A stretch of 41,185 bases of DNA from Candidatus Endomicrobiellum guadaloupense (lineage in GTDB: Bacteria > Elusimicrobiota > Endomicrobiia > Endomicrobiales > Endomicrobiaceae): the NCBI GenBank assembly GCA_031278895.1, contig JAITJN010000058.1:1-41185 (forward strand), written 5' to 3'. A program made the translations under genes and the position numbers. Below are positions 1 through 41,185 of the stretch, piece after piece (position 1 is the first letter of the stretch; each line of letters begins with the position of its first letter). The notes below the pieces were generated by a model. That model was not told where the DNA came from, made no database searches, and saw only the letters and a list, made by a program, of their open reading frames with translations.

Positions 1-125
1 TAGAGTTAAGAAAGCCAATATATACACAGACAGCAGCATATGGACACTTTGGAAGGAAAGAAAAAGATTTTAAATGGGAGGATACAAATAAAGTTTCCGA
101 ACTTCAAAAGGCAATAAAAATTTAA
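1..125 (+). CDS. metK: S-adenosylmethionine synthase, C-terminal end (partial)
   Basis: The first complete codon is at base 3 and the frame stays open to a TAA at 123-125. The peptide contains [17 protein letters not shown] followed by a DFKWED-type tail, which is the conserved C-terminal end of MetK, the enzyme that makes S-adenosylmethionine from ATP and methionine. Only about 40 codons are inside the window. It is convergent with rsmG and is closed by a strong palindromic hairpin that overlaps its stop codon. S-adenosylmethionine is the methyl donor for RsmG and RsmD encoded nearby, but no operon link is implied. Confidence 0.88.
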
Positions 126-141
126 ATTTTTATTGCCTTTT
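106..141. terminator. Perfect palindromic hairpin terminator after metK
   Basis: The 36 bases are identical to their own reverse complement: an A-run, GGCAAT, an A/T core, ATTGCC and a T-run. This gives a long stem with a U-tract on either strand, so it could stop transcription from both directions. It overlaps the metK stop codon. The roughly 260 bases from here to rsmG hold no gene that I can support. Confidence 0.75.
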
Positions 142-403
142 GCTCTATCTCTACCTAGTTAATTTATAAAAATACAACATACTTTGTAGTTTATTCTTAT
201 CCTAAGTCAAAAGATGCTATAAAATTTCGCCTATATTCACATGAGCGAAAGGTATTTGTGCTACGAAACATAGAACCTTTAGTATAGCTCATTAAATATA
301 TAGAGTTGCAAATCAATATCTTATTCTATAATATTAGTATCCATTAAAATTCTACAAAATAATAGATTAGAGTCAAAAATACGAATACCTTTACGAGTAA
401 GAA

Positions 404-1153
404 CTACAGAGGTTTCTTTTCAGGGGTTCCTGATTTACGAGGAAATTTAGACGGAGTATTTTTATATTTTTTGAAGATGAGAATACAATAACCAAGTTCT
501 TGCTCTGGCAAATTATAAGGAATAGTTTTTTCTAATTTTGCTCCAAGATGTTTTAATGCATTTTCAAGTGATGGTAGACCCTCTTCAATGCTTTCAGCAG
601 ATTTTTTTGTTTTATGAACGACAAAATAACCACCAACTTTTAAAAGAGGTATACAAATTTCAAGGTTAGGGGAAAACTTACTTACGGCTCTAGATAAAAC
701 AAAATCATAGTGTTGTCTATATTTAGGATTTTGTCCAATTTCTTCAGCCCTTGTATTCAATATTTCCATATTGAGATTAAGTTTATTGTTTACATTTTCA
801 AGGAATTTGCACTTTTTTGTTATAGCCTCTACTAATGTCATTTTGATGTTAGGCAAAACAATTTTTACAGGTATTCCAGGCATTCCTGAACCTGTACCAA
901 TATCTGCTACATTTAAAAGAGCATCTTTGCTCGCAATATCGTTTATACACTTAGCGCTATATAAACTGTCGCAAAAATGTCTATAAATTAATTCTTTTTC
1001 ATTTCTAAATGAGATAAGATTTAAGATTTTGTTCCATTCTGTAAGTTCTGTAAAATACTCCTCAAACTTTTTTTTTATTTCTTGCGAAAAAAAACTAATA
1101 ATATTATTTGAAGCGTATTCTTGAAATTTTATAAAAAGTTCTTCATTTATCAT
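404..1153 (-). CDS. rsmG: 16S rRNA (guanine527-N7)-methyltransferase RsmG
   Basis: RsmG (GidB) methylates N7 of G527 in the 16S rRNA 530 loop using S-adenosylmethionine. The 249-residue protein has the family N-terminal helical segment with FTELTEWNKILNLIS, the SAM-binding loop VADIGTGSGMPG near residues 102-113, an acidic strand end LVEAITKKCKFLE, and the basic C-terminal tail ending KFPRKSGTPEKKPL typical of the family. Length is slightly above the usual 210-240 residues because of a longer N-terminus. It lies about 3 kb downstream of mnmG on the same strand; mnmG and rsmG are near the replication origin in many bacteria. The intervening three genes are unrelated to tRNA or rRNA modification. 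Confidence 0.95.
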   Translation of the reverse strand: MINEELFIKFQEYASNNIISFFSQEIKKKFEEYFTELTEWNKILNLISFRNEKELIYRHFCDSLYSAKCINDIASKDALLNVADIGTGSGMPGIPVKIVLPNIKMTLVEAITKKCKFLENVNNKLNLNMEILNTRAEEIGQNPKYRQHYDFVLSRAVSKFSPNLEICIPLLKVGGYFVVHKTKKSAESIEEGLPSLENALKHLGAKLEKTIPYNLPEQELGYCILIFKKYKNTPSKFPRKSGTPEKKPL

Positions 1154-1182
1154 TCTTTAAGATTCTTCTATTTCAGTAAATT

Positions 1183-1677
1183 TTATTTCTTAATGCTCTT
1201 TAACAATTCTTCTGCTCTTTGGTTTTTTGCATCGGGGCTTGCCATTGCATTTTTTTGATATTCATCAGCTTGTTTTTCTGCCTCATCTCTTACTTTTGCT
1301 GCATCTTTTAACGCATCCTTAATTTTATTAAGTTCATCTTTTTCTTTCTGGTTAGCAGTATCTCTTATGTTTTTTGCTTTCTTTTCTAAAACCTCTGCAT
1401 CAGACTCAGAAGATTTCCTCTCAGATGCAGCCAGCTTTTTTTTCTGAGCAGCACTTTTCTTAACTACATCTTCGTCATCAGCAGCTTTTCTTTTCATAGC
1501 TTTAACATCTTCTTTTATTTTTTTTGTCTCTTCAGATGCTTGGCGTTTAAGCTCTTTAGCTTCAGCTTCAGTTTTCACTTTCTCAATAGCGTCATGATCT
1601 GTCTGAGCAAACAAGTATATCGGTGTTAAAGTAAAAATAAAGAACATTGCAAAAAAGCTTGCTACAAATTTTTTCAT
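1183..1677 (-). CDS. Exported Lys/Glu/Ala-rich coiled-coil protein
   Basis: No family was recognised. The protein begins with a signal peptide (MKKFVASFFAMFFIFTL, cleavage likely after FAQ) and the rest is almost entirely charged helix with Lys, Glu, Ala and Asp, with no Trp and no predicted fold other than a long coiled coil. It is probably periplasmic. A start at 1683 (MQMKK) is possible, but the AGGAG ribosome binding site is only about 3 bases from that ATG; the ATG at 1677 has normal spacing and overlaps the SemiSWEET stop as ATGA, so I chose it. That overlap implies translational coupling with the upstream sugar transporter. Function is unknown; a structural or stress role is only a guess. 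Confidence 0.75.
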   Translation of the reverse strand: MKKFVASFFAMFFIFTLTPIYLFAQTDHDAIEKVKTEAEAKELKRQASEETKKIKEDVKAMKRKAADDEDVVKKSAAQKKKLAASERKSSESDAEVLEKKAKNIRDTANQKEKDELNKIKDALKDAAKVRDEAEKQADEYQKNAMASPDAKNQRAEELLKSIKK

Positions 1678-1967
1678 TTGCATTCTCCTTGTTTTTTAAG
1701 CAATTTATCTGCTCTGTCGTATTTTATTTTCAAAATAACTTGAGTACTAGAAACTATGAGCATGACAATATTTGTAATGTATATAGGTGTTTTGTGGACT
1801 ATTAAACCATATATAATCCAAAGGATTAAGCCTACTGAAAAAATAATGAAAGTTTGTATTGATATACCTTTCGCTGATTTTAATTTATATGTTTTATAAA
1901 CTTGAGGAATGAAAGCAACCATTGAAAAAAAGCCTGCGATAAATCCAAGATATTCTAAATAATCCAT
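1674..1967 (-). CDS. SemiSWEET sugar transporter (MtN3/PQ-loop family)
   Basis: SemiSWEETs are three-helix-bundle proteins that dimerise to form a bidirectional sugar channel in the inner membrane. The 97-residue product has three hydrophobic segments (about residues 5-25, 38-58 and 64-85), the PQ motif in FIPQVYKTYK near the end of helix 1, and a GISIQTF segment before helix 2, all as in bacterial SemiSWEETs. The length matches the family (85-105). An AGGAGA ribosome binding site precedes the ATG. It overlaps the 3' end of the EFR1 gene by 13 bases and the following coiled-coil gene by 4 bases. For an endosymbiont, passive sugar uptake from the host is a plausible role, feeding the ROK kinase encoded elsewhere in the window. 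Confidence 0.9.
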   Translation of the reverse strand: MDYLEYLGFIAGFFSMVAFIPQVYKTYKLKSAKGISIQTFIIFSVGLILWIIYGLIVHKTPIYITNIVMLIVSSTQVILKIKYDRADKLLKKQGECK

Positions 1968-2785
1968 TTCTTTATCTCCTCAATTGATAATGCCTTATAT
2001 GTTTTGCGCAGCAAAAAGGATTTAATTGCATGGTTTTGACAATAAGAAATACATCTCATGCACACTTGGCACTTCATGCCATTAAAAACTGGATACTTAT
2101 TTGCATCATATTCAATATTTTTAACAGGACATATTTTAATACAAAGCCCACATTTAATGCATTTATTTTTCTCTACCGCAAATCTTACAATTTTTTGAAA
2201 GATTTTTCCTCTCCATCTATTTGTTATAAAGTTTGTGATGGCAAAACAAACTTTAAAAAATATATTAGTTTTGTAATGTTGTGCCGATCCATCAACCAAT
2301 TGATTGGCAAAAAGTTCAATTTTTTTGTAAGCTTTTTCTCTTTTTAGAATATTTTTTTCTTCTTTTTTGACAGCTATAAAATTGTTTGGCATTAAAAAAT
2401 CTTGAGCTCCAATAATGTTGTATCCTTTATTGTTAAGAACACAACTGAAATTTCCAGCTGTATTTAATGATGAATCTCCCATAGTTGTAAATACAAAAAC
2501 TTCAGCTCCGTTACCGGTTGGCAAGTTGTTTATAAAATCTTTGACAACAGGAAATGTGTTCCAACATGCAACTGTAAAACCGATACCTATAATATGCGAC
2601 AATTTTATGTCTTTAGAATTTGCTTTTGCTAAATCATAGATAGATACTACACAGCCACTCTCTTCCATTGTTGTAGCAATTTTTTTTGCTGCAAGATAAG
2701 TGTTGCCTGTGCCTGAAAAGCAATAAATATCAATAGCTTTATTTTTCAAGTTTTTTCTGCTTTCTTTCTTCTTTTTGTTTTTCAA
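1955..2785 (-). CDS. EFR1-type protein: flavodoxin-like domain plus two 4Fe-4S clusters
   Basis: The N-terminal part carries a flavodoxin-type FMN phosphate loop, YCFSGTGNT, near residues 21-29. The C-terminal part has two ferredoxin motifs, CIKCGLCIKICP and CQVCMRCISYCQ, enough for two 4Fe-4S clusters. This arrangement is the EFR1 family, soluble electron carriers of mostly anaerobic bacteria; the partner is unknown. The length (276) is normal. The first ATG lies inside the 3' end of mnmG and gives a very basic leader; a TTG at 2749 would give a start closer to the flavodoxin strand, so the true start is uncertain. It begins a tightly overlapping run with SemiSWEET and the coiled-coil gene. 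Confidence 0.88.
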   Translation of the reverse strand: MKNKKKKESRKNLKNKAIDIYCFSGTGNTYLAAKKIATTMEESGCVVSIYDLAKANSKDIKLSHIIGIGFTVACWNTFPVVKDFINNLPTGNGAEVFVFTTMGDSSLNTAGNFSCVLNNKGYNIIGAQDFLMPNNFIAVKKEEKNILKREKAYKKIELFANQLVDGSAQHYKTNIFFKVCFAITNFITNRWRGKIFQKIVRFAVEKNKCIKCGLCIKICPVKNIEYDANKYPVFNGMKCQVCMRCISYCQNHAIKSFLLRKTYKALSIEEIKKWII

Positions 2786-4526
2786 GATATATTGTAAGTA
2801 TTGCTATATCAGATGGCTTTATTGCATGGACTCTTGAAGCTTGTCCTATAGTTTGAGGACGAACTTCTTTTAATCTTTGTTTTGTTTCAGATGAAAAAGA
2901 ATCAATTTTATCGTAATCAAAATTCTCAGGGATTTGACGATCTTCATTCTTTTTCATTTTATTTGCCATTTTATTCTGGATTTCTATATATCCTTCATAT
3001 TTTTTATGTATATAAACTTCTTCTTTTGCTTTTTCTAATGACCAAGGCGCTAAATCTTCATCAGAAGGAAGATTATCTGTAATACCTTCATAAATGTCTG
3101 ACAGAGTTTGTCTATAAAGAACAAACTTTCTGTAAGCTTTTCCTGAAATCAACCCTAAAGAATGACCGATATCCATAAGTCTTAAATCTGTGTTGTCGTT
3201 TCTTATAGAGAGTCTATATTCGGCCCTTGATGTAAACATTCTATAAGGCTCATCCATTCCTCTAGTTGTTATGTCATCTATAAGTATACCGATATAAGAT
3301 TCATTTCTCTTAAGTATAAGAGGATCTCTTCCCAAAACTTTCAACCCTGCATTTATACCAGCCACAAAACCTTGAGACGCTGCTTCTTCATAGCCTGTAG
3401 TACCGTTTATCTGTCCGCCTAAGAAAAGATTTTCAACTGTTTTAGTTTCTAAAGTTTTCTTTATCTGAAGAGGACTTGAATAATCGTATTCAATAGCATA
3501 CCCATATCTTATAACCTTTGCATTTTCAAGACCTGCAATTGAATTTATCATCTGTTGCTGTAAGTTAAAAGGTAATCCCGTATAAAGGCCATTTAGATAA
3601 ACTTCATTAGTATTATATCCTTCCGGCTCTACAAATATATGATGGTTAGTTTTTTCTGGGTAACGCTCTATTTTCTCTTCTATTGCAGGGCAATATCTAG
3701 GACTTTTGCTATTTACTTTGCCAATAGGAATAGATGATAATTCAAGATTGTCACCAACTATCTTGTGTGTTTTAGGGTTTGTGTAAGTCAACCAGCAAGA
3801 AAGTTGCTTTAGACTTTTTCTCCACTGTTCTACTTCAGTAAAATGTGAGAAAGGTCTTGGCTTTTCATCGCCAAGTTGTTCAGTCATTTTAGAATAATCT
3901 ATGGATAAAGAATTAATTCTTGGGGTTGTTGTTGTTTTAAATCTTCCAAGAACAAGTCCACAGTCTTCAGTCAAAGATTTTGATAGATAAGATGTTGCTT
4001 TCTCATTGAATCTTCCGCCTTCAAAATACATTTTTCCAAGATGTATAGTTCCTTTTAAAAATGTTCCTGTAGTTACTACTACAGCATCTGTATCAATAGT
4101 TTCGCCTGTTAGTAGTTTAACCCCACAAACTTTTCCATTTTTTACTATAAGAGAAGTAGCTTCGGATTGTAATATTTCAAGATTTGGTTGATTTTGCAGA
4201 GATTTTGACATTAATACTGAATAAAGCTCTTTATCACATTGTGCTCTTGGAGACCATACTGCAGGGCCTCTTGAGCTATTCAATACTTTAAATTGGAGTC
4301 CAGCATGATCTGTTATCCAGCCCATTTCCCCACCCATTGCATCTATTTCTCTTACCATCTGACCTTTTGCAATTCCACCTATAGCAGGGTTACAAGGCAT
4401 TCTTGCTATTGAATCAACATTTAATGTAATTATTAGTGTTTTAAGCCTCATTCTTGCACATGCCAGCGATGCTTCACAACCTGCATGCCCCGCTCCAATA
4501 ACCACAACTTGATATTTTCTTTCCAT
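2739..4526 (-). CDS. mnmG: tRNA uridine-5-carboxymethylaminomethyl modification enzyme MnmG
   Basis: MnmG (GidA) works with MnmE to install the cmnm5 group on wobble U34 of several tRNAs, using FAD and methylene-tetrahydrofolate. The dinucleotide-binding motif GAGHAGCE is at residues 11-18, followed by the family signatures MPCNPAIGGIAKGQ, GTFLKGTIHLG and GQINGTTGYEEAASQG, and the C-terminal helical part includes RPQTIGQASRV, here followed by a short Lys-rich tail. Length 595 is a little shorter than the usual 610-630. The partner mnmE is not in this window. The 3' end overlaps the EFR1 gene by 47 bases. Confidence 0.96.
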   Translation of the reverse strand: MERKYQVVVIGAGHAGCEASLACARMRLKTLIITLNVDSIARMPCNPAIGGIAKGQMVREIDAMGGEMGWITDHAGLQFKVLNSSRGPAVWSPRAQCDKELYSVLMSKSLQNQPNLEILQSEATSLIVKNGKVCGVKLLTGETIDTDAVVVTTGTFLKGTIHLGKMYFEGGRFNEKATSYLSKSLTEDCGLVLGRFKTTTTPRINSLSIDYSKMTEQLGDEKPRPFSHFTEVEQWRKSLKQLSCWLTYTNPKTHKIVGDNLELSSIPIGKVNSKSPRYCPAIEEKIERYPEKTNHHIFVEPEGYNTNEVYLNGLYTGLPFNLQQQMINSIAGLENAKVIRYGYAIEYDYSSPLQIKKTLETKTVENLFLGGQINGTTGYEEAASQGFVAGINAGLKVLGRDPLILKRNESYIGILIDDITTRGMDEPYRMFTSRAEYRLSIRNDNTDLRLMDIGHSLGLISGKAYRKFVLYRQTLSDIYEGITDNLPSDEDLAPWSLEKAKEEVYIHKKYEGYIEIQNKMANKMKKNEDRQIPENFDYDKIDSFSSETKQRLKEVRPQTIGQASRVHAIKPSDIAILTIYLEKQKEERKQKKLEK

Positions 4527-5116
4527 TTACCAATCCTTTCTAAAATTATAGATAATTCTCGAGACAATTTTAGCTTTTTGCATGTTAAAAATCAATTTTT
4601 TGTAGAATATCACAACATATAGGACATTTAGCCATTTAAGGAGCTAACAATGTACCCAGTTCCGACAGCTAACCGCGCTGACTGCAATTATACCAAATTC
4701 CCTAAAAAACAGGGAAAATACAGGAAATTTGTGGCTTTTTCAAGCTTTCAAAATGGAACTGCCCTAATCCGCCCGTCATAACATTAAGCCCAAAATCAAA
4801 AATTCCCTAAAAACTTATCAGGAAAATAATATCTCTTTTTTGCATAATTTAAGGATTTGAACTTAAAATCTTCTGCGATATCCAACATATTCTCACGATC
4901 GTGTCCTTAAATATTGTCCTATAATCTGTTGGTTTGTCTGCATTCGTGATTGACGGATATTATTTGCAAGGTTATTAACTATGTCCCAGGCTGCCGAAAT
5001 AAATAATATAGGATTATTGATGGCTGTATTGAGAAAATATTCTCAAGACATAGCCGCGCCACAACCAGCCGAACCTTCCGCTCGTTTTGGAAATAAGCAC
5101 CAAAGTGTATTTTTTA
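4527..5116. other. Gene-free decay zone upstream of mnmG
   Basis: No intact gene is seen. There is a short inverted repeat (TTCCCT, AAAAAAC, AGGGAA) near 4698-4717 without a clear U-tract. Broken minus-strand frames at 4796-5006 look like former coding sequence and are listed separately. The mnmG promoter should lie at the left edge of this stretch, but I could not single out a convincing -35/-10 pair. Confidence 0.5.
4796..5006 (-). pseudogene. Eroded coding remnant, family not recognised
   Basis: Reading the minus strand, one frame gives ISAAWDIVNNLANNIRQS and continues to an internal stop near 4899; the next frame then gives ENMLDIAEDFKFKSLNYAKK and runs to a TGA at 4796. The amino-acid composition of both pieces looks like real protein, and together they suggest one gene broken by a frameshift and lacking its start. 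I do not recognise the family. It lies in a zone of other gene remnants (DUF4143 ATPase, Ymh), so it may belong to the same lost accessory block. Confidence 0.35.
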
Positions 5117-5820
5117 TTATGTCCTGTTGATTATCTTGTGATGGAATGCCGCAAAAACATTTAACTGTTTTATACCATTATGCGATGTTTTTGCTTCAAA
5201 GTCTCTGGTTAAAAGAAATTTTGGGTTGTGGTCTTTTATTGCGTTAAGCGGCGTTAGTTCTCATTCAAGCGTTTTTGTATCTGCTACGGTATCTGCCACC
5301 TGATAATATTCTATACCGTCGGAGCTCTCCACTACAAAATCTACTTCTTTGTCTGCTACTTTACCTATGTAAACTTTGTATCCGCGCCTTAAAAGCTCAA
5401 GATATACTATATTTTCAAGAATATGTCCTCTGTCGGCTTTTTTGTCGCCTAATAGATAGTAGCGCAAGCCGATGTCCACAAGATAATATTTATCAAGTGT
5501 TTGCAAAAGTTTTTTGCCTTTAACATCGTATCTGCTTACTTTATACAGAATATAGCTTTCCCTGAATGCGTCAATATAATTCTCTATCGTAATAGGCAAC
5601 GTCTTTATGCCGTCAGATGTCATTGTATCGCTGGCATAAATTTTATTACGCTTTCAAGTCTGCTGACATCGCGTATTTTTTTATTCTCAACAACATCTTT
5701 AAGAACTATCGTGTTATATATTCCACCGAGATAATCTCTTATTTGTTGTTTATCGTTATCTAATTGCAAAGCATACGGGAAAGAACTATTTTCAAGATAT
5801 TTGCTATAGGATATTAGGAT
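5117..5820 (-). pseudogene. Remnant of AAA ATPase with DUF4143 C-terminal domain
   Basis: The intact family couples an N-terminal AAA_14 ATPase to a DUF4143 domain, often a restriction-nuclease-like fold. Here only the C-terminal half survives. Fragment one has FPYALQLDNDKQQIRDYL and GIYNTIVLKDVVENKKIRDV; a frameshift near 5625-5635 moves to fragment two with KGKKLLQTLDKYYLVDIGLR, HILENIVYLELLRRGY and KEVDFVVESSDGIEYYQVA; an in-frame TGA at 5261-5263 interrupts it; the frame then continues with ELTPLNAIKDHNPKFLLT to a TAA at 5117. The ATPase domain and start are missing. So there is a 5' deletion, a frameshift and a nonsense codon. No function is expected. Confidence 0.8.
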
Positions 5821-5827
5821 TCCTTAA

Positions 5828-6106
5828 ATCTGTGACTTAACAGAAGATGGTGGAGAGTTATTTCAAAAAGCTTTTTCCCCAAATAATCTTTATCTTTTCT
5901 TTAATTCGCTTATATCAGATAGCGAAAAGAGTGAATTTAAAGGTCTGAAAGAATTATTAGAAGATATCTTTCATTTAATTAGAAATCCTGCAGCTCATAC
6001 GCCTAAAATAAATTGGAAAATTGATGAAGATAAAGCTCTCGATGTATTAACAATAATATCTTTTGCTCATAAGTACTTAGATGAATGCCATCCTTTTCCT
6101 AAATAA
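5828..6106 (+). pseudogene. C-terminal remnant of Ymh family (TIGR02391) protein
   Basis: An open frame of about 92 codons without a start codon reads GGELFQKAFSPNN, LKELLEDIFHLIRNPAAH and LTIISFAHKYLDECH, ending at TAA. The HLIRNPAAH motif and the closing helix match the C-terminal domain of the Ymh/TIGR02391 family, found next to restriction-modification and defence genes. The N-terminal half is absent and a stop precedes the frame. It abuts the remnant DUF4143 ATPase on the opposite strand. Identification rests on motif recall, not on a search. Confidence 0.6.
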
Positions 6107-6225
6107 ACAATATAATTTCTATTTTTTGGGAGTGAACTCTTTCGGTTGACAGTAGAGAGCGCAAGGATCATTTATGGCAAATTTGGCTGGTTTGTTCCGA
6201 CAATAGCGCTCTCTCGGTTCGGAAA

Positions 6226-6247
6226 ACGAAAAAGCCCCGACGTGGCT
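6226..6247 (-). terminator. Probable terminator downstream of tRNA-Ser
   Basis: On the minus strand AGCC, a 6-8 base loop and GGCT form a short GC-rich stem followed by TTTTTCG. It lies about 45 bases after the 3' end of tRNA-Ser and points the right way. The stem is short, so confidence is moderate. Confidence 0.5.
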
Positions 6248-6290
6248 ATGCCAAATCAGGGAATGTTTACATTAGAGCTAGACTATACGA

Positions 6291-6378
6291 CGGAGAGAGA
6301 GGGATTCGAACCCTCGATACGGTTTCCCGTATATCAGTTTTCGAGACTGACGCCTTCAACCAACTCGGCCATCTCTCC
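6291..6378 (-). tRNA. tRNA-Ser (CGA)
   Basis: The minus strand folds as a class II tRNA. The acceptor GGAGAGA pairs with TCTCTCC and the discriminator is G. The anticodon arm TCAGT/ACTGA encloses CTCGAAA, giving anticodon CGA for UCG codons. A long variable arm (TACGGG with CCGTA) and a T arm GAGGGTTCGAATCCCTC follow. The long variable arm supports serine. CCA is not encoded and must be added after transcription. It sits at the edge of a zone of broken accessory genes. Confidence 0.95.
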
Positions 6379-6447
6379 AATACTTCTTATAGTTTTTTGA
6401 TTTACCTATAAGACATTATTATAGCAAACATGCTATCTTCTTTATCA

Positions 6448-8577
6448 TTATAAACTGAATCCTCCATCCCAACTAGAGTCACGCCAAGGATAGAATATTT
6501 CAGTAGGATTCTCGTCATCATAACCCAAATTATTGCTGCGTTTACTAAATGGCATATTGGTTTTCATGCCAAATTTAACCTCAATTTTTTCCTCTATGTA
6601 AGGTCTTTTACTATAGATTATTCCCAAATTATAGCAGTGGCAATCTCTATAGAGTTTTAACTCCTGTTCATTTAATTTTGAATACTTTGAATACATAGTA
6701 TTCATTGCAATTGTACATCTTAAAGTATAATCAAGTCTCCATTTTGGACTGAGCCATAAACCAAAACCTATAACATTATCTATACTACTATTTCTATATG
6801 CTTCTTTAGGATTGTCAAAACGTTGATAAAATAATCCAAAATTAAAAAAAAGTGTTCGCATTGTAGGATCTACAATGTGTCCTCCAATATTCAAATCAAA
6901 TTTTAATGAATTGAATTTAAATATTGGATCTATTACTTGAGATTCCTCAAATATAGCAGTAATATAGTGTTTTGGCGTCCAAGTTATATTAGTGGTAAGA
7001 GGGCTCCATTTTATAGATGGAACATCTCTATAACGCATAAGGTTATATCTTATACGAGTTTCAACTTGTGTTTTATCTCCTACATACATAATATTTTTTA
7101 AATCAATATTATTTCTTACTATTCCATAATCTCTTAGTTTTGTATCTATATCTAAGGAGTTTGTTTTTGTTCTAGCTTCTCCTGTATAATTCGCATTCCA
7201 ATCCATCCAACTTGTAGCTCTAAATCTTGTATTAAAATTCCCTCCGTAAGTAGTAAAAAAAGCGTTTTTCAGTTCATTTTTATTATCTTTGTCATACCAG
7301 TTTTCAGTTGCCTTTAATCCAGGTGTTAGAGTAAATCTTTTGCCTATTTTAAAAGATCTATTTATTCCATACTCAAACTTAGCTGTACTTTTATAAAATA
7401 GACCTGCCGTACTCACTCTAGTTTCATATTTTTTATAAGTATTACTGTATTCCACCAAAGCTTTATGTTTTATTCCCCAAATGAGATCTCTTTGATAGCT
7501 TGACCACTTTATTATTGGGACATCAATAGAAGTTATTTCATATTTAGTATTGTCATATTTAGCTCTATAGTCAAAACTAAAATTTAAACTTGATTTGGCC
7601 CAATGCCTTGTAAAAGAAATAAAGGAGTGTAAGTTATTTACTGTTCTGTCCCAGTTGCTCTGATTATAATAGTTGTTTAGTGTGTTATCACTTTGGAATT
7701 CGCCTTGAGATCTTAGAGTCCAAGTATTATTTATTCTCTGAAAACAATTAGGTCTTAAATACCATCTTTTTTTATTAATGAACAGATCTTCTGTATAATA
7801 AGTATCAACATTTAACATACCTCCATTTGTCACATAATTGATCTCTCCACCATACCCAGTACCTCTCTTGCCTAAATGATCATATTTAGCTTTAACCATA
7901 GAATTATCGCTTAAAGAACAAGAAACGATCGTCTTAAGAGTAAACCCTTCATCCCATGTATACCCAGGTTCAAGAGTCACTTTTAATCGTGAGCCGAAGC
8001 CCCTTCCACTTTTTAACGACTTTGTTATAAAAGGAAAATATAATACTGGGATTTTTCCAATATAAAAAATAGGGTTATAAATTGTAACTCTTTTATTTAA
8101 CACAAGATTTGCGCGATGTGCCTTAAAATAGGTATGTGGTTCGTCTAAATCACAAGTTGAAAGCGTCACATGTTTTAATTTGAAGGTATCTTTACCGAGC
8201 CTATTCATATATTTTGAACGCACAAACAAAAAGTTTGAAGAAGAAACAAAAGATTCTTTTATCACGCCTGTTTCATTGTCGTAGTTATAGACTATGCTTT
8301 CAGAATGCGTTATGTCACTATTTTCTTCTATGGTAACATTTCCTAACGCTGTCATGCTTTTTTTTTGTATAAGAAACTCAACATAATCGGCAAAGACTTT
8401 TTTATTATCCCAGTCCAATACAACATGTCCTTGAGCGATTACTTTCCCTTCAATTTCATCATATTCAAGAGCATCAGCAGATATACCAACTTCGTTAGAA
8501 GCAAAAACAAAAGGCAATAACAAAAAAATTATAAAAATAGAGGCAATAAATTTTTCTGAAATTCTCTTAAGTATCAT
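6448..8577 (-). CDS. lptD: LPS-assembly outer-membrane protein LptD
   Basis: LptD forms the outer-membrane beta-barrel that inserts lipopolysaccharide into the outer leaflet. A signal peptide covers about residues 1-26 (hydrophobic core then FASNE). Residues 30-110 form an OstA/LptA-type jellyroll with ISADALEYDEIEGKVIAQG, which receives LPS from the periplasmic bridge. The rest, to residue 709, is rich in aromatic residues and alternating beta-strands, as expected of the barrel. Length is within the family range. It follows the ROK kinase gene by 4 bases and ends the long minus-strand run; msbA and kdsD, two other LPS genes, are in the same run. The disulfide cysteines of the E. coli protein could not be matched with confidence. 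Confidence 0.85.
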   Translation of the reverse strand: MILKRISEKFIASIFIIFLLLPFVFASNEVGISADALEYDEIEGKVIAQGHVVLDWDNKKVFADYVEFLIQKKSMTALGNVTIEENSDITHSESIVYNYDNETGVIKESFVSSSNFLFVRSKYMNRLGKDTFKLKHVTLSTCDLDEPHTYFKAHRANLVLNKRVTIYNPIFYIGKIPVLYFPFITKSLKSGRGFGSRLKVTLEPGYTWDEGFTLKTIVSCSLSDNSMVKAKYDHLGKRGTGYGGEINYVTNGGMLNVDTYYTEDLFINKKRWYLRPNCFQRINNTWTLRSQGEFQSDNTLNNYYNQSNWDRTVNNLHSFISFTRHWAKSSLNFSFDYRAKYDNTKYEITSIDVPIIKWSSYQRDLIWGIKHKALVEYSNTYKKYETRVSTAGLFYKSTAKFEYGINRSFKIGKRFTLTPGLKATENWYDKDNKNELKNAFFTTYGGNFNTRFRATSWMDWNANYTGEARTKTNSLDIDTKLRDYGIVRNNIDLKNIMYVGDKTQVETRIRYNLMRYRDVPSIKWSPLTTNITWTPKHYITAIFEESQVIDPIFKFNSLKFDLNIGGHIVDPTMRTLFFNFGLFYQRFDNPKEAYRNSSIDNVIGFGLWLSPKWRLDYTLRCTIAMNTMYSKYSKLNEQELKLYRDCHCYNLGIIYSKRPYIEEKIEVKFGMKTNMPFSKRSNNLGYDDENPTEIFYPWRDSSWDGGFSL

Positions 8578-8581
8578 TTAA

Positions 8582-9526
8582 CTAGTGTTTGGGCAACATT
8601 GCCGCCCCTACAACTCCAAGTTTATGAGTATATTTTGAAACTATAATCTTACATGCTTTCGAAGCTGATCTAAATGCTCTGATGTTTACTTCTGATTTTA
8701 AACGTGGGAAAAAATATTTAGCTGCATGACTTAACCCTCCACAAAGAACAATAGTGTCAGGATTGGAAAAATTTACAACTATTGAAAGAAAAATCCCAAG
8801 CTTTTCTCCAACTATATTCCATATTTCTTTAGCATATTTATCTCCTAAAGATGCAATTTTTGACAATAAATGTGGTGTTATTAAGGGATACTCTTTATTA
8901 ATAATTTTATCCAAAATATGAGATCTATTCTTTTTAAAGTATTTAGAAGCATATTCTGACAAATATTTTGCCCCAACAAATGTCTCTATACAACCTCTAT
9001 TACCACAATTACACTTTCTACCATATGGATCAATCGTAATATGCCCTACTTCACCAGCAGTCCCGCTTGCACCTACATAAAGAGATTTATTAAAAATAAG
9101 ACCACCACCTACCCCTGTACCTAAAGTAATGCATATCAAATTGTTAGACTTTCCTTTTGTGTCTAACCAAAAAGCGCCTAACGAAGCCGTGTTTGCATCA
9201 TTGTCAACAAAAGTCTTTTTATTTGTAAGCTTTTCTAATATTTTCTTCAACTCTATATTTTTCCATTTTGGCAAATTTGGAGAAAATCTAACAATACCGT
9301 TTTTAGAATCTACATCTCCGGCTATACCTACACCTATACTTTTTATCTTGGAATAACTTTTAAGTCTAACGGATACATCAACAATAGCTTTCAATATAGT
9401 AAATGGTTTTGCTTTTATATCGGTAGAGATAGCAGTTTCTTCCTTTATAATGCCCTTTGGAGTAACAACTGCTATTTTGATTTGCGTTCCACCCATATCA
9501 ATACCTAAATACAAGTCTCTTGACAT
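8582..9526 (-). CDS. ROK-family sugar kinase (glucokinase-like)
   Basis: ROK proteins are cytoplasmic sugar kinases or repressors; this one lacks a DNA-binding N-terminus and so is a kinase. It has the phosphate loop DMGGTQIK at residues 10-17, the catalytic Asp in DNDAN near 110, a second phosphate loop LGTGVGGG at 135-142, and GHI plus CNCGNRGCIE at 161-181, the ROK zinc-binding signature. Length 314 is typical of glucokinases. The exact sugar is not determined by sequence; glucose is likely. The start codon overlaps the folC stop by one base (TAATG). A hexose kinase fits with the SemiSWEET channel encoded at 1.7 kb. Confidence 0.9.
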   Translation of the reverse strand: MSRDLYLGIDMGGTQIKIAVVTPKGIIKEETAISTDIKAKPFTILKAIVDVSVRLKSYSKIKSIGVGIAGDVDSKNGIVRFSPNLPKWKNIELKKILEKLTNKKTFVDNDANTASLGAFWLDTKGKSNNLICITLGTGVGGGLIFNKSLYVGASGTAGEVGHITIDPYGRKCNCGNRGCIETFVGAKYLSEYASKYFKKNRSHILDKIINKEYPLITPHLLSKIASLGDKYAKEIWNIVGEKLGIFLSIVVNFSNPDTIVLCGGLSHAAKYFFPRLKSEVNIRAFRSASKACKIIVSKYTHKLGVVGAAMLPKH

Positions 9527-10803
9527 TAAGATCTCCTTGCATTGTATTTTTGCACAGTCGTTAAAACTTCACCTGCTAAGTACAAAGAGCCTATAGTTAA
9601 TCCAAGTTCTCCATTATCAACCATATGAAGAGCTTTATCAACACAGCCTGCTACAAAAAGGTTCTCCTCTGAAATATATTTTGAGAATTCTTTCTTCAAG
9701 TCTATAGGATTTACAGCTCTGTCATTTTTAATATACGGAAGAACTATTTTTTTAGCAAAAGGCACAATCTTTTTTGCCATTTGTTTATGTTCTTTTTCCT
9801 TCATAGCAGCAAAAATAAAAGTTCTTTTCTCTTTTGCAAACCCTAATTTCTTAAAAGTATCAAAAAAAGCGTTAAGTCCTTGAGTATTGTGAGCGCCATC
9901 AATAATTATTTTAAAACTTTTATCATCAATTAATAGATTTTTTATATCAAAGCGTCCAGGCCAGAAAGAATTCTTCAAGCCTTGTTTTATAGCTGTTTGG
10001 CTTATCAAGAATCTTTTTCTTGATAAAAGCTCTGACACACAAACAGCAACTGAAGCATTTATAACTTGATACAACCCAAGCATACGTATTTCAATATTTC
10101 TTAAATTCAAACTTTTGCTTTTGTAATCAAACTTTTGGCTTGGCGTACATGTGATGCTAATATTATCTGATTTAAACTTTTTTCCATACATACACGGAAT
10201 TGATTTACTCTTTATAATAATTTCTGCTTTTTTAGGAAGCTTTCCACAAACCACATCACAATCTTTTTTTATTATCCCAGCTTTTTCAAAAGCAATATTT
10301 TCAATAGTATTGCCTAATAATTCTTGATGGTCTTTTGCTATTGATGTTATAACACAAGCTAAAGGTCTTTTTATTATATTAGTTGCATCAAAACGTCCAC
10401 CCAGACCCGTTTCAATTATAGCGACATCAACTCTTGCTAAAGTAAAGTATATAAAGGCAAGTGAAGTTAAATATTCAAAATAAGATAATCTATATTTTTT
10501 TGCTTTATCAATATATTTTCCTGATAAGTCTTTAAATATTTCTTCTGAAATATTTTCACCATTGATGCTGATTCTTTCATTAATATTAATTAAGTGTGGT
10601 GAAGTATACAGTGCGGTTTTATAACCTGCAGCTTTCAAAATCTCAGATATGAAAACCGCAGTTGAACCTTTTCCATTAGTACCAGCGATATGAACAGATT
10701 TTAAAGAATCTTGAGGATTGCCTACATCTTTTAAAAACTTCTTTATTCTTGAAAGCCCTGGTTTCATCCCGCTGTATTCTTTTAAGTTTTCAAAAAATGT
10801 CAT
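9526..10803 (-). CDS. folC: Bifunctional folylpolyglutamate synthase/dihydrofolate synthase
   Basis: FolC joins glutamate to dihydropteroate and extends the polyglutamate tail of folates, using ATP. The 425-residue protein has the Mur-ligase-type P-loop [10 protein letters not shown] at residues 39-48, the conserved YTSPHL and NERISING segments, [16 protein letters not shown], and the C-terminal GAHNTQG motif. All are in the usual order and the length is normal. It overlaps accD by 4 bases (ATGA) and the ROK kinase by 1 base, so it is translated within an operon. Methylene-tetrahydrofolate, which depends on FolC, is also the one-carbon source for MnmG. Confidence 0.95.
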
Positions 10804-11615
10804 TTTTTAGTAAAAAACTTTAAAATCTTAGTAAGAACATCTTTCATATTTTTTCTTTCAACTACAACGTCAACCATACCGTATTTTTCTAAAAATTCAG
10901 AAAGCTGAAACCCTTCTGGGAGTTGCTGTCTTATTGTCTGCTCAACAACTCTTGGGCCTGCAAATCCAATTAAAGCTCCAGGTTCTGCTATATTTACATC
11001 TCCAAGCATAGCATAACTTGCTGCAACTCCACCTGTTGTAGGATCCGTCAAAACAGATATATAGGCAAACCCATTTTCAGAAAGTTTTGCAAGAGCCGCA
11101 CTGGTTTTGCCCATTTGCATAAGAGAAAGGATCCCTTCTTGCATTCTTGCTCCACCTGAAGAGGAAATAATAATAAGAGGATATTTTTTCTTTATAGCTC
11201 TTTCAACAGCTCTTACTATTTTTTCCCCAACGACAGATCCCATGCTGCCACCCATAAAAGAAAAATCCATTACAGCCATAATAACGCTATAGCCACCAAT
11301 TTTAGCTTCTCCACTGATTATTGCGTCTTTTAAAGAATATTTCTCTATTTTCTCTGCATAACCAGGAAAATCTAAGAAATCAACAGAACTTAAGTCGCTA
11401 TCCATCTCTTTAAAGCTTCCCTCATCTACTGTAAACTCTATTCTTTTTTTTGCATCAAGTCTTGTATAGTATCCACATTTAGGACACACCATCAAATTTT
11501 CTTCAAAGTCTTTTTGGAGAAACATCTGCTCACACTTCTTGCACTGAGTCCAAAGACCTTCAGGCATAGCTTTTTTCTCTGAAATATTTTCACTTACATT
11601 CTCTGCCATATCCAT
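10800..11615 (-). CDS. accD: Acetyl-CoA carboxylase carboxyltransferase subunit beta
   Basis: AccD is the zinc-ribbon-carrying beta subunit of the carboxyltransferase that makes malonyl-CoA for fatty-acid synthesis. The N-terminal zinc ribbon has Cys at residues 25, 28, 44 and 47 (CKKCEQM and CPKCGYY). The crotonase-like core shows [11 protein letters not shown] and [17 protein letters not shown], typical of the family. Length 271 is slightly short but complete. A GGAGGG ribosome binding site precedes the first ATG. The accA partner is not in the window. It is followed by folC with an ATGA overlap. Confidence 0.96.
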
Positions 11616-11653
11616 TTATTTCCCTCCAGCTATTTAGCTTTATAGAGTTTCAT

Positions 11654-12619
11654 TTAAGAAATTCCTTCAGCAAGCAAATCTCCTTGATCTAAAATACCGA
11701 CAGGCTCTTTGCTTTCATTTACAACAGGAATATTGTCTATATTATACTTTTTTAATATTTCAGCGGCTTCAATCGCAAGAATTTCAGAAGTTATAACTTT
11801 AGGAGATTTTGTCATAACAAAACTAATGTTTTTTTTCAAAAAATTCCCATCATTGTGCAAGTGCCTACGCAAGTCGCCATCTGTAAAAAACCCTATAATT
11901 TTGCCATCATCGTTAACAATGCTTACAGCGCCAATTCTAGTACCAGTCATGACAAGAAGGGCATCTTCAACAATAGCATTTTGTTTTATAACAGGATTAT
12001 GTTTTCCTTTTCTCATCAAATCGCTGACACGCATGGTAAGCCTTTTTCCTATAGCGCCCAACGGATGTAAAACAGCTAGATGTTCCTTTTTAAACCCCTT
12101 CAAACTTGAAACTGTAAGAGCTAAAGCATCGCCCATAGCAATTAAAGCAGTAGTTGAAGATGTTGGTGCAAGATTATAAGGACATGCTTCTTTTTCAACG
12201 CTACAGTCAATAATACAATTGACATCTTTCCAAGCTAGAGCTTTTGGTTTTCCTGTCATAGCTATAATAGAAATTTCCATTCTTATCAATGCAGGAATAA
12301 TTTTCTTTACCTCCTCAGTTTCTCCAGAATATGAAAGCATTATAATAACATCTTCTTTCATAATCATTCCTAAATCACCATGTAAACCTTCTGCAGGGTG
12401 TAAAAATAGTGAAGGAATACCAATTGAAGACATAGTGGCAGAAATCTTTCTTCCAACTAAGCCAGACTTCCCTAAACCTACAATTACAACATGACCTTTA
12501 CAATCTTTAATTAGAGATACAGCTCTTTCAAAATTTGAATCTAAATGTTTTAGCTGATCTTTTACAGCTTGAGATTCAGCTTCAATAGCTGCTTTAGCTA
12601 TTTTTAAATTTTTTGTCAT
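11654..12619 (-). CDS. kdsD: Arabinose-5-phosphate isomerase (KdsD/KpsF type)
   Basis: The enzyme interconverts ribulose 5-phosphate and arabinose 5-phosphate, the first step towards Kdo of lipopolysaccharide. An N-terminal SIS domain contains GLGKSGLVGRKIS at residues 48-60, LHPAEGLHGDLG at 73-84 and the SYSGET phosphate-site segment. Two CBS repeats occupy the last 120 residues, with GFFTDGDLRR and DNIPVVNE. The 321-residue length and domain order match KdsD. It is 2 bases downstream of the trpF-like gene and 38 bases upstream of accD. Its place in the run with lptD and msbA supports a full LPS pathway. Confidence 0.94.
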   Translation of the reverse strand: MTKNLKIAKAAIEAESQAVKDQLKHLDSNFERAVSLIKDCKGHVVIVGLGKSGLVGRKISATMSSIGIPSLFLHPAEGLHGDLGMIMKEDVIIMLSYSGETEEVKKIIPALIRMEISIIAMTGKPKALAWKDVNCIIDCSVEKEACPYNLAPTSSTTALIAMGDALALTVSSLKGFKKEHLAVLHPLGAIGKRLTMRVSDLMRKGKHNPVIKQNAIVEDALLVMTGTRIGAVSIVNDDGKIIGFFTDGDLRRHLHNDGNFLKKNISFVMTKSPKVITSEILAIEAAEILKKYNIDNIPVVNESKEPVGILDQGDLLAEGIS

Positions 12620-12620
12620 T

Positions 12621-13250
12621 TTAAATCCTTAATCCATGAGCAGCTTTTATAAACGAGCTCATTTTATCGTAATCTTTTCTCTTTGGAAGTCCTTCAACAG
12701 ATTCGTTGGCTTCAAAACCATATGGTGAAGCTTTGTCCAAAAAGCCTTTAACATCATCACCAACAATGTCGCCAGATATAAATACCGGAATCTTGAGATC
12801 TTGTATTTTTAAAACAATATCATAATTAAACTTTGTTTGCTCTCCATCTTTATAGGCTACATCTAAAATTAAATAGTCAATTACATCTTTATAAGACTCT
12901 ACTTGCAATATATCTTCGTTAGAAGTCACTTTAAAAAACTTAAATATTTTTACGTTTTGACTGTGTTTAACAGTTTTGCAATACTCCAAAGGTTCACTCC
13001 CATTAAATTGGGTATTTTTTATATTAAGCTTTTTTATTACTTTTGCAAGCACTTTCTCATCTTCATTGCAAAAAACTGCAACAGGCGTCACAAAAGGAGG
13101 AAGTTTTGAAATAACATCAAATGCGAGTTTCTCAGAAACTTTACAAGATGATTCTTTAATAAAATGAAAACCAACAAAATCAGCATCTAAGTTGGTCGCA
13201 TTTAAAGCGTCATTATAGTTTGCTAGTCCGCATATTTTAACTTTTGCCAT
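12621..13250 (-). CDS. Divergent phosphoribosylanthranilate isomerase (TrpF) homologue
   Basis: The protein aligns end to end with TrpF beta/alpha barrels: KICG at residues 5-8 with the general-base Cys7, the KLPPFV-VAVFCNED stretch, YLILDV with the equivalent of the catalytic Asp near 130, and a final KRKDYDKMSSFIKAAHGL. However, several signature segments differ: the QLHG motif is QFNG, the glycine-rich GG-G-F loop is DGEQTKF, the (S/A)GGL phosphate loop is SGDI, and DVSSGVE is EANESVE. Family membership is clear but isomerase activity is uncertain. No other trp gene is in the window. It is coupled to kdsD by a 2-base gap. I leave the symbol empty for that reason. Confidence 0.7.
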   Translation of the reverse strand: MAKVKICGLANYNDALNATNLDADFVGFHFIKESSCKVSEKLAFDVISKLPPFVTPVAVFCNEDEKVLAKVIKKLNIKNTQFNGSEPLEYCKTVKHSQNVKIFKFFKVTSNEDILQVESYKDVIDYLILDVAYKDGEQTKFNYDIVLKIQDLKIPVFISGDIVGDDVKGFLDKASPYGFEANESVEGLPKRKDYDKMSSFIKAAHGLRI

Positions 13251-13282
13251 TACATTTCCTTATTGTACATATTTTATAAAAA

Positions 13283-13669
13283 TTACTTAGATTCTAAAAC
13301 TTTTATTAGTTTTTCCCAATTGTTTGTATTCCAACATTTTATGTAATCATTTCTACCGTCACCGCCAAAACCATACTGAATAGTTATATATTTTAAACTA
13401 TTATCAATATTAAATTTTTCTAATGACTTATGCTTATAGTTGATTGATAAAGATAAATCATTTATATTATCAACTCCTGATTTGGCTTTTATATCACTGA
13501 CCAAATGTCTGTTTTTATTATTTTCTGAAAAATATGTCTCTTTATAGTAAAAGATATTTTTTAGAATAGTATCAACAAATACTTTCCCTCGTTTTATATG
13601 GAAAATCTCTGCTACATTGCCACTCAACACATACATAACATCATATTTATTTTTAGTTAATGGATTCAT
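13283..13669 (-). CDS. Hypothetical protein
   Basis: Not recognised. The 128-residue product has no signal peptide or membrane segment and is rich in Asn, Lys and Tyr. It contains a glycine-rich YGFGGDGRND segment near residues 103-112 followed by IKCWNTNNWEKLIKVLE. It lies 9 bases downstream of the secreted tail-collar gene on the same strand, so the two may be co-transcribed and functionally related. I see no Shine-Dalgarno sequence before the ATG. It could be a truncated C-terminal piece of a larger protein. Confidence 0.6.
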   Translation of the reverse strand: MNPLTKNKYDVMYVLSGNVAEIFHIKRGKVFVDTILKNIFYYKETYFSENNKNRHLVSDIKAKSGVDNINDLSLSINYKHKSLEKFNIDNSLKYITIQYGFGGDGRNDYIKCWNTNNWEKLIKVLESK

Positions 13670-13678
13670 AGTAAAAGC

Positions 13679-14608
13679 TTAATATTTTATGCAAAAAAGA
13701 ACTGAACAATTTTTAGGTCTATTTTCATTTGCTGTAGGTACAACTCTTGAAGCATCAAAGTAAACAGATCTCGTATCATTGTTCGTTCCACTATTGCTAT
13801 CTCCATGCGATATATCATCTGCGCCATAAAAAGCACCTCTAAAATCTCTAGCTGGTTTTGTTTTTGCAAATCTACCAGTAATATTTCTTATTGCATCTCC
13901 TTGGCGCTGGCCAAGCGGAGCGGCATCTCCGCCAGCACCTCTTAAGAATATCCCGCTAAAATCTGGAAGTTTAAACGTAAAAACTCCATCACCACCATAA
14001 ATTGTACCAATAGCTTTAAATAAAGCTGGATATATTATAATATCTAGATCTCTCCCGTCACATAACAAATAGCCCTTTGGGACTTGATTTCCAGCAAAGG
14101 CAATAACAGTACCAGGAGGAACTCCTAATCGTTCCTTATCAGCACTTTGAGAAGATTTATAATATAGACTACCTCCCTCTATCCCTATGTATATAGATTT
14201 TTCGCCTATTGCTATTCCTATTTCCTTATCAGAAGACAAATTTTCTGCAGAGATTGAATGGAATGAGTAAGGTTGAGATGTAATTTTTTCTCTGGGGTAA
14301 AGTTCTCTGCCATCAACTACAATTTGAACCCATAAATCTTTTCTTCTCCAATCTATTCTAGATTGATCAGGTGTTATTATATATGTAAAAACACCATTGA
14401 GAAGATTAACCCTCTGACTTCCAGATTCCCAACTAGCAGTTCCACCTGTGGGGCTCTCATAAATTTTGAAGTTCATTTGTGTATTTCCTGTAACAGGATT
14501 CCCGAGATGTTTTAACCTTCCGCTATATCTAATTTCATTTGGAACTTCGCAAAATACAATAATCGTAAACGAAAAAAAGATAAACAACAAACATAATAGT
14601 TTCTTCAA
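13679..14608 (-). CDS. Secreted protein with phage tail-collar domain
   Basis: An N-terminal signal peptide (KKLLCLLFIFFSFTIIVF) is followed by a beta-rich region with IRYSGRLKHLGNPVTG and a C-terminal phage tail-collar domain: GTVIAFAGNQVPKGYLLCDG, then KLPDFSGIFLRGAG, and a tail-fibre-like end. Collar domains occur in phage tail fibres and in exported trimeric adhesion-type proteins. The start is a judgement: an ATG at 14626 has no ribosome binding site, while the TTG at 14608 follows GGGGAGAGG at good spacing and places the signal peptide at the very N-terminus, so I use TTG. No other phage gene is nearby, so a cell-surface or host-contact role is more likely than a prophage. That role is inference. 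Confidence 0.8.
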   Translation of the reverse strand: MKKLLCLLFIFFSFTIIVFCEVPNEIRYSGRLKHLGNPVTGNTQMNFKIYESPTGGTASWESGSQRVNLLNGVFTYIITPDQSRIDWRRKDLWVQIVVDGRELYPREKITSQPYSFHSISAENLSSDKEIGIAIGEKSIYIGIEGGSLYYKSSQSADKERLGVPPGTVIAFAGNQVPKGYLLCDGRDLDIIIYPALFKAIGTIYGGDGVFTFKLPDFSGIFLRGAGGDAAPLGQRQGDAIRNITGRFAKTKPARDFRGAFYGADDISHGDSNSGTNNDTRSVYFDASRVVPTANENRPKNCSVLFCIKY

Positions 14609-14644
14609 TTTGCCTCTCCCCCGCATTCGCGTTTTAACCCAAAG

Positions 14645-16429
14645 TCACTTATGCATAAACTGAATCTTATATAGATTTGCGTAATATCCATTTAATTCTA
14701 ATAATTCTTTATGAGTGCCACCCTCAACAATATTTCCAGATTCAAGGACATATATTCTATCTGAATTTATTATTGTAGACAAACGATGCGCTATAACTAT
14801 AGAAGTTCTTCCTTTCATAAGCTTCTCAAGACCTTCTTGAACCATTTTTTCTGACTTTGAATCCAAAGAACTTGTAGCTTCGTCAAGGAGAAGTATTGGA
14901 ACATTTTTAAGCATAGCCCTTGCTATAGAAACCATCTGTTTTTGTCCGCCAGACAAAGAGCCGCCTCTCTCACCAACAACTGTATCGTATCCATGCTTTT
15001 GTTTCATAATAAAACTATGCGCAGCAGCATGTTTAGCAGCTTCTATTGCTTCATCATCAGTAGCACCAGGTCTTCCCATCAATATATTATTCTTAATAGT
15101 ATCATCAAAAAGCACAACATCTTGTGAAACAAAGGCTATGTTATTTCTTAAAGACTTTATAGTAACATCTCTTATATCTTGGCTATCTATTTCTATACTG
15201 CCATCTTTAACATCATAAAATCTTAACAACAAATTTATTAAAGTAGATTTACCAGACCCAGCTGCTCCTACAATTGCAATTTTCTCTCCTTGATTTACTT
15301 CTAAGTTAATACCATGGAGAATCTCAAGATCAGGAATATATTCAAATCTAACTTTTTTAATTCTTATTACTCCTTTATCTACTTTTAAATCATAAGCTCT
15401 TGGTTTAGCTACAATAATTGGTTTTTTATCCATAAGTGCAAAGATACGATCAATTGCCATTATTCCCATCTGCAGTGTTGAACTTAAATTCGCTAATGAT
15501 TTCATAGGCTGGTATGCTGCAACTATAGCTATTAAGAAAACAACAAAATCACCTGTAGTAAGCGTACCGCGCATAATTCTATATCCACCATATGCAAGAG
15601 TTCCAGCAGCAGCAAGGCCTCCAAAAAACTCCATAAGAGGACTTAGCACATTGCTATTTTTAGCCATTTTAACTTCAATTCCTGCAATAGCGTCAGCGCT
15701 TCCTCTGATTTTTTTTGATTCAGATTCTTCCATATTGTAAGATTTTACTATCTTAATACCTTGAAAAGACTGTGCTAGCATAGCGTAGAGATTACCAAAG
15801 GAATTTTGCTGACTGCTAAAAATCTTCTTTATTTTTTCGCCAAAGTAAACAATTGGGTAAAACCCTATAGGGAAAAGAATAAACATAGCCGCAGCCATAT
15901 CAAAACTTTTCCAAAACATAAGAATAACTAAAAATACTATAGAACATGTGTCCCTGACAATTGTAGTTATGCTGTTTACAATGGTATTTCTTATAGCGCC
16001 CAAATCACCCATAAAATGCACCAATAGATTCCCTGAGTTATTCTTGTTGAAAAATTCTAAATCTTGAGATATGATTCTCTCAAACAAATCTCCTTGCAAA
16101 CGTTTAGTAAAATTTGAACCCATTTTTATCATTGTTACAGACTGTATATACTGAGCAAAACCTTTAGCTCCAAATGCAAATATTACTTGGAATGCAATCA
16201 CAAAAAGAATGTCTCTATTTTTTTCTATAAAAACTTTATCAAAAACAGGTTTGAGCAAACTAACAGACCAAGCATTTAAAGCTGAATATATCCCCATAAA
16301 AACCAAAGATATTACCAAAAGTTTCCATTGAGGCAACATATAAATAAACCATAAACGTTTTAATCTTTTAATTGCTTCAGTACTTGCATTTTTGAAAAGT
16401 TTTTCTTTTATTTTCAAAAAAATAAACAT
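14645..16429 (-). CDS. msbA: ABC exporter of the MsbA type (lipid A flippase-like)
   Basis: A half-transporter with six transmembrane helices in residues 30-320 and a nucleotide-binding domain. Walker A GAAGSGKST is at 388-396, the Q-loop glutamine near 436, signature LSGGQ at 492-496, Walker B plus D-loop LLLDEATSSLD at 513-523 and the switch His near 548. It acts as a homodimer in the inner membrane. The family includes MsbA, which flips lipid A-core; the LPS genes lptD and kdsD in the same run favour that role, but a drug or lipid exporter cannot be excluded. The length (594) matches MsbA. Confidence 0.85.
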   Translation of the reverse strand: MFIFLKIKEKLFKNASTEAIKRLKRLWFIYMLPQWKLLVISLVFMGIYSALNAWSVSLLKPVFDKVFIEKNRDILFVIAFQVIFAFGAKGFAQYIQSVTMIKMGSNFTKRLQGDLFERIISQDLEFFNKNNSGNLLVHFMGDLGAIRNTIVNSITTIVRDTCSIVFLVILMFWKSFDMAAAMFILFPIGFYPIVYFGEKIKKIFSSQQNSFGNLYAMLAQSFQGIKIVKSYNMEESESKKIRGSADAIAGIEVKMAKNSNVLSPLMEFFGGLAAAGTLAYGGYRIMRGTLTTGDFVVFLIAIVAAYQPMKSLANLSSTLQMGIMAIDRIFALMDKKPIIVAKPRAYDLKVDKGVIRIKKVRFEYIPDLEILHGINLEVNQGEKIAIVGAAGSGKSTLINLLLRFYDVKDGSIEIDSQDIRDVTIKSLRNNIAFVSQDVVLFDDTIKNNILMGRPGATDDEAIEAAKHAAAHSFIMKQKHGYDTVVGERGGSLSGGQKQMVSIARAMLKNVPILLLDEATSSLDSKSEKMVQEGLEKLMKGRTSIVIAHRLSTIINSDRIYVLESGNIVEGGTHKELLELNGYYANLYKIQFMHK

Positions 16430-16563
16430 TTTTCGCCTCTGGAATCATATAACATAATAGAAGACATTAAATCATATTTTTGGATTATTCTCTTCTAGTT
16501 TTTTCCATCTGTTTTCTAAATCTTTTGCTATCTTTTTTGAGCTTTTCAATCCAAAAGAAATAA

Positions 16564-17769
16564 CTATTTCCTTAACATTGCTTGAACTTTTGTAGGAAGA
16601 CCCCAAAGGTTTATAAAACCTTGCGCATCTTTATGATTATAAATCTCGTCCTTTTCAAAAGTTGCAAGTTTTTCAGAGTATAAAGAACTTTTTGCTATTC
16701 TTGAAACAGATGTAATGGTTCCTTTATAAAGTTTTAGTTTTATGGTTCCAGTAACATATTTCTGAGTACTATTTGTAAAAGCATCCAAAGCTTCTCTTAA
16801 AGGTGAAAACCATAAACCGTAATAAGAAATTTCTGCATATTTATGAGCAAGAGACTGCTTAAAGTGTAACGTATCTCTGTCAATAGTAATAGATTCTACT
16901 TCTTTGTGAGCAGCATATAACACTATTGCTGCTGGAGATTCGTACACACCTCTAGACTTCATACCAATAAGTCTATTTTCAATGATGTCTATTCTTCCGA
17001 TTCCATTTGCACCAGCAATTTCATTCAATTTTGTAATCAATTCGACTGGTTTAAGTTTTTTACCATTAACAGCAACAGGAATACCTCTTTCAAAATCTAT
17101 ATTTATATATGTAGGTTTATTTGGTGCTTTTTGTGGAGAAATGGTCATTTTAAACATAGACTCGTCGTAACCTTTGCCTAAATCTTCCAAAATACCACCC
17201 TCATAAGAAACATGCCACAAGTTTGCGTCTGAAGAGTATGGTTTTGACTTTGTTACAGGTACGGGAATATTCCTTTTTTTTGCATAGGCTATAGCATCTT
17301 CCCTAGAACGTATTTCCCATTCCCTCCAAGGAGCAATAATTTTTACGTTAGGAATTAAAGCTTTAAACGCAAGCTCAAAACGCACTTGGTCGTTGCCTTT
17401 ACCTGTTGCACCATGGCAGACAGCATCAGCTTTTTCTTTCTTTACGATGTCTGCAATTTTTTTAGCAATTACAGGTCTAGCAAGAGCCGTACCTAAATAA
17501 TATCTGTTTTCATATAATGCTTCCGCTTTCATTGCAGGAAAAATGTAATCAGTTACAAATTCTTCTTTAGCATCAACAATATAAGATTTTGAAGCGCCTG
17601 TTCTTTTTGCTTTCTTGTTAAGATTTTTTAATTCGCTGCCTTGCCCAACATCTACACAACAAGCAATTACTTCACAATTGTAGTGTTCTTTAACCCATGA
17701 TACTATAACAGAAGTATCTAGTCCTCCTGAATATGCAACAACTACTTTTTTAATGTTTTCATTTGCCAT
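16564..17769 (-). CDS. argG: Argininosuccinate synthase
   Basis: ArgG condenses citrulline and aspartate with ATP to give argininosuccinate. The pyrophosphatase-type ATP loop VVAYSGGLDTSV lies near the N-terminus, followed by CVDVGQG, ATGKGNDQVRFE and the SSDANLWHVSYEGG segment. Length from the chosen start is 401 residues, as usual. An upstream ATG at 17802 would add MRYENFGGSIK, but GGAGG lies just before the ATG at 17769, whose product MANENIKKVVVAYSGG matches the family N-terminus. It overlaps argD by 28 bases, and follows argB-argD in one operon. argH is not downstream. Confidence 0.96.
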   Translation of the reverse strand: MANENIKKVVVAYSGGLDTSVIVSWVKEHYNCEVIACCVDVGQGSELKNLNKKAKRTGASKSYIVDAKEEFVTDYIFPAMKAEALYENRYYLGTALARPVIAKKIADIVKKEKADAVCHGATGKGNDQVRFELAFKALIPNVKIIAPWREWEIRSREDAIAYAKKRNIPVPVTKSKPYSSDANLWHVSYEGGILEDLGKGYDESMFKMTISPQKAPNKPTYINIDFERGIPVAVNGKKLKPVELITKLNEIAGANGIGRIDIIENRLIGMKSRGVYESPAAIVLYAAHKEVESITIDRDTLHFKQSLAHKYAEISYYGLWFSPLREALDAFTNSTQKYVTGTIKLKLYKGTITSVSRIAKSSLYSEKLATFEKDEIYNHKDAQGFINLWGLPTKVQAMLRK

Positions 17770-18947
17770 TTTAATGCTTCCTCCAAAATTTTCATAGCGC
17801 AATCTACATCTTTTTTGTTGATTATAAGCGGTGGCAACAGTCTTAAAACCATCTCATGCGTACAATTTATTATCAGTCCTTTTTCTAAACAATAATTTAC
17901 TATATCTTTACCAGCGATACTTAGATCTATCCCCAAGATTAAACCTATACCTCTAACTTCTCTAATAATTGTATATTTACTTTTTAGATTTTCCAACTTT
18001 TCACGGATATACTTTGCAATTTTTGTTAAATCACTTAAGAAACTCTTATTCATAATTTTAGATACAGCTAATGCAGCTGCGCACGCAACAGGGTTTCCTC
18101 CAAACGTTGATCCATGATCGCCATATGTAAAAGCGTCTGCGCATTTTTTGCCAGCTACAGCAGCACCCAAGGGCAAACCATTTGCCAAAGATTTAGCCAT
18201 AGTGACAATATCAGGCTTTATCCCATAACTTTCAAAAGCATAGAATTTCCCTGTACGGCCAATACCACACTGTATCTCATCAAAAATTAAGAGAAGGTTA
18301 TTTTTATCACAAAGAAGCCTTACTTCTTTTAAAAAGTCTCTATCTGCAGGAACTATCCCTCCTTCACCTTGAATAGGCTCTATCATTACGGCAACAGTTC
18401 TATTATTTATAAGCTTCTTGACGGAATTTATATCGTTAAATTCTGCAAAAACAAATTTTTCTTGCAAAGGTTTTAAATATTCATGAAATTTTTTTTGCCC
18501 GGTGGCAGCCATTGTAGCCATTGTCCTTCCGTGAAATGAATTATTAAAACAAATTATTTCATATCTATTTCCAGATTTATGTGGATTTAAATACCCCCAC
18601 TTTCTTGCAAGTTTTACTGCGCATTCATTAGCTTCAGCGCCAGAGTTTGCCAAAAACACTCTTGCTCCTGGAAAAGTTCTTTTTACAAGATTGGCGCCAA
18701 GCTCAACTTGTATTGGAGCATAATATAAATTTGAAACATGGGCAAAACTATTAATCTGAGACCTAACAGCTTTTACAACAATATCATTACAGTGTCCTAC
18801 GTTACATACGCTAATACCTGCAAAAAAATCTAAATATTTTTTCCCTTTTTCATCCCAAATAAATTGATTTTTTGCTTTCTTTATTACAAGATTGGTGCGT
18901 TTATACGTATGCATAAAACACTTATCTTCAATCTGCTTTATATTCAT
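17742..18947 (-). CDS. argD: Acetylornithine aminotransferase
   Basis: A PLP-dependent class III aminotransferase that makes acetylornithine in arginine synthesis, and often succinyldiaminopimelate in lysine synthesis. Conserved parts are NSGAEANECAVKLARK near 101-116, FHGRTMA near 138, the IFDEIQCGIGRTG segment with the PLP-binding Asp at 223, and the Schiff-base Lys252 in TMAKSLANGLPLGA. The 401-residue length is normal. It overlaps argB by 4 bases (ATGA) and argG by 28 bases. The gene context favours acetylornithine over ornithine or GABA as the substrate. Confidence 0.94.
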   Translation of the reverse strand: MNIKQIEDKCFMHTYKRTNLVIKKAKNQFIWDEKGKKYLDFFAGISVCNVGHCNDIVVKAVRSQINSFAHVSNLYYAPIQVELGANLVKRTFPGARVFLANSGAEANECAVKLARKWGYLNPHKSGNRYEIICFNNSFHGRTMATMAATGQKKFHEYLKPLQEKFVFAEFNDINSVKKLINNRTVAVMIEPIQGEGGIVPADRDFLKEVRLLCDKNNLLLIFDEIQCGIGRTGKFYAFESYGIKPDIVTMAKSLANGLPLGAAVAGKKCADAFTYGDHGSTFGGNPVACAAALAVSKIMNKSFLSDLTKIAKYIREKLENLKSKYTIIREVRGIGLILGIDLSIAGKDIVNYCLEKGLIINCTHEMVLRLLPPLIINKKDVDCAMKILEEALKWQMKTLKK

Positions 18948-19693
18948 TTCTTTATTACTGTTCCTTTAATATTTTTTATGCTGCTTGCGCCGTCTGCTAT
19001 CCATACTTCTTTTACGCCTTTCTTTATAGAATCCGCACAACTTTTTATTTTTGGAATCATTCCGCCGGTTATTGTTTCATCTTTTATCAAAGCATTTATG
19101 TCTTTTACTCTAATCTCGTTGATACTCTTTTTATTTTTATCAAAAACACCATGAACATCTGTTAAAAATATTAATTTCCCCGCTTTAAAAGCTACAGCTA
19201 TTGCAGCTGCCAATACATCTGCATTAACATTCATAACATTGCCCTTAGCATCCGATGCTATAGAGGCTATTACAGGTAAAAAATCTGAATCTATTAAAAT
19301 TTCTATTAACTTTTTATTTACTTTTATAGGCTCTCCTACAAGTCCAAGTTCTTTAACTTGCTTACAAATAACGCTTTTCCCATCTTTCCCAGAAATTCCA
19401 ACTGCACTTGCGCCATTTTTAATAAGCCCTGTAGTAATAATTCTATTTACTTTTCCACTTAAAGCTAATTCAACAACATCTAAAGCATTAGAATCAGTAT
19501 ATCTTAAACCATTAACGAATTTACTCTTCACAGAAAACTTCTCAAGCATAGAGTTAATTTCTGGACTGCCACCGTGAACTAAAATAATTCTTTGTCTTTG
19601 CGAAATTACTGCAAGCTCTTTTAGAAACTTAGCTTGTGCTTGTGGATTCCTTATTAAACTTCCACCGAATTTTACTACTGTTAGAGACTTCAT
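18944..19693 (-). CDS. argB: Acetylglutamate kinase
   Basis: ArgB phosphorylates N-acetylglutamate, the second step of arginine synthesis. The amino-acid kinase fold shows VKFGGSLI at residues 7-14, the substrate loop LVHGGSPEIN near 39-48, GLRYTDSNALDVVELALSG, and a nucleotide-site segment LIFLTDVHGVFDKNK followed by GGMIPKIKSC. Length 249 is slightly short, like other compact ArgB proteins; the long N-terminal helix of the arginine-inhibited hexameric enzymes is absent, which suggests a dimeric, feedback-insensitive type. It starts the argB-argD-argG operon, overlapping argD by 4 bases. argA, argC and argJ are not in the window. Confidence 0.92.
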   Translation of the reverse strand: MKSLTVVKFGGSLIRNPQAQAKFLKELAVISQRQRIILVHGGSPEINSMLEKFSVKSKFVNGLRYTDSNALDVVELALSGKVNRIITTGLIKNGASAVGISGKDGKSVICKQVKELGLVGEPIKVNKKLIEILIDSDFLPVIASIASDAKGNVMNVNADVLAAAIAVAFKAGKLIFLTDVHGVFDKNKKSINEIRVKDINALIKDETITGGMIPKIKSCADSIKKGVKEVWIADGASSIKNIKGTVIKK

Positions 19694-19733
19694 TTTATGT
19701 ACTCCTATATCTTCTATACTGCTTTTGCTTCAT

Positions 19734-20456
19734 CTAATTTGTATTCTCAGTGTTACATTTAAATCTAAAATCACATATTGAGCATTTTGATAAATCAGGA
19801 TCAAAATTTTCAATCGCTATTTTTTCAGCAACATCTAAAGCTATATCAATGGCGCTATTTATATCTTCTTTAGTTCTCTTTGTATAAACTTTTCTGTTAT
19901 CTGACAAAAAATATACAGATATTTTATCTGGATTAAATCCAAAAATATTTTTACATGCGTAAGCATAAAAGCTTAACTGCAGATCTTTATCAATGCGTTC
20001 TTGTTGCCAAACCCGTGCATGTGTTTTATAGTCTATAACCTCATAAGTGCCCTCAGTATGTCTATCGATCCTGTCAATAATTCCTACAAATTTATACTTT
20101 CCTATATTTGTGTCAAAAGATTTCTCAACATACAAGACTTCAGGTTTTGCTTGGCAAAAAGATATATAATAGTTTTCAAATATTTTAATTCCACGTTGAT
20201 AATATTCAAAAATTTGTTGAGGATCATTAAACCCATCATTTTTCCAAGATTTATCGTAACACTCAAATAAAGCATCTTTAGATTGGTCTTTTTTTGCGTG
20301 AAACTGCTCAAGCGTTTTATGAAGAATATGCCCAAAGGTAATGCTAGGATTAACTGGAATATGAAGATTGTCTAGATATACAAGCTTATACTTGTATGGA
20401 CAAAACAAATATGTATTTATTCTGGAATAACTTATTTTAAATTCTTGTCTGTTCAT
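19734..20456 (-). CDS. PD-(D/E)XK nuclease, RecB/Cas4-like with Fe-S cysteines
   Basis: The protein starts with YSRINTYLFCPYKYKL, the N-terminal hallmark of PDDEXK_1 family nucleases (RecB C-terminal, AddB, Cas4). The active-site strand pair GIIDRIDRH and EVIDYKT provides Asp128, Asp142 and Lys144, and LQLSFYAYA supplies the motif after it. Cys19 together with Cys225, Cys228 and Cys234 (CSICDFRFKC) would bind a 4Fe-4S cluster as in AddB and Cas4. There is no CRISPR array or other cas gene here. At 240 residues it is a stand-alone nuclease. It sits 12 bases from rsmD in the same run; its substrate is unknown. Confidence 0.85.
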   Translation of the reverse strand: MNRQEFKISYSRINTYLFCPYKYKLVYLDNLHIPVNPSITFGHILHKTLEQFHAKKDQSKDALFECYDKSWKNDGFNDPQQIFEYYQRGIKIFENYYISFCQAKPEVLYVEKSFDTNIGKYKFVGIIDRIDRHTEGTYEVIDYKTHARVWQQERIDKDLQLSFYAYACKNIFGFNPDKISVYFLSDNRKVYTKRTKEDINSAIDIALDVAEKIAIENFDPDLSKCSICDFRFKCNTENTN

Positions 20457-20468
20457 AAATTTATTTAC

Positions 20469-21053
20469 CTATACCTTACGTTTATAGAAAGAAATAACAG
20501 TATCACCATACTTTTCTACTCTAAAACATTCAAGACCTACAATATTACCAACAGGTTCTTTTATATGTCTTTGAGCTATAAGAACAGCGTCATCTTTTAA
20601 AATATCGTATTTAACAACTTTTTTTAATACATAATAGGTAAGCGCCAAAGCTTTCTTGTAACCATCTTTATAAGGAGGACCCATAAAAACTATGTCATAT
20701 TTGTCTTGCAAAATTTCAAAATCTTTTATAACATCACACTTTACAACTTTTGCTCTATCGTTAAAATTAAGCATGTTAACATTATACTTTATAAGAGATA
20801 GAGAAATATTACTAAGTTCTGCAAAAGTAACTTTCTTTGCTCCTCTTGAAAGAGCCTCTATTCCAACGGAGCCAACACCAGCAAATAAATCTATAAAGTT
20901 AGAATCTGGTACTTTAAATTGTATTATGTCAAAGACTGATTTTTTCATTCTGCCAAGCATCGGACGTACGGATAAATCATCTTGAGGTAGAGTCTTTAAG
21001 AGCCTTCCTCTAGCAGTACCTGCAATAACTTTCAAACTCACTTTTTTCTCCAA
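20469..21053 (-). CDS. rsmD: 16S rRNA (guanine966-N2)-methyltransferase RsmD-like
   Basis: RsmD methylates N2 of G966 in 16S rRNA. The 194-residue protein matches the family: KVIAGTARGRLLKTL near the N-terminus, the LSVRPMLGRMKKSVFDII segment, SAM loop IDLFAGVGSVGIEALSRGA at residues 54-72, and a terminal VISFYKRKV. The catalytic motif IV, normally (D/N)PPY, reads GPPY here (Gly125). That is one base from DPPY and may weaken or abolish activity. It is the first gene of the minus-strand run, facing away from the lipoprotein gene at 21.2 kb across a 164-base AT-rich gap. Confidence 0.88.
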   Translation of the reverse strand: MEKKVSLKVIAGTARGRLLKTLPQDDLSVRPMLGRMKKSVFDIIQFKVPDSNFIDLFAGVGSVGIEALSRGAKKVTFAELSNISLSLIKYNVNMLNFNDRAKVVKCDVIKDFEILQDKYDIVFMGPPYKDGYKKALALTYYVLKKVVKYDILKDDAVLIAQRHIKEPVGNIVGLECFRVEKYGDTVISFYKRKV

Positions 21054-21205
21054 AAACTAATGACTATTTGCAAGTTTAATTATACAATAATTCTGTTTAT
21101 AAAAACATAAAAATAACAAAAAAAGATTAGTAACCGCTATAAATTGTTAATCAAAATATTCACTTATTTTTTCATATTATTTATTGATTAAAATAGAAAA
21201 AGATA

Positions 21206-21213
21206 TATGCTAC
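21206..21213 (+). promoter_or_regulatory. TATGCTAC element just before the 229-residue lipoprotein gene
   Basis: A -10-like TATGCT followed by AC ends 5 bases before the ATG at 21218. A near-identical TATACTAC occurs before the paralogous gene at 23016 and again at 40646. With normal promoter spacing transcription would begin at or beside the start codon, which agrees with the lack of a Shine-Dalgarno sequence. This is a pattern match only. Confidence 0.3.
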
Positions 21214-21217
21214 GATT

Positions 21218-21907
21218 ATGAAAAAATTAATTATTATTTTACTATCATTTACAATTTCTATATTTTCTTTAGTATCTTGTAGTGCCTTTAAAGTTCGCAA
21301 TTCTACACCCTCATCCTCATCTTCTCAAAGAGTTTTTGTTTTATCCGAATTTGGAAAACTTCTACAAAAAGAAGGTCGTATTATGAGCGAAATACGTGGT
21401 TTTATGCAGTTAGAAAATGAAAATGATTATTTAGATGCTCCGATAGGAGTAATCAAATATAGAAACAAGCATTATACATATTTTGTCAATAACAGAGACT
21501 ATGATGGACAGCAAACTGCAAACGCTTGTGGAATATGGGCAGTAAGAAGGAAATTACGTCATATAGCTAGTAAAAATATTCCAGGGATTAATAGCGATGC
21601 ATGGTGGAGACTTACTGATGCACAAATTAGAGAAATATTGGGAACTCATATGCTTAATGGACATCTAATGTCTCTAGCTGAAAATATACCAGATAATCAA
21701 CAAAATGGAATAATATCTACTGAAGCGATTGTCAATTTACAACTTTATTTTGGATTACAACCTGAAGATTGTACAGTCATTGCTCCAAATGAGATAAGTT
21801 CCCTAAACCCTAAAGGGGTTTCATATTTTCCAAGTCTCATTCACCCTAATATTCAAAATGATCCTGCGTTAGAAAAAGTTGGTGTTATAGAAGTTCCTAT
21901 CCAATAG
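21218..21907 (+). CDS. Lipoprotein of unknown function, paralogue A
   Basis: A signal peptide with lipobox LVSC puts the lipidated Cys at residue 21; a Ser-rich linker follows. Residues 85-145 resemble the product of the gene at 23016: KHYTYF, a DG, a Cys in NACGIWAVRRKLRH (Cys104), then DAWWRLTDAQIREIL. His85, Asp96, Cys104, the LRH triplet and the W-(S/T)D-Q-(I/L)R-(D/E)I stretch are shared by both. Gln98 sits six residues before Cys104, as in SENP-type cysteine proteases, but other spacing does not fit that clan well. No family was recognised. No Shine-Dalgarno sequence precedes the ATG. An outer-membrane or periplasmic location is expected. Confidence 0.8.
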   Translation: MKKLIIILLSFTISIFSLVSCSAFKVRNSTPSSSSSQRVFVLSEFGKLLQKEGRIMSEIRGFMQLENENDYLDAPIGVIKYRNKHYTYFVNNRDYDGQQTANACGIWAVRRKLRHIASKNIPGINSDAWWRLTDAQIREILGTHMLNGHLMSLAENIPDNQQNGIISTEAIVNLQLYFGLQPEDCTVIAPNEISSLNPKGVSYFPSLIHPNIQNDPALEKVGVIEVPIQ

Positions 21908-22695
21908 CGTTCAACGATATCAATCCTTGTATCAAAGAATTTCAATGTTTTTTCAATGGTTTATCGTCTCCACTCGTCGCCTTTTATAGATAGATTATAC
22001 ACAGAATATATTGTCAACAATCCTTCTATCTTCTTAAGTGAGGTTGATATTTGAGAGTTTTCATTTATTGTATATATCAAGTAAAAAATCTACTAATATG
22101 GTTATAGAAAATTATATAAGCCATTTCATTATTCACAAGTTATATCCTGTTATAAAATCTGGAATAAACCCAACTATACGATCATACGATTGGGTATTAC
22201 CAAGAACAAAACCAGCTTTTAATAATGTTTCTATAAAACTATTGGTGCTAATTCTCCTTTCATACTGATAGCCATACCTATTTTGAAATTTCTTGGCTCA
22301 AGAACTGCTAATAATTGTTGAGGAATATTTTCATTGGCATTAAAATAACATCTAATTTCCAGCCCCCACTTAGCATTAGAGTCATTTTTTGCCAAACATA
22401 ATAGGACGCAGTGTCTGTATTTACAGGCAGCGGGTAATTAATTATGCGTCCATTGAGAATATTCATTTATAAACCTTGCTTGACGCGACGCACAGGCATT
22501 TCTACTTCTATTGCTGTTATTCTTGAAGAAGGTGCCAAATAGCCTATACAAATATAGTATCACTGCCAAAATAGTTCTTGTGGTCGTTTTAGAAAAGATT
22601 ATATGGAAGACAAGTATCTCGGTTATTTGAAACCATTAAAAACGCCTGATTTTATAAGTCTTTTTTGTATAAAGAACAAGGTTAATGACTTCAAA
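21908..22695. other. Long stretch without an intact gene
   Basis: Between the first lipoprotein gene and tRNA-Ala I see no intact gene. The middle (22133-22559) holds broken minus-strand reading frames described separately. A small plus-strand open frame at 22038-22268 has no ribosome binding site and an unconvincing composition, and is best read as the shadow of those remnants. No terminator was convincing after 21907. Confidence 0.5.
22133..22559 (-). pseudogene. Eroded coding region with several frameshifts
   Basis: Minus-strand frames give, in order, YYICIGYLAPSSRITAIEVE, then GRIINYPLPVNTDTASYYVW or, one frame over, LLCLAKNDSNAKWGLEIRCY and NIPQQLLAVLEPRNFKIGMA, and last FIETLLKAGFVLGNTQSYDR ending at TGA 22133. 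These stretches look like real protein but need at least two frame changes to join. They may come from one or two genes. I do not recognise the family; a phage or accessory gene is possible. No function is expected. Confidence 0.4.
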
Positions 22696-22768
<73 letters not shown>

Positions 22769-22996
22769 AACAAATATAAATTGAAGATTTTAAAGACGAA
22801 TTTCTTTAGATTTCCATCTAAGATTATATCAGAAAGCCGTCTGGAATGTCAAATTTTTGTAGAACCTTACACTCTCTTAATGCAGTATATATCTTTAAAA
22901 TCCGAATTTATCGGTTTGATCAAAAAGGAGCTTTCTGATAGGGGAAAATTAAAAATCACAAAGTTTACTAAAGATAAATAGAAAATATATTACTAA

Positions 22997-23004
22997 TATA
23001 CTAC
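22997..23004 (+). promoter_or_regulatory. TATACTAC element before the 300-residue lipoprotein gene
   Basis: TATACT is a good -10 match and the whole octamer repeats that at 21206 (TATGCTAC) and 40646 (TATACTAC). It ends 12 bases before the ATG. No Shine-Dalgarno sequence lies between, so the mRNA may have a very short leader. No clear -35 was seen. Confidence 0.35.
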
Positions 23005-23015
23005 ATTATTAATAT

Positions 23016-23918
23016 ATGAAAAAGTACTTATGGCTATCATTAATAACAATAGTATTAAGTTTTGGAAGCTTTGGATGTTCCAAAGATGGAAAAGGCTTTT
23101 TTGCAAAGAATGGAGATTATAGCAGAATTTCAGGTGGAGTATGTCCTTTTTTCCCATCGTTTCAGCCAAGATATGTTGATAATCCAGAAATTGAGAATTT
23201 AAAAAGAATATTTCGCCAAAAAGGATTTGAAGAAAGAGAGATATTTTGGATGGCAAAAATAGCAACGGAAGATTATGGACAAGAGGTGTGGCCAATATTA
23301 TATGTAGGAGGCCATTTTATATATGGCCCATTTGATGGTAACACGTATTCCAACTGTCCGTTATATTCATTAAAGAGATTTCTTCGTCACTTAGGACTTC
23401 TTGGTATTGTAGATCAAGATCTTTGGTATAGATGGTCAGATAGACAGCTAAGAGATATAGGCGTTGATGAATTGGGATTTCATCAAAGAGAAAGGAGTCA
23501 ACATGTTGTGTTGCTACAAAATCAAATAACCCTGTTTGTAAAACATTTAACACCAGAAACTATACCACATTTAAAACATGGCTGTGCCAGGGAAATAGCA
23601 GTACGAGAAAGACAAAATACTATGCAATCATTAGGCATCTTTCATGATTTAACTGAAATCCTTGAAGCAGAACAAAGAGATGGAGTTGAAATCGCTATAA
23701 ATATGGCCATAGAACGAGGATTTAAAAATATTGAAAGATTAAGGAATCATAGATTTAACTTAGATGCTTTCAGAAATGAAATAAACAGATTGCAACATAG
23801 CATTGATGATTACGATCAGCGTGGTTACTTTCTAGAGGGAAGTTATGGCCTAGTACTATACAGTAAAGATATTGAAGGAGTACATAATCACCTCGAATTC
23901 CTACGCCGCAATCATTGA
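23016..23918 (+). CDS. Lipoprotein of unknown function, paralogue B
   Basis: The signal peptide ends in lipobox SFGC with Cys21 as the lipidation site. Residues 100-156 align with paralogue A: GGHFIYGPFDG (His100, Asp107), NCPLYSLKRFLRH (Cys114 followed by the same eleven-residue spacing to LRH), DLWYRWSDRQLRDIG, and a His about 42 residues after the Cys. The C-terminal 130 residues are a separate charged helical region with no counterpart in A. The Gly that follows the Cys in A is Pro here and the upstream Gln is missing. No family was recognised. The pair could be cysteine hydrolases or simply share a structural module; the sequence alone does not decide. Confidence 0.8.
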   Translation: MKKYLWLSLITIVLSFGSFGCSKDGKGFFAKNGDYSRISGGVCPFFPSFQPRYVDNPEIENLKRIFRQKGFEEREIFWMAKIATEDYGQEVWPILYVGGHFIYGPFDGNTYSNCPLYSLKRFLRHLGLLGIVDQDLWYRWSDRQLRDIGVDELGFHQRERSQHVVLLQNQITLFVKHLTPETIPHLKHGCAREIAVRERQNTMQSLGIFHDLTEILEAEQRDGVEIAINMAIERGFKNIERLRNHRFNLDAFRNEINRLQHSIDDYDQRGYFLEGSYGLVLYSKDIEGVHNHLEFLRRNH

Positions 23919-24027
23919 ATTTTTTCGCTACACCTAACTAATATCTCCTTATAAATTATCAAATATCTCTTCTTTGATTTCTTAGATCCATTAAATTATT
24001 GAGTCTATTTGTTGAGAACCTGCAAAT

Positions 24028-24057
24028 TTGACACGGTAAACGATAAAGTAATAAAAT
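24028..24057 (+). promoter_or_regulatory. Candidate sigma-70 promoter for the pal-cpoB-tolA-tolB operon
   Basis: TTGACA at 24028-24033 is a perfect -35. TAAAAT at 24052-24057 is a good -10 with an 18-base spacer. It lies 64 bases before the pal ATG and nothing else separates it from the operon. An AGGAGA ribosome binding site follows before pal. Confidence 0.5.
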
Positions 24058-24121
24058 ACGCATGATTATTTAACAATAATTTAAAATAATTTATAGATAT
24101 AAAAATGATTAGGAGAATAAA

Positions 24122-24610
24122 ATGAAAAAAGTTGTAATACTTTGTTTTGTTGGGTTATTTGTTTGTTCTTTTGGATGCAAGCGACAAGATATAAAAAAAG
24201 AAAATATAAATAATGGCGAGATTGAAACTATACATTTCTCTGATGAACCTTCTGTTAGAGGGGATTCTGAAGTAAATAGTAATCTTAAAATAGTATATTT
24301 TGATTTTGACAAAAGTGATTTAAATGAAGAGTCTTTAGAATCTTTAAAAAGAAATGCTGCATATTTATCAAAAAATTTATCTCTAAAAGTTGTTGTTGAG
24401 GGACATACAGATAATAGAGGAACATCAGGATATAATCTTTCTTTGGGGCAACGTAGAGCGTTGAAAGTTAAAGATTATTACATAAAATTTGGAATCTCTC
24501 CAAATAGAATAGCTACAATTTCTTATGGCAGCGAGAAACCTGTTATTGATGAAAATAATGACATAGCATGGTCAAAAAATAGAAGAGCTGAAACAAAAAC
24601 ACTCAATTAA
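24122..24610 (+). CDS. pal: Peptidoglycan-associated lipoprotein Pal
   Basis: Pal anchors the outer membrane to peptidoglycan and is the outer-membrane end of the Tol-Pal system. The signal peptide ends in lipobox SFGC. Residues 55-160 form an OmpA-type domain: IVYFDFDKSDL, then VVEGHTDNRGTSGYNLSLGQ, which holds the diaminopimelate-binding Asp and Arg region, and NRIATISYGSEKP and NRRAE at the end. Length 162 matches Pal. It heads the operon pal-cpoB-tolA-tolB, with a candidate promoter upstream. tolQ and tolR are not adjacent. Confidence 0.9.
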   Translation: MKKVVILCFVGLFVCSFGCKRQDIKKENINNGEIETIHFSDEPSVRGDSEVNSNLKIVYFDFDKSDLNEESLESLKRNAAYLSKNLSLKVVVEGHTDNRGTSGYNLSLGQRRALKVKDYYIKFGISPNRIATISYGSEKPVIDENNDIAWSKNRRAETKTLN

Positions 24611-24621
24611 ATAATATAAAT

Positions 24622-25320
24622 ATGAATACTAAAATTCTTTTTTCTTTATTTTGTTTAGCAATTGTAATTTTTTCAGGGTGTGTTCCTTTAAATCAGGACA
24701 ATATCACTGATTTAAAAGGTGTTGTTGCTCAATTGCAAATAGAGTGTAACGAACTTAAGGAAAACAACGCTATGTTAAATAAAGACGTTGACTCTTTAGT
24801 TAATTCTGTAAAATCTCTTAATGCCTTAGTTCATGGTTTGCAATCCAAAGTTTCTTTCTTGAGTCAAAATGAAAAAGATTTAAACCAGAGCTCAGACAAC
24901 AATTCAAATGGAAGCAAACAAACTACTTCTGTTTTACCGTTGTCTGTCTATCAAAGTGCATATAGCGACTATTCAATGGGCAAATACGAGCTTGCTTACA
25001 GTGGATTTAAGTCTTTTATTGAAAAATACCCAAATGCAGAGCTTGTTCCTCAAGCGCAATTTTATTTAGGCGAATGCTTTTATTCTCGTAAAATGTGGGA
25101 AGATGCTATAAAAGAGTATCAAAAAGTTGAAGAATTATACAGTAGGTCTGATCAGATTATTTCGGCTGAACTTAAGATTGCTTTGTGCTATGAAAATCTT
25201 GGTAAAAAACAAGAAGCTTTAAAACTTTTTTCTTCAATAGTTGAAAACTTTCCTAAAAGTCCTGAATCTTTAACAGCAAAAGAAAAAATTAAAGCTTATA
25301 CTAATGTTAAAATCAAATAA
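24622..25320 (+). CDS. cpoB: Cell division coordinator CpoB (YbgF)-like lipoprotein
   Basis: CpoB links Tol-Pal and septal peptidoglycan synthesis in proteobacteria. The protein has a signal peptide with lipobox FSGC, a coiled-coil region at about residues 30-90 (used for trimerisation in CpoB), a low-complexity Ser/Asn linker, and a TPR domain starting at YQSAYSDYSMGKYELAYSGF with KYPNAELVPQAQFYLGECFY. Domain order and length (232) match the YbgF/CpoB family; lipidation is a variation on the usual soluble form. No Shine-Dalgarno sequence is evident, so translation may be coupled to pal, 11 bases upstream. Its 3' end overlaps tolA by 17 bases. Confidence 0.85.
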   Translation: MNTKILFSLFCLAIVIFSGCVPLNQDNITDLKGVVAQLQIECNELKENNAMLNKDVDSLVNSVKSLNALVHGLQSKVSFLSQNEKDLNQSSDNNSNGSKQTTSVLPLSVYQSAYSDYSMGKYELAYSGFKSFIEKYPNAELVPQAQFYLGECFYSRKMWEDAIKEYQKVEELYSRSDQIISAELKIALCYENLGKKQEALKLFSSIVENFPKSPESLTAKEKIKAYTNVKIK

Positions 25321-26083
25321 CTTTTTTATATGTTTTCTTATTTCCATATTACTGCATACATTGTTCTTTTTCTTCATAGTTCATAGAAAAGAAAATATAA
25401 TATACCTTTCTACGCCTATAGAAGTCACTTTTTATTCTACAAGACATAAAATGCAAGATGTTGTATCTTTCCCTGTAGTTGAAGAAAATTCTGCTAGCAA
25501 TGATAACAATACTGACAAAAATGTAAGTGATATAAAAAAAAATCAAATAAAGGAAGAGATTAAAGAACATACTACTAAAACAAAAGATGATATTACTGTA
25601 AAAAAGAAAAAAATTCAAGATAAGCAAGTAAAAGCAAAAGAGAAAAAAAAGAGTGTAAGTAAAGTAGATTCTTCTGTTACAAAAAGCATATTAGAAAAAT
25701 TAGAAAATAATACTCAAAAAACTTCGGTTGAAACAGTACAGCAACAAGCAACTCAATCTTTACAAGGAGAGAATGGATCTTTATATGCATCTACTTTTTT
25801 TGATGCTAAAAATTTTCAATATCCGTATTATGCAAATCAAATAATGAGAAAAGTAAAACGGCAATGGCGTTGGGCTGAAAGTTATAGTAATTTAAGAGTA
25901 TTAGTGCATTTTCAAATAAATAAAGACGGTTCTGTTTATGATGTTTCAGTAAAAGAGTCATCTGGTAATGGAGAGTATGACAGAAATGCTATGGACACTA
26001 TTCGTAGAGCGTCTCCATTTTTAGAGCTTCCAGAAGAATATGAAGGAGATTCTTTAGGTGTTTCCTTTGAATTTAAATGTTAG
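25304..26083 (+). CDS. tolA: TolA/TonB-type energy transducer
   Basis: One N-terminal transmembrane segment (FFICFLISILLHTLFFFFIV) is followed by a long Lys/Glu-rich spacer at residues 60-140 that would span the periplasm, and a C-terminal TonB/TolA domain with VHFQINKDGSVYDVSVKESS and an RNAMDTIRRASPF helix. The Ser-His pair used by TolA and TonB to contact TolQ or ExbB can be seen as SILLHT in the membrane helix. Context between cpoB and tolB favours TolA. The start lies within the 3' end of cpoB. The motor proteins TolQ and TolR must be encoded elsewhere. Confidence 0.85.
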   Translation: MLKSNNFFICFLISILLHTLFFFFIVHRKENIIYLSTPIEVTFYSTRHKMQDVVSFPVVEENSASNDNNTDKNVSDIKKNQIKEEIKEHTTKTKDDITVKKKKIQDKQVKAKEKKKSVSKVDSSVTKSILEKLENNTQKTSVETVQQQATQSLQGENGSLYASTFFDAKNFQYPYYANQIMRKVKRQWRWAESYSNLRVLVHFQINKDGSVYDVSVKESSGNGEYDRNAMDTIRRASPFLELPEEYEGDSLGVSFEFKC

Positions 26084-26092
26084 GATTATAAA

Positions 26093-27331
26093 ATGATGAT
26101 AAGAAAATATCTTCTTTCTTTAATTGCTTTGTTGTTTTGTTGTTTATCTTTAAGTTATGCTAAAGATGATGTGTATTTGTCCTTATCTACATCAGTAAAG
26201 AAAAGATCTGATATTGCTATAGAGGACTTTACTGCTGCAGATAAAAATGCAACTTCAAGTAAATATGCAAAACTATTAAAAGATGTAATACAAAACGATC
26301 TTGTGCTTTCTAGATATTTCAATATAATGCCTGCAACGTCTGCATCAGTTCTTATTAGCGCTTTGGTATCTTCAAGTGTGGATAGTGTGACTATTGAATT
26401 TAAAATATTTGATGTTGAATCTGGTGGAATAATTTATAACGCAACATTTAAAGGAGAACTTTCTAATTACAGATATATAGCTCATGAAGTAAGTGATGAA
26501 GTAGTAAAAAGATTTATCGGAGATACAGGTATTGCGCAGACCAAGATAGTTTTTGTAAACAACAGTACAAAACATAAAGAGCTTTACATTATAGATTACG
26601 ACGGTTATAATATTCGCAGACTTACAAGAGACGACAAAATAAATATTCTTCCTAACTGGTCCCCAGAAGGCAAGATGATAATTTATACAAGTTATTTATA
26701 TAATAATCCCGACCTATTTTATTTAGATATTGCAAAAAACAGACGTGGAATTATTTCTAAATATCAAGGTTTAAATGCAACTGGTGTATTCTCTCCAGAC
26801 GGCAATAAAATACTGCTTACTCTTTCAAGAGGGAACTTTCCTAATTTATATCTTATAAATATCTCTGGGGAAATTTTACAGAAGTTAACAGCAGGTTCTT
26901 ATATAGATACAAGTCCATCTTTTGCTCCAAATGGACAAGAAATAGTTTTTATTTCAGACAGAGCAGGATATCCACAGCTTTACATAATGAATATTGATGG
27001 TGGAAATGTAAGAAGGCTGTCTACAAATGGTTTTTGCGACTCTCCATCATGGTCTCCAAAAGGCGATAAAATTGTTTTTACCATGAGGCAAGGTAAAGGG
27101 AATTATGATTTATATATTTATGATTTGCCAACAGCTAAAATAGTAAGACTTACAAATAACCAAGGTAAAAATGAAAATCCATCATGGTCTCCAGATGGTA
27201 GATTTGTAGCTTTTTGTTCAAGCAGGTCAGGTAAAAATGAAATTTATATTATGGCTATAGATGGCTCAGGTACGAGAAAACTTACAGAAATCCCAGGAAA
27301 TTCTTACACTCCTTCGTGGTCTCATGCTTAG
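26093..27331 (+). CDS. tolB: Tol-Pal system beta-propeller protein TolB
   Basis: TolB is the periplasmic partner of Pal. The signal peptide ends near LSYAKD. The N-terminal alpha/beta domain (about residues 25-155) includes IAIEDFTAADKNA and VLSRYFNIMPA. The C-terminal beta-propeller has repeated PD40 motifs: LPNWSPEGKMIIYTS, GVFSPDGNKILLT, PSFAPNGQEIVFISDRAG, PSWSPKGDKIVFTM and PSWSPDGRFVAFCSSRSG. Length 412 matches. It ends the pal-cpoB-tolA-tolB operon, 446 bases before dnaN; no clear terminator follows. Confidence 0.95.
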   Translation: MMIRKYLLSLIALLFCCLSLSYAKDDVYLSLSTSVKKRSDIAIEDFTAADKNATSSKYAKLLKDVIQNDLVLSRYFNIMPATSASVLISALVSSSVDSVTIEFKIFDVESGGIIYNATFKGELSNYRYIAHEVSDEVVKRFIGDTGIAQTKIVFVNNSTKHKELYIIDYDGYNIRRLTRDDKINILPNWSPEGKMIIYTSYLYNNPDLFYLDIAKNRRGIISKYQGLNATGVFSPDGNKILLTLSRGNFPNLYLINISGEILQKLTAGSYIDTSPSFAPNGQEIVFISDRAGYPQLYIMNIDGGNVRRLSTNGFCDSPSWSPKGDKIVFTMRQGKGNYDLYIYDLPTAKIVRLTNNQGKNENPSWSPDGRFVAFCSSRSGKNEIYIMAIDGSGTRKLTEIPGNSYTPSWSHA

Positions 27332-27534
27332 CTAAGTAACAACTTATCGGCAAATTCAACTCCTATGAGTCTTGTCTCACTTTCTTCTAGTTCAATATTT
27401 TCTCTTTTAGCTGCATCATTTAAAAATCTATCAAGGGAAATTTCTAACTGCTCAACAGTCGCATATTGTATCTCCGCAAAATCCAGTTGTATTAAGAGAA
27501 GTATAAAGTGAGGAGTTGAGAAGGAGAAAAACTT
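27328..27534 (-). pseudogene. C-terminal coding remnant beside tolB, unidentified
   Basis: On the minus strand an open frame without a start codon runs between a TGA and the stop at 27328-27330. Its last 50 residues (EIQYATVEQLEISLDRFLND, AAKRENIELEESETRLIGVE, FADKLLLS) have normal protein composition. It overlaps the tolB stop codon by 4 bases and faces tolB. I do not recognise it; it is not a DnaA piece. It could be the surviving 3' end of a gene lost from the origin region. Confidence 0.35.
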
Positions 27535-27609
27535 TCAGGATTTAATATGTAATAAACGCGTACAATAGTGTGCATACCTTTTCAAAAAATAGTATAATGC
27601 CTTTGTTAG

Positions 27610-27638
27610 TTGACATTATGGATAACTTTGATTATTTA
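27610..27638 (+). promoter_or_regulatory. Candidate promoter for dnaN
   Basis: TTGACA at 27610-27615 and TATTTA at 27633-27638 are separated by 17 bases, on the strand of dnaN. The elements overlap two of the DnaA-box-like 9-mers, so binding of an initiator would interfere with this promoter. The leader would be about 130 bases long. Confidence 0.4.
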
Positions 27639-27720
27639 TCAACATAATTATCATTTAAGCTTATTTAAAATTCTAGTTGATAAGTATGACTTTTTTCAAG
27701 CTATCTACAACTTATCAACA
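27617..27720. other. Origin-like cluster of DnaA-box-like 9-mers
   Basis: Within 104 very AT-rich bases there are five near matches to the DnaA box TTATCCACA: TTATCCATA on the minus strand at 27617-27625, TTATCAACA at 27636-27644, TTATCAACT on the minus strand at 27675-27683, CTATCTACA at 27701-27709 and a second TTATCAACA at 27712-27720. Three differ from the consensus by one or two bases, and two are identical to each other. The cluster sits immediately upstream of dnaN, where many bacteria have oriC, but dnaA itself is missing. Part of a replication origin is the likeliest reading; AT-rich DNA can give such matches by chance. Confidence 0.55.
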
Positions 27721-27777
27721 ATATACAAAACACTATTATAACTAAATCTATTTTTTTATAAAACAAGGGAGGAATAG

Positions 27778-28908
27778 ATGAGAGTACTTTGTGGAAAAGA
27801 AGAACTTATTAGAGGAATACAGACAATAACACCAATAGCTTCATCTAAAAGTACGCTTCCAGTTCTTTCTAACTTTTTATTTTATACTGAAAACGGAAAA
27901 ATAAAACTTTCTTCTACAGATCTAGAAATTGCTGTTAAATGCTACATTAAAGGGGAAATTTTAGAAGATGGCGGTATTACTATACCTGCTAAAAGATTTG
28001 CTGATATCATCAAAGAATTGCTTTCTGAAAGCGAAATAGAAATTCGTTCTGACGAATCTAATCAGATTAATATATCTTCAGGAAAATCTAAGTTTAACCT
28101 TATGGGTATATCTAAAACTGAATATCCTGTAATACCTGATTTTCCAAGTGAGAATAACTTCATTATCAAAAGGGATCTTTTAGCTTCTATGCTTAAAAAG
28201 ACTATATTTGCTGTATCTAAAGACTCTCAGAGATATGTTTTAAACGGCGTATACTTCATTTTAGAAGAGAATATTTTAAAGATGGCAGCTACCGATGGCA
28301 GAAGACTTGCTTATATAACTACAAATAGAGTAAACAGTATTAAACCGCAAGCAAAAATAAAAGTTATCGTACCAACAAAAGCAGTAACAGAGATATTAAG
28401 ACTTCTTTCATCGGATATAAAATCTGAAGATATAAAGGTAGGGATAACAGGTAACCAAATAGCTTTGGAAATAGAAGATATAACATTCCTTTCAACGCTT
28501 ATAGAAGGCATATTTCCAAATTATGAGCAGGTAATACCAAAAACATCTGAAATAAAGGTCAAATTAAACGTAAAAAATACGTTAACTGCTGTAAAGCAGA
28601 TGGCTCTTTTAACTGTAGATAAAATATCTTCAGATAGATCTTCAGCTGTTAAATTTTATTTTAATTCAAACATTTTAAGGATTTCAGCTTCAACAGCAGG
28701 GCTTGGATCTGGGGAAGTTGAACTTGACATAGACTATAAAGATGAACCTACAGAAATAAATTTTAATCCTCATTTTGTAAGGGAAGTACTTCAAAATGTT
28801 GATGAAGAGTCAATAATATTTGAGTTTAAAAACTCTCTTAACCCAGCCACTATAGTGCCTGAAAAAGATAAGAGTTATCTATGCGTTGTAATGCCAATGA
28901 GAGTATAA
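27778..28908 (+). CDS. dnaN: DNA polymerase III sliding clamp (beta subunit)
   Basis: DnaN is the ring-shaped processivity clamp of the replicative polymerase. The 376-residue protein has the three-domain clamp pattern: GIQTITPIASSKSTLPVLSN in domain 1, VSKDSQRYVLNGVYF and KMAATDGRRLAY in domain 2, and a C-terminal YLCVVMPMRV that matches the clamp end. A GGGAGGA ribosome binding site is well placed before the ATG. It starts the dnaN-DUF721-gyrB-gyrA group and is preceded by an origin-like region rather than by dnaA. Confidence 0.97.
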   Translation: MRVLCGKEELIRGIQTITPIASSKSTLPVLSNFLFYTENGKIKLSSTDLEIAVKCYIKGEILEDGGITIPAKRFADIIKELLSESEIEIRSDESNQINISSGKSKFNLMGISKTEYPVIPDFPSENNFIIKRDLLASMLKKTIFAVSKDSQRYVLNGVYFILEENILKMAATDGRRLAYITTNRVNSIKPQAKIKVIVPTKAVTEILRLLSSDIKSEDIKVGITGNQIALEIEDITFLSTLIEGIFPNYEQVIPKTSEIKVKLNVKNTLTAVKQMALLTVDKISSDRSSAVKFYFNSNILRISASTAGLGSGEVELDIDYKDEPTEINFNPHFVREVLQNVDEESIIFEFKNSLNPATIVPEKDKSYLCVVMPMRV

Positions 28909-28910
28909 AT

Positions 28911-29186
28911 ATGTCTTGGACTAAAGCAAGTGAAATAGTAGAACTTCTTAGAAAAAGGGTTGGTTTAGAAGAAGAATTTTTTACTGTTGAGCGTGTTTGG
29001 AGCAAAGAAGTAGGAATAGAAAGCATTAGTCTTACTGGCTATAAAAACGGAACTATATTTGCAAAGACACAGAGTTCTGTTGCTGTAAGTGAGCTTAATT
29101 TTAGTAAAAAGAAGATAATAAATAAAATAAATCAGTATATTGGCAGCGCAAAGATAAAAGATATCAAAGTAAAAATAGAAGTTTGA
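28911..29186 (+). CDS. dciA: DUF721/DciA family protein, probable replicative helicase loader
   Basis: The 91-residue protein matches DUF721: WTKASEIVELLRKRVGL at the start, VERVWSKEVG, and GTIFAKTQSSVAVSELNFSK followed by KKIINKINQYIG. DUF721 proteins include DciA, which helps load DnaB in bacteria without DnaC or DnaI. Position between dnaN and gyrB, in place of recF, is usual for the family. A longer frame from 28881 is possible, but the ATG at 28911, two bases after the dnaN stop, gives the family N-terminus, so I use it. The helicase-loader role is inferred from the family. Confidence 0.8.
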   Translation: MSWTKASEIVELLRKRVGLEEEFFTVERVWSKEVGIESISLTGYKNGTIFAKTQSSVAVSELNFSKKKIINKINQYIGSAKIKDIKVKIEV

Positions 29187-29218
29187 TCAAACTTCTATCA
29201 CTTGTTGGCAATCTATAG

Positions 29219-31738
<2,520 letters not shown>

Positions 31739-31744
31739 TTCGCG

Positions 31745-31757
31745 CTTGGCAAAGAAA
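31745..31757 (+). repeat. Left arm of an inverted repeat flanking the small gene between gyrB and gyrA
   Basis: CTTGGCAAAGAAA is matched exactly by the reverse complement of 32193-32205. The match continues less perfectly inwards (ATGCGTACT against TATACGCTACT). It begins 7 bases after the gyrB stop codon. Confidence 0.7.
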
Positions 31758-31785
31758 ATGCGTACTAAAAATGAGGTGGTTGAGT

Positions 31786-32166
31786 ATGATTAAAGTAAAT
31801 GTGTTATTTGTATCTGTGTTGATGTTTGTCGCTGTTAGTTGTATAGCTCAAACTACATTTAAAGTTGGAATGTATCAAGATGGTGAGTATGAGTTAATAG
31901 AAAAACGAGATGGTAGTGGTGTAGATGGACTTACTTTAACAGAACTATTGCTTAGATCAACTGAGAATGAAAGAGCCATTAGAGCAGCTAATATACTGAG
32001 GACATCTATAGACCTACGTAATGCTGGGCACAATATACTAGCAAATGGTATGCAGCGTTTTTTGGGAATATATATGATGTTTATTAGTATGAATGGAGAA
32101 GATCATCTTCCGATACTAAATACGTCTATACTAGAAGAACGAAATGCTATCGAAATGTTACCATAA
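31786..32166 (+). CDS. Small exported protein of unknown function between gyrB and gyrA
   Basis: The N-terminus MIKVNVLFVSVLMFVAVSC is a signal peptide, with cleavage likely near IAQ or lipidation at the Cys. The mature part (about 105 residues) is acidic and helical, with DGLTLTELLLRSTENERAIR and AANILRTSIDLRNAGHNILA. No family was recognised. An ATG at 31771 is also in frame, but GAGGTGG lies just before the ATG at 31786, so that start is preferred. The gene interrupts the usual gyrB-gyrA pairing and is bounded by a 13-base perfect inverted repeat, which suggests it arrived as a cassette. Confidence 0.7.
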   Translation: MIKVNVLFVSVLMFVAVSCIAQTTFKVGMYQDGEYELIEKRDGSGVDGLTLTELLLRSTENERAIRAANILRTSIDLRNAGHNILANGMQRFLGIYMMFISMNGEDHLPILNTSILEERNAIEMLP

Positions 32167-32192
32167 AACTTAAATATAAAAAGTAGCGTATA

Positions 32193-32205
32193 TTTCTTTG
32201 CCAAG
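32193..32205 (-). repeat. Right arm of the inverted repeat
   Basis: TTTCTTTGCCAAG is the exact reverse complement of 31745-31757. Together the arms enclose 461 bases holding one gene. No target-site duplication is obvious outside the arms. They could also act as a stem near the 3' end of the transcript. Confidence 0.7.
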
Positions 32206-32220
32206 TTAAATAGGTACTAA

Positions 32221-32270
32221 TATATAAAGTAAAAAAAAGCAAGAAAGAAATGTGTTTAGATTCTCAAGAG
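32221..32270 (+). repeat. Duplicated 50-base fragment of gyrB
   Basis: About 45 of 50 bases match gyrB 30891-30940, starting TATATAAAGTAAAAAAAAG. In the matching frame it still reads [17 protein letters not shown], against [17 protein letters not shown] in GyrB, and then meets stops. It begins 15 bases after the right arm of the inverted repeat. It is a non-functional copy. Confidence 0.8.
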
Positions 32271-32566
32271 GATAAAAGATTTTACAATAAATGATGAATT
32301 GTTAAAAAATAATTCTGAAAAAGATATATTTTGAAAAATTAGTTAGATCGTATTATGGATATTAAGAAGCAGTGAAAAAAAGATTACACTTTGATGTAGA
32401 ACATCAAGAGATATATCGTTGGGATAAGAACAATGATGAAAGTATTAAAAAATTTCAAAATGATCTAATGGAAAAAATTAAAACGGTTTTATTAAAAGAG
32501 TATCGTTTGTACTAAAAAGCTAAAGCCATAGTTGTTTACAAAGAATACAAAACCAAGAGGATAAAA
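32271..32566. other. Degraded spacer before gyrA
   Basis: The stretch continues from the gyrB fragment, with a GATAAAA-TTTAC pattern that weakly resembles gyrB near 31027. It also contains a GTG-started frame of 47 codons (32372-32515) listed separately. It ends with the GAGGA ribosome binding site of gyrA. No terminator and no clear promoter were seen. Confidence 0.5.
32372..32515 (+). pseudogene. Short open frame before gyrA, possible C-terminal gene fragment
   Basis: A GTG-started frame gives KKRLHFDVEHQEIYRWDKNN and then KKFQNDLMEKIKTVLLKEYR with a stop at 32513-32515. Composition looks protein-like, but there is no ribosome binding site and it lies in clearly damaged DNA. I do not recognise a family. 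It is more likely a fragment than a gene. Confidence 0.25.
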
Positions 32567-35110
32567 ATGCCAAAAGATAAAGACGAGAACTTACAAGATT
32601 TAAAATCTTTAGCTCCTATTGCAAGTATTGTTCCAAGAAATATTGAAGATGAAATGCGAACTTCTTACATAGATTACGCTATGAGTGTAATTGTAGGAAG
32701 AGCTTTGCCTGATGTACGCGATGGACTGAAGCCTGTTCATAGAAGAATACTGTATGCTATGAAGGAAATGGGTTTAAAGCATAACACAGCCTATAAAAAA
32801 TCTGCAAGAGTTGTTGGAGACGTTTTGGGTAAATATCATCCTCATGGGGACTCTGCGGTTTACGGTGCTGTAGTAAGAATGGCACAAGATTTTTCTTTAA
32901 GATATCCGATGATTGACGGGCAAGGCAACTTTGGAAGCATAGATGGAGATTTTGCTGCAGCTATGCGTTATACTGAAGTAAGAATGGACTTAATCACTGA
33001 AGAGATGTTAGCTGATTTGGATAAAAATACAGTTGATTTTATACCTAATTATGACGGTTCTTTAAAAGAGCCTTTAATCCTTCCTTCAAAACTTCCGAGT
33101 CTTTTAATCAATGGGTCGTCTGGTATTGCTGTAGGCATGGCAACTAATATTCCTACTCACAACATAAGTGAAATCTGCGATGGGTTGATTGCTTTAATAG
33201 ATGACGAAGATTTGCCTGTATCAGAACTTGTAAAATATATTAAAGGACCTGACTTTCCTACAGGCGCTATAATCCTTGGTAAGAGCGGGATAAAAGATTA
33301 TATGGAAAAAGGCAGAGGATCTGTAAAAATGAGAGCCAAAGCTGAAATAGAGGAAGCTAAAAATGGTAGAGAATCTATAATAGTAAATGAAATTCCTTAT
33401 CAAGTAAATAAGGCAAATCTTATAACTTCAATAGCTGATTTGGTAAAAGATAAAAAGATTGACGGCATTTCTGATCTGCGTGATGAATCTGACCGTGATG
33501 GTATAAGAATTGTTATAGAGCTAAAAAGGGATGCAAATGCTCAAGTTGTTTTAAACCAGCTTTATAAACATACTCAAATGCAGGTTTCTTTTGGCGTTAT
33601 AATGCTTGCTCTTGTAAACAATAGACCTAGAGTAATGAATATAAAAGAAATTTTGATTCATCATATTGAGCATAGAAAAGTAGTTATAACAAGAAGAACA
33701 AAATTTGACCTTCAAAAAGCTGAAGCAAGAGCACATGTATTAGAAGGTTTGAAAATAGCCATAGATAATATTGACGCTATTATTAAGATAATAAAAGAAT
33801 CACCTGATGAAGATGTGGCTCGTGCAGGTCTTATGACTAAATTCCGTTTAACGAAAGTTCAAGCTGAAGCTATCTTGGAAATGAAGATTCGCCAGCTTAC
33901 AGGCCTAAAGAGAAAAGAAATTGATGAAGAATATTTGGAAACCATAAAACTTATAGAACAGCTTCGCTCAATTTTAGCAGATTCTAAGAAAATTCTTTCA
34001 ATAATAAAAGAAGAAACTAGTGAAATAAGAAAAAAGCACGGTGACAAGAGAAGAACACAAATACAAGCTGCTGAAGCTGACTTTAATATTGAAGATTTAA
34101 TTCAAGAAGAAGAAGTTGCAGTAACAATGTCCCATGCAGGATATATTAAACGCATACCTCTTGATACTTACAAAGCTCAACATAGAGGTGGACGTGGAAT
34201 AACCGCTATGAATACTAAAGAAGAAGATTTTGTTGAAAATTTGTTTATTACAAGTTCTCATGCTTATATGCTCTTCTTTACTACAAGAGGAAGGCTCTAT
34301 TGGACAAGGGTTTACGAAATTCCAGAAGGTGCAAGGGCATCAAAAGGGAAAGCTATTGTAAATCTCTTACAGTTGCAAGGAACTGAGGAAAAGATTACAG
34401 CTGCAATTCCTATTAAATCATTTAATCCTAAAGAGATTAGAGATGAATACTTGTTAATGTGTACAAGAAACGGAACTATTAAGAAAATTGCCTTAGATGA
34501 ATTTACAAACCCAAGAAAGGGTGGCATAATAGCTATTAAACTTGAAGATGGCGACATCTTGACGCAAGTAAAAGCTATAGAGAAAAATCCTGAAGTTATA
34601 ATCGCTACGAAGAAAGGGGTAGCAATAAGATTTAAAGAAAGCGATGTACGTGCGATAGGGCGTAATGGTATGGGCGTAAACGGAATTTCTCTAGAGAAAG
34701 ATGATGAAGTTATAGGTATGGAAGTACTTTCTCCAAATGATGTTTTCTTATCAGTTTCTGAAAATGGGTATGGAAAGAGAACTGAAGTTGGTAAGTATCG
34801 TTTGCAAAAGAGAGCAGGACATGGTGTAATTAACATGCAGGCCACAGACAGAAATGGAAATGTTATAGGCATTAAAAAAGCAAACGATGGGGAGATTATG
34901 ATTATGACACAAAATGGAATAACTATAAGACTTCGAGTAAACAGCATTTCTGTAATAGGAAGAAATACTCAAGGAGTAAGACTCGTAAAGCTTGGTGATG
35001 GCGACAAAGTTGCAGCTATTGCAAGTGTTGTAAAAGATGATACAGAAGGGATTGAAGTTCAAGATGCTGTAGAAAAAGCAAAAGACGAAGAAGGTAAAGA
35101 AAAAGAATAG
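32567..35110 (+). CDS. gyrA: DNA gyrase subunit A
   Basis: GyrA breaks and rejoins DNA. The winged-helix domain holds [20 protein letters not shown], the [10 protein letters not shown] loop of the quinolone region near residues 91-100 (with the wild-type Ser), and RYTEVRM with catalytic Tyr135. The C-terminal beta-pinwheel carries the GyrA box QHRGGRG near residue 540, which distinguishes gyrase from topoisomerase IV, and repeated blade motifs such as [14 protein letters not shown] and [12 protein letters not shown]. Length 847 is normal. GAGGA precedes the ATG. A hairpin terminator follows the stop. Confidence 0.97.
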
Positions 35111-35121
35111 TTAATTACAAA

Positions 35122-35152
35122 AAGTCTTCGATAAAAATCGGAGGCTTTTTTG
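35122..35152 (+). terminator. Rho-independent terminator after gyrA
   Basis: AAGTCTTCGAT and ATCGGAGGCTT form an 11-bp stem with three G-T pairs and an AAAA loop, followed by a T-run. It starts 12 bases after the gyrA stop and closes the plus-strand replication group. Confidence 0.85.
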
Positions 35153-35208
35153 TTTTTTATGTTTATAACAAGAAAAAAATAAATACATCAAATATGTTGA
35201 AAAAATAT

Positions 35209-35243
35209 GAAAGAGGTCTGCGGATATTTTGCAAACCTCTTTC
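35209..35243 (-). terminator. Terminator of the minus-strand exported-protein gene
   Basis: GAAAGAGGT and ACCTCTTTC form a 9-bp stem with a 17-base loop. On the minus strand it is followed by ATATTTTTTC. It lies 38 bases past the stop of the gene at 35282 and faces the gyrA terminator. Confidence 0.7.
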
Positions 35244-35281
35244 ATCAGACTGGTCAAGTTAATGTAAACGTAGGTTAATAA

Positions 35282-35635
35282 TTAGTTCCCTTCTACAAGC
35301 CTGTTAGATGCATCATTATGTCTAGTGATTGCGTCTTTAAGATCGGACTTTACTTGTTCCAAAAAGTCTCGTGCTTTGTCTATCTTAGCAGTGGAGGAGG
35401 TCACTACTTGCAAAAAATCTTTTCTAGAACTTGAGCTTAAGAACGCTAATTTAGATCTAATAGAAACGTCAGCATTATTAAGTTGCGTAAATGCTTGAGT
35501 TAAACGGGCTTTTTGTTCTAGAACATCACAAAGTGTTATGTAGAATGTATCCTCAGGAGTTACAAGCTGAGCAAAAGTATTCAAACAAAAACAAAAAACA
35601 AACATGACAGACAAACCAAGTACAACTTTTTTCAT
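35282..35635 (-). CDS. Small exported helical protein
   Basis: A signal peptide (MKKVVLGLSVMFVFCFCL, cleavage likely after TFAQ) is followed by about 94 residues of predicted helix, with LEQKARLTQAFTQLNNADVS and KIDKARDFLEQVKSDLKDAI. No family was recognised. An AGGAGA ribosome binding site precedes the ATG and a terminator follows, so it is a single-gene transcript. It resembles the coiled-coil exported protein at 1.2 kb in type, not in sequence. Location is probably periplasmic. Confidence 0.75.
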   Translation of the reverse strand: MKKVVLGLSVMFVFCFCLNTFAQLVTPEDTFYITLCDVLEQKARLTQAFTQLNNADVSIRSKLAFLSSSSRKDFLQVVTSSTAKIDKARDFLEQVKSDLKDAITRHNDASNRLVEGN

Positions 35636-35999
35636 AAAATCTCTTCTCCTTTTTTACATGACCAGTCTATGTTTGAGAGTGTTTTATTATAGTTTTGAAG
35701 TTTGAAAATAACATAACAATTAAAATATTGTATAAAATATAACTGAATCTGTGTGAAAATTATTGATAAATTTCAAAATATTATTTAAGCTTCTTGTCTA
35801 TAGGGTTACAACTTGAAACTATAAAATTTGAGAAAAACGGAATCTATTAATCACTAGGGTCAAACAAAATAGATGTGACCCTTTTTATGAAGAAGAATCG
35901 ATTTATTCTTTTCTTTTAACTAATTTCATGGCCTTTATCATTTTCTATTTTTAAGTGAGTTGGTGAAGAGGCCGTTGGTATTTTAGGCTTTGCAGAAAA
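35636..35999. other. Gene-free stretch with an orphan hairpin
   Basis: The stretch has no open frame that I can support. It holds the promoter region of the exported-protein gene and, at 35856-35886, a hairpin AGGGTCA...TGACCCT followed by TTTTT on the plus strand. That looks like a terminator, yet no plus-strand gene precedes it. It may be the only trace of a deleted gene. No terminator was identified for the permease run ending at 36000. Confidence 0.5.
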
Positions 36000-37382
36000 T
36001 TAATTGTTCTTTAATATTTTATATGCTATATAAACTGTAAATATCCAAAAAGGGATAGCTATCACTTGTTTAATCATTCCAAGTTGAGGTGTTGCCATTG
36101 CTGCTAAAATAAAACCTATAAATGCCAGCGTAATATAATTTGAATAAGGATAAAAAGGTGACGGAAACAAAGTTTCTTCATTTTTTTGTTTAAACTTTAG
36201 GTGGGATAATGTAATAATTGTCCAATTAGTAAGAATATAGACAACAACGAAATTCACTATTATTTTAAAGGCGTTAACCCAATTTGGAATAAAATAATTA
36301 AGTGGAACAACCAAAAATGTTATAGCACTTGATATAAAGATTGCATTGAAAGGAACACCTCTTTTATTTGTTTTTAAAAATATTTTAGGAGCATTGTTTT
36401 GCAACGCTAAAGCATAAAGCATACGACTATTGCTGTATAGGCAGCTATTGTAAACAGATAGAGCTGCAATAAGAATAATAAAATTTAAAGTCCAAGCAGC
36501 ATACTTAAATCCAATGTGATCAAAAATCATAACAAAAGGACTGTCAGAAACACTTAAGTTGCTCCAATGATAAAGAGATAAAAGAACAGCAAGCGAGCCA
36601 ACATAAAAAATTAAAATACGATAAACAACTTGGTTGATAGCTTTAGGAATGGTTTTTGTAGGTTCAACAGTTTCTGCTGCAGTTATGCCAAGAAGTTCTA
36701 GCCCCCCAAAAGCAAAAGTGATAATGGGGAGAGCCATTACAAGACCCATAATCCCGTAAGGGAAAAAGCCACTAAAAGTATTGTCCCCAATGTGAATGCC
36801 AATAGTAGGTGATTGCCATAAATTTTTAATAGAAGCACCAGTTACTAAAGAAGGGGCAAAAAATAAAATATAACTGCCAGCTAAAATCATAGCGCAAACA
36901 GCAAAAACTTTAATAGAAGAAAACAAAAATTCTACTTCTCCAAATACTTTTACAGTTAGCAGATTTACAGCATTTACAAGAATAAAAAAGAATAAAGCAG
37001 TTTTCCATGTGGGAATATTAGGGAGCCAATATAGAGTGTAAGCGGCAACAGCAGTAAGTTCTGTTATTCCTGCAAGTGCATATTCAACCCAATAATTCCA
37101 ACCAGCAAGAAAGCCAGGAAAATGACCCCAATATTTATAAGCAAAATAGCTTGAAGAGCCAGCAGAAGGATCTTGCGTGTTCATTTCGCCAAGCTGTCTC
37201 ATCATTAGAAATACTATTATTCCTGCAACTAAATACCCAAGAAGAACTGCAGGCCCTGCAATAGAAATAGCGTTACCAGCGCCTAAAAATAAGCCAGTGC
37301 CAACTGCGCCTCCAAGTGCTATAAACTGTATATGTCTATTTGTAAGATTGCGTTTTAATTTACTTTTTTCCGGTTATTGCAT
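36000..37382 (-). pseudogene. AAT-type amino-acid permease with a stop at codon 3
   Basis: The frame encodes a whole permease like its two neighbours: KSKLKRNLTNRHIQFIALGG, then AVGTGLFLGAGNAISIAGPA and MMRQLGEMNTQDPSAGSS, through twelve membrane segments to AIPFWIFTVYIAYKILKNN. The natural start, ATG at 37380-37382 with a GAGGG site before it, is followed by CAA and then TAA at 37374-37376. The next ATG in frame is at MMRQLGE, which would delete the first membrane helices and the GTGLFLG substrate loop. I therefore treat it as freshly inactivated, though a non-ATG restart just after the stop cannot be excluded. The remaining frame has no other lesion. Confidence 0.8.
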
Positions 37383-37407
37383 ATTTAATTTTCCCTCTAA
37401 GTTTATA

Positions 37408-37602
37408 CTAAATCCAGATAACTAATACCCAAATTGGTATTGCGAGAACTTTTTTTAAATTTCCAGATGAGGGTTCCATAGAACAAAAATAAAAGATGAA
37501 AATCCATGTGACCTCTGAGGCAATTGTGCTGCCTAATGAAATAAGCTGGAAATGTCTATTTTCAAGGGTACGTTTTAAGTGAATATTTTTCAGATCGTCC
37601 AC
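37408..37602 (-). pseudogene. Permease gene reduced to 64 codons by in-frame internal deletion
   Basis: A GTG start with GGAG upstream encodes DDLKNIHLKRTLENRHFQLI SLGSTIA, the N-terminus of an AAT permease, joined directly to WIFIFYFCSMEPSSGNLKKV LAIPIWVLVIWI, which matches the last 35 residues of the neighbours (GMLKQVIALPLWILVLY). About 400 codons between are missing. The reading frame, start site and stop are intact, so a small peptide with one hydrophobic hairpin could still be made. It lies 16 bases after the stop of the intact copy at 37619 and just before the copy with the early stop. Confidence 0.8.
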
Positions 37603-37618
37603 GTATTTTCTCCAGTTT

Positions 37619-39070
37619 TTATGGCTGTTGTGGTTGAGTTAAAGTATTACTTTTCTTTATTACAATTCTATATACTGTATATAAAACCAATATCCATAAA
37701 GGTAATGCTATAACTTGTTTTAACATTCCAAATATTGGAAGGGACATAGTAAAAAGGATGAAAATCAAAAATATAATAGTTAAATAGTTTGAAAATGGAT
37801 AAAAAGGAGAAGGGAAAAGAGTCTTAATATTTTCGAGGTTCTTTTGTTTTCTAAATTTTAAGTGGGATATAGCAATAATTGCCCAATTTATTATAACGCA
37901 AATAACAGAGAAACTTATAATTATCTCAAAAGCTTCTACCCAATTTGGAGTAAAATAGCTTAAAGGTACCACAGAGAATGTTAATATACCAGACACAAGA
38001 ATTGACGCTACAGGAATACCTCTTTTATTTGTTTTTTTAAAAATTTTTGAAGCATTTTTTTGAAGAGCAAGGCTGTAAAGCATACGACTGTTGAAAAAGA
38101 TACATGTATTATAAACAGATAATGCAGCAGTAAGAACTATAAAATTTAAGGTCCAAGCAACATACTTAAAGCCAACTTTATCAAAAATAAGAACAAAAGG
38201 ACTATCTGATGGACTTAGGTTGCTCCAGTGATATAAAGATAAAATAACAACAAGCGACCCAACGTAGAAAAGCAGTATGCGAAATACTACTTGATTAACA
38301 GCTTTAGGAATTGTGACTTGAGGGTTTTCTGTTTCTGCTGCAGTTATCCCTACAAATTCAACTCCGCTAAAAGCAAAAATTATAATAGGAAATGTTAACA
38401 TAAACTCTATAAATCCATGCGTAAAGAACCCTTTAAAAATTGGATCTCCAGCAAACATTCCAACAGTTGGCGCGTCCCAAAGATTTCTAATTGTTGCTCC
38501 GGGAATCAAGCCTGAATTAAAAAATAATATGTATCCGCCAAATAAAATCATTGCACATATTGTTATAATTTTAACTGATGAAAATAAAAATTCTATTTCT
38601 CCATAAACTTTTACAGTTAAAAGATTTACGACGTTTATAAGCAAAAAGAACAATAGCGCTGTTTTCCAAATGGCAAGATCAGGAAACCAATATTGCATAT
38701 ATCCAGCAACTGCAATAAGTTCCGCTATGCCAACTAAAAGGCAGTCAATCCAATATGTCCATCCGACTAAAAATCCTGCAAATCCATTCCAATATTTGTC
38801 TGCGAAATAACTTGAAGAACCTGCAGCAGGCTCATTTGTGCTCATTTCGCCAAGCTGTCTCATAACTAAAAATACTAAAAATCCTGCAAGAAGATATGCC
38901 AAAATAACAGAAGGACCTGTTGAAAAAATAGCACTTGCGGAACCAAGAAAGAGACCTGTTCCTATGGAGCTACCTAAAGCTATAAATTGGATATGTCTAT
39001 TTTTTAATTTACGTTTTAAACCACTCTCTTGTGGAACAACTTCAGGTGCATTTTGTACTTCGTTATCCAT
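37619..39070 (-). CDS. Amino-acid permease, AAT family of the APC superfamily
   Basis: The 483-residue protein has twelve hydrophobic segments and the AAT N-terminal hallmark LKRKLKNRHIQFIALGSSIG TGLFLGSA, where the unwound helix 1 binds the amino-acid backbone. FLVMRQLGEMSTNEPAAGSS and GVEFVGITAAETENPQVTIP KAVNQV are further family signatures. It is an inner-membrane proton/amino-acid symporter by family; the substrate (LysP, AroP, GabP, CycA and relatives all share these motifs) cannot be named. Second of four tandem copies, 60 bases after the first. A tail of Gln/Pro residues at the C-terminus is specific to this copy. Confidence 0.92.
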   Translation of the reverse strand: MDNEVQNAPEVVPQESGLKRKLKNRHIQFIALGSSIGTGLFLGSASAIFSTGPSVILAYLLAGFLVFLVMRQLGEMSTNEPAAGSSSYFADKYWNGFAGFLVGWTYWIDCLLVGIAELIAVAGYMQYWFPDLAIWKTALLFFLLINVVNLLTVKVYGEIEFLFSSVKIITICAMILFGGYILFFNSGLIPGATIRNLWDAPTVGMFAGDPIFKGFFTHGFIEFMLTFPIIIFAFSGVEFVGITAAETENPQVTIPKAVNQVVFRILLFYVGSLVVILSLYHWSNLSPSDSPFVLIFDKVGFKYVAWTLNFIVLTAALSVYNTCIFFNSRMLYSLALQKNASKIFKKTNKRGIPVASILVSGILTFSVVPLSYFTPNWVEAFEIIISFSVICVIINWAIIAISHLKFRKQKNLENIKTLFPSPFYPFSNYLTIIFLIFILFTMSLPIFGMLKQVIALPLWILVLYTVYRIVIKKSNTLTQPQQP

Positions 39071-39130
39071 AGTAATAATCCTTTTTAATTTATCTTATGC
39101 AGCACGCTATCTATGAATAAAGTGTAAATG

Positions 39131-40540
39131 TCAGCGTCGGTACTGTAATTTTTTCTTTGAGATTTTATATCCCAAAAATACTATTAACAGCCATAAAGGA
39201 ATAGCAACAACTTGTTTTGCCATGCCAAGCTGTGGCAATGCCATAGCTATAAGAATAAAAAAATAAAATATTAACGTAATATAATTTGAATAAGGATAAA
39301 AAGGAGAAGGAAACGACGTTTTGAAATGTTCCACCTTTTTTTGTTTCTTAAATTTTAAGTGCGAAATTGTAATCATCCACCAATTAACAATAGCACATAC
39401 AACAACGAAACTTATTATTATTTGAAATACATTAACCCAGTTTGGAATAAAATAATTTAAAGGTACAACTAAAAATGTAAGTATACTTGAAAACAAAAGC
39501 GATGCTATAGGCACACCTATTTTACTTGTTTTTGTAAAAAGTTGAGGAGCATTTTTTTGAAGGGCAAGACCATAAAGCATACGACTATTACTATAAATAC
39601 AACTATTATATGCAGATAGTGCTGCGGTCAAAATAATAAAGTTTAAAGTCCAAGCAGTATATTTAAACCCAATGTGGTCAAAAATCATAACAAAAAGACT
39701 GTCAGTAATTTTTAGATTGCTCCAATGGTATAATGACAACAATACTGCAAGTGATCCAATATAAAAAACTAGAATACGAAATACTACTTGATTAACAGCT
39801 TTAGGGATTGTTTTTTTAGGATTTTCAGTTTCTGCTGCGGTTATCCCGACAAGTTCTAATCCGCCAAAAGAAAAAGTTATTACAGGCATAGCGATTATAA
39901 GGCCAATAATACCATGAGGAAGAAAACCGCTAAATGCCAAATTTCCTGCATGCTCTCCAACTCTTGCTGCTTGCCACAGATTTTTAATTGTAGCGCCTGC
40001 AACCAAGTTAGGATTAAAAAATAAAATATATCCTCCTGTCAAAATCATCACGCAGATAGCAGTTATTTTTACTATTGAAAATGCAAATTCCATTTCGCCG
40101 TAAATTTTTACAGCTGCAATATTTACAACACTTATGAGACTAAAAAAGAATAAAGTAGTTTCCCAAGTGGCAAGACCAGGAAACCAATACTGAGCGTAAG
40201 CGGCAACAGCAGTAAGCTCTGCTATGCCTATCATAACATATAGTATCCAGTAGTTCCATCCAGCTAAAAATCCTGGGAAAGCACCCCAATATTTATAAGC
40301 AAAATAACTAAAAGACCCTGCCATAGGTTCTTCAGTGTCCATCTCGCCAAGCTGTCTCATTATTAAAAATGCCATAAGGCCTGAAATTAAATAACCTAAC
40401 AAAACAGCAGGGCCTGCAGCAAAAATAGCGCTGCTGGCCCCTAAAAAGAGACCAGTGCCAATTGCGCCACCTAAAGCTATGAACTGAATGTGACGGTTTT
40501 TAAGAGTACGTTTTAAACTAATATCTTTAAGATCATTCAT
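39131..40540 (-). CDS. Amino-acid permease, AAT family of the APC superfamily
   Basis: First and intact copy of the tandem permease array (469 residues). It shows ISLKRTLKNRHIQFIALGG, AIGTGLFLGASSAIFAAGPA, LIMRQLGEMDTEEPMAGSFS and GLELVGITAAETENPKKTIP, with twelve membrane segments and a basic C-terminus. It differs from the second copy mainly in the periplasmic and cytoplasmic loops and in GLELVGITA against GVEFVGITA, so the two may differ in substrate. It faces away from the gene fragment at 40.7 kb. Loss of two of four copies shows the array is shrinking. Confidence 0.92.
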   Translation of the reverse strand: MNDLKDISLKRTLKNRHIQFIALGGAIGTGLFLGASSAIFAAGPAVLLGYLISGLMAFLIMRQLGEMDTEEPMAGSFSYFAYKYWGAFPGFLAGWNYWILYVMIGIAELTAVAAYAQYWFPGLATWETTLFFFSLISVVNIAAVKIYGEMEFAFSIVKITAICVMILTGGYILFFNPNLVAGATIKNLWQAARVGEHAGNLAFSGFLPHGIIGLIIAMPVITFSFGGLELVGITAAETENPKKTIPKAVNQVVFRILVFYIGSLAVLLSLYHWSNLKITDSLFVMIFDHIGFKYTAWTLNFIILTAALSAYNSCIYSNSRMLYGLALQKNAPQLFTKTSKIGVPIASLLFSSILTFLVVPLNYFIPNWVNVFQIIISFVVVCAIVNWWMITISHLKFKKQKKVEHFKTSFPSPFYPYSNYITLIFYFFILIAMALPQLGMAKQVVAIPLWLLIVFLGYKISKKKLQYRR

Positions 40541-40645
40541 TTTTCTTTGCTTATGTTAAGGTACATATTTCTTTTATTATAGCAAATTAACATGTATCAA
40601 AGTATAAATCCGAGAGGCCTGCCATGACAAACGCGTGAAAAAATA

Positions 40646-40653
40646 TATACTAC
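40646..40653 (+). promoter_or_regulatory. TATACTAC element at the right end
   Basis: This octamer repeats those before the two lipoprotein genes, here within ATATATACTACATAAG. It lies 21 bases before a GTG start with AAAAAGG upstream. As a -10 it fits TATACT well. The gene that follows is only a fragment. Confidence 0.3.
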
Positions 40654-40674
40654 ATAAGAGTCAAAAAAGGATAT

Positions 40675-40803
40675 GTGAAAGAAATGGAAGAAGTATTAAG
40701 AGTTATAGATAGAATAGAAGAGAAAAGGAAGTGGAAAGGCAATGAAATAAGAGCGATAGAAGAGTTATTAAAAGTACTGAAAGTAAAAGGACAAACAGTT
40801 CCC
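40675..40803 (+). pseudogene. 5' fragment of an unidentified gene
   Basis: A GTG start after AAAAGG encodes MKEMEEVLRVIDRIEEKRKW and then KGNEIRAIEELLKVLKVKGQ, a charged helical segment. After about codon 43 the frame runs into DNA that is the antisense of the PDDEXK_9 gene and gives only Leu/Ser-rich shadow sequence. So the gene appears to be cut at about 40800. I do not recognise the family. Confidence 0.35.
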
Positions 40804-40831
40804 CCAACCTTATCTTTGAGACACAATAATT

Positions 40832-41185
40832 CTACACTTCCTGGAATTTACATCCTATTTCTTTATTTTCTCCAAATGCTATTGCCAATAAACTTACTTC
40901 TTTATCTCCATACTTCTCATAATACTTCTTTCCCTTTATCTGTGCCATTGCTTCTTTTAGCAATTTCTCTATCTTTCCCTCTTTCCCATGTTTTATTTCC
41001 ACTACTATCACTTCTTTCCCTTTCTTTAACACTGCATCTATCCTTCCTTTGTCTGTATTTACTTCTCCTTCTACTTCATATCCTACTACCATCATTAACA
41101 TCATTAACATCGAGTGATAGTAAGCTTCTCGGCTTATATGCAAGTTACTAGGAATATTGGCAAACAATGTCCTTAAACTCTCTTC
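40832..41185 (-). CDS. C-terminal end of AAA-ATPase-like protein with PD-(D/E)XK domain (PDDEXK_9), partial
   Basis: The frame is open from the window edge to a stop at 40832. It reads SLRTLFANIPSNLHISREAY YHSMLMMLMM, then a nuclease-like core with GRIDAVLKKGKEVIVVEIKH, giving the Asp and Glu-X-Lys of the PD-(D/E)XK motif, and LLKEAMAQIKGKKYYEKYG. This is the C-terminal DUF1703/PDDEXK_9 domain of a widespread AAA-ATPase-like family whose N-terminal ATPase would lie outside the window. Whether the gene is intact cannot be judged. The family's function is unknown; a nuclease or toxin-like role has been proposed for its fold only. Confidence 0.8.
   Translation of the reverse strand, partial: EESLRTLFANIPSNLHISREAYYHSMLMMLMMVVGYEVEGEVNTDKGRIDAVLKKGKEVIVVEIKHGKEGKIEKLLKEAMAQIKGKKYYEKYGDKEVSLLAIAFGENKEIGCKFQEV

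Follow-up and report, generated by a model that had tools for sequence, protein, structure and literature searches.

The window analysed here is a stretch of 41,185 nucleotides corresponding to the entire contig C62 of the MAG of Candidatus Endomicrobiellum guadaloupense (66 contigs, 1.30 Mb, 94% complete). This genome, labelled G000, belongs with the Endomicrobium/Endomicrobiellum MAGs (Elusimicrobiota), which are endosymbionts of termite gut flagellates, and its closest relative is G035, the proteins of which are 94–96% identical. A preliminary description of this DNA had reported the gene order tolB, dnaN, DUF721/DciA, gyrB, gyrA, together with five DnaA-box-like 9-mers, two of them identical, within 104 bases. 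Profile matches bear out the gene order, and the cluster was found at 27617–27720. The features of the region are as follows:

26093–27331, + strand: tolB, apparently a new 5' neighbour of dnaN (in the ancestral order, another gene probably came after tolB and mnmG-W230-pal-TPR-tonB before it)
27332–27563, no strand: putative junction spacer of the rearrangement, consisting of a small-gene remnant and then a dispersed repeat of ~60 bp (DNA matches)
27564–27777, + strand: conserved non-coding element, probably the half nearer to dnaN of the oriC region that lay between dnaA and dnaN in the ancestor (DNA homology to G035, alignment)
27569–27577, − strand: weak DnaA box GTATGCACA (TTATGCACA in relatives), ~−208 from dnaN
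27617–27625, − strand: DnaA box TTATCCATA, −161 from dnaN
27636–27644, + strand: DnaA box TTATCAACA, −142 from dnaN
27675–27683, − strand: DnaA box TTATCAACT (TTATCAACA in G025 and G030), ~−104 from dnaN
27701–27709, + strand: weak box-like 9-mer CTATCTACA, not conserved in the alignment
27712–27726, + strand: DnaA box TTATCAACA with a conserved extension, together TTATCNACAATATAC, −66 from dnaN, invariant in most alignment rows
27778–28908, + strand: dnaN, sliding clamp (TIGR00663, E = 7.6e-81)
27790–27798, − strand: one-mismatch box TTTTCCACA, within the start of dnaN
28881–29186, + strand: dciA, helicase loader (PF05258, 31.3 bits, cut-off 24; E = 2.4e-7)
29264–31738, + strand: gyrB (gene identification)
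32567–35110, + strand: gyrA (gene identification)

The window shares with the replication operon dnaA-dnaN-recF-dciA-gyrB-gyrA (PMC5109545) the order of dnaN, dciA, gyrB and gyrA, but its dnaA is displaced and it belongs to a clade without recF. Neither dnaA nor recF was found in the window, as the preliminary description had stated. For recF, no match above the cut-off was obtained in any of the 41 related genomes surveyed, which gave only short ATP-binding-loop-like matches, versus 9 of the 14 control genomes. Because recF is missing across the clade, its absence is a clade-wide trait that is uninformative for the window locus, and it was rejected as a signal.

Elsewhere in the window, a 709-aa protein is encoded at 6448–8577 (−), with an LptD_N match just above the cut-off; LptD has been reported to be missing from all Endomicrobiaceae (PMC11257099). 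A tandem trio of amino-acid permease genes, all from a single family (PF00324), occupies 36000–40540 (−), and several copies are present in relatives too. Two proteins, encoded at 21218–21907 (+) and 23016–23918 (+), have apparent N-terminal signal sequences and could not be assigned confidently to a family; G035 conserves the second one, ahead of pal.

The element upstream of dnaN begins at 27564, where DNA homology to G035 starts (93% over 4.5 kb). An alignment of 23 members of the genus over this element revealed invariant blocks, and a conserved TATAAT-like block lies within it; a promoter scan of the sequence gave weak matches only and was rejected as evidence. The five 9-mers at 27617–27720 have no more than two mismatches to TTATCCACA. 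In simulated windows of the same dinucleotide make-up, five such sites per 104 bases were obtained in 3 of 60 cases, three sites with at most one mismatch in 1 of 60, and four one-mismatch sites per 200 bases in 0 of 60; by itself, the cluster exceeds chance only moderately, relative to random sequence. It is secure because of its conservation, the spacing of the sites to the dnaN start being constant genus-wide: a comparison of the boxes in relatives, as the preliminary description had proposed, showed the positions ~−208, −161, −142, −104 and −66 to be kept across most of the genus, and these fixed positions across genomes argue strongly for a cluster beyond chance. TTATCNACAATATAC is present as a single copy in the window genome, and 17 of its 22 matches in the genus lie 50–70 bp 5' of dnaN. 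The DNA beside the boxes is AT-rich; the 50-bp stretches at 27711 (~0.6 percentile) and 27621 (~1.1 percentile) are among the lowest few percent of the window for stability, a nearest-neighbour sum that is computed and is not an unwinding assay.

The preliminary description raised the possibility that dnaA is absent from the whole genome. A search of the genome's contigs contradicts this, as an intact dnaA encoding 450 aa, with no stops, is present on contig C2 (14006–15358, −). Its product matches TIGR00362 at 546 bits (cut-off 344), has AAA+ and DNA-binding domains above the cut-off, with one match each, and retains the GGRDHSTV signature. The 78-bp rsmA-dnaA gap on C2 contains two perfect TTATCCACA boxes in inverted orientation, plus one TTATCCCCA. 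Contamination is argued against by the match of C2 to G035 DNA, which is 93% along 6 kb within one shared synteny block.

Most members of the genus, and outgroup families too, have the order (deaD)-mnmE-rsmA-dnaA-dnaN-dciA-gyrB-gyrA, which points to deaD-mnmE-rsmA-dnaA-dnaN-dciA-gyrB-gyrA as the ancestral order. G035 retains it; in that genome, dnaA and dnaN lie on one strand, with 493 bp between them. Homology to G035 ends at C2:14001, just beyond the dnaA stop, and resumes at window position 27564, 214 bp before dnaN; apart from the cut, the gene blocks flanking it are intact (deaD through dnaA on C2, dnaN through gyrA in the window), and no copy of the dnaA-side ancestral spacer is left in the window genome. 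The 27332–27563 spacer was considered as a possible dnaA remnant, a possibility that was rejected, as it consists of the remnant of another gene and a repeat: query positions 19–163 match G035 C35:20999–21143 at 88%, this being the small-gene remnant, and query positions 155–223 (window 27486–27554) correspond to the ~60-bp repeat, with four more copies in the genome at 79–88% identity. Diverged copies of this junction repeat were located on C37, C30, C56 and C13, at least four in addition to the junction copy. Three block junctions relative to G035 are present in the 41 kb, near 4607, 22849 and 27339/27564. An 18-kb block (window 4607–22849) separates mnmG from the pal-tolB operon, these being neighbours in G035 and G026. 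As a different gene follows tolB and its operon in G035, and mnmG and pal have been opened up by 18 kb, contig C62 appears to be a mosaic of rearranged blocks. A recent rearrangement that moved an intact dnaA away, cutting between dnaA and dnaN, is the most likely explanation of these boundaries. In the genus, dnaA has been inverted or displaced at least four times; in a tree built from five proteins, in which some deep nodes are weakly supported, separate branches carry the breaks of G000, of G033, of the G009/G012 pair, of the inverted clade and of the reduced clade.

The dnaN-upstream element is retained in genomes in which dnaA has moved, whether to another contig (G009, G012, G033 and the window genome), to a distance on the same contig (G028), or by inversion (G004, G016, G019 and G030). 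Relatives in which the two genes remain linked, such as G035, G026 and G013, have dnaA flanked by a box cluster on each side. In the window genome, the two clusters do not adjoin around dnaA; because they are on different contigs, the locus would be a broken derivative of a bipartite oriC, and not a standard member of that class.

Raw skew tracks gene direction here, and four-fold degenerate sites were therefore compared by gene strand. The raw cumulative GC-skew minimum of the window is at 22.9 kb, not at 27.3–27.8 kb, the interval that the preliminary description had proposed to check. It was discarded as an origin marker, as it falls where the genes change from the minus to the plus strand and at the block junction at 22849, with no four-fold switch. 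A second origin in the gene-poor interval of ~1.1 kb at 21.9–23.0 kb was also rejected, as this interval contains only a tRNA-Ala gene and no dense box cluster. Around 27.6 kb, the four-fold sites of the window give +16/446 on the left and +19/251 on the right, with no measurable switch. The dnaA contig, C2, is positive in all gene classes (+85/511), so that a single replichore appears to enclose dnaA. The preliminary description had named, as what would refute it, an intact dnaA elsewhere with its own box cluster and a skew minimum; the gene and the boxes are present on C2, but a minimum is not. In G024, where the two genes are linked, same-strand genes change sign exactly at the gap separating dnaA from dnaN, from −56/248 to +94/352, and in G016 (inverted) it flips exactly between dnaN and rsmA. 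In G033 (split), the flip is within ~1 kb of dnaN and the dnaA contig is one-signed. In G028 (split), the flip is at 89.2–90.5 kb, with dnaN at 87.5 kb and dnaA at 75.1 kb; it thus lies 1.7–3 kb 5' of dnaN rather than at dnaA, which is 12 kb off. Skew minima are some kilobases away from dnaN in G003, G004 and G026. In relatives with usable skew, the strand switch is at dnaN or within ~3 kb upstream of it, and not at the displaced dnaA.

The locus had been described as origin-like, and the conserved boxes, phase-locked to dnaN, and the positions of the strand switch in relatives support this. On the best reading, the origin of the window genome would lie at 27564–27777; because the window lacks a measurable strand switch, this assignment rests on homology, conservation of the boxes and their positions, and relatives. 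We consider it probable, at about three chances in four, that the element represents the dnaN-side half of an ordinary bipartite DnaA-dependent oriC, with DnaA supplied in trans. In the ancestor, boxes would have occupied both the rsmA-dnaA gap, ahead of dnaA, and the dnaA-dnaN interval. A cut between dnaA and dnaN would have carried the rsmA-dnaA half to C2 and joined the dnaN half to tolB. DnaA produced at the distant locus would bind the boxes at 27.62–27.72 kb in trans and open the AT-rich DNA adjoining them, DciA would help to load the replicative helicase at the element, and the array before dnaA may have been kept as the promoter control of dnaA itself.

DnaA also acts as a transcription factor, and the boxes might accordingly belong to a DnaA-regulated dnaN promoter, with the origin at the dnaA-side array or elsewhere. 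The conserved TATAAT-like block within the element would suit such a role, and the boxes of the dnaA-side array are the better ones, two being perfect. This interpretation is nevertheless unlikely, given that the strand switch is at or near the upstream side of dnaN in G024, G016, G033 and G028, whereas the dnaA contigs of G033 and the window genome have no switch; moreover, promoter and origin roles can coexist. An assembly artefact, in which C62 is chimeric and dnaA is really beside dnaN, appears distinctly improbable. The 66 contigs of the MAG, the three block junctions within 41 kb and the dispersed repeat at the junction would all be compatible with it, but the repeat copies, at 79–88% over ~60 bp, are probably too diverged for long k-mer joins, and the junctions spare the flanking genes. 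For these two reasons, a misassembly is possible but less likely than a true rearrangement. Both contigs also extend at least 13 kb beyond the breakpoint, the dnaA-side ancestral spacer has left no copy in the genome, and similar splits recur in relatives.

A window genome without dnaA, in which the boxes would be relics or serve another initiator and DciA would act in a DnaA-free setting, as suggested in the preliminary description, has precedents in the genus, namely the dnaA pseudogene of Candidatus Endomicrobium trichonymphae and the dnaA-less genomes G017 and G031. For the window genome it is refuted by the intact DnaA, and the boxes are conserved rather than decaying, dnaA-less relatives having none at this position; we regard it as extremely improbable. 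The idea of dnaA loss does fit G017 and G031, in which dnaA has been deleted in place.

The reading of the element as the dnaN-side half of a bipartite oriC has parallels in known systems. In Synechococcus elongatus PCC 7942, dnaA is located elsewhere on the same chromosome. The oriC of this cyanobacterium is near dnaN at the GC-skew shift and is bound by an essential DnaA (PMC7198777); the candidate origin of the window likewise adjoins dnaN, but the S. elongatus arrangement is old, stable and experimentally proven, whereas the break in the window would be recent, having arisen inside a species group, and is deduced from sequence. Helicobacter pylori and other Epsilonproteobacteria have a bipartite oriC, with oriC1 before dnaA and oriC2, containing the unwinding site, between dnaA and dnaN (PMC5043019). 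The proposed ancestral arrangement resembles it in its two clusters flanking dnaA and its AT-rich DNA on the dnaN side, but the window genome belongs to an unrelated phylum, its dnaA and first half are displaced, and its unwinding site and DnaA binding are putative. By analogy, the origin of the window may work like those of Epsilonproteobacteria and S. elongatus, its membership being putative.

Loss or decay of dnaA in the Endomicrobium lineage was already known from E. trichonymphae (PMC10579323), which has a dnaA pseudogene and an atypical GC skew (PMC10579323, PMC4505116). The window genome belongs to the same genus-level lineage and is likewise a reduced endosymbiont of termite flagellates, but its dnaA is intact. 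G017 and G031 are sister genomes of ~0.4–0.5 Mb forming one clade, with the order mnmE-rsmA-dnaN, in which rsmA and dnaN nearly abut; dnaA was not found anywhere in them at the cut-off level, and there are no boxes before dnaN. The deletions map to G017:C2 near 302 kb (L118) and G031:C2 near 27 kb (L119). DciA was not detected in G017, and G031 gave only a short weak match. In G021:C2 and G029:C2 (L106–L109), dnaA and dnaN are ~31 kb apart and there are no boxes before dnaN; these genomes were rejected as proof of an origin at dnaA, as their raw minima are near dnaA and their four-fold minima are between the two genes. Tentatively, the bipartite origin may have been broken repeatedly in the genus, with the dnaN-side half alone sufficing, and the most reduced branch may have lost the dnaN boxes (G021/G029) and then DnaA (G017/G031), in a stepwise path to DnaA-free replication.

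These results offer a candidate sequence for the replication origin in a genus of uncultured endosymbionts of flagellates, and they suggest that dnaA linkage is dispensable in this genus. The repeated breaks would amount to a natural experiment on which of the two halves of a bipartite origin suffices and, because the same genus includes lineages without dnaA, comparing its members may reveal how DnaA-free replication was reached.
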